Of a DNA stretch of 64,000 bases, positions 1 through 64,000 are shown piece by piece; within the stretch, counting starts at the first letter, position 1, and each line of letters starts with the position of its first letter. The notes under the pieces are model-generated. The model searched no databases, had not been told where the DNA came from, and saw only the letters and a list, made by a program, of their open reading frames with translations. Made by a program: the position numbers and the translations under genes. Source of the stretch: Paramacrobiotus metropolitanus (lineage: Eukaryota > Tardigrada > Eutardigrada > Parachela > Macrobiotidae); contig NW_026570405.1 in the NCBI RefSeq assembly GCF_019649055.1, positions 113,119 through 177,118 on the forward strand, written 5' to 3'.

Positions 1-669
1 TCGGTGCGTCTGGATCTGCCCAAAAAGGAATCAGGGTCTTGTTACTCCCAAATAGATACTCTGCCCCTTATCGTCGATAGTAGACCTAGGAAGCCTGCAA
101 CTGCTTGGAGCTGCCGGTGCAAACCCAGATCAGGGAGAATTAAGCCCAACTGAAGTGACTGTAAACTAGGGGTTGCGCGTCTCCATTTCATTACCGGAAC
201 GGACCATGAAATTTTCGGATTCAAACTTTACGATAAAACTGAAGATAATTTCCAGGAATACTAAGGAGTAGTTACCCTTTTCATCATGGTAAAAAAATTA
301 TTTAATAAATTTGAGGTAATATATAAAATAAATCTTTACTTATTTTGCAGGATTTTCAAGCATCAGTAAAGAATAAGGTAAGCGAGAAACTGCATTGATA
401 TAAGGTAACACAGTAAGAAAACGAAAGAAACTTTACTCGCTTCCATCCATCGTCGATCCATCTAGACGTGTCATTTGCTTTCAATTATACGATGTCACTT
501 GTTCCGGATTATTTATTTACCATGTCCACGTGTCATTATTGTTATCCAAATCCACGTCCACCGTCAATGTCTTAGGGATTAATGAGTAACCGGTCACTGT
601 TTGAAGAGAATAGGATAGAGCAGAGTATTGTTAGAAGATAGTGCCAACTAACAGAGGTCTTTTTTTGTA
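1..669. other. No gene recognised
   Basis: I see no coding signal, repeat or RNA gene here. The stretch is moderately AT-rich with stops in all frames at short intervals. Confidence 0.5.
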
Positions 670-1058
670 TTATTCTTTTCCGGTCATTTCTTTTTCCGGA
701 CGCTTTTCACCACGTTCAATATCGTCAAACACCTTATCCCACAGCGGTTGTAAACGTTCCGGATAACAAGCGGTAGATATCAGCTGGCGGACATCAGTCT
801 TCTGAATGTCGCGCCTACGATGCTCGAAATCGGGAACAGCATCTTTCGGTAATGCATTTCGGCATATCGATGTGAATTGGCGCGCAAATGCAGCACGCAT
901 GCGTTGACCAGGCTAATCAAATCATTTAGCTGTGTAGTTGCTAATGTTGATAAGCACAATCTTCTTTGGTCCTACATCGGGATTCACAGTATACGTGATA
1001 GGTTGTGAATAACCCACATCAATCAGAAACTGGAAATTCTCAGGTTCTCCGCAGTCGC
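670..1058 (-). CDS. Unrecognised coding fragment, frameshifted
   Basis: Two adjacent minus-strand reading frames look protein-like rather than random. The upstream part (about 1058-940) reads ...FQFLIDVGYSQPITYTVNP and is followed by a stop. The downstream part (to 670) is rich in charged residues (DFEHRRRDIQKTDVRQL, then DKVFDDIERGEKRPEKE) and ends at a stop. Between them the frame is interrupted by stops or frameshifts. I do not recognise the family and see no splice sites that would repair the break. It could be a decayed element gene or exons of a host gene. Low confidence that it is real and none about function. Confidence 0.3.
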
Positions 1059-1060
1059 GC

Positions 1061-4000
1061 TACGGACGCGTGCCTGTTGTAATACGATCAGTCGCGCCGT
1101 TTCCAACAGTTCCCGTCGGGAGTAAGTTTTATATGCGTAACAGTGTTTTGTGTTTTATCCGCGTGTGTGTGGATGGTCCAGCATGCTCCTATTGCGTGGC
1201 ACACGCATGGTCACCGAGAGGCGATACCGATTCTTCGGCTCATATATCAGTGCTACCGCAAAGAATGACGTTTTGTGAAGAATTACACAAAACTTCAAAA
1301 ACTGGACTAACTCAGAACCGCATCGAAAGGTAGTCCCATGTCAGTGGCTAGTGGTCACGATTGAGATATATGCGATTGCATGCATACGCCCATGCATACG
1401 TGTATATACATTCCGGGTGCATGCATTCGTTATAGCTACGAAGAAAGAGTCGGGTCGCTTCGACTGAACACGTACAACCGACAAACGTCGATTTGGTTTG
1501 GGGAGATCTCCCATGCGTTATATGATGCGGAAGTTATCGTTCACAGCTACCTTTTTCATTCTCTAGCCTTCATCAAGTTTGTTGACCGTCTTCGCAAAAA
1601 CCATGACCGTTGTTAGATATCCATAACAAGGTTGGGGCAGACATGTTGCTGTTGACTAGCAGATATAGTAGTTTGCTCGTGATGCACCACCTCCAATAGC
1701 ACCTCATCGTCGCCGCTACCATCACCACCTTACACTTTGGCCGAAACTACACTCAAGGTTAATAAACCTTCGAAAGGCTTACCACGAAAAACTCTTATTC
1801 AGAAAATACATAGGGCTCGATATTGACTCATTATAAATTCATGGAATTGAGGTTATGCGATGGTAATCCCTTTAACAGCAGAGCGTGGAAAAAAACAAAT
1901 TAGGGCCGTGATATTTGATTTTTGCCGACATTAACTGCGCTTCCGTCAGTTTGATCTTGAACAGCACGCATTATCTCTTATCGCTTACTATTATCTTATC
2001 TGATGTCGTTATATCACTGAATTTTTGATTAAATTGGCAGAAATCAAAAAAATGGGAAGGCCATATGAAACGGCCCAATGTGCAAGGCAACCCAGGTCAT
2101 TACGGGGAATGCTTCTCTAGTACACATTGGGGCACCTTGATCAGCAGCTGGACGGAAATACCGGTTTACAGTGAACCAGCTGCCATGGAGCGGGAGACGA
2201 TTAATACTTTCAACAAGATGGTGCGCGGTACATAAAAAGTATGCTACCACAGTGGCCAGATAACGGGTAAAATATTCGATAACAAAAGCGCACAATATCT
2301 TGTATTTTTTTATTCCGCGCGACTTAGGGATTCAAACCAATTCGGACTTCATTACGAGGAATTTGATGCCAATGAATCGGATGGACCACATCCAGTATTT
2401 GGCGCTCTCTCCAACATACCTTCAAGTGTACCTGAAGTTTCAACCAACGAAATACTTACAATTGAAGAATTCCACGTGGGGGGGCATTAAACGTGGATTC
2501 GACTGTCATAGGCTTTATACTGGTAGAGCTAGAAAATTTATTCACGATACGCCAAAACCAGTTTTGCAGAACTGTGTCATTACTGCGCAAATTTCTTATC
2601 GCAGTATCGACACATACAATATTCATCTGCAATATTATATGTTTTGATACACATCGTGGCAGGACATTATGCGAGCAGAGAGGCATTACATCGCATCTCG
2701 GATACAGCTTCCTTAACTCGGGATGCCACGCATACGCAAAGGTTGTCGGACCGAGAACTGGGCAAGAGCAGCCGGAAAAGGAAGAGTTGTTTGCATAAAT
2801 ATTTAGACAGCATAGACTGCTCTTGTATACCGGAGATAACACATAGGTCACTGCAATCTTCTTCTACTGAACTTTTTAAAATTGGTAATTAACTGGAATT
2901 TATTTGCTATTGTGTTGGCGGGTATATTGTTGCTAAGTGGATGACACATCCAACAAGTGGACTCGATACATTCTGATTCGTCCGGGGACATAGCTTTTCG
3001 CTGAAGGTTTAACCCGGCAATACGACACGGCTTTTGAACTAGAAGATGATTTCTTTAAAGAACGCGTGACGCAAATGTTTTTGGTAGCGCGAATCAAACT
3101 AACACTCGTTCAACGTATAAATATCCCCGACGCGGAACATACTGCGGCCCGTATAGCGGCCGCAATGCTGCCATCTGTTTTCGCTACGAGCGCGGCTTTT
3201 AGAAAAACAATAAAAAAAGTTTTTTGCATTTTAATTTCTAAATTCGACAAAGCGAGAAAACTGCAAATGACCAAACTGCAAAACCGCTAATAAGAAAACG
3301 GACAGAGACGTAAAGACTGGCACCCGTAGCGCAGTTAATGGTGGCACTTCCGCCGATCGAGCCAACAGGAGTTGAAAATTGTTGTCAAAAATTAAATTCG
3401 ACGGAGAGGCTGGCATGGGCAAACTGCTGATGGGCAAAATATCTTTCTCAGCAACTGCGTTAGGAAGCTTTTTGGTGAATGAATGGCTTGGCTCCAAAAG
3501 TAAACTTCTTGCAGTGTCGTTTGGGGAATCGACGGCGGTTGATGGATTGTACACAGTCTCTCGATCGGGCCAACATCCATGTTCGTAACAATAGCATCCC
3601 GGAACACGGTACGGGCATCCACAACTCAAACGTAGTTCAATTTGGTATTGATGTCTTAAACTGATTATACTGGATCGGCTTTACTTCGGGTTCTTTTCAC
3701 AATTCTACAATTCGAATTTCCAGCTCCTTTTTATCCTTGTTGAAAGAAAACGTACCAGCGGCAGTGGAGCTTCGAGGCTCGGCCAGCTTTTCCGCTCCGG
3801 GCAAAGGGACAATGTTTGGACAATCATCCCGGGCATAAAACGTTATATATACACATAATACAACATACTAGAATTCCAGCTGGTATTCGCCGGGGTATGA
3901 TTTATTATCTTGTCCAAATTCCGTGGTGCGTTTCATGCAATTTTGCCAACCTGGACTAGAATTCGTTCGATTTTGGGTCTCTGAAAGACTGGCGGATAAA

Positions 4001-5041
4001 CGTTGTGAATTTTTCCGTAACAGATGTGCTGCGCCGATACTGAAGTTTAGAAATCGGCCTAATGCCGCTAACCAAATGTAGACAAAAGGTTCACCCGAGC
4101 ACTTTCCAGCGACCGACCTTGTGCATGAAGCACCTGCTGAAATTCGCGAAAGCCTTTCGTTACTTCGACTAACTGAGCGAAGTGTGAATTAAGCTTGCTT
4201 GCTACTTCTCCCATAACGTTACCGGTAAGAATTTCAGATCGTGCAAGATCTGATAACAAATCATTGTGTGATTAGTTGGCATCATATAACAGGGATGAAA
4301 ACTTAATTTTTGAGCTGCGAAACGTAAGAATTGAATCTGGTATCCAGCTATCAACTGGTGACCATGTGCCCCGGGAGAAGCTTGCCTCAGCTGGGGTGCA
4401 CTCATCCTTCCGCTGAGCACTAACATCTCTGTAGCCAATGTTAAGCCCGTAACATAACAAGGATCGTTTGATCTATTGCGTTACGTATGTGCCGACTCAG
4501 CTTCCTTTAGGAGCAGATCGATAGCTTGATGAACATGAATTAAGTGGGCAGTGTTAATCATTAATACGCCGGCTGCGTCGAGCGTTTTTATACCATGCAC
4601 TGCGTAGCGTACATGTATGAAGAAGAATGAAACTAAACAGAGAGAGAAATGAAAGGAAACAGAGAGAATTTATATATAGCGTTGCAGAACCACTGGCGAT
4701 GCTCAACAGTGCTCACCCTCAGTTATATGCCGTCTCTTGCGCACATTCATTCTGATCGCGGGGGCTAACAGTGTCGGGTGTAGATTTTAAAAGTTGCGGA
4801 TATGGGGTGGACACAACATACTGGAAGCTCGAAGAAAGACTTGATCTTGTAATTCCGGAGAAACGTACGTTAAAGCCTAAAGCCTCAGCGACTGACCCAA
4901 CTGGACCACCGTCGTCGCCCTTATTTTTGAGAAGAAATAATATTAAAAACATCGCGCTAGAGGACGTTAATGTGGCTTACGATTCCCACACCTGAACTTG
5001 TGCTCTTAATACTGCTATAGCTACCCTGGAAAAAAAGTTGA
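1061..5041. other. Intergenic, nothing recognised
   Basis: All open frames here are under about 135 codons and none resembles a protein I know. Overlapping frames on both strands around 3.23-3.63 kb and 4.72-4.99 kb were considered, but there is no homology or splice pattern to support them. No tandem array or RNA gene was seen. Confidence 0.45.
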
Positions 5042-5200
5042 TTACGTGCGTGGCCTACATAGATATGTACATTTCCACTGTTCTGTGTTTAGGGAAAAGT
5101 TTAGCGTAGCCGGAGCATTAGCCCAGCCAAAAGGCATGACTTCAAAGCGATAAATATTCGCTGGCGCTAAGAAAGGGGTTTCGTTCTTCGAGCTTTGGTT
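5042..5200 (-). pseudogene. Ty3/Gypsy reverse-transcriptase fragment
   Basis: The minus-strand translation contains YRFEVMPFGWANAPATLNF. This matches the well-known reverse-transcriptase segment in which MPFG-x2-NAPATF precedes the YxDD catalytic box. The frame runs a further 13 residues and then stops where the YxDD box would be expected. No gag, integrase or LTR is visible nearby. I infer a short, old, truncated retrotransposon scrap. The residues are seen directly; the family assignment rests on the conserved motif. Confidence 0.6.
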
Positions 5201-8200
5201 ATTCGCAATCAATATGTGGATATATGTGGATATCCGCAAACAATATCAAATGCTGAGAAATACCTTGACCCACAAAGAACATCAAAAATCGATTTCTAAT
5301 AGCGGATGTTGGTCTTTGACTGTGACAGATTTGAGCTCTACATACCCAACGGCAAGGCGTGCGTTACCTGTCGTTTTGGGTACCAGTAATATTAGACTGC
5401 CTAATCAGCCAGTCACTGTTAAATCCCCATTAGCGACCGGATAGCCAAAAAGTCTTCCAAAGGACAGTTATATACAATTATCAGGACAGATTAGTGCCAA
5501 ACGAGAAGTTGGACAAACTCATACTCAGTTTAATAAACCGCAGCACGAAAATGTTTCTGAAAAATCAAATTCACTTCTACAATCTTAATGGGAATCCATA
5601 AAAAATAGATTTGTCATATCCATTTCTTTAATTATTCCAAATCTTCTTACGGTATCTGTGGACGCTGCTATTACATCGGGCCGATGGTTTGTATGGCCTG
5701 GGTGTGTGTATGCTGCTCCACACAATCCCAGAAGTTACGTCGGTTTATTCGACACCTTCGCCGATCACCAGAACCAAGGAGGATGGATTACAAAAGCGAG
5801 CCTGTGGTGCAGTACACTAGACCCCGCTCCCCTCCGGCATACCACCCTTATCTGTTCGGTGTAGTGTAGTGTAGATATGATTATCATCATCCGAAAACAA
5901 AATTTATTGCCGCAGATTTGAAGCTTAATACATTTACGGTAAGTCAACAACATTACCCGTACTGTACACACAGTGTTGTCACAAACTATTATGAATATCA
6001 TGTGCTACTGGTTTTCAAAAAGTGTCGTATTAAAGGCAAACTGTTTGCTAAAGCGCCCAGTGTTTCGCGTCGTTTCGCTCAAGTTCTGTCACAGAGCTTA
6101 TGAGCGGAAAAGCAGCATGCTACAGCACCGCTAATGTAATTGTAATTTATGATTCCCGGTAAACCGAGACCTTTGTCAACAAGGCGACAAAACGTGGCAA
6201 ACGTATTACACAGCCAAAACGCCGTACGATCGACCTGAAAATGTCCACCAGGGAAACCGGACGCAGCCAGTAGTTTCGACGACTACGGCTATGTTGTTGT
6301 ATACGAAGAGGCAGTCGGGCGACGTGAAGATGACGGCGGCGTTAAGAGAGTGGATCGTGTTATCGACAGTGCTCATTGGATAGTTTTCTTTACAGCATTG
6401 AGCGGTTGGCTGTTTACAGCCATACGATTATCGTCGCGTTTCAGTGATTTTAAATGAACGTTCGTTGCCCATTCGCTCTCGCTTGGGGAAATTACGCTTT
6501 ATGCTAGTTAGTTCTTAATCAGCCGATGAATTTCTTCAGCTTGCCATTTGGAAGAACGACGCATAAGCACTTTTACAAGAGATGCGTCGTCGTTGCCGAC
6601 CTTTTGTGTTATAAGCGGACAGTAGCCAAGTTCTTGACCGGAGAGAGGGAAAGATGTTGCAAAATTCTACAGGTAATTGACTCTGCCGTAAATTATCGTC
6701 TACTGGCATTTGCGGGTTGATGTGTAGCATATCGAAAGCTTGTCGTCAGCAGGCACAGGAAGAGTATGTTTATTGAGTTTCGCAGCAGACTACAGCCACA
6801 CATGGTCGTCGTCGAGATCGTCGTCAGAATTTGAATTACCTTCGGACAGATGTTAAACGCCACCTGTGGACGAGATAGTACGTATAAACATCGGAAATAT
6901 TTAAATTGCGAGAAACCGATAAATTCTTAAGCTCTGACCACTGAATTGGAACAGACTTTGTTTGAACTGAGTTGAGTTATTACGGGCGGCAAGGTCACAC
7001 GTGTGATGAATAGTAACGGCGGAGAGGTCTGGAAATGATCATTCAACTTCACCGTTGGAAATTTATTGGACGCTTCAGCTACACTAACAAGCAGCAGAGC
7101 AGTAAAATCGATGTCATTTAACAATGGTCCGCTCGACACCTGGAACCAAAGCCAGGCTTAATACAACAAAAGGAAAAATCAGACACCCATCCATCATCTT
7201 CCCGTATCTCCGCTTACAGTTTCCAACAATCGTTGAACCATCAGTGATTGTGTGCGTGATTGGTGCTGCTCCCCACTATTGCGCTCATTCTCACCGAACC
7301 TGCCCGCTCATGAAAGTACTCCATAAATTGTTAAAAGCTGATTATTTGTTCCCGAAAGGGCCTGGCCACTGAAGTGATGTTCAACCTAATGAAGTGTCAT
7401 TTCGTGAAGGTTTTATGCGATCGTGCTGGGGTTTAGGGTGAACCAGGAGGACGTGAAGTTGAACCTAAAAAGGTGCGTGCCTTAACTAACATCCCGTGTC
7501 GAATTTACTTAAAGGCGTGCGTGTTATTCTTGGATTGTCAGGATGCAATCAACACTCCATCATGGATTGCACAGCGTTGGCATGAACGCTCCGAGAACGC
7601 ACCAAGAAATTAAATTACATAATTTGGGCGAAATCCGTTAGCTGCACTCAGGTAACTGTTGCCGATTGCAAACTTGGACTACTTTCCCATTTTAGAGCAA
7701 CAGAGCACCTTCTTTTTAAATGGTGAAGGCAGATATTGATATGGTTCCGTTATATTCGAGTCCACTCATGTTATGCGTAAATGGCCTTCGTCTCGAACAC
7801 GGTCCATGCATTGTCACGTGCATTATATATACTTTACCATCAGGTTTATGATATTAGAACGCCATAAACCGGGTCGCATGGGGTACTGTTTCATCGTTAC
7901 TTCTCATCAACGTTTCTGGAGTTATTCGAAAACCTGTTGTCTTAGCAAAAACAACGGTGTTCTAAATTCGTTTATCCAACTCACACTTCCGAATGCTTAC
8001 AAGGGTGATTTAAAGTTGTGTCAATACTTGCACTCGCTGTAAAGTTAGGTCGCATAACCCACCAATTGTGGCATCCTGGTGCGATTGCGCGCATTAGGTT
8101 ACGTCCAAATCTGGTTGCCGAAGTGTAGCCGTTTAAGTCATGCGCCGTTCGACTATTAGGATGATAACCGTCAATGAAACGTTAACCAAAATTGAACTAT

Positions 8201-8385
8201 CAAGTTCAATGCACCGACTCTGGCAAAATAAAGTTACAATGAATGGACATTGTGGGGAGATATACTGTTTCTAGTCTTAAGAATCACTTTGACGTCTACA
8301 GGTTTAAGCAGTTGGGACCTCCAAAAATACTGACAGACACCTAGAAGTGTTAATCCTGGCTGAAAACTGCAAAATCCTTAGTTTA
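5201..8385. other. Intergenic, nothing recognised
   Basis: Only short frames without recognisable domains occur. A frame at about 6262-6455 with a hydrophobic stretch was weighed but lacks a start, splice signals or homology. No repeat array or RNA gene was seen. Confidence 0.45.
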
Positions 8386-8940
8386 TCAGGCGATGCCGCC
8401 TATTGATCCTAATCGTGCTTTTGAGAAAGTGGTGGATGCCGTATTCCAGTCGTCGCAACAGCAGCAGCACCAGCAGCTACTACCGTCGGAAATCCTGGAT
8501 CGGATCGTCGGAAATCCTGGATATACTGTAGCCGCTAGATGCAATGGCACCACAGAGTCTGGTGTACGGAAAACAGCGCACACGCTCCTGTTAACTTGTG
8601 CGCTGTCCGGCAGGGGGCAGGCAGCGGCCGGATCTAAAAATGGTGCCATTTCATCTAGCGGGCCCTACAGTACAGTGTCTAGACGACTGAACATATTTTT
8701 CGCAGAGCTGCAATGCCGTACCAGACAAAAAGTGGTATGCCGTTTTGCACGTTTTAATGAAACATTACCTTGTGTGATTGCATGAGCGCATGCGGTGAGG
8801 TAGATGCAGCTTATTGTGATAGTGGAAACCCACCATAAATGTTTGTCACTTTACCAAAGTCGTTCGTCCTTTAGCGAGGAGATATCGCAGCTTGAGAATA
8901 ATCTTCGTGACCTGACTTGGCGTGACTTTCCGGGTGCAGC
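8386..8940 (+). CDS. Candidate exons of an unknown host gene
   Basis: A splice-acceptor-like TTTATCAG at about 8382-8389 is followed by an open frame starting MPPIDPNRAFEKVVDAVFQ and then a glutamine-rich stretch (QQQQHQQ), which looks like real protein. A 14-bp piece (CGGAAATCCTGGAT) is duplicated in tandem just after it. A second protein-like piece, SEEISQLENNLRDLTW, lies at about 8870-8925 and looks like a short helical or coiled-coil exon. Exon borders cannot be fixed. Together with the terminal exon at 9499-9650 they may form one gene just left of the Polinton. I do not recognise the product. Confidence 0.3.
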
Positions 8941-9424
8941 AAGGACATGCTGGTTGTTTCGGGTCATCGTCCAATTGGCTGCTGCGACGCTTCTTAGATT
9001 ATGTAAGATAGATCTTGATGACACATGGAGCATAGATAGGGTGACCACACCAATGGGTAAGTGTGGTCGTTTGTTGTCGTGTTACTTCCGCTACAGTGTC
9101 CAAGCAGACCGGCACGTCCAAATGAAGGCACACGAGAGCTGAAATTTGTAATAGGCTGGGCTGGTCGAGTCATCCAGGATACATTGTTTCCATAAATCGT
9201 GATGAGTGTCCTTTTCAGTTACTGTTGCATCTAGAGCTGCTGCAATGATTGCACTAGGTATCCGTGCAGGAAGCATTTAAGTGGTCATTGTTTAGGAAGG
9301 CATATGTGTAGTGGTCGGAATATATCGTATCCGACTTCATTTAGTTTTCTATATCAATATTGGCATTCTGTCGTGGAACGTGTAATTGGACAGGCATTCG
9401 TCCGTCCGCAGGCTAACGATAGCT

Positions 9425-10376
9425 TATTATATTTTGCTTTTACTGAGGTAGTATGGAAAATATTCCTTTAAATCACTTGAATTTTATGTTTTAAGCAGTA
9501 AGCGAAACTGATTCCAAGCCAGTGTTCGACTTTGAGGAGGTTTTGTCCCAGATTGAAAGAACTTTACTCAAACTACGTACCAATGGAGGCGGTGAACACG
9601 ATTTATTTATGCATAAGCAGCAGCGGGGCTTGGACGATTTTCCTTACTGAAAGGGCGTTTACCGTAGAAATAGAAACGGCTAACATCCATTACAGCAGTG
9701 CTAGAAGGGAATGTCTACCAGGTGAGAGGATTCATAGTGATGTGAGTCATATGGGCGCAGACTCCTGGGATTCGGCAATTTCTGTTTTTCCCACTAGGCT
9801 CCAAATGATAGATATTCCAGTTTTGTTCTAAGAAGTGAGTCTGTGCACTTTGCGGAGCGTATGCGGCAGCGTGAAAACCTGCTGCTGCGGAGAGCGTGAA
9901 AACTTGCTGCACACATGACTTTTATTTTAAGCGGTTTGCTTCGACAATCGGCAAGGCGTGCGAGAAATGTCGCGCTGCTTTCCTTCGCCAACGTCATGGA
10001 GAATTAGCTGCGTGAATACACTGACCGCTCACGAAGATTGGAACGATGCTCCGTTAGTGGGAATAACCGGAAATCATGTCGATGAGCTTTTGCTTGCTGA
10101 TTTAGGGCTGACAGGAGAGCTATCAAGGGGATGACGACTGAGAGCTTACGCATTATCACATGGTTAGCCGTGCGATACAAAATAATCATTTTTTTACCCA
10201 ACTCGAGTGCCAAGCGTGTAAAAACAAAAGAAATCAAACAAATACCAGATTACTGAAGAAATACATGTGCTACAGAAACACATGTGGCAGGCACGAATCT
10301 CGAAGTTTTTTGTGGCTTCTTTGCCTGAATTTTTCAACAGCGACAACATCGTCCATCATGATGCTTTTACCCATGT
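9425..10376. repeat. Left copy of ~950-bp direct repeat flanking the Polinton
   Basis: This 952-bp segment is repeated in the same orientation at 31279-32224 (946 bp). I see three small length differences: one CTG, one AC and one T in a T-run. The 99-codon plus-strand frame inside (9532-9831) is identical in translation in both copies. The left copy ends exactly at the left inverted repeat of the Polinton, and the right copy begins 4 bp after the right inverted repeat. It contains a host-like terminal exon. It is not an LTR, because the enclosed element is a DNA element with its own inverted ends. Confidence 0.95.
9499..9650 (+). CDS. Candidate terminal exon of host gene (copy 1)
   Basis: After an acceptor-like TTTTAAGCAG the frame reads through SETDSKPVFDFEEVLSQIER, continues for about 30 more residues and stops at TGA 9648-9650. 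The composition is protein-like and acidic, unlike the other frames. I read it as the last exon of a host gene, possibly joined to the pieces at 8.39-8.93 kb. The family is not recognised. The same exon is present, sequence-identical as far as I can read, in the duplicated flank at 31353-31504. Confidence 0.4.
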
Positions 10377-10539
10377 TAGTGGGACTATTGGGCGATGCTG
10401 ACGAGCACTACCCGGCGTTCCGCTGTATGTGCCGCGCCAGCGGCACGGTACCGTTACCACTTCAACGGCCTATCGCTAGATGTGACGCAGGATGTGCGGC
10501 GCCCAAAGCGCATTTCGGTGGCCCACCAAAAGCGCATTT
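10376..10539 (+). repeat. Left terminal inverted repeat of the Polinton
   Basis: These 164 bp match the reverse complement of 31111-31274 essentially base for base. The inner part carries 23-24-bp tandem units with the core AAAGCGCATTT. The left end has three units (from 10505, 10528 and 10552) and the right end only two. The inner border of the inverted repeat therefore falls in the second unit, and the third left unit lies just inside. Confidence 0.95.
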
Positions 10540-11099
10540 TGGTGTACCACCAAAAGCGCATTTCGGCCGTACAATAAGGAAAGCGCGCGGTTTTATTTGC
10601 GACGCACATTTCAGCACTACTTAATTGAATTTTATTCAATAATCAGCACAACATTTGAGTGCTACATCAACAATCAGCAAGTCCAAGAAAAAACCACGGA
10701 AACTAAAACACCACTTCCTAATAAACCGATACATTCAGTCGCGTATAAACGAAAAAAATCCGTCCACTCCGAAAACAGCCTAACATTAGTCGCAGGTGAA
10801 AAGGTCGGTAAAAGCAAAAATACCCGACTGCATAAAACTGGAAACCGTATCTTTACTGCAGTAGAAAAAAAGTAAAAAATATTACTGCGTCACTAAAACA
10901 AAACATTCCAACCGCAAATCTTTCAGTCCGTCCACACACCATCTCTTCACGCGATAACTCCCGCCTTACTGCTTGGCTTTTTTTACGTCCGGTCTGATTT
11001 TCTTTATCCGAATCGCTATTTTCCACAATGTTCTCGCCATAACCAGACGTCGTTGCGTCGTTACCACGCGCCCGCTTTCCCTACAGAAACAAGCAAAAG
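10540..11099. other. Left subterminal region, no supported gene
   Basis: After the third AAAGCGCATTT unit the sequence holds a plus-strand frame to about 10875, rich in Lys and Thr. It has no homology that I recognise and begins inside the inverted repeat, so I do not call it a gene. No promoter or terminator can be assigned. Confidence 0.4.
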
Positions 11100-11572
11100 T
11101 TACTTTGGTAAATTCTTTATAAAAATTCGATAACCAAATATTTTAATAAATATGCGAGACAATTTGATCTTAATAAATAATTTAATAAACGCTGAATAAG
11201 GTCTTAATAATGCTGTCACCTTGGGCTGCTTAACGCTCTTCAGGAAGCATTCCGTTGGGTCGATCATACCGTGCAGGTCCACATCAGCTTGAATGGGATA
11301 CACACGGCGGGCATGGAGCGCCGCATCCTGAATATTCTCCCATTTCTTTGTCACATACTCAAAAATTTGAGGCTGAAAGCACAACCAATGATCAGACGTC
11401 GACAACCAGAAATATCAGCCGAACAATAAATTTTTACCATCATCTTGTAAATATCGCGGGCGTATCGCCGCTGATTGGACGAATCAAACGCCCAGTGCAT
11501 ACTCTCTACCGTCTCATTGAAGATATCCAGGATGTGAAATTTCTGCAACATCCACGCGAGAAATTAAATTAA
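11100..11572 (-). CDS. Unrecognised minus-strand Polinton left-arm protein, frameshifted
   Basis: Two overlapping minus-strand frames join into one plausible protein of about 150-160 residues. The first starts MLQKFHILDIFNETVESMHW at 11551. It passes near 11380-11400 into a second frame containing DHWLCFQPQIFEYVTKKW. The second frame continues to TECFLKSVKQPKVTALLRPY and a lysine- and isoleucine-rich tail. Composition and aromatic content look genuinely coding. I recognise no domain. It is the outermost left-arm gene, transcribed toward the left end. The single frame change in the middle is like those in the other genes of this element. Confidence 0.45.
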
Positions 11573-11957
11573 TTTGAAACAGAGCAGCTTTCATGCTTTC
11601 ATTTTTTATAAACTGAAAAAATTGATTTGACAATGGAAAAAGTTGAAATTAACTAAGGCAGAAAAATTCTTAAATAATTTTGTAATACGGCTTTTGCAAA
11701 AAACCCTTCTGAATGAGAGTGTTCGGTTAACTTTAAAAAACCGTACAAGCAGATATTACTACCAAGGAGGAACCGCACTCGCCTGCTGTAGCAAATATAA
11801 AAAATTTAAAATAAATTAAGATAATAAATATGAAATATAAGTACATATGATAAAATCAGTAACATAACGTCGAATAACAAAACTGTCCGTTAACTACTGA
11901 TAAATTTAATAGTGTTTACATCAGGCAAACTTTACTGTAACCGAAAATTAAATTAAT
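11573..11957. other. AT-rich spacer
   Basis: Very AT-rich sequence with frequent TTAAATAA-like words and no open frame worth noting. It separates two minus-strand coding regions and may hold the downstream gene's promoter or the upstream gene's polyadenylation signal, but no specific site is clear. Confidence 0.4.
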
Positions 11958-12804
11958 TTAAAATAAAATACTAATAATAAACCACAGTAAAAAATAAAGT
12001 TTTAATAAACCCACTCGCTCTCCGTTGCGTCCACGTAACAGCGGCAAATCGCGGATAATCGGCAGCAACTGTCCGGTGTTTGTCGCGGTGCTGCACCCAG
12101 CGTTGCTGCTACCGGCTTCCGAAACCGGTGCGGTATTGGCGACAATCACTCCGCCAGACGGTCCTTCTTCGTCCTCCGGGTTGCAGCGGCCGCCGGCTTC
12201 GACAGCGCATGCTTCAGCGCTCATACTGGCTTCGATATCGGCACCGTTACCGCCGCGGAGTCCTCCGCGCTCTGCCTGGTTCCCTCGAGCTCGCTGGCCC
12301 CGCATGAGCTCCATCGTTCGGCTGATTAATCACACCACCATTACCCATGAGTCCACCGGCCGCTCCCAGCGCACCACCGGCCGCAGCTGGCAAACCGTTG
12401 CCCGCTCCTAACATGCCGTCCTGCACCACCACGGCCACCCCCTCTTCCTCATCCACGACCACCTCATCCACGACCACCTCGTCGATCTCCACGAAAGCGT
12501 CGTTCTCGTCCTTCTCCACGACCGCCCCGTGCACCGCAGCATTGACCGCCTCATCCACGGCGGCAATGATTGCTTCGTCCACCGCAGCCACGAACGCCTC
12601 TTCATCCATGGCTTCCGCGTCCACGGCAAATACCCCGTCCTCCGCGACCGGCGCCACATCCGGCGCGACCGGCGCCATCTCATCCATAGCGACTGCGGCC
12701 ACACCGGCTGGCTCTCCTATAACCGCAACCTGACCGGTGGCTTGAAAGAAAATCGCCACCGGTCCGCCGGCAACACCAACGTCTCCATCATTTCGTATCT
12801 GCAA
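11958..12804 (-). CDS. Acidic, Ala/Val/Asp/Glu-rich low-complexity protein, frameshifted
   Basis: A 185-codon minus-strand frame starts MQIRNDGDVGVAGGP at 12804. Its middle is dominated by D/E/A/V repeats such as MDEEAFVAAVDEAIIAAVDE and DEVVVDEVVVDEEE. It then enters a glycine- and alanine-rich linker and an Arg-rich end. Near 12300 a second frame takes over (MELMRGQRARGNQ...), remains Gly/Ala/Glu-rich and stops at 11958. The region is clearly more GC-rich than its AT-rich neighbours. No family is recognised. Acidic low-complexity composition would suit a transcriptional activator or DNA-mimic role, but that is speculation. A plus-strand Ser/Thr/Ala-rich frame over the same DNA is its shadow. 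Confidence 0.45.
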
Positions 12805-12857
12805 TGCGCAAAATACGTGCTACAGGCGCACCGATCAGTCTTGGTTCTCCTATCACC

Positions 12858-12982
12858 CACTGTCAGTGCTATGATAACAGGTTTTATGTGCAGCGCAGGT
12901 TTTAAATTTGCGCGCTATGCAAGACATTTGCCATTAATTGCTGCGCTGCACAATAAAACCTGTTCGGATAGCACTGACAGTG
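12858..12982. repeat. 125-bp imperfect palindrome (hairpin, MITE-like)
   Basis: The left arm 12858-12898 begins CACTGTCAGTGCTAT. The right arm 12941-12982 ends ATAGCACTGACAGTG and is nearly its perfect reverse complement over about 41 bp, including the shared AACAGGTTTTAT block. The arms enclose a 42-base loop. No convincing target duplication flanks it. It lies inside the Polinton left arm and could be a small foldback insertion or a functional hairpin of the element. Confidence 0.85.
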
Positions 12983-12989
12983 TGTAACA

Positions 12990-15265
12990 GATGAACAGGG
13001 TGCTGCCGAAAATAACTTATTAAAGTAAGTTCAGTGGTTGCTTGATTAATTTCAAAGCCATACAAAACAGCTACCTTTACATTTGTAAGTCACCAGCAAA
13101 ATAATTAGAATATTCAACAAATAGGAAAAGATTCTCACTAAGTTTAAAACAGCAGACAAAGGTTGAACGTAATAGGACTTGCCAACACAAATTCCTTTAA
13201 AATAGTGATTCTCTTTTTCTAGTCTTACGTTGTACGCTTGAAAAACTGATTTAAAAAACGATGAAATCGTGAAATTTTGTACAGCTGCATAAAATAATAA
13301 AAGATCACGCAAAAGAGCGCAAATTACAGACGTACGGTCACAAGAGGCACGTTTTCCGGAATGTTAGCCAGAAGGGCATCCATGACGCAGATTTAACAAA
13401 AAAATTAACAAACAACAGAAAGAACACCAGAAAAACGATAAAACTTAAAAAAGAAGATGAAAAAAGTTCAGAGCAGGTAACTGGAGCGCGCACAAACCAG
13501 TTGGCGTTGACGGATTGAAAAAAAAACTCGCCGTCTGGCTGCTGCCACAGAAAATGAGAGCAAGTGTGCTTCTCAAGCGCGCTCATAATGAGAGCAGGAC
13601 TGCTATTGCGCGCGCTTAACCCTTATTGGATGACGGAAGTATGCGAAAGCCGGTAAGCCAGCCTTCTCCTTTATTTCGACGAAATCCAGGCAGGCAGCTC
13701 GGCCGTCACATGCTAGCAGGTAAGCGCTGCTGCTTGGCCGACACGGCGTTCCGACATCTACAGTCCAGGTCACACGTGCTAGCCGTAGCATACACTGCTA
13801 TACCTCGTGAGTCTCCAGACAATACTCCCTTTCCGCCACATATTATTTAGATAATTCGATACTTTTAATACCATAAAAAAGCCATGTAGAACTGCATATG
13901 GTTTCTTAGGTTTGCAGAACTATGTACGCACTCACTACGCAGTACCAACGTATATTCTGCAAATTTACATATGTATTTTACATATTAACATATGTATTAC
14001 ATTCTACAAATTTACACTATCACAGCGTAACACGTACTACAATTCCTCGTATTAGTGTGTAAACGCATTGGTGGTTTCACTGGAAGTTTAATGCTGCACT
14101 GTATTTATACACGGTAATTTGGAAAACGTACACCGGTACACGTGTACGTTAATTTTGACCGTTTGTTAAGGTATATTAAGTATGTACGTATTATGTACCT
14201 ACGTGAATGTGCGTAAATACAGCAGAACACTCAACTTCCAGCATTGCGTTTACACCAGCGGTACGTAGGAACAGTAAATACTGATATCATAAGAATTTGT
14301 TCATCGGAAATTCGAAAAATATACATACATATATATACATATTCGAACAGTTTAGTGTAGAATTAATTCGTCATTTTATAATTAAACTAAGCGACTTCCT
14401 TTCATACAACATCATTGCGGTTGCTATGTACTCCATGAAGTTATAGTCACACGGTAATTTATAAACTGCCGTTGATTTTTATACGAGTCTGACCCGTAAT
14501 TTCTAGCGCAGTAACACAGCGACAATACAGATAAATACCGGATTAACTCCGTACAATTACTTATGCTGTACATACAGTTGGCATCGCTGATACATACCGT
14601 ATTTCGAGCTCTCATATAAATTCGATATGAATTTATAAAATTAACCCTTTCGTCAATATTAATAATTGCTTTTAATGTTGAGACCAAGTACATACAGTGG
14701 GGTGAACACGTATTGTCTGTATTTGTACGTCTGGAATTACACAATAGGATTGTTTAAGATAGCGTCCGCGGTACGGTTTGCTGTGCGACCGGATTTCTTC
14801 ATCATACTATTGTAAACGCGTCAAGTCGGGCTTATAAGGGTCTGTGCGAGCCGGTTCGGATGACAGGCACAAATGAAAACTGCTAAGTATCCAAATATAC
14901 GTGATACCGCTGATACACTAATCTCCTTACTACGGTGCGTCACGCCATACTGTTTAAACACCTAGCATGCATTGGGCTACTTATTGCACCCTGAATAGCT
15001 TGATAGGTGTAATCGAAACTGCGGAGCGCATTTAGGCGTTGCTTTAGATGCAGCGTTTTGTCACAGCGCTTGGTACGTTAAATTGCCAGACAGATTCGTA
15101 CAGCTTCTTATGAGGGCATTTTGTTGTAAACCAGTGTGAAACTACGTTTATTACGGCCAGTATATTTTATTCAACGGTCTGGGCTCGGACCTCACAAAAT
15201 AGCCTCACTAACGTTACGAACGGATTCTGCGCACGTAATGCATCGTCACAACTTTGTTGGTTTGT
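12990..15265. other. AT-rich left-arm region, no supported gene
   Basis: Minus-strand frames at 13052-13312 and 13338-13586 are hydrophobic and Phe/Leu-rich, as expected by chance in A/T-rich DNA. A frame at 14424-14744 has no recognisable domain. Short ATAC/ATAT-rich words occur near 14320-14345. I see no gene here. Confidence 0.4.
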
Positions 15266-15327
15266 TTTGCACACGGTGTGACATCATCAGGTATGACATC
15301 ATCGCTGATATCATCACTGACATCATC
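15266..15327. promoter_or_regulatory. Composite motif 1 plus GACATCATC cluster
   Basis: TTTGCACACGGT at 15266-15277 is followed one base later by TGACATCAT (15279-15287). Three more close copies of the GAYATCATC word follow within 40 bp. TGACATCA resembles an ATF/CREB-type site. The same pair of words recurs at 15842-15870 and 17097-17126, which is why I treat it as a possible cis-element of this Polinton. Confidence 0.4.
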
Positions 15328-15392
15328 GCTAAGTAAATAACAATCTAGCAAATAGACTAAGTAAGTTATAGGTAAAGTAAGTTTGCGACTGA

Positions 15393-15393
15393 A

Positions 15394-15438
<45 letters not shown>

Positions 15439-15451
15439 TCTTCTAACTAAC

Positions 15452-15490
<39 letters not shown>

Positions 15491-15507
15491 AACTAACCAA
15501 CTAACTT

Positions 15508-15563
<56 letters not shown>

Positions 15564-15586
15564 ACTAACTAACTAACTTCTTCTTC

Positions 15587-15621
<35 letters not shown>

Positions 15622-15622
15622 C
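15393..15622. repeat. (CTAA)n microsatellite
   Basis: About 230 bp of almost pure CTAA/TAAC tetranucleotide repeat, interrupted several times by CTTCTT or a missing base. It is tetrameric, not TTAGG or TTAGGC, so it is not one of the common arthropod or nematode telomere repeats. Confidence 0.97.
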
Positions 15623-15841
15623 TACATTATGTCATCTTCGAATTATTTTTCGCACAGTTGCTAACTCTTTGTATCGACGACATCATGTTTTGATATTCTG
15701 TACACGTTACTTCGAAGCTCTTCTTGAAAGCGGACTTACTATCTTGTTTACACGTTACTATATTGTTACATCATCGATGATATCATAGGTACTGATCTGC
15801 ACGACCCGTGTCTACGTCATGACTACTCGCCAATTTTAATT

Positions 15842-15870
15842 TTTGCACACGGTTCTAACAATGACATCAT
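15842..15870. promoter_or_regulatory. Composite motif 2
   Basis: TTTGCACACGGT (15842-15853) and TGACATCAT (15862-15870) are separated by 8 bp, in the same order and orientation as motif 1. It lies between the CTAA array and the 3' end of the minus-strand gene that begins at 16829. Confidence 0.4.
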
Positions 15871-15906
15871 CATAAACCAAAGCACTGACTGAAAGAGTAA
15901 TACTAA

Positions 15907-15932
15907 TTATAATAATAATAATAATAATAATT
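15907..15932. repeat. (ATA)n microsatellite
   Basis: About eight consecutive ATA/TAA units. Confidence 0.9.
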
Positions 15933-16066
15933 CAAAATTACACAAAGAACATTGTGTTACTGCACTATCTGCATACTTTCCAGCATAGCTTCAACAGAAC
16001 GAACACTAGTGAAATCGTACTCACTGTATGTTGACAAAATTCGAAACAGTTCGCCTCGCAAGTCCG

Positions 16067-16829
16067 TCATGACGACTTTGTCATGTCGCAGCGAGCGAAC
16101 GGTGGCACGAGCGTGTTCTTGGTGTAATCATTGAGGACGCTAAGGATTCGGCTCATCATCTGACCCTCCAAATCCTGTGGCATAGGCAACTTTGGCGAGC
16201 TGAACACCGCAAACCTCCGAAGCAACCCGCCAACATCCAGTTCCTGCAGGTCGCGGATAGTTGTCATGTTGAAACGTGAACGGTGCGTGGGCAGTCCGTC
16301 AACATCATGGGACTTGTACCGGTCGACTTGGACGTAATCTCGGCTTCCAAGGTCCACCCATTTGGCACGGAGGTCCCCGCTAAAACTGTGAACGTAGGAC
16401 GATCTTGGATGGGAACCTTTTCCGCGTTGCCGTTCGTTTCGGATTCTGAAGGCGAGATCCATCCGACACTTCGTGGAGGACAGGTAAGAGAACACCTCAA
16501 ACATCTCTTTTACCGTCCAAACAGCAACCCGTGCATTACGTGCCGAAAACCACGACATAGGCTTCTGACTTGACGACAAAGCGCGCAAGGCCTAAATGGA
16601 ACTCGATCTGCCCAGGATCGGGTAAAGACAACGCTGGTGAGATTGTAGGATTAGGGATGCTGATAACTGGCGCAAAGGAGTCAGTCTGTCCAGGAATCAG
16701 TAGCGCTGGGGAAACCGTGGGGTTAGGAATACTGATGACCGGCGCACTGAGGTTGTCGTACACTCTGTCTGCCTCTAGTGACTTAAACAGTTTATCAATA
16801 TCGTCAAAAAGCTCTTCGTTAGAGGCCAT
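16067..16829 (-). CDS. Unrecognised Polinton left-arm protein with internal repeat, frameshifted
   Basis: The minus-strand frame starts MASNEELFDDIDKLFKSLEA at 16829. It contains a tandem repeat of APVISIPNPT(V/I)SPAL about 28 residues apart and runs to 16536. Around 16550-16590 the reading passes into a second frame (VAVWTVKEMFEVFSYLSS...) that continues to a stop at 16067, giving roughly 250 residues. The N-terminus is acidic and helical-looking; the C-terminal half is mixed alpha/beta-like without a domain I know. It is divergent from the DNA polymerase, whose frame begins 570 bp away. Composite motif 3 lies in the shared upstream region, so the two may be co-regulated. Confidence 0.5.
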
Positions 16830-17096
16830 CTTAGAAGTGAATTGGAACTCAGATTTGGATCAACTAATTTCGCCTTCGGTCGTTCTCTTCCTCGAAGCCT
16901 TAATGATTTCGTCGGAGAAGACGCAAGGCGGAGCTCTAGTTGTGCTGCAGGCTTGCTGATTGGGCATCGAGCGGTAGGCGGAGCTTTGCTTGTGACTTAC
17001 GCCATTCCATTGGTTACGGAGAGTTGGGGGCGGGCCACAAATGTGTTGCCAGTGATTCAATTGGTCGAAAAAAACTGATCTGATCGATGACGTGGG

Positions 17097-17126
17097 TTTG
17101 CACACGGTCTCATAGTATGACATCAT
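17097..17126. promoter_or_regulatory. Composite motif 3, between two divergent genes
   Basis: TTTGCACACGGT (17097-17108) and TGACATCAT (17118-17126) recur with 9-bp spacing. The site lies about 270 bp upstream of the minus-strand gene start (16829) and about 270 bp upstream of the polymerase frame (17398). This is the position expected of a bidirectional promoter element. Confidence 0.45.
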
Positions 17127-17397
17127 TTGACTTAGACTGACAGCCCAGTTAAGAAACCGGATCGGAACCGAATACTTGGATCAAGCAAAATAGTTGTCAT
17201 TCAGTTGCGGTTCGGTTACGGCCAACACGAACCGATCAACTGACAAAATAAAATAAAAAAACTGGCAACCAGTAGTTTGGAACCTGTGTATAGAAATTGC
17301 ATACTTACCTGCACTACCACTGCGCTACGTTACCAATTTTAAAATCTACCGCTCAGCTTTCATACTGGGAGTCCTTTGGCGCCTGGGTGCCTCGAGT

Positions 17398-20300
17398 ATG
17401 TCACATTTTATCGATTGTGCTTTTCAGAAAGCTCAATTGCAGTTTGTGCTTTTTGTACCTCACAAAACGCCAGGATTGGCGCTTTACCAAGGGCGACAGA
17501 CCCTCAGTTCTAGTTTTAGCATTTACTGTCAACATCGATTTTTCGAAAAAATGGTTGAGTACGAGTTTTCTCAAGGCATGCTTGATGCTATGGCTCAAGT
17601 TGCGGCCATGGACGATATAGTGTTTGATGATTCTGATAACGCTAGTTATCCTGACTTGGATAATCCGGACTGGAACATGCAGCTGGGTGGAGGCTTGCCG
17701 GATAATATTGGTGATCTGGTGTCAGTCGTTCCAGAATCCCGCCGTTATTCTGCCAAGTATGGCCTGACTTTCGAGAATTATCGCGTGACCGTTCAGGACC
17801 TTCAGCATCTTGACCATTCATTTATTCCGGTGGCTATATCGGCTATCCTGCAGGATGTCCTGGATAATGTGCTCCGTGATGTGCCGGATCAGTCCATTGT
17901 TCGACTGCGGATCGAGCAAGATTCTCTGCGATATCCTATTTGGACTCCTCCAATGAACAAATCTGAGCTTTCTGTTCAACGCTGGATGGCGGAAGTCAAA
18001 CGCGTACTACAGTCGAACGAAACCTTCTCTTTGAATGAATCCTTCTTCATCCTGGTCCAGTACACCAAGATTCCTTCGGGTCAGTGCCTTAGGAATGTTC
18101 CGCAGTTGCTAAAAAACAAGCTGATCAAGATGCAGTGCGTCGTTCAAGTCAAGAATACTATGGACAACACCTGTCTAGCTCGCGCTATGGTCATTGCTAA
18201 AGCTTATGCTGATGAAGATCCTGCCTTATGCAAGAAATTACGCCAACAGAAGGCTGCTCAAACGGATGCTGCGTACGCCCTTATTCGTCGTGCAGATCTT
18301 CCCATTCGGGAATTCAGTATTCAGGATATCCCAGCATTCGAGAGGGTAAGTCACTGCTTGAAACCGTCCCGATTTTTTTTGAAACTGATCAAAATTACAG
18401 GCTCTGCAGGATTACCAAATCATTGTGGTCAGCGTTGAGCACTTAAACAGTATAATTTATAAAGGCAACGATAAAACAAAAAAATTTTATTATTGAACCA
18501 CAACCGCCATTTTGACGTTATTACTTCGTTTCCGGCATGGTTTAATCGCAGCTACTGGTGTTTTAAATGTGATAAAGGATATAATAACCGTGCTGCTCAT
18601 TTTTGCAAAGTGACCTGTGGTCTTTGTTTTCGTAATGATTGCGATATGGACACAAACAATAAGATCGTTTGTGTTGACTGTAAGCGAACGTTTTGGGTCA
18701 AGCATGTTTTGATACTCATAAGCTGGGTGCCGGCAAGACCAAAGGCAGCCATAAGCGCCAGTCTTTGTGCGGCTCAATTTTCTTTTGTACGTCTTGCAAA
18801 CATACTGTATCATTGCTCAAACGTGACCACCGGAATACGCATACCTGTGGCGAAGTGCGCTGCAAGTTTTGCCACCTGTTTGCATTACCGGGAACCCATA
18901 AATGCTATATGAAGACCCATAAGATGGTTGATGCGGAGCGGGCGCGTTGTGATGCCGCAAGATTTCTGTACTTCGACTTCGAGACCTACGTATCGAGAAC
19001 CAAAGAGCTCGTGCCAAATCTGGCGGTATGTATACTGTGCTGTAGAGTCGTAGCTGCTTGATACCAGTCAGGTTCTTTTTAGATTCTTCAATACGACGAC
19101 GGTACGGAACGGAGGTTTCCTTCTGATTCTGAAACGTTTGGTGGGGACGTGACGGATTCCTGTGCAAGTTCATATTTCAACAGGAACATAAAGGCTTTTA
19201 CGTCATTGCTCACAACATGAGGGTAATACTACGCTCGCTTTGTCATTACCGGTATTGAATTTTGGTTTTGGGTGTACAGGGATTTGATGGGTATTTTATT
19301 ATTCGGTGGCTCCTGAACAACGGTATTAACCCACGCGTCATCATGAACGGCGGTAAGATCATGTCCATGGAGGTCGAAGAGTACCAGATACACTTTCGGG
19401 ACAGCTACAACTACAACCCACAAAGCCTGGCAAAGTGGCCGGAAACCTTTGGTTTCGAAGGATTGAACAAAGGTACCTTCCCACACCGTTTCAACCGACC
19501 CGAGAACTGGAACCGAACCACTGAATTTCCTCCGCTTGCTGACTACGGCTTCGATTCTATGTTGGAGAAAGATAGACCAGCTTTTCAGTTGTGGTACGAT
19601 ACCGAACGGGCGGCTAAGGGCAACCGGTTTGTCTTCCGGAATGAAATCACCGAGTACTGTAGTATGGACGTAACCGTATTGCGGAAGTGTTGCCAACAGT
19701 TCCGGTCAATCTTTATGGACATTAGTGGTGGAATGTGCCCATTTGTCTGCGCGACAACTATTGCCGGACTTTGTAACCTGTACTGGCGGACGAAATTCTT
19801 GATGCCGAACCGGATCGCTCTGATTCCACGGTCAGGCTTTTACCGTAACCGACCTCAGTCTGCCAAAGCGCTTAAATGGCTGCAGTGGATGGCTCAAGAA
19901 ATCCAGGATTCGGACATTCAGTACCGGACACCGGACGGGAACGAGCACAAGATCGGCCCGTACTACGTTGATGGATACTGTCATCGAACCGGGACCGTGT
20001 TTGAGTTCTACGGATGCTGGTAGGCATATATTTTAAATTGTTAGTCTATTATAAAATTTCAATCTTTGTCTCAGGTTTCACGGTTGTCCCAAGTGCACTA
20101 ACCCAGACACCGTTCATCCATTTCGCGACCTACCCATGAAAGAGATCTTCGCTGAAACCATGCACCGAGAGGAGTTCCTCAAAATGACGGGCACCCAGTG
20201 ACATCAATTTGGGAACACGACTACGACGATCGCTGCAAAAGTGATGCTGACTTCCGAGCTTTTGTTAACGGTGTTTCAGTCCACGAACCCATCAACCCGA

Positions 20301-21726
20301 GAGATGCCTTCTACGGAGGCCGAACTAATGCCGCTCGACTGCACCACACAGTGGCGAACGGAGAGCAGATTCGGTACTATGACGTATGCAGCGAATATCC
20401 TTCGTCAACAAGAACAAACGCTACCCCGTTGGTCATCCCAAGATTATAACCAAAGACTTCAAAGATGCCAGAGAATACTTCGGCCTTATCAGTTGTGAAA
20501 TCCTTCCCCCGCCGGACTTGTATTTACCGGTGTTGCCGTACCGAAGCCACGGAAAACTAACGTTTCCCCTGTGCCGCACATGTGTCGAGCTTCAGCGAAA
20601 CTCAAAATGCTGTCACACTCCCGAAGAACGGAAACTTTGTGGTACGTGGTGCACTCCAGAGGTCATGGCTGCCCTGGACCGAGGGTATACGATTGTGAAC
20701 ATCTTAGAAGTTTGGCACTTCAGCGATTACGAAGACCACCTGTTTGCCAATTACGTGAACACGTTCCTCAAGATGAAGACGGAGGCAAGTGGTTGGCCTG
20801 GTGATGTGACGACGGAGGCTGACAAAGCACTCTACATTGAAGAATACAAGGCCAAAGAAGGCATTACTCTGGACCCCACCAAGATTGCCCTTAATCCCGG
20901 ACTTAGAGCTCTTGCAAAACTGTGTCTTAACAGCTTTTGGGGTCGTCTCGGTATGCAAGACAACAAGCCGACTACGAAGCACGTCACAAAGCCGGAGGAG
21001 TTCTACGACATGCTACTATCGGGAAAACACCACGTTTCTTCTTTTGACCTTATGAACGACGACGTCATTCAGGTGACGTATCGGATGGAGGAAGGTTTCG
21101 TGGAGCCTAATCCACATACGAGTGTCGTACTGGCCGCGTAAGTACACGTCCAAGTTGAAAGTACTCGTATCTTATTATTGCTACTTTCAGTTTTACAACA
21201 TGCTGGGCTCGCCTTCATTTGTATGGATATATGGAGCAAGTAGGACGAGATCTGCTCTATTTTGACACGGACTCCATTATCTTCGTCCATCGTCCTGGCG
21301 GAAATGCACCAGTTACAGGGAAGTTTTGGGCGACCTTACAGATGAGTTGAAACCCGGCCAATATATTCGGGAATTCGTCTCACTAGGTAACTAGGACTTC
21401 ACCTGCGGAAATTGTCATGACCTTTAATGTTTTGCTTGCAGGGCCAAAATCTTATGCCTATCAAACGAATGACTTGAAAACGGTCGTCAAAGTTAAAGGT
21501 TTTACCATCAATGGACAGACGCAGAAGATCCTTAATTTTGAAAATATGTTAAACATGCTCGGTAGCTCAGACGCTGTAACTGTAAGTTATCCTAACGCCA
21601 TTCAACGCAGCAAACGTAAATTCTCGTTGATTGAAGCGGATCTCTAAAAAATTTCGAATGACTTACGATAAGCGCCGAATTATGGGCAACTGGAACACGT
21701 TGCCTTTTGGTTACTGCAGTGAGTAA
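17398..21726 (+). CDS. polB: Protein-primed family B DNA polymerase with six mini-introns, frameshifted
   Basis: This is the replicative polymerase of the element. The N-terminal part (to 18345) resembles Polinton/adintovirus polymerase N-termini (PSGQCLRN, DNTCLARAMVIAKAYADED). Cysteine pairs follow (CFKCDKGY, CGLCFRN, CVDCKRTF), then the exonuclease box YFDFETYV (about 18970), HNM-GFDGYF, the polymerase box YYDVCSEYP (20380), LCLNSFWGRLG (20925) and the catalytic YFDTDS (21258). It ends at TAA 21724. Introns are inferred where conserved frames are split at GT..AG: 18346-18400, 19026-19082, 19223-19279, 20020-20074, 21138-21190 and 21387-21441 (53-57 bp). One-base frame changes remain near 18692, 19150, 20197, 20398, 21315 and 21640. 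They are either sequencing errors or decay. The start could be the Met at 17551 instead. Confidence 0.93.
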
Positions 21727-21741
21727 ATTTCGGCATTGTTC

Positions 21742-21987
21742 TTATCCGATTCCTTTCTGCATTGTATCGTTACTAAATTTGTGCAATAAAACAATTACTT
21801 CCGTCACATTGTTTGTTTGGTTTCCGTCCCACAAGAACAATTGTTCGCGGATCTGACGAATACATAATAACGTCACGATAGATAGGAATATAAACATTCC
21901 TTGAACAGCCATACAGACTCTAGTGAACCTGTTCTCGATTCTCAATATTCTTAGTTGCCGATCCATTTCTGAAATTATGAAGAACAC
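21742..21987 (-). CDS. Small single-pass membrane protein, unknown
   Basis: An 81-codon minus-strand frame (Met at 21987, or MDRQLRILRIENRF at 21966) has a basic N-terminus, a hydrophobic segment (MFIFLSIVTLLCI) and a C-terminal part with NQT and NVT glycosylation-like sites. It lies in the otherwise empty gap between polymerase and ATPase, on the opposite strand, and is not a shadow of another gene. This looks like a small type II or III membrane protein. No homologue is known to me. The AT-rich context means chance cannot be excluded. Confidence 0.4.
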   Translation of the reverse strand: MFFIISEMDRQLRILRIENRFTRVCMAVQGMFIFLSIVTLLCIRQIREQLFLWDGNQTNNVTEVIVLLHKFSNDTMQKGIG

Positions 21988-22262
21988 TAATGAGAACTCT
22001 CTGGAGTTTTAGTTAAACGTATCTCGATGCTCACTTAAATAGCTTGCATCTTCAAAAAATAATTCTGTTAAAATTGATAGAGCAAAAATTACTAAAACAA
22101 TAGAATTAGTTGCTGTACTTATGTTTTCTACAAGAAAAAATGCTAAAAGAAAGTTGAAATTTTGTGGAATTTACTCGATCAAATTTAGCACTTAATGGTT
22201 TCTAGGAATTTTTAAACATTGATATCATGGCCTTAGGCTATTTAAGTTAAGTAGTTGCTGTT
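21988..22262. other. AT-rich intergenic gap
   Basis: Nothing recognisable. It probably contains the promoter of the ATPase-to-protease gene block, but no specific element stands out. Confidence 0.35.
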
Positions 22263-22943
22263 ATGTTTAGCAACATGTGTAGTATTCAAGATTTTGACTG
22301 CCGTTTCCGGTTACCCGCTGGCATTGTGGTTGCCGGACCAACAATGAGCGGTAAGACACAGTTTGTTTTTCAGTTGTTACTAAAGAAGGAAGTTATGTTT
22401 GACAATGTTCCACAAAAAATAGTTTATTGTTACGGGAATGGCAGGACGCATTTGATGGACTGGGCGAACAGATTGAATTTATCAAAGGGTGGAGCCAGTG
22501 TTGGACAACGAAGAATTCTTTGACAGACGGATACCCACGCTGCTTATCATCGACGACTTAGCCATGGCGGTGAGTACAGACCCACGAAGCAGTAAACTGT
22601 TTACTCAGGGCATTCATCATCGCAATCTATCGGTAGTATTGATTCTGCAAAATTTGTATCGTCAAGGTAAGTCTATGCGTGACATCGCGTTGAACGCACA
22701 ATATCTGGTACTGTTCAAAACGTGCGAGATACAGGGCAAATAAATGTTTTGGCGCGACAAATGGGACTGCCACATTTACCAGAAGCATACAGGAAGGTAA
22801 CATCGGAACCGTATCAACCGTTAATCGTGGATATGCGTCCCAGCAGCAAAGACTATTTAAGGGTGAGATCACACATTTTTCCGGACGATCTTACAAGAAT
22901 ATATGTGAAACGAAACACAGCAGTACCATGTCGGAACGGGTAA
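22263..22943 (+). CDS. FtsK/HerA-type genome-packaging ATPase, frameshifted
   Basis: The N-terminus MFSNMCSIQDFDCRFRLPAG leads into the Walker A loop VVAGPTMSGKTQ (residues ~24-35). The Walker B strand LLIIDDLAMAV follows in the next frame (22537-22570), then the sensor-like VVLILQNLY and a conserved C-terminal part (RDTGQINVLARQMG). The family packages DNA into capsids of the adenovirus/PRD1 lineage. The reading frame changes near 22467, 22493 and 22718, each explicable by one missing base (in GGGC, in an AG context and in an A-run). About 225 residues is normal for the family. Its end overlaps the next gene by 16 bp. Confidence 0.92.
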
Positions 22944-23254
22944 AAAAAGCGGCACCATTTGTGCTGACGCTAAAATCACTGAAGCCGAAACAACGAAAAG
23001 TGCTGCTCAGTTACGCTACGAAAGACCAAATACGCGCCATTGAGGAAATTGCCTTGAATATCGTAAAGAACACCACACCAATTTCCTCAGAGTACTTGGA
23101 AATATGCAAACGCCATCGAAAACCATTGAAGCTATTGGCATTAAAGCGATACCCCATTAAAGCTAAGCGTGAAATTTTGCAGCAAGGAGGATTTATTGGA
23201 GCCATATTACCTGTCATAGCAAGTTTAGTGGGATCGCTTATCGCAAATGGATGA
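22928..23254 (+). CDS. pX-like virion core protein
   Basis: An intact 108-residue frame. The N-terminal two thirds are basic (Lys/Arg-rich helices) and the C-terminus is a hydrophobic Gly-rich segment, GGFIGAILPVIASLVGSLI. Adenovirus pX and its Polinton counterparts share this layout: a basic DNA-binding part followed by a GGF-type hydrophobic tail. The likely role is genome condensation or capsid association. It overlaps both the ATPase (16 bp) and the following gene (8 bp). The assignment rests on architecture and position rather than on strong sequence identity. Confidence 0.75.
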   Translation: MSERVKKAAPFVLTLKSLKPKQRKVLLSYATKDQIRAIEEIALNIVKNTTPISSEYLEICKRHRKPLKLLALKRYPIKAKREILQQGGFIGAILPVIASLVGSLIANG

Positions 23255-23724
23255 ATATTTTATTGTTCCAAAACATAAAATGTCGGAGCGTGCTGCGGAA
23301 ATTCAGATAAACAAGGAACCGCCAGAAGCCGTAGAAGTGCTGTCGCTCGATAATCTTACTGCAAAAATTCTTAAAAGAGGCGATATAAGTGACTGGGAAA
23401 AAGCGGAACTATTAAGATCTACCTTAGAACGGTTTTAGCACTTAAACCTCAAGCATTTGAAGAGCCCGTTGTCAAGCCACCGCCACCGGTTCTTTCCAAT
23501 ACAAAAGCGGTACCGGCACCCCGAAACCGAGAAAATCAAAAGGCTAGCGCTCCACCCCGGAAACACCAACAGAGTTGTCGCCTGAAATTCCTATACGAAC
23601 ACCGTCAACAGTAAAGAAAAGATCCAACAATCGCTACACGCCGTTTACACCATATGTTAGCACGCGGACTAAACGTCAACCAAACCGCTACGCTGACCAG
23701 TTTGGTGGTTGGATTTGCATTTAA
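23247..23724 (+). CDS. Proline-rich Polinton protein of unknown role, frameshifted
   Basis: The start MDEYFIVPKHKMSERAAEIQ is followed by an acidic helical region. After a frame change near 23430 comes a proline-rich linker (EEPVVKPPPPVLSN). After another change near 23565 come SPEIPIRTPSTVKKRSNN and a basic tail ending ADQFGGWICI before TAA 23722-23724, about 158 residues in all. Polintons often carry a protein with this order (conserved N-terminus, Pro/Arg-rich tail) next to pX and integrase. No biochemical role is known to me. It starts inside the pX gene and stops 2 bp before the integrase start chosen here. Confidence 0.6.
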
Positions 23725-23726
23725 GG

Positions 23727-24745
23727 ATGGAGGGCTGTTTACCTTCAGCCATTCGGCTGTGCCGCATGTTTAAAGTAACGTGCGTGTCTAACTGTTGTAA
23801 CGATGGAGACGACTCTGATGAAGAAGTACCTCGACCCGAGGAACCCGGAAGCCTGGGCGGAGTAAAGAGGTTTTACCAAGAAGTAAAACCACACGTACAG
23901 AACAGGGAAGAAGCCCAAGAAATATTGGAAAAGCTAGACGAATACACAGTGACCAAACAATCGAAGAAGAAGTTTCCACGGAATCGGATAATAGTTACCA
24001 ATCTGCAGCAACAGTACCAAGTGGATCTAGCTGATGTCAGCAAGTTTAAGCGCGAAAACAAAGGCGTCCGGTACCTACTAGTAGCTATTGACTGTTTCTC
24101 AAGAAAAGTCAGTGTTCAACCGCTGAAAGCAAAAACGGGCACTGCTGTGAAGACGGCATTAGGCAAAGTATTCCAGGAACTAGGAGAGCCCATGAAAGTG
24201 CAGTCGGATAAAGGGCGCGAGATGTTTAACAGTACTGTTCAGAACTTCATGAAAGAAAGGAAAGTTTTATTGTTTTCATCGGAAAATAATGATATTAAAT
24301 GCGCCCTTGCCGAACGCGTAATTCGCACTCTGAAGGAGCGGATTTTTAAATTATTTCGGCACCGATTAAACACAAAATATTTGGACAAACTAGATGATAT
24401 TGTGTACTCGTACAACCATAGTATTCACTCGTCCCATGGAATGCGCCCCGTGGATGTATCGCAAAACAACTCGCTGCATGTTTTCAATAAATTAAATAAA
24501 ACTGCCAAGCAACAAAACTTCCGCGGTTCGATGTGGGCGATACAGTGAGGATGTCAAAAATAAAACGGACTTTTGAAAAAGGATATGAAAATCGATTTAC
24601 CGAAGAAATTTTTCGCATCAACAAAGTTATTCCTCATGAGGAACCGGTATACCAACTGGAGGCTTTGGATGGAGAACCCATTAAAGGACAATTCTATGAA
24701 CCAGAAATAACAATGGTTCGCAAAAGCCTACACAAAAATGCATGA
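23727..24745 (+). CDS. INT: Retroviral-type (rve) integrase, one frameshift
   Basis: The conserved entry GSLGGVKRFYQEVK and FPRNRIIVTNL precede the DDE core. The first Asp is in YQVDLADVSKF, the second in VQSDKGREMFN, and the Glu is in ALAERVIRTLKERIF, with 34 residues between the last two. The C-terminal DNA-binding part (GDTVRMSKIKRTFEKGYENR) is in another frame after a one-base change near 24530. The enzyme joins the inverted-repeat ends to target DNA, normally giving 6-bp duplications. The Met at 23727 is chosen because it follows the previous stop immediately; 23769 is an alternative. The last 8 bp overlap the penton gene. Confidence 0.93.
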
Positions 24746-25667
24746 AAATCGGGCGTTTTACATGACTTTACCTAGCGATGCCAGTATGTCAGATTATCCT
24801 GACAACACCGCTTCTGATTGGCAGACCAGACTGAAGCAAGCAATACAGTTGAAAGGAGCATGGGAAGTGGCGCTAGTGGAGTTGCAGTATCTGAATTCTT
24901 TGTTTACTATACAGTATCCTCAGACTATCAACATTACAAGTATTGATGATATAGCTGTTGTTCCTAAAGATGACGGCTCTACTCTGTATCTTCTAGAAGA
25001 GTTTACAGAGCAAATTGTGGTGCCACCAGGAAACTACAAGAGGGACGAGTTATTGCTCGACGTAATCAACAAGCAAGCTCCAAAAATAAAAGGGTTTACG
25101 CAACATCCTGGAGGGCCCATGGAGGATACCAACGGAGGTTGTCCTGATGAGCGAGCAGTGAACTTTCGCTTTCTGGCACCAACAAACCATCGCGTAGTCG
25201 TCTCAGTGTACAGTCCGCGTATTTCTGTTTCATTTCCTAAAGAATCAGCCTTACTCCAGCGTATCCTTGGGTTTGACGAGTCAGGCCTATCAAACGCATC
25301 AAAGGAAATTCGTATCAAGCGCTTCTTGGCAGCGCGAAAAGAAAATAAAAAAACAAGGGATGAGTATTTGGCAACAAGAACGGTGAATACTTTGCTGCAG
25401 AATCAAAGTCTGTACCTGTACTGCGACATTGTTGATTTCAGCTACCTTGGAGACACTTCCGCGCAGATTTTGCGTGTCGTGCCTATTAAGGGGCAAGTGA
25501 ATGAGATGGTAGATAATGTATTCGATAGTCCCCATTACGTTCCGGTTTTACCATCATATTTTGAGACTATCCATCTGACTATAGCTAACGATAGTGGTGA
25601 AAACGCCAGGTTTGAAACAGGCAAATCACTAGTTAAGCTTCATTTTCGGCCAGCTCGATTATATTAA
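24738..25667 (+). CDS. Penton / minor capsid protein (PX)
   Basis: An intact 309-residue frame. It opens AFYMTLPSDASMSDYPDNTA, has the early motif GAWEVALVELQY, and ends with DSGENARFETGKSLVKLHFR. These are characteristic of the Polinton penton, a single-jelly-roll capsid protein that forms the five-fold vertices. Its ATG overlaps the integrase stop by 8 bp, and its TAA is followed one base later by the next ATG (TAAAATG). There are no frame breaks. The large intact frame makes it one of the best-preserved genes of the element. Confidence 0.92.
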   Translation: MHENRAFYMTLPSDASMSDYPDNTASDWQTRLKQAIQLKGAWEVALVELQYLNSLFTIQYPQTINITSIDDIAVVPKDDGSTLYLLEEFTEQIVVPPGNYKRDELLLDVINKQAPKIKGFTQHPGGPMEDTNGGCPDERAVNFRFLAPTNHRVVVSVYSPRISVSFPKESALLQRILGFDESGLSNASKEIRIKRFLAARKENKKTRDEYLATRTVNTLLQNQSLYLYCDIVDFSYLGDTSAQILRVVPIKGQVNEMVDNVFDSPHYVPVLPSYFETIHLTIANDSGENARFETGKSLVKLHFRPARLY

Positions 25668-25668
25668 A

Positions 25669-26073
25669 ATGCCTCTTGTCGCGTACGAACCCAATCCACA
25701 GCGGTATGACGAAGTGTTTACCGTTCAAGTTGGACATGGAACCCTTACCCGATACCGAGGCTCGTACCAACAAAACGGGAGCGGCTTCTTTCCCCAAATC
25801 TTGAAAAACCTGTTTGCAAAAATTGCCAGTATTGCCAAGCCGATTATTCGAAGTGCTGCCCCGCATGCCAAAGCCGCACTAGAAGCTGCAACTCCCCACC
25901 TGCAAGAAGCAGCCGTTGAGGCCATTAAAGACACCAAGAAACGGGCAACGGACGCAATAGCAAAGCGATTTGAGCCACAAGAAGGACAAGGAGTCCGTAA
26001 GAAGCGTGCACGACCACGAAAGATTACGAAAATTCGAAGAATACCACCACGCCACATTCCTGATTTCTTATAA
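25669..26073 (+). CDS. pVI-like minor virion protein
   Basis: An intact 134-residue protein. The N-terminus contains YRGSYQQNGSGFFPQILKNL, an aromatic/Gly segment followed by an amphipathic helix. An alanine-rich helix (PHAKAALEAATPHLQEAAVE) and a basic C-terminus (RKKRARPRKITKIRR) follow. This order matches the adenovirus pVI-like, membrane-active cement protein of adintoviruses. It lies between penton and major capsid protein, where this gene is usually found. Both junctions are TAAAATG. Assignment is by architecture and position. Confidence 0.75.
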   Translation: MPLVAYEPNPQRYDEVFTVQVGHGTLTRYRGSYQQNGSGFFPQILKNLFAKIASIAKPIIRSAAPHAKAALEAATPHLQEAAVEAIKDTKKRATDAIAKRFEPQEGQGVRKKRARPRKITKIRRIPPRHIPDFL

Positions 26074-26074
26074 A

Positions 26075-27402
26075 ATGGCGTTTATTTTAGAAGGATCCGC
26101 GCCGGCTATGCAGCTGGAAAATCAGTTATTTGCCGTTCCAGCTTCTTACACTGACCGCTGGCGGACCGAACACGAAAGAATATACCCCAGCTCAGCACTG
26201 ACCGAGGACGGAACGGCCGGCGATATTTCTTTTTTTATTCTGGCTAGCACCAGCGGACTTCTGGCTTTACCCGAACTGTGCATGGAACTGGAAGTCGCCG
26301 TCAAAGCGAGAAATGGACAGACCCATGCAGATTCATTATGGATGCCGATGGGGTCGCACCAGTTAACAACTTACTGCATTCATTATTTCAAACTGTACAC
26401 GTGACGCAAGCAGTCTGATTGATTTCGGACGCGTCGCTGTATTATCCCTACCGAGCTCATTTAGGATGCCTACTTCGCTACTCGACTGATTCCATCAAGA
26501 GCCAATTACGTCAAGTGGTTTTTACTTGGACATACCCGGGGAATCCAACGAATACACAAAAAATGATGGCGAGGAAGCGCGGCGAAAGCTGTTCCTTAAC
26601 AAAAATTATGTACAGCTGTCCGGTAAGCTGTTTTCCGATCTCTTCAACCAGACCAAACCTCTTATTACCGGAGTACCCCTGAATATTCGTATGGTGTTAT
26701 CTCGACAAAGCTTCATGCTGCGTATTTGGGATGCTGATACCGACAAGAAATTCAAGATTTTGTTAGGAACCCCGATTGATGATTCGACGCTATATTCCAG
26801 CTCCAGACTTTATGATAGCCGTGGCCAATCAACTGCAGACAAAACGGTCAAATATCATATCGAACGTACGGTTATTCGAGTTTCGGACATCCCAGCCAAC
26901 ACACAAAGCACAGTAGTCAGCAATGTACAGATAGGACAGCTCCTAAAGTGGTTCTTATCGGGTTCGTTAATAGCGAGGATTTCCATGGAGCAGATAACAC
27001 ATCACCATTTCAGTTTCAACACTGTAACGTTCAGCAAATAAGCGTCGAGATTGATGGAGTCAGTATACCTACTAAACCCTACATGGCAGAATTTGATAAG
27101 CATCTGACTTTGGAGTGCTATGATGGACTGTTGGACACCCTTGGTCGGAAGTGTAACCCTACGGGAGAATGGTGTATTTCGAGGGAGGATTATGCGAAAG
27201 GCTATAGCGTGTTTGGTTTTGACTGCACCCTGGGAGCACCGGCCTGGGACCATTGACCTTAATTCGACAAGGCAATTTAAGCATATCGGTTTCCTTTAGT
27301 AAACCACTACCAAAGCCCGTGATGATGGTGTGCTACATGGTCTACGACTCTATTTTAGAAATTAATCAACATCGGCAACTTATTGCGGACTTCACGACAT
27401 GA
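26075..27402 (+). CDS. MCP: Major capsid protein (double jelly-roll, PY), frameshifted
   Basis: The start MAFILEGSAPAMQLENQLFA is followed through several frames by typical capsid segments: LISDASLYYPYRAHLG (26419 on), LFSDLFNQTKPLITGVPL, QSFMLRI, KVVLIGFVNSEDFHGADNTS, and the C-terminal SVSFSKPLPKPVMMVCYMVY. The length of about 442 residues is normal. The reading changes near 26335, 26510, 26935 and 27248, and a TGA lies in frame at 26416-26418. The protein forms the hexon-like trimers of the capsid. The stop TGA overlaps the protease ATG (ATGA). The gene is plainly homologous along its whole length, so the breaks are either consensus errors or very recent damage. Confidence 0.93.
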
Positions 27403-27908
27403 ACACGGCCGAAATAGAAACGGCACTAGCCAACAATGCCTTAACGAAATCGACATTTCGGGGTGTGTTTGCTGCCGATCAAGTGCCGTCAGACCTTGGT
27501 CAATTGCCAGCAGCAGTAGTCGTCAATTCCGACCCAGCCGCCGAACCGGGAAGTCATTGGATTGCGTTCTACCAGGACACTCCGGACCAAATCGAGTATT
27601 TTGACTCGTATGGCCAGCAGATATCGGTATATGGGGATTTTTCTTTTGTTAAAGGTCACAAAATAATAATGCAGAATCAACAACTGCAGTCTAATTTTTC
27701 TTCGGTTTGTGGTCAATACTGTATGTTTTTTCTTTTACGGCGAGCAAGTGGAGAATCCTTTCCACAGATTGTTCATTTATTCACTGATAGTCAACGTAGC
27801 AACGATATTATGGTTTGTCAGTATGTGAATTACAAGTTCGATATTAGCACTTCATTATTTGACAACAAATTTTTTAAACAGACTGCAAAAAATAAACTAC
27901 TTGAATGA
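27399..27908 (+). CDS. PRO: Adenain-like cysteine protease
   Basis: An intact 169-residue frame. The catalytic His is in PGSHWIAFYQD (about residue 53), the acidic partner in IEYFDSYG (about 71), and the Gln/Cys pair in VCGQYCMFFLLRR (Cys about 105). This is the adenovirus/Ulp1-type protease that matures capsid proteins. It starts inside the MCP stop codon (ATGA). It converges with the minus-strand PC4-like gene, whose stop lies 48 bp downstream. Confidence 0.92.
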   Translation: MNTAEIETALANNALTKSTFRGVFAADQVPSDLGQLPAAVVVNSDPAAEPGSHWIAFYQDTPDQIEYFDSYGQQISVYGDFSFVKGHKIIMQNQQLQSNFSSVCGQYCMFFLLRRASGESFPQIVHLFTDSQRSNDIMVCQYVNYKFDISTSLFDNKFFKQTAKNKLLE

Positions 27909-27955
27909 AAAAACAATGTTGTCGTTGGATATACCTTAGTTGTAGAAAAATAGAA

Positions 27956-29038
27956 TTAGACAGTCATACTACGAAGCTCAACACGATTACTCTCAAAAAA
28001 TCCGTTAATATCCAATGAGCACACCTGCTTGTTGCTGACGCGATTATTCTCCAATAAAAATGCTTCCAAATACTTTCCGGTCTTTAGGGCGTCTTCCGCT
28101 TTCTTCCATTCCTCATCCGTCGGTTGCACCATCACTTTAGCGAATTTGCAGATGTGTGGTTCGTCGGAGTCCGGCAGATGACACGGACCACAGGTCGATG
28201 ACCGATGCTTCGCAATCTGGGCCAGGAGCATCAGGCTGACCGCAGGCTTCAACCCAACGTAATCCAAACCATCCATTGGTGGGCTGTCTTTCAACTTTGC
28301 CGCTTCCTGGAACAAGGTCATTTCTTTCAGGATTTTTTCAGTCCGTCAAACGCTTTCTGCCCAAAGCTGATGCCACGCTTGGTCGGAATCATATCGCCGG
28401 CCTCGTTCTTGGTATAGTTACGGATGGTGGCCAGATTGGAGCGGTTGAATCGGCTCCAAGTGAAGTACAATCCGTTGCCCAAGTTGTACTTAGCAGCAGT
28501 CAGCTGGCAGTCGTCCGTGGTGGGCAATTTGGCCAGGTCATCCAGGTCGCCCTTTCCCGACATAATGATCCCCGCTAGGCGATGGAACTGGCGCTCATTT
28601 AGCGTAATATGCTTGGCCGTTTTCTCCCAGGTATCGGGACCCACCTCCTTCCATTCTCCAATGGTGACAGCCAACCAAGTAAAGTTACCGTACGCCGAGG
28701 TGCGAACGCTAATGAATTTGTCGTAGCCAATTTTGTAAACCGCAAACTGGCCGTCTAGAAATGCGGGCTTTTCCTTGTACATCCGTAGTTTAACTTGGGG
28801 ACGATTTCGAATTCCGGAACAGCTGCAGCTTTCGGCTTAGTCTTCAGCTTCTTGCTGGGAGCTTTCAAAGGTCATCTTTTCCAGGTTTGCTGCCAGCGAC
28901 TTCAGGCTGTTTGGCGGGTACAACGTCCGGACTCTTTCGTTTCGGATGAATGGCATCCTGGCGCACAACAGGAGCCGGAACATCCGCAGTAGTGCCCTTG
29001 GCATCGGTACCGAGAAAGGAGGAAAATATGACATCCAT
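27956..29038 (-). CDS. Protein with two PC4-like ssDNA-binding domains, frameshifted
   Basis: Read from ATG 29038, a short Ala/Pro/Lys-rich tail (...LKAPSKKLKTKPKAAAVPEF in a shifted frame) leads to two similar domains. Domain 1 (28782-28570) contains FAVYKIGYDKFISVRTSAYG and ends KHITLNERQFHRLAGII. Domain 2 (28500-28330) contains LYFTWSRFNRSNLATIRNYT, then GDMIPTKRGISFGQKAFDGL. The pattern of beta strands, IRxY, then G-x(2)-P-x-(K/R)-(K/R)-GIS plus a helix is the signature of PC4/Sub1 (p15). A ~120-residue tail with a CGPC motif follows after a frame change in an A6 run near 28330. PC4 proteins bind melted or single-stranded DNA and act in transcription or replication. Two further frame changes lie near 28795-28845. 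It is the only minus-strand gene in the right half. Confidence 0.7.
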
Positions 29039-29376
29039 GGTTTAAAAAATTAGAACTGAACAGTAAAACGAAAATGTTGCAACTGACGGTTGACAACAAA
29101 ACTGACAGCGGACTTTTCACAAAATGCAACCATTAGCTGCGGTTGTGAGGTTCAAAAGCGCACTTTTCAGAATGAGCTTTTTTTGCGTCACATTGGGGTA
29201 CATGTGCGGCCCGTCTCTGGGACTGTGCTTTGCTGCGGCACAATTGTGGAAATGAGTGCTTGCAAAGTCACAAAATGAAAATTTGCTGCGGGAAAGTAAC
29301 AATTGCCGTCTTTTTAACGAATCGAACTGCGGCAAACGTGGAACGAAATCAGTTTCACCGTTTCGGAGTTGCAGCC
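29039..29376. promoter_or_regulatory. Divergent intergenic region between PC4-like and downstream plus-strand genes
   Basis: About 340 bp separate two divergent starts and must hold both promoters. Recurring words such as TTTTCAcaAAATG-like and GCTGCGG are visible, but I cannot define a site. Confidence 0.3.
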
Positions 29377-29810
29377 ATGGCTGTAAAAGTTGTTCTTGAT
29401 GCTGACTGGTTTATTATTAATAAACAGAAGTACGTCAAAAATTAGCTTTTTTGTTCCGTCTCGTGGAGTCTCTGGCGAATTCTCTTTCACTCTACCAACG
29501 TTCGCAGCATTGCACAGTAAACTTTTGCAACAACAAGCCCGACATTCCCACGGTCTGGTGTGGAATACAGCCGGTGACCTTTGTGGAACCAAGTGGCTGA
29601 CGCCATCGAAGAGATTTTGACCGTATAAATCTACGGCCCGTGGACTGTGCGTTTTATTCCAAAGGACTGGAAAAGTGCCGGCTTTTTGAGAAGTACGTAC
29701 CTACCGTCAAGAACCTTGACGACCTCGGCTGCCCGACCTTCAAAACACTGTGCACCTTGAGCCAGACTACGCGGAATAAAGCTATTGTGTTTGGACTATG
29801 GCTACCGTGA
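29377..29810 (+). CDS. Polinton-associated conserved hypothetical protein, frameshifted
   Basis: The Met at 29377 opens MAVKVVLDADWFIINKQKYV, then the frame changes near 29440 to LAFLFRLVESLANSLSLYQR. Further on come RPVDCAFYSKGLEKCRLFEK, KNLDDLGCPTFKTLCTL and a stop at 29808. The order (D-x-[DE]-x-F at the start, KELA-like segment, P-rich middle, a YxKGxEK box, C-terminal C-x(n)-CTL) matches a family I associate with Polintons and other element-derived animal proteins. Its function is unknown to me. An in-frame TGA lies at about 29610. Its end overlaps the TBP-like gene by 13 bp. Confidence 0.55.
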
Positions 29811-30316
29811 ACAACATTGTTGCCACGGCGGATTTGAACTGCCAGTTGGATCTCGACCAAATCGAAGACAAGATACCAATGGCGCACTACGACCCACGTA
29901 AGTTTTCCGGGTTATTATGGCGTATTCTTAAACCGTACAAAGCACACTGCCAACTATATAGTAACGGTAAAATTACAGTAAATGGTGCTCGCACTGTAGC
30001 CGAAGCTGAGAATTTAGTTCAGCATTTCGCGCACATTCTCGAACGCTTTAGTTATCGTGTGACTGTTACTAACTTTCATATTGTTAATATGGTGGCGACA
30101 TATGATTTTGGTCAGCGTTTTGATTTATTAGACTTAGCGTACAAAATACCACGCTGTAACTATTCACCGACGCGGTTTCTCGGTTTAATTGCGCAACTAG
30201 ATACTTGTACAGCGGTTGTGTTTTATAGCGGAAAAGTCAACTTTCTCGGTGGAAAGTCCGCTGACGATATCGACCATGGGCTGCAGCAGCTCACCCGTTA
30301 CATTGCCCGGAACTAA
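29798..30316 (+). CDS. TATA-box-binding-protein (TBP) homologue
   Basis: An intact 172-residue frame consisting only of the two-repeat TBP saddle. Repeat 1 starts VNNIVATADLNCQLDLDQI and has YDPRKFSGLLWRI and LYSNGKITVNGARTVAEAE. Repeat 2 has VTNFHIVNMVATYDFGQRFD, YSPTRFLGLIAQL and FYSGKVNFLGGKSADD. In cellular TBP the DNA-kinking phenylalanines sit in the KRF-type and F-S/V-SGK positions. Here they read F, Y, F, F. Overall similarity is clear but distant, and the long species-variable N-terminus of cellular TBP is absent. It should bind promoter DNA as a basal factor. It overlaps the preceding gene and precedes a zinc-ribbon gene. Confidence 0.88.
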   Translation: MATVNNIVATADLNCQLDLDQIEDKIPMAHYDPRKFSGLLWRILKPYKAHCQLYSNGKITVNGARTVAEAENLVQHFAHILERFSYRVTVTNFHIVNMVATYDFGQRFDLLDLAYKIPRCNYSPTRFLGLIAQLDTCTAVVFYSGKVNFLGGKSADDIDHGLQQLTRYIARN

Positions 30317-30350
30317 ACTGGATAGAACAAAGTCAGCGGCTGCCGTATGT

Positions 30351-30500
30351 ATGGACTGCGGAGGCAAATGCGACCGGGTCCGTGGCGCCATGGCCTTGCG
30401 ATACCGACCGCCATGCGCTAGTCGTCAAGGATTCGTTGACCCGACCCACCGTTGCCCGCGGTGCGGCTACGTATGTTTCAACTACCCTCGAAAACTACCG
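30351..30500 (+). CDS. Small zinc-ribbon protein (or N-terminus of the BIR protein)
   Basis: The Met at 30351 starts MDCGGKCDRVRGAM. After a short basic linker comes HRCPRCGYVCFNYPRK, giving two C-x2-C-type knuckles about 40 residues apart, as in zinc ribbons of basal transcription proteins. The frame stays open past 30500, but there it overlaps the BIR frame and loses protein character. A frame change near 30480 could fuse this ribbon to the BIR domain, as other genes here show similar changes. I cannot name a closer family (TFIIB, RPB9 or TFIIS type). Confidence 0.45.
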
Positions 30501-30877
30501 ATGACAATAAATCAACTACTGGCGAAGACGTTTGCGGACCGTACAGTACCTTTCGCAATGCTGACCCGCTCCAGCCCAAGAAACCAAGTATGGCCAACTA
30601 CAACGTCCGGCTGGCCAGCTTCACTGCATGGCCCAAGATCCGATTTCAGCGGGAACAGGACATGGCGGCGGCGGGCTTTATTTTTCTTGGACCTAATGAC
30701 CGCGTCGAATGCTTTTCGTGTGGTCAAGTGGTGGAGGCGTGGCACCCTGATGATGATGTTTGGGAAGAACATGCTAGAATTGCACCTTATTGCCAGTTTG
30801 TATTGCAAACGAAGGGTGATCAGTTCATTGATATTGTCTTGGAGAAATTCAAAAAACGTGTTCTGTTTTATTATTGA
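30452..30877 (+). CDS. Single-BIR (IAP-type) protein
   Basis: The likely start is the Met at 30590 (MANYNVRLASFTAWP). The BIR fold is complete: RLASFTAWP, then AAAGFIFLGPNDRVECFSCG and HPDDDVWEEHARIAPYC. This gives the exact zinc pattern C-x2-C-x16-H-x6-C with the Gly after the second Cys. A short Lys-rich tail ends at 30877. No RING or CARD follows. BIR proteins inhibit caspases or other apoptosis factors, and viral copies keep infected cells alive. This is the last gene before the right end. The open frame extends upstream to 30452 and could be joined to the zinc ribbon. Confidence 0.85.
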   Translation: MPAVRLRMFQLPSKTTDDNKSTTGEDVCGPYSTFRNADPLQPKKPSMANYNVRLASFTAWPKIRFQREQDMAAAGFIFLGPNDRVECFSCGQVVEAWHPDDDVWEEHARIAPYCQFVLQTKGDQFIDIVLEKFKKRVLFYY

Positions 30878-31110
30878 ATTTACGGTTTTATTTTATTACT
30901 TTTTACGGCCTTGAAGTGCGTGTTACTTTGTTAAATAGCTGATTAAAAATTGACGTCATGCGGAGCTTTATGTGTAGCGGTACTTCGTAATTGGCTTTAC
31001 GCTTCATCACGAATCTCTCTTACTGCTTCACGCCGTACCGGCTATGGCTTCAACATGTAAGGAATGATGCAACTTAGCACATAGCGTAACACCCAGCCGC
31101 ACACTAGCCG
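30878..31110. other. Right subterminal region, no gene
   Basis: AT-rich 3' flank of the BIR gene, then sequence leading into the right inverted repeat. Nothing else was recognised. Confidence 0.5.
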
Positions 31111-31274
31111 AAATGCGCTTTTGGTGGGCCACCGAAATGCGCTTTGGGCGCCGCACATCCTGCGTCACATCTAGCGATAGGCCGTTGAAGTGGTAACGGT
31201 ACCGTGCCGCTGGCGCGGCACATACAGCGGAACGCCGGGTAGTGCTCGTCAGCATCGCCCAATAGTCCCACTAA
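31111..31274 (-). repeat. Right terminal inverted repeat of the Polinton
   Basis: Reverse complement of 10376-10539 with no difference that I can see. It carries two AAAGCGCATTT units against three at the left end. Confidence 0.95.
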
Positions 31275-31278
31275 CTAC

Positions 31279-32224
31279 TATTATATTTTGCTTTTACTGA
31301 GGTAGTATGGAAAATATTCCTTTAAATCACTTGAATTTTATGTTTTAAGCAGTAAGCGAAACTGATTCCAAGCCAGTGTTCGACTTTGAGGAGGTTTTGT
31401 CCCAGATTGAAAGAACTTTACTCAAACTACGTACCAATGGAGGCGGTGAACACGATTTATTTATGCATAAGCAGCAGCGGGGCTTGGACGATTTTCCTTA
31501 CTGAAAGGGCGTTTACCGTAGAAATAGAAACGGCTAACATCCATTACAGCAGTGCTAGAAGGGAATGTCTACCAGGTGAGAGGATTCATAGTGATGTGAG
31601 TCATATGGGCGCAGACTCCTGGGATTCGGCAATTTCTGTTTTTCCCACTAGGCTCCAAATGATAGATATTCCAGTTTTGTTCTAAGAAGTGAGTCTGTGC
31701 ACTTTGCGGAGCGTATGCGGCAGCGTGAAAACCTGCTGCGGAGAGCGTGAAAACTTGCTGCACATGACTTTTATTTTAAGCGGTTTGCTTCGACAATCGG
31801 CAAGGCGTGCGAGAAATGTCGCGCTGCTTTCCTTCGCCAACGTCATGGAGAATTAGCTGCGTGAATACACTGACCGCTCACGAAGATTGGAACGATGCTC
31901 CGTTAGTGGGAATAACCGGAAATCATGTCGATGAGCTTTTGCTTGCTGATTTAGGGCTGACAGGAGAGCTATCAAGGGGATGACGACTGAGAGCTTACGC
32001 ATTATCACATGGTTAGCCGTGCGATACAAAATAATCATTTTTTACCCAACTCGAGTGCCAAGCGTGTAAAAACAAAAGAAATCAAACAAATACCAGATTA
32101 CTGAAGAAATACATGTGCTACAGAAACACATGTGGCAGGCACGAATCTCGAAGTTTTTTGTGGCTTCTTTGCCTGAATTTTTCAACAGCGACAACATCGT
32201 CCATCATGATGCTTTTACCCATGT
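31279..32224. repeat. Right copy of ~950-bp direct repeat flanking the Polinton
   Basis: Same orientation as 9425-10376 and nearly identical. Beyond 32224 the sequence continues into unrelated DNA (CGACATCATCC...), while the left copy runs into the inverted repeat at the corresponding point. The right copy's end is therefore the natural continuation of the pre-insertion locus. Confidence 0.95.
31353..31504 (+). pseudogene. Duplicated host terminal exon (copy 2)
   Basis: Identical in translation to 9499-9650, from the SETDSKPVF start to the TGA at 31502-31504, including the acceptor-like TTTTAAGCAG. The rest of the gene is not repeated here, so this copy is orphaned by the insertion or duplication. 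Confidence 0.4.
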
Positions 32225-32918
32225 CGACATCATCCTTTATATTAACGGATCACTAGTTTTTGCTTTGTGGCACTCTTAATTTTCTTAAGGGTAAATCGAA
32301 GCAATTTACAATAAAAGAATGGACGTCTGCGGAGCAAAACGAGGATTTGGTATATCATGTATGCGCCTGCCACATGACCCAACAAGTATTTAAATGCAGC
32401 ATTTACGTAAGCGTTATCGCTAATCCCTTGTCTTCCGGCATATTAGCACCTTTAGCTCTGCAGTAGAGCAACATCAGTTCTATACCGATTAAAATTTCCG
32501 CAGTTGGTAATGTGGGAGCTCGCCCACAAAGGCCTAAATATCAATTACTGTACTTGCCAATAACGAAAACCACTGCAATGCCGGCCTCTCTACCGATAGA
32601 CGGCATACTTTATGCAATTCAAGACGGCAGAACCGGCCGACGTGTTGTGCAACACGTTGGCCAAAGAACAGAACACAAAGGCATTACATAAGTACACGAA
32701 CATGTATGTCAGCAGACGTACACAATGTGTGCAAAGCCCACACATCCCCCCGTATTGGAAAAACATGTAGATATAGTCTAGAAGAAACCAAAACCAAAGG
32801 AGAAAACAGACAACTAAGGAACGTCTAGAAAAAGATCACCAGCATGCACTGACTATAACTTTCAAATTTGGTTTAAAGAATGATAGGTAAAGATACTTTA
32901 GAACGGAAATTATTCTGA
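32225..32918. other. Intergenic, nothing recognised
   Basis: Host-type flank to the right of the duplicated segment. No gene or repeat was seen. Confidence 0.45.
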
Positions 32919-33736
32919 TTAAATAGAACGACTACGCTCAGGGCGGATGCTCTTTCGACATACTGGGCAACGTGGTCTTCTTTGTGGCATGAGTCCAAGA
33001 GAGGAATCGATCCGGAGGTGATCTGTGTATGCCTGGAATATTTTTCCAAGGCAGCGTAAGCATATTACGTGACCGCAACACAATTCTACAGTCGTAAGCA
33101 GTTTTTTTTTGTTAAAAGTCCCAACAACATACCGGACATCCCTTTTGATTTTGTTTCGATTGATTAGTCGGTATCGGGTCCACTGTAAGGGCTGATGACG
33201 TTGATTGTTGATATGTTAGAGTTACCGTTGCAGGTGTCGTAGCCGATTTGGTCGGCTGTGAAGGTGTTGGAACTAATGTTCTGGTAGGTGTAGCTACTGT
33301 AGTTGGTGTTAAAGCTACTGAAAATGGAATCCAGTCCAAAATTGCTTGGCGTTCATATTTTCGTTGTCTGCGTTTGCGTCGCAATATAGCTGGTGGCGTA
33401 AGCCACAGGCATCTTCTTCTATGGGTGAGCTGCATCGTAATCTCGGTTATGTTCGCGCACGGCACGGGTGTCGTAGCGCTGATGAATTATCCGTAATAAA
33501 TGAGGACTTAAAATAATAAGCAATATATGTCGTCGGAATGTATGGATATAAATAGCAATCTCGGATTGCGAAGAATAGCAACAATTACTACAGGAATGGC
33601 AGTTGTTAGGGAAGTCCACAAGTAACGCCTCAGTTTCGTAAGCAATTTTTAGATAATTATCTGCAATGCTGATATCCAGTATGATTACCTCGTAATCAGT
33701 ACTGCAATTAATCATAAGCGGACGGTGATGATCCAT
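32919..33736 (-). CDS. RING-finger protein, frameshifted
   Basis: From the Met at 33736 (MDHHRPLMINCSTDYEVIIL) a Cys-containing N-terminal region leads, after a frame change near 33440, to a basic stretch (AILRRKRRQRKYERQ) and a Thr/Pro/Ser-rich linker. The zinc-binding part then begins GCPVCCW (33125). After a one-base frame change it continues LLTTVELCCGHVICLRCL and RPRCPVCRKSIRPERSRS to a stop at 32919. The pattern C-x2-C ... C-x-H-x2-C-x2-C ... C-x2-C is a C3HC4 RING, typical of E3 ubiquitin ligases. It lies about 700 bp right of the duplicated flank, outside the Polinton. Host gene or pseudogene status is open. Confidence 0.55.
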
Positions 33737-33989
33737 TTTGTTATGATTGATAGAGCCGTTCGTTCACAATCGACAACATTATGCACAACATTATGCATTA
33801 CTTATCGACAACATTATGCACTCTATACACGTAAAACTAAATTCTATCAAGGAATCGCTGTGTAGGTAGAAATATTTGGTCGATTTTGCGTGCACTGGAA
33901 AACCCGGGCGTTGGCTGCGTACACAAGTATCCAGCGCGTTTTTGCATTTCTGGTGTGACGTCGTCTGATTGCTTGATTACCATTCAATG

Positions 33990-34576
33990 CACGGCGGTAC
34001 TGCAGATGTGCCGATCAAGATCAGGGCTGGCAAACTGGTTCTAGGTATTCTTAAGATCCAGATTAGTCAAGAAGGGCACGGTGCGTTCCATTTTGTGTGT
34101 GAACGCGTTCTGTATCGGTTGCGCCAAATAGTAGCCGCAATCGAAGTCGTGACGACGCGAACCCTTCGCCTTCCTTTTGCTGCTGGTACGGCGCCTTGGG
34201 CATCACTTCTTCCTACTCATCTGTCTTCCCTGCTGTCCGAGAATGGATGCTCCTTGTGCTGTCGCCCCCCAATTTTTGTAGACGGTGTTTGCGTTGGTTG
34301 TGGCAATTCTGGAGGTCTGGCTGTGGCCCGCTCACAATCGAGCTGAAGGTGAGGCAGCTGCATCCCCTGGTACGTTTAGTCGGTGACGCGATCTTTGAAC
34401 AGGCCCGCAAAGTCCTGTTTCATCCCGCGAGCCAGCATTTTCAGACAATACGCGGTCCGGTAATATTCAGAATTACCAGAAATGGAGTCTCGTGATAGCG
34501 GAGGTCCGTCAGGATGGTGGAGTTTAACAGCCTTTGCACCTGTAAACTTGATCCCGAGAACCTCATTTCTGAACAT
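33990..34576 (-). CDS. Unrecognised minus-strand coding fragment
   Basis: The frame from 34576 (MFRNEVLGIKFTGAKAVKLH) to 34376 has protein-like composition (PDGPPLSRDSISGNSEYYRT). Further downstream on the same strand other frames again look coding, including HDFDCGYYLAQPIQNAFTHK near 34110. At least two frame changes would be needed to join them. No domain is recognised. It could be a host gene with unseen introns or an element relic. Confidence 0.3.
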
Positions 34577-37094
34577 GAACTGTTATTTGTTATTTATAAA
34601 CAAACCTGTCTCTGCTATGCAAATAACGAACCGCGCTCTCTCACTATGGTGCATTTGTTGAGCACTTATTAAAATATTATGGAAGCGAAGCGAAAGACCA
34701 GATGCGAGACAATGGTTTCATTTCTGATACTGCCAGAGCTCATGAAAACAGACTACTGACTTTACCGAATTCGAATCCAACTGAAAATATTGTGAAAAAA
34801 GGAGTATTCAGCAAGAAATTTTTAAATTTTCGAACTTTGAGATTTTAAAACGGACCCCAGCGATTTGCTTCATCTTGCTGTTCCTGATAGGATCGTGTGT
34901 CGGCGATTGCGCTAGTTGGTTGTTTAACAAAATAAAACACGATCTCCAGGCTATCGCCTTCCCGACCGGTGCGGTATCACTGTCATTCAGAAGCGGCTGG
35001 CTACCAAGTGACGTATCGTGTTTAAGTGGCGCAGTAGCGCATTCACTGATTGATTGCCTCAAATTTGTCGATGCCCATGTTGCTCAAAACCTGGTTAATT
35101 GCTCTGTCGAATTTTCCGAACGTCGTGGTCGAACGGATTAGAGCAAAAATACAGGCAGTGGAAATGTTAAAATTAATGTGTTGGATATGAGGTCACACAT
35201 TCCTTTACTCAGTTTGCTATGCTCATGGAATCTAGTATTGTTTTTATCACCGCATCCACACTCTTTTAATTCGGGAAAGTATAAACGGTCTCAATAAAGT
35301 GTCAAATTCACCTGAATTCCGTGCGTATTTTCCGTTCGAATGGGCGGCGCCTTAGATTCAACAAAACTCGTAACAGCTGAGGATAAATTTTAAAAAGGCT
35401 TGAGTCAGATGTATTGGCAGCTGGCGGTTTGCAACCGCTTTTTCTTAGTTGTCTATAAATTCGGATCTCATTTAGAATACTTACGAGAAAAAATGCGGTA
35501 CTGATCGTCTAAAGAGAAATCCCAGGCGCACAAAAACGTGTTTGGCATAAAATATTTCAACTACGAGATAGCTTTCAATCAGGACCTAAATGTTACGTTT
35601 GTTGATTAATGAATCCGTCCGTTCACTACACTCTTGCTTTTCGTCTCCCAAATGGTTATATAAGCCTTCGGTTTTAACGAGCGCACTTCTTAGGTCTCCT
35701 TGCCTTTTTTCGTAACGCGCCGTGGTTTTCTCGAAATGGCTGGGAAAGCAGATACCGTCTGCTGATTGTCGTAATTAGATCCCTTGTGTTCTAATTGATG
35801 TCACATTCTTTGACGTCATAAGTGCCAACGTTTGAATGAGCTGCTCCGTAGCTCCGCTGTGCTCTCTAAATATACAGTAATAGATACTATACAGCGAATG
35901 CTGTTCAAAAGCATACTGTGGCAAAATTTATTTCGACAAGAGATCCAAGATTTTTCCTAATTATTGTTTTCCGTTGGTAGAACGTCCTGAACCGCGGAAA
36001 TTGTGATATGACAGGAATTATGCCATTGCCAGAAATTATGCAAAAGCTATGTAGATTCGACATTCGCCGACGGCTGTCCATCCATCACAATGTTCGCATC
36101 TACAGTAGCACGTTACAAATTCTGCTTGATAATCGTTCTTATTTCACATAACTATCCACTTTCCAACTTTTCGTCTTTACAAACGCCTTGGCGAGAGTTC
36201 TTGTAACCTTATGATCACGCATGGACTGCGTATCAGATCTTTGATCCAACGATAAATAGGTGATCAAATACGTTACACAAGCTGTCAAGGTTATCCACGC
36301 TAACAAGAAGAAAACTATCAAATAGTACTCTAAACTTGGTCGGGGTCCTCGGTAGCAAGCAATGAGTGGAGAAGCAGCCGGTGGAAACAGAGGAAGGAAT
36401 GCCAAGATGCCAAGGCTAATTAAGCCCTACTGAATTATGTAACTGCGTTCGCAATTTATCCAATAACCAAGGGTGAATTGTGAGTTAACGTAAGCGGCCT
36501 GCTGTTTATCGGCAAGCAGTTAGAAGAAATCACTTGGCGTGTCTTTATTGCAGCGTACATAAAATAAACAAACTTAAGATCCAAATTTTAATAGCTTAAA
36601 TGCTAGAACCAGGGTGATATCAATATCAAGACTACCCTATACCGCCATTGCACTATTATAGAGAAAAAGGAAAAACATGTACGCAAAAATAAATAAGATG
36701 AAATATCAACAAACATTAGTCACTAGGTTATCATCGTAAGGCTTCCGGGCACGATCTGTCGCCTATACTCACTAGGTGTGGAATCAGGGTCACTACCATA
36801 TCGAACGGCACCGGCTACAATCTGTCCACTGTACGTATACGTAAAAAGTGCGAATCGGTGGTCACCATAATATCAAGTAGCCTGAGTGTCGGAAACAATG
36901 TTCCTGTATGAACTGTGGTGCAAGGGCTGTTAACTCGCGACAGAGTGCCGCACAGCGAAACGAAAATTCTGGGGTTTTTCCCTTTTATATTTGCACACAG
37001 ATCCAAAAAAAATATATATTTTATACTTTTTGGTGGCGGATTGTTTGTTCAATATTTTTGTTCATTTTCATTTTTTAAGCATATCGCCATTACC
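34577..37094. other. Intergenic, contains one copy of a dispersed repeat
   Basis: No gene can be supported. A ~360-bp repeat copy lies at 35294-35655 and is listed separately. Confidence 0.45.
35294..35655. repeat. Dispersed repeat, copy A
   Basis: This segment aligns by eye, over about 360 bp and in the same orientation, with 40038-40400. Shared stretches include GGCGGCGCCTTAGAT, ACTCGTAACAGC, GGATAAATT and AAAATATTTC. Identity is clearly partial (roughly two thirds to three quarters). No coding potential or ends were identified. Confidence 0.8.
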
Positions 37095-37376
37095 ATGTCG
37101 GACCGATTGGACCAGTGCTGGGCCCAGAGGACCAAGCGAGAGATGGAAGCAGCCATGCAGGTGCCACTGGAGAACGGGACAACCGTTAAAAGCCGTCGTC
37201 TTTCAGCTACGCGAAAGGCTACCGCGTCATGTCTTTCGGAGGCGTATATTCAGGGGTATTACCTGTATATACCCACCGTACAGAAACGTCTGAAGGACGC
37301 CCACGACGAATTTACGGCTGAGCGCATCAAGGCCTTCATAGAAAGTGGTCTAAACAGCGGATTCCTTTTGAAGTAA
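37095..37376 (+). CDS. Small basic protein of unknown function
   Basis: The Met at 37095 in ACCATGTCGG (good start context) opens a 93-residue protein, MSDRLDQCWAQRTKREMEAA... It ends TAERIKAFIESGLNSGFLLK. The body is helical and the C-terminal piece faintly recalls the last helix and wing of linker-histone (H15) winged-helix domains, but this is weak. An AT-rich stretch precedes it. It may be a small host gene or the terminal exon of one. Longer upstream extension of the frame (to 36915) looks non-coding. Confidence 0.4.
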   Translation: MSDRLDQCWAQRTKREMEAAMQVPLENGTTVKSRRLSATRKATASCLSEAYIQGYYLYIPTVQKRLKDAHDEFTAERIKAFIESGLNSGFLLK

Positions 37377-37742
37377 ATTATGCGGGGCGGGCGATTTGTT
37401 GTGAAAGTGAGTGAGCGGCAAAGAGAAGAATGATTCGTATGGGAAGCTGCGCTGCGCGATTCGTTTCACTTTGCAATACACCCGATACGCCTTGAGTCGT
37501 AAAGAAATCCCGCTGTGGCTAAATCACACATATCGTGTTGAAATCGACAATTTTTTAGCTGTTTTTGATCGTGCATGAGACGCCTGGTACGCAAGAAAGA
37601 GATACGTCCTGCCAATGGTAGCCTCTTTCTGCACTCGTGCGTGGATATGTGGCTTCGAAGCCTGCGAGTTGGGTGCCTTGCCCCAGAAATGCCACGAACG
37701 ATGAGTAAGTACATTCGGTGTTAATTTGACAATAAATGCGCA

Positions 37743-37823
37743 TACTGTTACATCGTTTAAAAGGTTCGGTCAGTGATACAGTAACATTTTTAAAAGGTTC
37801 AGTCAGTGATACAGTAACATTGA
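37743..37823. repeat. Short tandem duplication, ~38-bp unit
   Basis: Two consecutive near-identical units containing AAAAGGTTC(G/A)GTCAGTGA and ACAGTAACAT. Confidence 0.8.
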
Positions 37824-40037
37824 ATTTCAAAAAGTTGGTTACGAACGGTATTTTTTCTCCAAAATATTGGGCTGTTTAAAACACTGCTTCATGGGGAAAA
37901 TTCAAAAATTCTGCGCAATAAAACCAATGATCCTTACTCCACATCATCGACTGCGTTGATGCCACTACACATCAGCATCTTCCTCGTATCACTCCGCCAT
38001 TCTTCTTCCATCTGCATTTCGGCACCGCGCAATCCGTTGTCCTACTCAAGCTTTATGGCAGTGAGCGCTACGAAGCTTCGGAGTAACTCGGCAACGTCAA
38101 AGTCGCACAAATCACTTATCGACGTCTAGTTAAAACGGGAACATTGCGCCAGAGACAATTTGTCAACCGTATTGTTCTAGTTTGATTTTACTGATTCTCG
38201 ATTTGATATCTTTGTTGATCGGATCTGGCACAGGTGCATGATCGGTCCACTGATATCTGTTTCCAAATCCTGGTCGAATTTTAGCTAACCAACACAAATT
38301 ATGTTGGTGAATGACTGTCTTACGGCACACTTCGCTTTGCTGTTAACTGATTTTGTTGGCTAAGCTTGACACACTCCCCTCTGGTTCGGTGTCATTGCAT
38401 TGTAAACGTTCCGCTAAAACACCGCAGTGCATTTTAACACGGCGGCACTTTTTGGAGAAACTTGCAAGTTTAACTACGTTTGCGCAAGATCACAGGCGAA
38501 TGGAGTGTGCTGCGCTAGAACGTTATGATCGCAAATACAAGCATACCGTACACATACATTTTTTCACAGTTGTAAACAGTTAATTGCCCGAGAGGAGTAT
38601 CTTGTGAATATCATATCCTGTTGGTTAGCGGGAAAGCGCTGATCAACAGGCGGATATTACGGATTTCGAATCGTATGTCTACATTTTCATACCAGTGTTG
38701 ACAATGTGAGAGAAGGTTTCTAAATATATTGTCATCCTACTTTCTTAACATGTATCGGTTCTGCATCATCGAGGAAGATTTGTGCTTGTGGTGGATGCCG
38801 AACTCCATCACCATTATTGTATCGACATCCTTCAATCCCATCTGCGGCTTTTTGAAGACGGGAATTGCGCATGTGAACGGGGCTACACCATTATGGGCCA
38901 GCGCATTATTGCACACTCACATGTTTTGTTCCATCATTATTTTGTCTGTACAGTAATGCCTATCATACAGAACACAGCCATATTCGTTTAGCAATCCCTG
39001 ACATGATTATATTCGTTCCGGGAAAAATGCTCCCCCTTCTCAAGGAACAAGAGTTTCCATTTGGGCACCTTCATAAGCTAAAAAGGGGGAACTATAAATA
39101 TTACGGCAGGAAAATGTAGCCATGGCCAACGTATAAATTGGATGACCCAATGCTTGCTGATAACCTGCGGGAGAGCGGTCGCACTTCTTTAACTACTCTA
39201 GCTGGCGCACAACACAACTCATTCTACTGTACCTGCCTCCCTCCAGTAGGTAGAAAACCTTGGCCAATGACGGATAATGGCCACGATTGCAGCAAGGCGG
39301 CAACGGAAGTGATAATCTGGACGTCGCTGCCTGTGAAACTACCCGGAACATGCAGTGCAGGTCTACGTCAACATGTGGACAGTACAGAATGCAAAGGACT
39401 GATCGTAAAACTTCGGCCAAATTTTCCGCAGATGAGGCATTTTTTCATTGCTGCTTAGTGGTGGCCAATCAATCGCTTCCAAGAGTGCGCTTTTCAGAGG
39501 AAGTTTTGCAACGGATGTTTTAGCAGCAATCTCTTTCCAAAGAACCGGATGGTATTGGTAGGCTCCAAAAGCTATTGAAATGGAAATTTTCCGCAGAACT
39601 GACGTCCGATCCTTTGGGATGCTATTATACGAAATCTTCTCGCTGGGGGTGGTCTCATACTCTAGCGTGAAAAATATGCATAATTAGCCTTGAGAATTAT
39701 TGGGATTTCTTAGGAAGGGAAAATGGCTGATTAATCCGGTTTTCTGCCCAAAACTTATGTGAGCGTTTTAGTAAAACTGCTAGAATACAGTCTGTCCAAC
39801 CATGCTGACATTGGGACAACATATCTGCGTGAAAGCGGTCAAGTGTTTTCAGATCCCACATCCATTTGATGTCACTCTGCTGGAAACGGGAACCAGACGA
39901 TAGAGTCGGCTTCAAGTAATTAACCATAGAGCTTGGTATAACGAAATCCGTTTTTGGTTGCGGTACTGGTATATTTTTTCCTCAACAATGTCGATTCAAC
40001 ATCTACTGTGAAATCCAGAAACACTGCAGCATGTACG
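37824..40037. other. Intergenic, nothing recognised
   Basis: Overlapping frames at 38.73-38.99 kb and 39.14-39.52 kb were considered, but no domain, splice pattern or preferred strand supports them. Confidence 0.4.
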
Positions 40038-40400
40038 TTTAACTAAGTGGGAAATTCCACCGCATTCTGTGCGTGTATTATATCCGGAGGGCGGCGCCTT
40101 AGATGCAACGAAACTCGTAACAGCAAGGGATAAATTCTAAAAATGTTTGGCTCGGGTTTACTGTCTGCTGGTTGCTTCCAGTAGCTTTTCTGAACTGTCT
40201 ACGAATTTGAAACTGATTTTGAATAACAAAGCGAAGTAGAGTACTGTACTGATTATCTAAAGGAAAAGCACCACAGCGCACAACAACGTGTTGGGCGTAA
40301 AATATTTCGACGACGACGAAAGTGTTCAAACAGCAAGTTGTTGATCAATAAATCCGTCAATTCACCAAAACTCTTGATTTTCGTCCGTCGAAAGGTGAAT
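40038..40400. repeat. Dispersed repeat, copy B
   Basis: Partner of 35294-35655 in the same orientation, diverged by substitutions and small indels. Confidence 0.8.
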
Positions 40401-40946
40401 AAGCTCGATTGTGTAATATTCAAGAGTTAAGACGCTGCTTTCCAAACAGGCGATCCTAAATGACGTCGACACTTCTGTGCTTCGAAATTATTGATGACCA
40501 TTTTGCATATCTTCAGCATTGCTGTAACCGTAACCGTGACCGTGAAGATGGTAGTTATTGTTACATTTGCACTGCTGGACGATTCGGATTCCTATGAAGC
40601 ACTGCCGCCCGTCCTGTTCAGCTGGGGAGCATAGTTTCATATAATTGCACTATCGCCCCCTCAACGAAGGAGAAGCAGATTATCTGGCGGCACCCAGACA
40701 ACGCGATACCTCGAGGGCGCTGCGATCTACTCTTTAAAGGAGCATTATAAAACCCACATGTCGATTAACGCCATCCGCACGCTATCTTTGCACGATGTCA
40801 ACCGCGAGTCTGGCGGGACGGTAGATTGTTTGCCGTCTTGTAGGAGCAACGGCGACATAATGTTTTACATTTACACATACATCTTGCAGCCGGAGCTGCT
40901 CAGCACAAGCTACGCTTTTATCACATCCCTTTTCAATGTGTCTACA
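40401..40946. other. Intergenic, nothing recognised
   Basis: A plus-strand frame at 40758-40991 has no recognisable features. Confidence 0.4.
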
Positions 40947-42189
40947 TTAAACAGAACCTTTGCTTTGACTTGCAGCGGACGGTTGGACTGAAGCTGTACG
41001 GATCCAGCACTGCAATTCTTTTGGCAGCTTGATGGGCAAAACGTGTCGGGGTCCTATCCTGGTCTTAACAGCAGTGGCACCACCGTGCCAGGCGACGAAT
41101 AAAGTGTAACACTGAAAATCTAACCGGTGGTAGTGATGAGAGGGTTTCAAAAAGGTCTGGCTGATGTGAGATATTAAGAATGAAAAGACCGAAGTGACCA
41201 GTAGAGAAATATAAACAATAAAAGTTGGAAAGTTGATTACCTTATAGCGAACGCCATGTTTGCGGCATCCATGCCGCAGGGCTACCCCCACAGAGAACAA
41301 ACTTGGATCGAACTAAAGGGTCAGCCCCCGAGCGCTGTCTGAAAGACAGCGTAATTTTACGATTACCCTTGTGACAACCAATGGATCTGCGGTGCAATGT
41401 CCCACCCACCAGAGTCGCGGACAGTTTACTGGAAGCACCGCGGCAACACAATCTTCAGCAAACAGCTGGCTAGCCAACAGAAACCCAAGGAACAATTGGC
41501 AAATGGCTTTGCCCTATTTTAACGAAATTTTCAATTTCCTACGACTGCAAGCAGCAACTGCCAGTGCAAGATCTGCACTAAAAGTGCCATGTTCAAAGTG
41601 ACAAGAAAGACCAAACATAGTGCCATTGCCAAATACCGTATGTAAAACAACTTCATCAAGATAAAGCAATCGCAAGCGAATTGTCAGATCATTGGAAAGA
41701 CCACACAGGCGGTGTCCTTGAAAGATTCCATGAAGCTTGTAGAACGATTAAATACTGCCTTACGGCGTTTGTGGTGATACTTAGCGTTCCCTGTAACATC
41801 CATGAAACCCTGTTTGAGAACAGGCTCCGCATGGTATACCTACACTTTACCAAGCTGCTTAAGAGTAAAATCTCCACATTTGTGCGTCTGTATCATCATC
41901 CAACAGTCCTGAGGGCTGGTGATCAGGTGTCTTGTCGTCCCCTTCGTGTCGGTGGTCCAAATAACGGTTTTGTCAATGGTAAGCGCTTCCTTCCAGGTAC
42001 GACAGACAAACCCGCTGAACGTCTTGCCCACGCCCCGCTGCCTTTTCCTGACTGGCGCGGTCGTCTTTGTGTCATTTTCGTTGACTGACTGTGACAAATT
42101 AAAAATATTTTGGGGACGGACGGTCTTTCCTGTAGTAAGGGTGTAAGGGAGGGACGCATTATCCATCTAAAGCTAAAGTCGGTAGACAC
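40947..42189 (-). pseudogene. Possible decayed minus-strand glycoprotein-like gene
   Basis: Read on the minus strand, successive frames look coding over about 1.2 kb. At 42166-41840 the frame contains GKTVRPQNIFNLSQSVNEND and later TSPQDCWMMIQTHKCGDF. Near 41400-41250 there is TLSFRQRSGADPLVRSKF. Near 41250-41120 there is a hydrophobic, membrane-anchor-like stretch, FPTFIVYISLLVTSVFSFLI, followed by a polar tail. Cysteine-containing ectodomain, single late transmembrane segment and short tail are the layout of viral or retroelement envelope glycoproteins, and the DCW-x3-(K/R)-x-C-type box is reminiscent of some. At least three frame changes and several stops interrupt it. The family assignment is a guess. 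Confidence 0.25.
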
Positions 42190-43025
42190 GGGACGCTCTC
42201 TGCAGATACTTTATGACGACTGGAAGCTACATGAGAGCGCTCGCAGTGATTCGGTTTCTATGCAGGTGTTGGCAGAAACCACAAAGTCAAAATTACAGAG
42301 GATCGAACAGTCGCGGTCGAGCTCGAGGCACTTACGCTAACGCAGTAGCTCGCGGTATAAACTGTAGTTATTGTTTAATGTAATTTCAGCTGAATTGTTT
42401 TTATCCAGTCAGAGTCGTATTGCTTTGTCAGTTTTACAAAATGATACGCTTTTAACCGTAATCAATTTTCGCAGGCTATTCTAACTGCAGACGATGAACC
42501 GAAACTCCAAGCACGAAAGTGAAGGTTTGTAGCGATCCAGCGTTGCTAAAGCAGTAATGTCTCAAGTTCGAGTACCGTGGGCGCGTTTTCAACGAAACGC
42601 GAACCGAACGGACTACGAGTAATGATGTATTTGAAAATCAAGCTGTCTCATCCAAACGAAAGTTCGAAACACTTTCCGAAAATTCAGGAAGACTTGTATG
42701 CGCCATGCAAACGTGATTTTCGTGCGGCGACAACAGTAGACGAAGAGCGTATGCTGAATCTGCCGTCTCGAACATGTGCCCCAGCCGGTATGGTTGAGTG
42801 TTTAAACCTGATGTGAGTTGCTGAAAAGGAAGAGTTGCCATTTGTTTACGCCAACAACGGTGTCGAATAAATTCCCATTGTAGCGACATGTTTAATCCTT
42901 TGCCTCGCATCGATAATTGTTTGGATGCGTTAAGAGCTGCACATTATTTCACCTAATCTGCTGCTGCTGATTGGATCTCCTGCCGGAATAACTACACCCT
43001 CTCGCCAAAGAAGTGTCGAAAAATA
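42190..43025. other. No supported gene
   Basis: Frames at 42.58-42.91 kb on both strands overlap each other. I could not decide that either is real. Confidence 0.35.
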
Positions 43026-43250
43026 AAACGGCTTTCGTGACCACCAGCAATGAGTACAGGTCTGAGTCACGCCCTTTGGGCTGACAAAAACCCGACAGCA
43101 TTTATGAGAATGGGCAAATTATTTACCCACATCACTCAGATTTAAGTCATGGCGTATTTGGACGATATGAACATTTACAGCCAGACATTCTGGATATGGA
43201 CTTTTGCTATCTCAGCTGCAGACTGATCTTTTATGGACGATGGACCAGAT
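43026..43250 (+). pseudogene. Reverse-transcriptase relic (Gypsy-like)
   Basis: In plus-strand frames the segments KTAFVTTSNEYR, PFGLTKT and AFMRMGKLFTHITQ occur in order. They are followed, after a stop, by VMAYLDDMNIYS. These correspond to the reverse-transcriptase region from the KTAF box to the catalytic YLDD box. Frame changes and a stop show it is dead. A protein-like segment at about 43800-43945 (...TLIGDEMIITGATEAKFDIH) may be another piece of the same element, but I cannot assign it. Confidence 0.65.
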
Positions 43251-44756
43251 TGTCCGGCTTCGGCGGTGTTGACATCAAGAGTCACTTCACTTCGCGGAAA
43301 ATCGCTGGGTTACCATGGGTGCTTTGCCATTAACGCAACGTCGCCTTCAGCAGGCAGTTATTTTTAGGCGCGAAGCTCGACTATTACAGTGGACGTTATA
43401 GCCTCTAAATAACCGGCAGCGCGGCAGGCCGCAACCCACAGTGCACATTGATGCACATTTTGGAAGCTGAAAAAAAAAGAGTGCGCAGCGAGAGGGGAGC
43501 CGAAATTTGCCAAAAATTATGTTTTTGGTAACAAATCAGAATCCAGGGTGAGCGAAATTAGTGTCAGACAACATTATTGAAATGTATAAATAATTTATAA
43601 GTCTCACATGTGATGGCCCTTCGGCATTACAGGATCTCTTGTCGGTGAATCCACAAAGCGCCCGCGTTTAGCTTGACTGGCCGTTTCCAAGGCGTTTTTT
43701 CCGTGGCCCGACTGATTCGTTGATGGCAAATTAGCAGTGTGCTAACAAGCATGATAAAAATATGGTATCGAGGTACAAGTTATTTTTCGGACGTTTAGCT
43801 ACGAACCAGATCTGATGGCGATGCCTGCGGCCACCAAAAAATTCATCAAGTCAAATACACTGATCGGCGATGAAATGATCATTACAGGTGCAACTGAAGC
43901 CAAGTTCGATATACACGGGCAACCGGCGGAACTCAACCATGTAGAATAAGTGCAGTTCCACCACCTAGGTTAACATTACCACCGTCGTATCATCATCACC
44001 CTTGGCCACAGTAACCGTGCAACCATCATGATCAATTTGTAAATGGAACCTGCGGCTGTTTCATGGACGCGGACATCTTCGATCATCAAGCGGTCTGATT
44101 GCTTGGAAGGAATAGTTGGCGATGCGGAGTTTCACAGACACATCTGTCTGGAGCTGCATCGTTTTTCGAATATGCTGTAAACAGTTCTTCTGCATGTCAG
44201 AATCAGGAACATTTACGTTTATTTTGGTATGAGAATTAAGGAAAAGGCTCCGGATATATTGCCCGGAGCACAATTTTCGTGCCTGCCCTGAAGAACTGTA
44301 CTGACAAGTAAATTTCCACCATATGACTCCGTTTACTGATCTTTATGATCAGAATTTAGGTTCTTTTGTCAAGAGTTTTTTGCTTACATCCTTTTATGCA
44401 GAAAACTTCACGCGAATCACGATTTCGATATAAAAGAAAGTGGACTATCGAGTTCGAGGTCGCTGGGTCTACGGGATCGCCAACGGGGTTTGCCTTTATC
44501 CAAGTTGAATTTTGCTCCCTAAAATAGACTAAGTTACCAGATGAAGTTAATGCCTAAAAGCTATCGTTAATGTACAGTACGTAAAACTGTTAGCGACCTC
44601 GAAGTCTCAACGACCTCGAATTCTAGAATCCACATTCTTTCATACCTCCAATTCTTGATTTGGAAGAACTTCCCTGCATGAAAGGGTGTAGGCAAGAAAG
44701 TCTTGACAAAGGAACCTAAATTCGGATCATGCATCTCAGTAAGATGAGTCGGTATC
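43251..44756. other. Probable degraded retroelement sequence, no gene
   Basis: Scattered coding-like scraps on both strands (43.8-43.95 plus; 44.06-44.27 minus) suggest old element debris. Nothing is firm. Confidence 0.3.
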
Positions 44757-44938
44757 ACGACATTTCACAACGCGACATTTCACATCGTAACATTTCACCG
44801 AATCCATTTCATGACCACGAAATTTCTCATCCGCAACATTTCACAACTGCAACGTTTCAAAGCCACAACATTTCGCAACTGCAACGTTTCGCAAATGCAA
44901 CATTTCGCAACCGTAACATTTCATGACACGTACATTTG
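44757..44938 (+). repeat. Degenerate ~15-bp tandem repeat array, left arm of a foldback-like structure
   Basis: About twelve units of a CAACATTTC(A/G)CAACNG-type motif, 14-16 bp each. The same motif occurs in inverted orientation at 45975-46145, so the two arrays could pair. Confidence 0.85.
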
Positions 44939-45341
44939 CCGCCCCGTAACAATGCATAAAGCACATTGCGCACACTGGATTACTGGAACAATTCTATCCC
45001 GCTATTCCGTAACGAGATTCGATTGCTATAATTCAAAAACCGATGAATTTACCAAATATCCTGTTATTGGCAACTGCGATAACCCACGCCTAATATCCTG
45101 TAAAATTGTTTAAACTTATATCTAAAAGCCCCAGAACCCATTACCAAAACCCATCTTTCACAATAAAAGTGACATAACTGGTATACCTTTTATTTACTGG
45201 ATTACTCAAATGTACCCAGTTTTAGGCACACCATTACGTTGGCATAACTGGCATGGGTAAATTATTACAAATTTACAATCATTTCAAAATTGTGCAATAC
45301 ATCTATTTAGTGTTATTGTACTTCGACTCAGCCTTAAATTA

Positions 45342-45500
45342 ATACGTCGTTCAGTTATATCGAAGTTATATAGATATCGAAATCAGTTATACGACTTATA
45401 TCAGTTATGTTACAGTAGTTATATCAGTTGAATCAAAGTTATATAAGTTATATATCAGGGTATATCAGATGTATCAAAGTTATTTAGCTACATCGAAATC
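45342..45500. repeat. Degenerate TCAGTTATA-type repeats
   Basis: AT-rich stretch with many imperfect copies of CAGTTATAT and AAGTTATAT, located between the two inverted 15-bp arrays. Confidence 0.7.
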
Positions 45501-45974
45501 TGTTACCGACACTTATCAATCGTTATTCTAAATTAATCTAAAACATTAATACGTTAAACCGAACAAACAGCATCATGTTCTTCGATACCGCTACTCGACG
45601 TCCAGGCGATTTTTTTCGGACACCTGCAGGTTTCTACTGATGTTTACCAAAGTAATATTCCATATATGGTAATCCATTTCATTGTAAACCACAGCAAAGC
45701 GCATTAAGCGCTCAGACAAGACCCAACATTCTCTGCGCCTCCGGTTTCTCTCTTGCCGCTAATTTGTTTTGAAAGATTGTAAAAAGTAATTATACCTGCA
45801 CACCTACAGATAGATTGAAAAATGTATGCCGATGCCGACTGCAGCAGTTTCAAAATACTTGGCCTGCATCCGGCTTAAACCCGAATTCGAAGCAAATCTA
45901 AAACATTGAGTTTCTGTACGCCATTCAGTATAGGGCAGATCGTCGTACTCGGATTGTGCGTACCAGAGAGAAGG

Positions 45975-46145
45975 CTGAAAAATGTTACTATCATGATAAG
46001 TTGCGATTTCGAAACGTTGCGGATATGAAATGTTACGGTTTTGAAATGTTGTGTCGGCGAATTGTCCGGGATCTGAATCGTTACTGCGGTGAATTGTTAC
46101 TCGGTGAAATCTCTGGTTGTGAAATGTCTGGCGGTGAAACGTCGC
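45975..46145 (-). repeat. Degenerate ~15-bp tandem repeat array, right arm of a foldback-like structure
   Basis: Units of the type GGTTNTGAAATGTT(A/G), the reverse complement of the 44757-44938 motif. Copies are diverged by substitutions. Confidence 0.8.
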
Positions 46146-48571
46146 ACAATCCGCGGCGGGCACAAGCATTTCCGCGGCGGGCAACTGGTTTCAGTCGAAC
46201 TGAATACATTTCTTCACCGGGAAAATTATGACGAGGTCTGTCGCCGTCGTACAGAGAACATCTATAACGAACTAAGAATGTTCTTGAGTATTTTCCTCGT
46301 AAATTCTATTTTAATTCAAATTTCAGTTTTTAATTTCCCTTCAACTCCATATTTGATGTCTTTTATCTGCATCTCGCCGCAGTACTGTGAATAAAGCAAC
46401 CAAAACGACACGGCCAAAATGACATTGCCTCTCTTAGTCTTGGGCTTCATATTTTCTGAGTGTTTGCTAATGTGCAGGCCATACTGATTTTAGCGCAACA
46501 GTTTAGTTACAACTACTCAACCAGGATGAGAAGCGAAATCTCCGTCGAGAATCCGTTTGCTCAGCTGCGTAGTACGCCTACAGGTACCGTAATACAACCA
46601 AAACACGTGGCTATGCCCTAGCATTTCATTTGCGGTTCAGCGCTCACCAGCAAAATACCAAATTATTCCTACTAGCCGTGGCATATTTCAACGTTTGCCG
46701 GTTCTGTCAGAAGAATAACTGTTGAGTACGCCGCAGTACAAACTAATAAATCATACAAAGGAACCAGATCGTGGTAATGCGAGTAACAGTGCCAAAGCGA
46801 CGATCGTCTCCAACCTCTCCTGAACCTGCATCAACTTCTTTATATACTTTTATTCCAGACTCCTCAGAAGAATCTACGTCGACGAAACGAAGGAGTCATA
46901 CACAGTCTTTGACCTACACGTCAGCAATGCCCGCCAAATGTTATGTTCTTTCGCGTCCATTTGAGCGTTCGATCGCTTCGCGTTCTTTTGCGTGTCCACA
47001 AACGCTCGGTCAGTCTTAGGAGTTAGGTTTGAGCAATTCAACCAAACAACCGTTATTTTGGCTTTCAAGTGTTTTGGGCGGGTGCTCATGGTGCCAGCAG
47101 TTTTGCGCTTCCTTTATTTAACCAATCACGTGCAGTTTAGATGTAGAGTAACTCCCACATGCACCCAAGGTACTGTCAACTGTATCCGGATGGTACACCA
47201 GAGTGCAAGTAGTTTTGGTATTCGCATTCAACGTCTAACGAGTAATCTTGCACGTTAATTTAAAAACGGACTCCTCGTTTGAAGCACGACATAAAAATAA
47301 TATCGAAGCTATGAGAAACGATTTCCGTGAAATCTCAAGTAATAAAAGTTCAACGGTGTTTTATTTAAACAGTAGTGTTATGGTGATAGTGCGCTGGCGA
47401 GACCGGAAGGTGGAAATGGTGAGGACTTCGAATCCAAATATTTTTGATAGGACGCTGGTGAAACAGAATGGAATAGTCTGCAAGATTCGGAGATGGTCCA
47501 GCTGTTCCGCATTTTTAAAGATCGTTCGGTAATTAAAGATTTGCATCTGGCTCGTACTCAGAATACTGAACAGAGGACTACTTTACGTGAAAAGCAAATA
47601 ACTTTTGTGACGTGTTCTCCAACAACATATGAAAGCAGCATCGATAAAGAGCAAAACATTCGGATCGGCCAGGGTGTGAATTATATCACAACAACTTGAT
47701 CAATGTTGTGTTACTTTTTGCACCGGCTGGAGAACTAGTTCGGAGAGGAATTGCCCCTGTGAAATCACAGCACACAGCGTGAGACATCGAGATTTAGCTC
47801 CACATGTTGCCGAATGCGATTTAGAATAATGCCCCTATTACATTTGTTTTTCTTGTATTCTATTTAGCTATGTCTGTAATATTCACATGCCAATCGTTTC
47901 TCGTTTGTTCTTGTACAGATATCTGTAGTGCGTATTATTATCATTTTTATTATTAATATTACTTCACCCTATAAACCTTATTTAAATATTCAGTTTGGAA
48001 TGGTTTTTAATCAAGCGGTCGCACATAATTTTTGCGGGTTAAATATGAACTCTAATGCCAAAATACCACATCTTTTCCGACCTACCATTTCCGTTCTACG
48101 CAAACGCAATCGGTTGATGAAAGACGGGCTAAACAGCACTGAGCGCACTGGCGACCCAAAGGTCGCTCATGTCCACATGGGGGACAAACTCAGGCACGCG
48201 AAGTCGTTACGCACGGAGATCGTCCGAATTCCAGCGCCGATCCGCACACCAGATGATGCAGATCAGCCTTAGTGCAGTAGACGCGAAAAAAAGCCAAATT
48301 GTCTGTTTTACTGTGAGCCTAGCCTCGATCGGAGCCCCACAAAGCTTACCGGTAACCCTAAACATAGAATCTTCGATAAAACCACCGCCGTTCGTGAAAG
48401 GACCCCTAGGCTATCGTATTAAATATCCTATCCAGCCTTAAGCACTAACTTCCGGAGTGGCTGCCGAACGTCTACGGTGACGTGGGGAAACTGAACATAT
48501 TACTAAGGCGGAGAGGAGGACAGATAGCTGCTGCGGGTGAGGTGCAGTAACCCTGACGGCCCGCGCTCAAG
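46146..48571. other. Intergenic, nothing firm
   Basis: A frame at 47248-47532 (with VIVRWRDRKVEM) vaguely recalls piggyBac transposases, and one at 47928-48272 is partly protein-like. Neither is strong enough to call. Confidence 0.35.
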
Positions 48572-48834
48572 CTGTGACTCTGACTCAGACTCTGACCGCT
48601 CAGACTATGACTCTGACTACTCAAAGTCTGACTGTGACTGTCCAAACTTTGACTCTGAATCTGGCTGAATAACCTAAGAAAACTAAGAAACCTAAGAAAC
48701 CTAAGAAAACTAAGAAACATAAGAAACCTAAGAAACCTTAAGAGTCAGAGTCAGATTTTGAGCAGTCACAGTCAGACTTTGAGTAGTCAGAGTGTGAGTA
48801 GTCAAAGTCAGAGTTTGAGTGGTCAGAGTCAGAG
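48572..48834. repeat. Inverted GACTCT/GAGTCA arrays around a CCTAAGAAA minisatellite
   Basis: The left arm 48572-48666 consists of imperfect CTGACTCTGACT-type hexamers. The right arm 48741-48834 consists of the complementary GAGTCAGAGTCAG-type hexamers. Between them, 48671-48740 is a tandem array of CCTAAGAAA-type 9-11-mers. The whole could fold into a ~95-bp stem. Confidence 0.9.
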
Positions 48835-50280
48835 TTTTTAGTCTAGGCCAACCGTGACTGGTCTCTAGTTGACTGCCGGATCCTATCAGTGTGCAGTGAT
48901 AGACTTCATATTGACCGCAAGAACTATGCGTTTCTCTATCAACAACTTCTTTCCATTCTTCAGGATCGTGGATCCTCTTTTCCATGGTTTAAAAGAATAA
49001 TCTTTTACAGACGTTTGTGGATGATCTAGGATGACATGAACGATTTCGTCGTGCTCTGTGCTTATTGAATTTGACCCACAATGTGTACCCATATCAAGGG
49101 GGATCTTTCAGGATGTTTCTCGATGTGTCTGGATGCTGGTACGCCGCTATAAAACCAACAGCAAGCTGGAAAACAAGCATTGGTATACCGATGGCGCATA
49201 CGTATGATAGCTTTCACCATAGGGTAATGTAAACCGATTTGCACCAACTGGGGACAACGGCACAATAGCGAATTAGGTGAATTACCGATGCTTAATTACT
49301 TAACCTAAATATGAATTCAAATTTTCGCACATACTTCAAAGGCGCCCGGTCTGACGTTATCAAGCCCACAACAACTGACTAAGGTCGCCGCTGTAAACGT
49401 CTTATCTGGCCTTGTACGAAGAGAAAATAGGATGTCGGATAAAGTTGATAATGTTGATAAATATATCAGAGTGCATGAGGTAAGTTAGAGCAGAAAAAGC
49501 GAGCCATTTCCAAATGCGTTCGCCACAAACAGTCCGGACTTTTGTCCAACCACAGCGAACGACAACTACCGGTTGTCTACTGGTACAAGGTGCCCCTTGT
49601 GTGCTATGATGCCAATACGTTATTTAATATACATTTGGCTTTTACGTCAGATTTCAGTTTAAATCAGTTCGACAAATCATGTGTCTGTTTCACATCAACG
49701 TGTTTCAAGGTTACCTTAACATTGAGACATACTTCTCGTTCGTGCTACTGCCCGTGCAAGTCGATTATATCAGACGACAACAATAGTAACGTTCCCTGAT
49801 CTTTCGATCAACCGTCAGCACTTTTTCAAACAGTGCCGTAAATAATCGAGCAAGGCGAGAGAGCGGTGAGAGATGATAACGAATAAACGACACGTAATTC
49901 GGTTGATTAAGTAAAAGGAGACATTTGGCGCTGTCATGATATCATCAACTTCATATTTTCGAAATTCGTACATTCATTCTTCACGCCCCATCAATCGGAA
50001 CAAACATTCCGTACCCACATCTTTCCCATTTTGTAAAAGTTTAACATCTTCATCATCAGATTTGCTCGTGCGCAGTGCGAGGTCCTCATCTCGGATCGGA
50101 TTGTTACTGTTGCGAGAATTATAGGCATTGTTGTCCAAACGCTACACTTCTACATTTTTATTCTGGTGTTGACTTGCTAATGGATTGGAATATGGCTAAG
50201 TCGGTTGCTACGACTTCTCGCCCTCGCTGTCCGCGAAGTTCAGCAAAGCGCAGAAATCAGCAGTGATTGACTGTTCTCCC
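48835..50280. other. Intergenic, nothing recognised
   Basis: Only short frames without domain features. Confidence 0.4.
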
Positions 50281-50499
50281 CCCGTAGGAGATCATGTCGA
50301 CAACATTACGTACCCCGTATGCTGTGTTTCCAGCAACGAGCTGAATGCGAACGGCTATGTTTTCTATGTCAACACGTGCGATCACTTGTATTGCGACGGA
50401 AAGTGCCATCCGGATGAATTCGTACTGGGTCAACCAAAATTTTCCGAATCTGAAGTACTTAATGAGTCCGTGCTCAGTTCAGTGTTCAGAATTATTTAA
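50281..50499 (+). CDS. RING-like zinc-binding exon candidate
   Basis: After an acceptor-like pyrimidine run ending GTAG (about 50288) the frame contains YPVCCVSSNELNANGYVFY, then NTCDHLYCDGKCHPDEF, and runs to a stop at 50499. C-x-H-x2-C-x2-C (50377-50406) is the core of a RING finger, and two cysteines precede it, but the final C-x2-C pair is not seen. It could be a partial exon of a RING protein or coincidence. No partner exon was identified. Confidence 0.3.
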   Translation, partial: PVGDHVDNITYPVCCVSSNELNANGYVFYVNTCDHLYCDGKCHPDEFVLGQPKFSESEVLNESVLSSVFRII

Positions 50500-53449
50500 A
50501 GGCGGTCGCCCGTATACTGCATAATTTTTGCCATGGTTTGCGGTGTGTTTGCAGCTGAAACCACGGGCGGTCGTCCGTGCGCTGAAATTTATTTTTCCCG
50601 CTGTTCCTGGCACTGTTACAGAAACTCATAATGGCGGTTGCTCATTTGCTGGATTGTTCAAAGCAGGTTTTCTGGCATTAGCCATTTCGTGGCGAGAATG
50701 CTCAGGGTAGTTGTAGGTGAGATCGCTGCCAGTTGTTTGGTTTGGCATTGCTGGTTTGGTGTTTGAATTCAGGGTCGGTAAGCACACGGGTGCGGGAGTT
50801 ATAAATTTTTAAAATCCGCCAAGAACGGAGTTAAAGAAAAATCAGCCTGACTGGTGAAGATAATTAGTACTCTCTCGGATCATTATGAGTAAGGTGTTCA
50901 CTCTGTCGGATCAGTATGAGCAGGGATTGTACACCGTATACTCTTTGCACTAAGGATGTCCCTATTCTGCCCTAGTTTTTACAATACACGATACGACTTG
51001 AGCCCCTGATATTTTTGATCAAATGGTACATATCCTGTTCAGTAAGTATAAAAGCAAAAGTTTTGAAATCAGAAGCCATCACATTTTGTGAGGGATACCC
51101 CTGCAGGGAAAAGTAAACAAAAGAATGAGGGTAAAACTCCCTGCGGTCTGCCGATAGGCAGCCAGGCTAGCGCCACTGTCTCGACCTAGTATCGGTAACA
51201 GCCAGACCAGCGCTACATTCTCGGACTCAGTCTCAGAGAGGGGGTGGAGTCAGCCAATCAGATTGTCTGCCATCTTAGCAGGAACACTACTTGTACTCTG
51301 TACATACGTAGTGGAAAAAACGACTTTATTACATTCTGGAAAGCCGGCCTAGCCGCTGTCCTGCTCGTACATTGACTTGTCCATATGCGGTCAAATCCTG
51401 ATGACTTGTCTGTGCCTCAGTATTAGGGTACGAGAATGTGCGCTGCAAATACGGTCCGACTAACGATGCCGCCATTCGGTGTAATCTGACGTAAATTCTG
51501 GTGTCATGTAAATTTTTTACAGTCATAGGTTTTCGGATTTATAAAATATGTAGTGACACTGAATTTGTGTCAAACCGTACCCGACTTCCTGCCGGGTCCT
51601 TACCACTTCCTGTTTGAGGGAAACAGGCCACATCAGACTGTATTTCCGCTGAAAATTCCCTTGAACGAGATTGAGGACCCGTAATAGAAAAACCGTTGCT
51701 AAACGTCAAACTGGGCAAAACACCATGGTTTTTGAATTAAAATATTCACAGCAAAAGCGCCGCAATATAAGATGATTTCCACACACGCAAAAGCAGCGAG
51801 ACGCTTGCTCGGTTAGCTTGCGATGCTTTTTGTTTCGAATAACAGAAGCGCGTTCCGCTATGGACGCTTACCCTCCGCTATTTGCTGCCGGGAGATTGAT
51901 GAAAGGTCTGATGATGATGAAGCCAATATTGATGAAGAGATCCGGGCAGGTTTATTGATCTCAAAAACCTTCCATAAAGATGACCCAGATGGATATCCTG
52001 TTTATTTATTCTGCTCCAACAGTACCAGATAAATCCGTTTTATCATCACCATTCAAATCCAGACGTGCATCAAATCAAGATGAAATTATTTTTAACCCCC
52101 CAATTTTACAACGCCAAATAATTCGATGGCACAACAGGGACTTTGAATTAAGATAAAATAACTTTTGATTTATAAAATGTTTACTGCATCTAATAGAACG
52201 ATGGCGCTGGAATGAAGAAAACGTCGACCGTGTCGCGTGAAGCGGTTAGAAATCATTTCTGATATTCAAAACGAGGTTTCTAACTGAAATAATTTTTAGT
52301 TGGTTGAACCATCGGTTCCAGCTCCTACTGACGAGCCGCAAACTAGCGATCACGAGGTGAGTCATCTCGAGCAACTTCAAGATTTTTCATTCTAAATTTG
52401 TGGCCGTTATGTAACCATGACTTAGGGACTCATCGGCCTCAACATTAGCCGACCAGCTTTTGCGTCCTAGCCAATCATCCGGGCTCAATGCGTCTTTCAA
52501 AATTATTTCTCGTGAGTAGAAAGACGTTGCTGTGTATAAATGAAACCTGTTAAGCTATTCAGTTATTAGAGCCGGATATCCAACTAACCAAGGTGCTACC
52601 ATTGAAGAAAACTGTTTGTAACGACCACAAGCAGACCGATAACGAAGCCAAAGCATGGCGAACGTACAAATGCCCCTTGTTCGAAAACAGATTCCGCATG
52701 ACGTGTCAACAAAGTCATCCCAAATACTGACCAGATAAAACAAGCTGCCACACACGTCACTGTTAGAATTGTCGTTTTCAAGCGTCCCAAATTGCGTCTG
52801 GTTCATACTTTTGAAATGGATTGTTTTTTGTCCACTTATCGGATTCCAATAATTAAATTTATCATTGTTATATTTTCTCGATTTTTCAAATTCGCTTTTA
52901 CTGCAAAAATCGATAATTGTATTCTCACAACAACACCACAGTGCCACTTCGTGCGGGACTCTCCCACTTCATCGGATCGGAGCGACCATTTCACATAAAC
53001 GGATTCACATGTATACACTTATTGAAAAGAAAGAAGACCAAGGTCTGAGGCCGTTGTTTTGTCACGCAAGCAATCACCGACAGGTAGAAGAAAATCAATG
53101 TTCAAGCACGGCAAAACGGACTTAAGCGACTCGGGCTGTGACGCATATGTCAGTGGACGAGCGGCGTGCCTGCTGCTTTAAGATTCGCGATATTACAAAT
53201 GTTAACAGATGAAAAACGAAAAATTCTGGCAGCAAATTGGCTTACGGCCTTCATCGGTTAAAGTATGCTACGATCATTATGTTACAGCAGTCAGCGCTGA
53301 TGTACACTATACATGGTCGATCACTCGAGATCAACAACGCCATAAACGTTTATTAGGGCATGAAAATGCCGCTTTCGAAAACAACCCTCTGACGCATTGC
53401 GTGAAGGAGAGTAAGGCGCATAAGTTTCCGAAATCAGCCTCCCGCAGTG
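50500..53449. other. Intergenic with small tandem duplications
   Basis: Two degenerate tandem pairs are visible: TCGGATCAnTATGAG-type units at about 50870-50930 and CAGCCAG-rich ~38-bp units at about 51158-51232. A possible small exon (acceptor TTTTTAG, donor GAGGTGAGT) lies at about 52300-52358. A minus-strand hydrophobic frame at 52596-52790 may be membrane-protein debris. None is firm. Confidence 0.35.
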
Positions 53450-55230
53450 AGCGCAGACGATATGGATAATCAGCCGTCCCATTTATCCACAAATGTTTGT
53501 GTTTGTATGCGGGGTTCACTAACGAAGCTTTCTAATTCGGCATCGGCGAGGTGTTTTGGCATGCACGAAAATATGCACCAACGTATGACAACGGAAGTGA
53601 CCATCTCTGGAGAGACATTTCAAGTTTGTATTGAATTTTGTGAATGACCCAGACCGTTTTTGAATACCACGAATGTTACTTCCACGGGTATTATTACCGC
53701 TTGGCATCTTCAGGTTACGCAAATTAATAAATTTTTTTACAGTTGTCTAAAATGCTACACAGGAGAAACGGTAACGTTCGGCAACCAGAACATGGTCCAG
53801 CTGCTTAACGCTACGAAGCGCACACAGCGCTACTCTGAACCCCAAGGTTATACGTATCGCTACATCTGCGGTTTTGAATGGAATGCAATCAGGAAAGCAA
53901 AGGGCACGGATCAGCAGTTTAAAAATTCCCTGCGAAGCTTCTAGCATGTGAAATCCGTGACTATATGCGATGTGTTGTTTAGTGGGCGGACGGAAGCATT
54001 TCGTCCCGAAACGGTCCCTGAGACCGACCGGGGTCAATATATATTTTACCTCGACAAAAACTATCAAATCCAGCTGTTTGTAAACAAAAAGAATATATCC
54101 GCTTGGTCTTCCGGAGAGAACTCTCAGCGACAATGAACCTCTCGACCAGTATTTGGAATCGTGCATGTCAGAGTTTTGGCGCCAAAAGATTTGACGCAAC
54201 CGCTGCTACGGCATCGTATTAATGGAGAGTGTCTGTTCACTTTGTGTTGGCGTTGTGCTCAACAAAACAATCAGCATACCCTATGCACGCATTCTGATAT
54301 CAAACGCAGTTACAATGGCTTTTATGCTACCCCGGAAATAACATTAACGCTTGCTATTTGATATCACTTGCTTGCGACACAGGAAGTCTGGCATTACCCA
54401 AAAGAGGGAGATCTTTTCGCGGATTATATAAGCATTTTCACGGCCAAAAAAGCCGCAGCCAGTGGATACCCCATAATCTGTCAGCCTAACACGGAAGAGC
54501 TGCATAGAACAACGACAGATAAAGTGGAGTACAATCCGTCTCTTATCCGCGGCGTCTCTTATCAAAACTAATACGAAATACGTTATGGGGTCGCCTGGCG
54601 ATAAAAGAAAATAAACCCATATTTGAGTACGTTAAAAGCGTCACGCGGTTTAATGAACTTTTCTTCTCAGGAACCTATGCGGTGAATTGTATCGATGTAG
54701 GGCACGAAGACGTTCTGCAGGTACAAAGCACAAGAGCCAATGACCTGGACGCAACGCATTTTCGGAACAATGTGATCGTAGCGGGATTTGACACTAGTCA
54801 TGCACAATTGGAGCTTTACGCTGGTATGACTTTTGTTGGCACAGAGCAGCTCCTTTATGTTGACACCGATTGCGTTATTGCTTTGGAGGATCCCACCTTC
54901 CCAAGCCTTCCGGTAGGTGAATGCTTAAGCGAATTTAAATCGAAAACTGATGACGCTACAATCATTTTGTTTTCTTCCTGTGGCCCTAAAATGTATCCAC
55001 ACCGCACCCGCAAAGGTTTGCCTAGGTTCAAATCGAAATTCACTACGAATAACATAGGGAATACCGAGCTTTTCAAACCGGAAATGCTAGATGTGATAGA
55101 GAAAGATCAGCAACAGGTGCTATACTCACTGAATCCTTACAAGATTTTCCGTATAAAAGGAAGCTGGCAGCTGAAAACTCGAGAAGAAAGAAAATGTACG
55201 TTTTACGTTCGTCAAGCGGATAATTCTTAA
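53450..55230 (+). pseudogene. Decayed second Polinton DNA polymerase B
   Basis: Segments in at least four frames match, in order, the second half of the polymerase at 19.8-21.4 kb. They are SARCFGMHENMHQRMTTEV (53.54 kb), TVFEYHECYFHG (53.66 kb), CDVLFSGRTEAF (53.97 kb, equivalent to AFYGGRTNAARL), GQYIFYLDKNY, LFTLCWRCAQQNN, ATQEVWHYPKEGDLFADYIS (54.37 kb), LWGRLAIKENKP (54.58 kb), and LLYVDTDCVIALEDP (54.86 kb) containing the catalytic DTD. The last frame is open for about 215 codons to the stop at 55230. The frames are broken by several indels. The intron found at the CW/FHGCPKC junction of the intact copy is absent here. The N-terminal half and the other Polinton genes are not visible nearby. 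Confidence 0.85.
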
Positions 55231-56972
55231 TACCAACCTTTTTTTAAGAATCGAGAATCACTTGAATTATATTTATTCGTTTGCATGATGAGAAGCTAAT
55301 CCGCTCATTCAATGTTAAGAAACTGAAATAAAATAATAATATTGTTGGCTTTACAATAGCAGCGTAGTAGTCGCAATCCGTTCTGGAGCTGTTACTGCAT
55401 GTAAACTTAATTAATCCATCAACGCTGTAGAAGCAGTTTACGTTTCTCATCGGCCAGGTCCATCTTGGCCGGTGTAACCCGATAAACTTGCGCAAACCGT
55501 TCGATCTCGAGCGTTCGGCGCTGTCCGGCACAACCGACAAGGGAAAGCGATTACAAGTATTTGCATACAGCAAGAAGGTTAATTTTTCTATAACCTACAC
55601 TCAGTTCAGGCCGCGGCTCGGAATGCCGCATTTTTCCTCAGCCGCGGTTTGGCGTGGGTTGTCGAGTACTCTTGCGGCTTATCGGCGATGAGAGGCTTCT
55701 GACGAATGAGTCGCCATAAGGGAAGGTGCTAGAAACCCACGAGGGATTAACTTATCAATGTTTAAAAACCTTGAAACAGAGTAGAACATTCTTGTTCTTT
55801 TATTATATATGGGCTCGTTCTGGCGTACATCAGTCTATCTTAATTGCTAAGTGGGATTTGAGTTCAACAGGGGACAACGACCTAATTGCATTAGGTCCCA
55901 AAATTGCGTTCACGCAGCACACCTAGCTAACGTTAATTACCTAGGTCTTAATTGGTAGAACACTGTCTCCGTCTCGGATGTGTTACAGAATTTATTTTAA
56001 ACTGTTTTCTTTTACAAAAACCACTTCCCGCAAGGCATAACTATTTTTTCGCTTGACTTCCTGTGCGGTGTGTTCACTGCGCACTGATATTCTTTTGCCA
56101 TGACTCACCAGGGCAGCATCCTCGGCTCTCCTCACAAAAAAAATTTCATTTTTTTGCAGGATGTCAGAGTAACAATAGGGTGTGCCAAAAAAATAGTTTC
56201 ATCTGCTATGGTCAGCAGGGCGTGCCAAACAAAATTTAAAACTTAAACATTTGCTGTATTATCAGTATCCTTATTTAGAGGGATACGAGCTCCCATGTGA
56301 AACAGCTATGCGACGCGTATAGTCCCTCTATATATAAACCGGTTGATAGCTATTACTTTTTTTTAAATAGAACGATTTGGTTGAGAACCGTGCGCATAGA
56401 AGTTGTCAATCCCTTTGCATTTCAGTTATCACGTCCCGAAAACTAAACTGCAAAGTGATGCCGCAAAGTATTATTGGCCCGTAAAGTGCATTATTTCTTA
56501 CCTGGGTTCAGAAAGCAGCAATTCATCCCGCTCGTATATGATCTCAAACTGGGCTTTGATATAAGTATCAAATAAAAAGATACTATTCGAAAAAAAGTCG
56601 AAAAATAGCTTTCGCTGTCAATCGGGCATTCTTGCTGCAGTAGAAACAAGGATTGGTAACTGGTAATCGAAGTTATTACTATTGTGCCGTCTGTGCGGCA
56701 TTTAAATAGTTTGCTGTGCACACTGGAGCCGTGTCGGAATTTTGCACGGTATCCGCATCTGGTTCTGAAAAATTGTATTTGAACACTTGCTCATGTGTAA
56801 TGTGCATGGCTGTATCCGCATTCCGCTGACGTAATGCTTAGCAGAGATTAGCGCAAAGCCGCAAACTAGTTTTTACAGCCGCATCCAGGCATTCCTCATA
56901 GAACATTCTCTAAGGATCTAGATATTGTGTCGCTTGCTAAGAGGATGGTTAATCGGCCGGTAACAGTTAGCA
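55231..56972. other. Intergenic, nothing recognised
   Basis: No gene or repeat was seen. The region follows the decayed polymerase and probably includes further unrecognisable element remains. Confidence 0.4.
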
Positions 56973-56996
56973 GTGAAAAAAGATATCTTTTTTCAC
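56973..56996. repeat. Perfect 24-bp palindrome
   Basis: GTGAAAAAAGAT followed directly by its reverse complement ATCTTTTTTCAC. Confidence 0.9.
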
Positions 56997-57058
56997 AGAA
57001 GAAAGAACATTAAAAACATTTAGACCGTCCGCAAATCGAACGGTCGACAATGGTACAC

Positions 57059-57112
57059 TGTTGGTTCACTGGTGGTTCATTGGTGGTTCAGTCTGGTTCA
57101 GTTGGTTTACTG
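57059..57112. repeat. Short GGTTCA-type tandem repeats
   Basis: Five or six imperfect units such as GGTTCACTGGT and GGTTCATTGGT in a row. Confidence 0.8.
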
Positions 57113-58153
57113 GTCGGCCCAAGTCAGAAAGTCGTACCGATTTCGATACTGTCTTGAAAAATGAATTAGTACTTAGAACTTCTAGTTTGCACCTCGGTGT
57201 TTCTATTAGAATGGGATTCACTATAGCATGGCTATTCGGTGATAATATTGAGTTTAAGATTTAATATCGCATCTTTTCATTACTATTTTGCATAACTAAT
57301 TTATTCCGGAATCGCTAAGGCTAATATCGGATCGCGCTGACGGCACTAGCAAATAAACCTGATGGAGATAGCTTAACTGCGGAGGAAGTCATGCGAAAAC
57401 CGATTAGAAACCGTCAGTTTGGATAAGTGGTAATTACACTGCTTCTTCACCATTCTGAGAGAACTACGGCCTGACTGTAAGATTATTTTTTTCGAAGTTA
57501 TCATTACCGGCCGATAAATGAGACCATCACTGAATGATCCAAGATGCTCAAAACCAGTTTCACGGTGCCCATTTTCCAGATTTGCACTGGTGCTTCCGAA
57601 CCTTCTGCCTTATTTAAAGCAGCGGATACGACCGCTGCCCCGTCATAACAGGCTGTTTAAATAGTCTCAGATCTTAAGCGGCTACATTTTTCAAATTTGT
57701 TTAATGGTTTACACTTGCAATGATGCACCCAGTTTGCTGTTTAAATGTATCTATCCCTGATCGAAACATCAGTGTGTGCACCTTTGTAACCGTCCAAAAA
57801 GACCGGTCGCCTACCCCACCACCAACCGACCTCGGCCATAAAACTATATTGGAGAACAAAACAGTAGGAGCCACAATCTCCGCCACCTGCTGATGAACAC
57901 GCTCATATCGACATTCTCGTTTTTTCTACATTTCGAAGGGACCTTTTGTGATGGCGTTGCGAGTCGTGACCTTTTCAGTCTATTCTTGTTCCGGCGCAGC
58001 GATCTGAATGCGCAGGCTGAAAGATGGAAGAAGATGGATGAGCAGTCCTCAAAAAAGCATCGCAGTCATACTTAGTATCTTATACGGTCCAATTTCGACA
58101 TCGGTACAGAGTGAATGAGTACATTCCGCTTACTGAATAATGGAGAAATATAG
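57113..58153. other. Intergenic, nothing recognised
   Basis: A frame at 57893-58075 precedes the candidate gene below, but no feature supports it as an exon. Confidence 0.4.
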
Positions 58154-58725
58154 ATGTTTCCCTTGTTAATTTTCACTGGCATTTTGTCATCTGCTCTTTA
58201 CGATCACACCCGCAAAACTCCTGCAACTTCCGAAGCAGATGACACTGGCCCTGACGATTTTATCCGGGCACTGTTAAATTTGAAGGATAAAACCACTAAG
58301 GAAACTGAGGGACAAGAACTTCCCTCCACAACAGAGGCCGCAGATCTTAATGCCTTTGGAAAGGATAGCCGTGTAGGTGACGACACTGACGAATTAATGG
58401 ACATTAGTTTTGGTTGGACAAGGGGAGCAAATATCTTGAAGATTCCATCTTACGGTTTTTATACGTGTCCAGTAAAGATTACATTCTTGCCAATTCTTTT
58501 CGCACCTTTAACAATAATTTTGCTCAAAGCTCACATACTATTGTTCAGCCATCATTCCCAGGTTTAGATTACAAGCATCGTAACGATATGGAAAGACCAG
58601 CCATAACTATTAGCTTGACACATCATATGGAAAAGTTAGAAGAAGATCCGCTACAATCTCTCATTAAATTCTTGTGGAAATTCCGTACGAAACACAGCGT
58701 AAGTAATTGGGCGTTTGGCGGGTAG
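58154..58725 (+). CDS. Candidate secreted protein, frameshifted
   Basis: The Met at 58154 begins MFPLLIFTGILSSALYDHTR, a short hydrophobic stretch ending in small residues as in a signal peptide. An acidic Thr/Asp/Glu-rich region follows (SEADDTGPDDFIRALLNLKD...). Near 58415-58440 the coding character moves to another frame (KGSKYLEDSILRFLYVSSKD...), which continues with MERPAITISLTHHMEKLEED and ends near 58725, about 190 residues in total. No domain is recognised. It may be the 5' part of one gene with the NTR-like exon that follows. It is a host gene candidate, not an element gene. Confidence 0.4.
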
Positions 58726-58733
58726 AACAGGTC

Positions 58734-59064
58734 GGCGGCGCGGCGGCATATGCGAAGTCGAAGGTGCAGGTGATGACTTCACCGGTTCGAGCTTCCGATA
58801 TCCCCACTTCCACCCGACTGCCCCCAAACAAATTACTTCGTCCGGGATGGGTCCACAATGGGAGGTGGCCGGTGTGGTGAATGTAGAGGTGAAGCAGTTG
58901 CTTCGCCGGCGTTGGTCCAGCTGGATTTCGCTGTCAGGCAGTTGCTTACCGCTTCTAACGGCAAATCCCTCCAGTGTCCTTCGGCATTATCCACAGCGAC
59001 TGCAACTGAACGAGCATGTGACGACGGAAAAGAATACGTGGTTGCGGGAGTGCAGGTGTAAGAT
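58734..59064 (+). CDS. Candidate NTR/TIMP-like exon
   Basis: The frame ending at 59064 contains CGECRGEAV, ALVQLDFAVRQLL and ERACDDGKEYVVAG. In netrin-like (NTR) and TIMP domains a C-x-C pair starts the domain, a hydrophobic strand of the type (A/V)D-x-V-x-(A)-x-V follows, and a late C...(K/E)EYL(I/L)AG motif is characteristic. The match is short and inexact. Upstream (58734-58855) another frame (AAAYAKSKVQVMTSPVRASD) also looks coding, so a frame change may occur near 58855. If correct, this is the extracellular domain of the candidate secreted protein just upstream. Confidence 0.3.
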
Positions 59065-59266
59065 GTAAATTAACTATCACACGATTCAGCTATTGTTCAC
59101 ACTCAAAAAATAACAATTACTTTAGTGCACCGTTTTAAAGCATTCTGCGTATCTTTTTAACACATTTAAACCCCTTTTTAGTAGCTCAATAGGCAGGTGT
59201 AATCAGCCTCAACCCCCAGTTTTGATTCATGCATGCAATAATTAATACTTAAAAATACCTCGGCTT

Positions 59267-60963
59267 ATGCCCAGCAAAGCGAGCGGCAGGTGGCGCAAAG
59301 CTTTTAGATTTATCGTAAATCATAACATAAGGTCACAAAGACATCACGAAGCAGTTTATCAGCACACCGAAATCACTGACACTGATATCCCGTACGAACA
59401 AACTGCGACATCAGAAGATTACTGGGACCCAGAAGGTGACCCGTGTATGTTGGGCACAGGGCAAGATCCTCACTTAGATAATCAAGAACCCGATAATATT
59501 GACCAACAGCAGCAGCAGCAGCAGCAAGAATACATTTGTGACGACATCATGCCGTTAACTAAGGATGAATTAGCACAAGCTATAGGTGACGCAATAGGAG
59601 GAGCACCCACTCGTCCTGACCCGGTTGAACCACCAAAGTTTAGTCATAACGGTCGGGACGATATCGGGTTAATCATAAAGAAATACGAGACTATAACAGA
59701 TTCACATGGCTGGGACGATGAGGATCGTCTGGAGCGCATAGCACGGCCCTTGCGTGGTTTATGCGTATCACAACCAAACCAGCAACGTGGGCAGAACTGA
59801 AAACTACGCTACTGGATACCTTTAGGCTACCCGGTTATACGTCATACATGAATCGGTATTTAAATAAAAGGAAAAAAGCAGATGACGAATCTGTACAATC
59901 ATACTATACCGACCTGATGAAGACATTCGACGTCTTAGAATCCTTAGGTAGACAAATGGACGACGAAGAAAAGGCCGAAATACTCACTAATGGTCTTAAG
60001 GGAACGTTATTGCGCGACGTTACGTGTTTAACACCAGAAAATCCACAAGATTTTCTTGTTAAAGCTGCAAAAGCAGTAAAATTCCAAGATAGAGTTAAAT
60101 TGAATAGCTCGGACTTAAAGTCAAGAGGACCACTAGGGTTAAATCCCATCGTCCGCACTAATAATATCAAGAACCCCTTAGATTCAGACGAAGAGGATTT
60201 TGACTTGAGAGATTTATTAAAAACTAAAAAATTTCTAAATGTATCTCAAATCATCCCAAATAATTACGACCAGCCGCGTAATAACGAATATAGAACACAA
60301 AATTTTCGGAATAATAACCGGTACAACAACAATAACAACCGATTTAATAATAATCGTGGTCATAATAATAATTACAACAACCGCCCCAATAATTTTCAGC
60401 GGAGTAATAATCAAAAAAATAACAATTTCCAGAATTATGGAAATAATAATTCTTATAATCGTAACTATCACGGCGGATATAACCAAAATAATTATTCAAA
60501 TAACCGTCGACGTAATTACAACAACAGAGGTAACAACTACGGCAAGGGTTACAATAAAAATCAATATAATAACAATCGCAATCAATATAACGGTAATAAT
60601 TACAGTAATGCCTACTCCAACCAACCTATGGTTGCAGCCCCACAACCACTTCAGGCTTTAGAATTCCAACAGGTTAACCCTAATTTACCAACTAATAAAT
60701 TACAATGCTGGCGCTGTGGCGGGGAACATCCTACGATCAAGTGTCCCCAACGCCCACAACAGGCCAATACCGGTCCAGCTGCACGGCGAACCGACCGTGT
60801 TCTAATGGTTCAAACATTCCAACAATCAGCCACTGCAGCCGGGTTACCCGTAATTACTCTAGGATCTGAATTAGGAGAAATACAGGCTCTAGTAGATTCA
60901 GGTTCTACAATTTCAGGGATTACAATTCAAAAAATCCAAGAGTGCGGCATTGCTGACAAATAA
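59267..60963 (+). CDS. gag: Ty3/Gypsy gag with start of protease, frameshifted
   Basis: The first frame (59267-59800) carries a polyglutamine run (8 Q at 59508-59531) and, from MPLTKDELAQAIGDAIGG, a normal gag beginning, then KYETITDSHGWDDEDRLERI. Near 59755 the frame changes, and a few residues seem missing, to ITTKPATWAELKTTLLDTF, SVQSYYTDLMKTFDVLESLG and NGLKGTLLRDVTCLTPENPQ. An Asn/Tyr/Arg-rich low-complexity region (60240-60610) follows, then a zinc knuckle CWRCGGEHPTIKC with C-x2-C-x3-H-x4-C spacing. The protease active site VDSGST is at about 60893. The frame stops at 60961. No 5' LTR or primer-binding site could be recognised upstream. Confidence 0.9.
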
Positions 60964-60965
60964 TA

Positions 60966-61500
60966 AAAGATAACGAAATAAATGTCCAGTTTTTTACAGG
61001 CCATACCCTGAATGCAGCGGGTCGTATCGCAATTAATATAAAAACGGATAAAGGGCTGTATAAATTATCACTTTTAATCTTTGAAGTACCCATTTTTTGT
61101 GCGGACATCATATTAGGATGGGGCGATTTCTTTAGAATCGCCTCAGGGAATTTCCAACCAGTTAGCGCAGAGGTTCCTGAAAAAATTAACCAGATAACAG
61201 AACCTGTCGCAGAACCAACTAACCAGGCCAGGAAAAATTCGCGTCTCTGCTACCAATGCAGAAAACCGGGACATGAAGCCCGGAACTGCACTATAGGTAC
61301 GACTAAAATCACGGAACAACCAGAACCAACCAAAAATACAAATGATTACGCTGTTTGCGAATGCGGATTTGTTTTGCCTTCTCTATATCAAGCGCGAATC
61401 CACAAGAACATATGCAAACGCACTACTAAAAGCCTTGATAGCCCAGAATACCGCTGCGTCTGTACTTGTGTCTCCAGAAATTCGAAGAATGGGTGAAACA
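60966..61500 (+). CDS. Gypsy protease C-terminus, second zinc knuckle and C2HC zinc fingers
   Basis: In a frame shifted from gag, the protease continues through FFTGHTLNAAGR to FCADIILGWGDFF, the usual ILG-x-DF end of retroviral-type proteases. A canonical zinc knuckle CYQCRKPGHEARNC (C-x2-C-x4-H-x4-C) lies at about 61246-61290. Next is a C2HC-type finger, CECGFVLPSLYQARIHKNIC (61356-61414), and the start of another. The frame ends near 61494 but coding passes to the next frame at about 61463. Nucleic-acid-binding modules between protease and reverse transcriptase are not part of the usual Gypsy pol layout. Confidence 0.75.
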
Positions 61501-62731
61501 CCTAAATTTCTGCGGAGTATTTACAAAAAAGGTTACGGCAACCAACACTTACATCTGCGAACAGCAGGGATGTAGGTTTGCGACGCAAGACCGAGTAGAA
61601 CTAGCGACCCACCAGAGCCTTCACAGAGACCTTAACATCAATAACGAACTTAAATTGTTACCATACACAGTAGGTAATGTAAAAGATTCTGAACAACTAC
61701 AGGAGTTCGCAGATGCATTTCATCCATCGAAAATCAAGATGGGTCAATCGTTAGACGAAACACGAAGACAGGAACTTACTCAAATTTTAACAGAATATGC
61801 CGACCTTTGGCCATCAGAAAAACACCCAATGGGAGAAGCAGACGTTCCTCCCATCGAGATGGAACTTGAGCCGGGTGCTGCTCCAGCGTGGCAACCGGCA
61901 CGTAAAGTTTCGCAGAAAGAAAAGATAATCATCGAAAATATTATTGACGGCCTCTTGAAGGAGGGTATTATCGAACCATGTAAAAGCCAATGGGCCTCAC
62001 CAGTAATGCTCGTTAAAAAACCAGGGCCATGTAATTATCGCATGGTCGCTGACTTTCGAAAAGCGAACACAAGATTTAAGTGCGACCGTTACCCTCTACC
62101 AGCGATTGACGAAGTAATACAGTCAATGAAAGGCAAATATTTCAGCGCAATCGATCTTGCCCAAGGGTTTCACCAGCTGCCGGTCCATAAGAATGATCGC
62201 GAGAAGTTAGCAATAATTACACATTGCGGAACATACCAGTACGCCAGACTTCCATTCGGAGCACACTTCGCACCAAGTGCATTTCAGCGAACGATGAACA
62301 ATCTATTTGTTCATATGATTCTTGAGGGAAAATTGCAAATCTATATCGATGACATTACCATAAAAGGGGAGACATGGAAGGAACATCTCGAGAACCTCAG
62401 AGAAATGCTCGAAATTCTTAGACAGGCAAACATAACTATCAACGGGAAGAAGTCAAAATTTGCTATGACCAGCTGCAAAATTCTAAGATACATTGTATCA
62501 GAACAAGGTGTTAGCCCTGATCCCGAGAAAGTCCTAGCGGTCAAGGAATTCCCCGTCCCACAGAATTATAAGGAATTAGCTAGATTCATTGGCCTAGCTA
62601 GTTTTTATCGCATCTTCATACCTAATTTCGCGGATCTGGCAGCGCCACTCCACGAATTACCATCAAAATTTGCCGACAAGAAGAACGAACTATTACCATG
62701 GACTGTAGTCCATCAGAACGCTTTTGAATAA
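61466..62731 (+). CDS. pol: Gypsy zinc fingers and reverse transcriptase
   Basis: The frame opens with a C2HC-like piece (CLQKFEEWVKHLNFC) and a classical C2H2 finger (CEQQGCRFATQDRVELATHQ, then SLH; C-x4-C-x12-H-x3-H, 61556-61624). The reverse transcriptase follows: PARKVSQKEKIIIENIIDGL, EPCKSQWASPVMLVKKPG, YPLPAIDEVIQSMKG, FSAIDLAQGFHQLPVHKNDR, ARLPFGAHFAPSAFQRTMNN, and the catalytic YIDD at about 62342-62356. The connection domain reads EFPVPQNYKELARFIGLASF. A TAA at 62729-62731 interrupts the frame at a position where homologues usually have Gln, and pol continues directly behind it. Confidence 0.93.
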   Translation: MCLQKFEEWVKHLNFCGVFTKKVTATNTYICEQQGCRFATQDRVELATHQSLHRDLNINNELKLLPYTVGNVKDSEQLQEFADAFHPSKIKMGQSLDETRRQELTQILTEYADLWPSEKHPMGEADVPPIEMELEPGAAPAWQPARKVSQKEKIIIENIIDGLLKEGIIEPCKSQWASPVMLVKKPGPCNYRMVADFRKANTRFKCDRYPLPAIDEVIQSMKGKYFSAIDLAQGFHQLPVHKNDREKLAIITHCGTYQYARLPFGAHFAPSAFQRTMNNLFVHMILEGKLQIYIDDITIKGETWKEHLENLREMLEILRQANITINGKKSKFAMTSCKILRYIVSEQGVSPDPEKVLAVKEFPVPQNYKELARFIGLASFYRIFIPNFADLAAPLHELPSKFADKKNELLPWTVVHQNAFE

Positions 62732-64000
62732 TTAAAACACACAATGACACAAGCACCGGTACTAGCATACTTCGAGGACTCGCTGCCAGTTATTTTACAT
62801 GTAGATGCGTCCGATATTGCAATCGGTGCAATCCTGGCACAGAAACACACAGATGGCGTCCATCCTGTTGCATATGCTTCTCGCAAACTATCTACCAGTT
62901 AAAAGGGGCCAGTGCCGTATATGACTGCGTAATATACTCGGAAAGTGAAAGTAATAGTTCTTAACTATAACTTTAATCACACAACAAGCAGGTATAACAA
63001 TGAGATGTAGAGCAACAGGAAATGGTAGACCGATCGCTGGAATGATCGATATCATACACAGCAAAGCAAAACCTTATATCTCAGTGCAACCGTGTTGCAA
63101 CAATTCTGGAAAGTTCGGTAACTTTCATGAGGACAATGAACATGAGTACAATCTCTTAGATTGTCCAGCGTTATGGCCAAAGCCATAACGTGCTCATCCA
63201 TGCACACAAACACGCAGTTAAACAAGCTATAATAAAACGCATCATGCACAAACACAAGTTAAGCAATAAAGCTCATAAACATGGTCGCCTTTCAAATGAC
63301 CGCTATGCGTATACCGGCGTAACACAGTGAACAGAAATTAGCAGCAACAGAGAAAGAATGTCTTGCTGTTCTTTATTCAGTAGAAAAATACCGAAACTTT
63401 ATATTAGGTAGAAAAATCGAATGTTTTACAGACCACTTTTCTATGCAGTGGCCGCAAAACTTAAAAACAGATAATGCAAAACTCAGCTGATGGGATTTAA
63501 GACTACAGGAATTTACCATACACTTTATTCACCGGCCAGGTAGTCAGAATTTAGATGCGGACGCATTATCGCGTGCACCAGTATTTCCAGCACCAGAGCC
63601 GTTTCAAGAACCGGTATCTTTTCCTATTTATGGTATACGAGACTTACCTGCCATAGAAAAAATCGATCTGCGGAGCGATCAGCTTGCAGATCCATTTTTC
63701 GGTCAGATTATTAGTTATTTAGAAAGTCTTTTTGACGGAACAAACTCAGATTTTCCTGACAGAATTAAAAAGCTGTCACAGGGATACTTTCTAGATAACG
63801 GACTTCCATATTACAAATCCGAGATTGATGGATATAATAGAGATTCATTAGCTCTACCAGCATCTTTAACAAAGGAAACCTGCACATCAGTGCATGAATC
63901 AACGATGTCACACCTCGGATTTTCAAAAACAATTCAGATTATCAAACGACGTTTTTACTGGCCTAAATTCATTCGAAAATTTATCGCGTCTTGCTCAGAG
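62732..64000 (+). pseudogene. pol: Gypsy RNase H and start of integrase, interrupted
   Basis: Immediately after the TAA, RNase H continues with VILHVDASDIAIGAILAQKH and PVAYASRKLSTS. It is split by a 429-bp insertion and resumes at 63329 with EQKLAATEKECLAVLYSVEK, IECFTDHFS and FTIHFIHRPGSQNLDADALS. An in-frame TGA at about 63488 (AKLS-stop-WDLRLQEF) is a second nonsense codon. The integrase N-terminal zinc domain begins VHESTMSHLGFSKTIQIIKR and runs off the window end after FYWPKFIRKFIASCSE. With two nonsense codons and an insertion, this copy cannot make a full Pol. Confidence 0.9.
62900..63328. mobile_element. 429-bp insertion in the RNase H domain with 4-bp CAGT duplication
   Basis: The coding sequence on both sides joins exactly once this segment is left out. 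CAGT at 62896-62899 is repeated at 63325-63328. The insert encodes nothing recognisable. Its ends show only weak inverted similarity (GCCGTATA against TATACCGGC). It is probably a small non-autonomous DNA element. Confidence 0.7.

Follow-up and report, generated by a model that had tools for sequence, protein, structure and literature searches.

Does a Polinton, a mobile element of ~21 kb, carry a TATA-binding protein (TBP) of its own, and if so, what would such a protein do for it? The question is raised by an open reading frame at positions 29798..30316 of the window, i.e., the whole stretch of 64,000 nucleotides of Paramacrobiotus metropolitanus DNA analyzed here, which is part of contig C185 in a genome assembly of 169.8 Mb and 533 contigs. 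An earlier note, made from the letters alone, had proposed that the frame encodes a complete two-repeat TBP, intact inside the element, that it is an element gene and no captured bystander, and that TBP is, to its knowledge, not a described Polinton gene.

The TBP gene and the element around it

The Pfam profile PF00352 matches the window TBP in two stretches covering both lobes, with 133.8 bits against a curated cut-off of 22.9, and the predicted structure is the TBP saddle, with two pseudo-symmetric lobes. The claim of a complete and intact two-repeat TBP is borne out by both the strong profile match and the fold prediction. The protein is a bare core without an N-terminal extension; its stirrup set consists of three Phe and one Tyr, and both central Asn are present. 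Its start overlaps the last 13 bp of an upstream DEDD/DnaQ-fold exonuclease-like gene, as noted earlier, and the right terminal inverted repeat (TIR) lies ~0.8 kb from the TBP gene in this copy. The identity of the gene as TBP and its membership in the element are near certain. The features of the element and its flanks are as follows (coordinates; strand; assignment).

9425..10376; +; flanking direct repeat, left copy, 952 bp, outside the element
10378..10542 (approximate); +; left TIR, outermost bases unlike sister copies
17398..21141; +; family B DNA polymerase (PolB), in pieces; PF03175 E 2.8e-18 and 1.1e-15 on two pieces
22645..22916; +; putative packaging ATPase, C-terminal part, in two frames; tblastn E 4.5e-30 against a sister-copy ORF
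22928..23254; +; what we take to be a PX-like gene; homology to sister copies
23709..24548; +; retroviral-type integrase; PF00665 E 2.7e-11
24738..25667; +; by its position, putatively the penton (minor capsid protein); without Pfam match
25669..26073; +; small conserved gene preceding the capsid gene, presumably pVI-like by position; homology to sister copies
25961..27256; +; putative double-jelly-roll (DJR) major capsid protein, by gene order and sister-copy homology; split by frameshift
27399..27908; +; putative adenovirus-type (adenain-like) protease; PF00770 E 5.3e-4; many genome homologues
27956..28321; −; small ORF; homologues in several sister elements
28327..28782; −; gene with a PC4 domain (transcriptional coactivator p15), in divergent orientation to the exonuclease–TBP pair; PF02229 E 3.4e-9
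29377..29810; +; DEDD/DnaQ-fold exonuclease-like gene upstream of TBP; three frames in the window copy
29798..30316; +; element-encoded TBP, 172 aa, intact, two lobes
30452..30877; +; gene with one BIR (IAP) domain, downstream of TBP; PF00653 E 6.7e-22
31108..31279 (approximate); −; right TIR, ending ...CCCACTAACTACT
31279..32224; +; flanking direct repeat, right copy, abutting the element end

Some of these assignments are to be read with their scores. The protease match to PF00770 reaches 20.2 bits, slightly below the Pfam cut-off of 21.3, the putative capsid gene matches PF21738 (DJR) with E 0.087 on one piece of the broken gene, and the packaging ATPase (FtsK/HerA) was assigned by eye, with homologous fragments in the window and in the sister loci L075 and L081. 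PolB falls into four pieces (17398-18438, 18475-19058, 19259-20023, and 20386-21141), and is a single ORF of 1023 aa in sister copy L016; sister copies hold longer frames. Frameshifts split the PolB, capsid, ATPase-like, and upstream exonuclease-like genes, and the window copy is partly decayed or misassembled. Its TIRs (168 nt) are 99% complementary, and both ends are flanked by a direct repeat of 946-952 bp, of which no further full-length copy was found in the genome. A 6-bp target-site duplication (TSD) was not seen at the window copy, where the left end differs and these direct repeats flank the element; this copy is either a rearranged or a wrongly assembled insertion.

Other features of the window and of the sister elements may be recorded here. 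A long tandem repeat of the AACT type lies at 15372-15655, between the left TIR and PolB, and an LTR retrotransposon with Gag, reverse transcriptase, and integrase zinc-binding matches (59246-64000) runs off the window end. BIR-RING IAP-like genes lie near the packaging-ATPase-like gene in sister Polintons L080 and L081; the L080 gene has, by eye, two BIRs and a RING. The window copy has one BIR, located at the opposite end.

TBP belongs to the gene set of this Polinton lineage

Both TIRs bound five copies, namely the window copy and those on contigs C134, C81, C110, and C8, and in four of the five TBP lies inside both TIRs. Copies identical to the window TBP in every letter lie within the TIRs on C134, C81, and C110, and each of the four sister copies (C134, C81, C110, and C8) has a perfect 6-bp TSD. 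The C8 copy (C8:1058455-1079117), with both TIRs, the 6-bp TSD, and a partial protease of 96% identity, has no TBP among the matches listed; it is perhaps a deletion derivative.

When 10 kb around 20 TBP loci were fetched and searched with the window proteins by tblastn, Polinton genes were found in 20/20 neighborhoods; these were picked for having TBP, and all belong to group A (see below), adjacency of group B loci to protease matches being known by coordinates only. PC4-gene homologues adjoin TBP in 16 of the 20. The reverse test, which takes protease or PolB rather than TBP as its starting point, found a TBP-like locus within 15 kb of 139/150 merged protease loci, with ~6 expected from genome coverage, and of 67/79 merged PolB loci. 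Earlier counts, based on matches of the window TBP and the Pfam TBP profile only, had been 100/150 and 43/79; they rose because searches with two divergent TBPs were added. Eleven of the 150 protease loci, the C8 copy included, have no TBP within 15 kb among the matches listed. Since the query was the window's own protease, the 150 matches favor near relatives. The TBP searches covered the best 150 of 286, 493, 279, and 297 candidates, respectively, the protease search the best 150 of 343, and the PolB search 79 of 507. In union, the genome holds at least 232 TBP-like loci, host gene and decayed pieces included, of which 73 have neither protease nor PolB within 15 kb among the matches listed.

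Moreover, TBP and protease distances across 15 loci with both genes are strongly correlated (Mantel r 0.91; none of 9999 permutations reached this value), which is what common descent of the two genes would produce. The view of TBP as an element gene and no bystander is thus upheld by the protease-anchored count and the co-divergence with protease, and the search of other Polintons that the earlier note had suggested turned up sister elements with TBP in the same genome. The window TBP belongs to the genes inherited within a Polinton lineage of Paramacrobiotus metropolitanus.

TBP variants in the genome range down to ~25% identity to the window TBP, and many have open frames. Several loci differ in gene structure. 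In L014, L018, L019, L020, and L023, the TBP frames lack a nearby ATG and follow an exonuclease-like gene that is longer and has a Cys-rich tail; the two are possibly joined by splicing. In L009 (4484-5431), exonuclease-like gene and TBP form one frame of 316 aa, which is either a natural fusion or a one-base assembly error. Pairs of TBPs in opposite orientation and with equal scores are found at C13:232603/C13:242018 (~9 kb apart) and C218:20409/C218:39740 (~19 kb apart), and these are perhaps inverted element pairs.

Origin of the element TBP and selection on it

The host TBP core (C4:406165-406662, used with its frame break left in) is 86% identical to human TBP and 29% identical to the window TBP. 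In a tree of 71 rows, all 50 element-type TBPs (20 from the P. metropolitanus genome and 30 environmental) form one clade with support 100/97, while the host TBP groups with human TBP at 99/97. The element-type clade, here of 21 rows, is recovered at 99/99 in a tree of 36 rows, and an AU test rejects a grouping of the element-type rows with the TBPs of host and human (p 0.0056). The window TBP is thus shown by computation not to be a copy of the host TBP, and the phylogenetic check proposed earlier separates the two. The deeper position of the clade is uncertain because the branches are long, of which the tree program warns. The clade includes group A, to which the window TBP belongs, and group B, which is very divergent. 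Two further proteins, P0115 (on a 1.9-Mb contig) and P0119, fall beside it in the 71-row tree and are not known element genes. The environmental TBPs may be Polinton genes as well; those named P0011, P0076, and P0089 come from contigs of 27.6, 20.0, and 16.7 kb, respectively. No relative was confirmed in IMG/VR, which was scanned with a single TBP, a TBP alignment, a protease alignment, and one PolB, and a scan of a genome-contig collection with the TBP alignment found none.

Nei-Gojobori estimates (own script) give TBP dN/dS values of 0.10-0.31 in 15 of 16 pairs, the sixteenth being saturated in dS; the genes thus evolve under purifying selection at the protein level.

Residues on the DNA face and the partner faces

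The alignment used for the residue counts comprises 67 sequences of group A and 26 of group B, mostly environmental. Three of the stirrup Phe are present in 67/67 and 26/26, respectively. The fourth position, N.L5.1, is Tyr in 66/67 group A sequences and Phe in 21/26 of group B; the earlier observation that one of the four DNA-kinking Phe positions is Tyr in the window TBP therefore holds for nearly all of group A. In the available part of PMC7221094, Phe is given at N.L5.1 in >90% of sequences, and an aromatic swap, e.g., to Tyr, is said to influence TATA binding. The central Asn of the N-lobe is found in 66/67 (A) and 23/26 (B) and that of the C-lobe is invariant in both groups. In addition, group A carries extra Asn at columns 136 (66/67), 142 (67/67), and 242 (66/67).

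With respect to partners, the two C-lobe Glu that touch TFIIB (human E284 and E286) were mapped by us to alignment columns. The acidic contact at C.L3.4 is Glu in 62/67 group A and 26/26 group B sequences and C.L3.2 is Glu in 30/67 and 23/26. The window TBP has Thr and Ser at the two positions; given these residues, and given that Glu at C.L3.2 is found in only 30/67 of group A, recruitment of TFIIB by the window copy is doubtful. On the N-lobe helix, columns 156, 157, 160, and 164, which we take to be the basic residues that bind host regulators, are not conserved as basic in group A.

Promoter motifs and the TFIIB partner

A shared promoter motif for the element genes was looked for and found no support. 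From 14483 to 33547, the window lacks the canonical box TATAWAWR; relative to dinucleotide shuffles, the box is seen 0 times vs 3.6 expected in the gene-bearing part (17000-31000) and 8 times vs 7.5 expected in the whole element. In 20 sister loci pooled, 105 matches vs 69.5 expected were counted, AT runs in two loci raising the count. Depletion of canonical TATA boxes was therefore rejected, the motif being neither consistently enriched nor consistently depleted. Canonical boxes of the TATAAAAA/TATAAATA type stand 47 bp upstream of the exonuclease–TBP pair in L021 (5863) and L022 (4522), which are close relatives; the feature is not general.

In a first set, six loci have PX, and each of them carries the motif TATTWAAG 67-85 bp upstream of this gene. 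PX was found in 10 of 11 further loci, in which TATTWAAG is kept in 5/10 and synonymously changed in 5/10, and many matches are conserved codons (VIKE and YLR peptides). A herpesvirus-like late promoter was accordingly rejected, as the motif is inconsistent across the further PX loci and many matches are coding; TATTWAAG at the capsid junction was dropped, as the motif there is coding too. A separate observation concerns TATTTAAGGAATC, which stands ~56-65 bp upstream of, and outside, the exonuclease-like gene in L025 (5958), L026 (5990), and L028 (4565), from two locus lineages.

Three TFIIB-family loci were found in the genome by Pfam, on C45, C100, and C28. None of these contigs has a TBP locus among the matches listed, part of which were compared by eye, and no TFIIB-family or TFIIB-zinc-ribbon match was found by Pfam near the listed TBP loci, a search that a divergent TFIIB-like gene would escape. 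The upstream overlapping gene was considered as a viral TFIIB partner and rejected, as it resembles DEDD exonucleases and not TFIIB.

A model for the element TBP and its alternatives

The residues on the DNA-binding, adapter, and regulator faces fit initiation on element promoters, which is the most likely role of the protein. In the model that we propose, the element TBP would bind the minor groove and bend the DNA at core promoters of the element itself and contact host TFIIB via the usually conserved C-lobe acidic position. This contact would recruit host RNA polymerase II and lead to initiation complexes on element promoters. The changed DNA-face residues might give a sequence preference unlike that of host TBP, and the protein may escape the host regulators TFIIA, Mot1/BTAF1, Brf1, and TAF1 because the N-lobe basic patch is missing. 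The divergent PC4-domain gene may act in the same step. As a whole explanation, an inherited, element-encoded TBP that recognizes element promoters together with host TFIIB and polymerase II is in our judgment probable. A bolder form of the model is put forward tentatively: an element of ~21 kb, in which no RNA polymerase was found, may run an orthogonal system of promoter recognition, where a TBP with the Tyr/Asn set would read a non-host core promoter and be blind to host regulators. The lineage would then be old and, to judge by the environmental TBPs, widespread in Polintons of small animals.

The element TBP might instead have a DNA-architectural role and bind or bend element DNA in replication, packaging, or integration. 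Such a role would suit the overlap of its gene with the DEDD-exonuclease-like gene, the distance of ~0.8 kb to the right TIR in the window copy, and the search for a shared promoter motif that found none. We regard it as unlikely, however, since the full TBP architecture is kept, in most cases with the adapter position of the C-lobe, and the neighboring gene encodes the transcription-cofactor domain PC4. Nor do we think it likely that the protein is a decoy that occupies host promoters or TFIIB without initiation, thereby damping host transcription or defense. A decoy should need less than the low dN/dS across the whole protein and the C-lobe acidic position kept in 62/67 (A) and 26/26 (B) sequences indicate, and elements carried in the germ line would presumably gain little by host shut-off; the unconserved N-lobe regulatory patch and the eroded TFIIB contact of the window copy are what this reading has in its favor.

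Transposons do acquire host genes, and a captured host TBP or TBP pseudogene, carried as a bystander, would be an instance of this. It is made very improbable by the 29% identity to a host TBP that is itself 86% identical to human TBP, by the AU rejection of a clade with both (p 0.0056), by dN/dS far below 1, and by a TBP-like locus at 139/150 protease loci; the reading is refuted unless the tree is a long-branch artefact. That the TBP loci stem from another organism in the sample, or from misassembly, is least credible of all: the assembly is in 533 contigs and near-identical copies are present, but copies stand at many sites on long contigs, and for four of them the flanking DNA shows a TSD of its own.

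Significance and annotation

TBP is near-constant in the small Polintons of one animal with >200 TBP-like loci, while viral TBPs are otherwise described from large dsDNA viruses, as far as the available part of PMC11410667 goes. This suggests that selection can favor a promoter-recognition factor of one's own even where the element must borrow the host polymerase. The TBP loci of this genome also constitute a large natural variant series for the evolution of TBP DNA preference and partner choice. At the same time, they complicate genome annotation, as element TBPs of P. metropolitanus are already listed as TATA-box-binding protein-like. In the case of P0032 (XIAP-like at NCBI), the public gene model joins the first 33 TBP residues to the BIR gene (cf. 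window 29798-30877), and a locus with an intact TBP is consequently annotated as a chimeric E3 ligase; the chimera may reflect either an erroneous model or a transcript variant that really exists.

Comparison with known systems

The element resembles Polinton/Maverick elements (Preplasmiviricota) in its TIRs, 6-bp TSD (in sister copies), PolB, integrase, and length of ~21 kb and, putatively, in its adenain-like protease, capsid-like genes, and packaging-ATPase-like gene. To this set it adds TBP as near-constant, accompanied by PC4-domain, DEDD-exonuclease-like, and IAP genes. Such a gene content was not found for Polintons among the matches listed from the literature searched and, in agreement with the earlier note, no description of TBP as a Polinton gene was found among those from the open-licence literature. 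Term searches for TBP, TATA, and PC4 found no mention in the 2014 Polinton capsid paper (PMC4028283) or the 2024 survey of double-jelly-roll viruses (PMC11071308). In the accessible portion of PMC11071193, on tardigrade transposons, Maverick appears once, in a superfamily list, and in that of PMC10675990 the TBP genes of Cymbomonas elements belong to a mirusvirus-linked set and not to Polinton-like viruses.

Among large dsDNA viruses, TBPs are described in three, and then four more, families in the available text of PMC11410667. The viral TBPs or TBP-like proteins among the matches listed include mirusvirus TBP, nimavirus wsv303, ASFV B263R, and poxvirus VITF-3; compared with Polintons, those viruses are large, and both ASFV and poxviruses encode an RNA polymerase. 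According to the part of PMC7221094 at hand, almost all TBP-bearing viruses, poxviruses excepted, also have TFIIB-like genes, whereas here Pfam found no TFIIB-family gene on the contigs with a listed TBP locus.

With cellular TBP (host tardigrade, human, and archaeal), the element TBP shares the fold, the four aromatic stirrup positions, and the two central Asn. It differs in being 26-33% identical, in Tyr at N.L5.1 and Asn at columns 136, 142, and 242, and in its unconserved N-lobe basic patch and absent N-terminal extension.

KSHV ORF24, a TBP mimic of beta- and gammaherpesviruses, is a larger protein that, in the excerpts available, works in a six-protein complex, reads TATTWAA, and is without the acidic residues of the TFIIB contact. 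The Polinton TBP is a bare 172-aa core, and therefore without an ORF24-like polymerase II-binding N-terminal domain; it usually keeps one TFIIB-contact Glu, and no TATTWAA-type motif (tried as TATTWAAG) stands consistently upstream of the element genes. What the two have in common is a virus-encoded TBP fold, which in ORF24 is used with host polymerase II, and polar DNA-face residues that include extra Asn, on which ORF24 depends (PMC12529657, in the part available).
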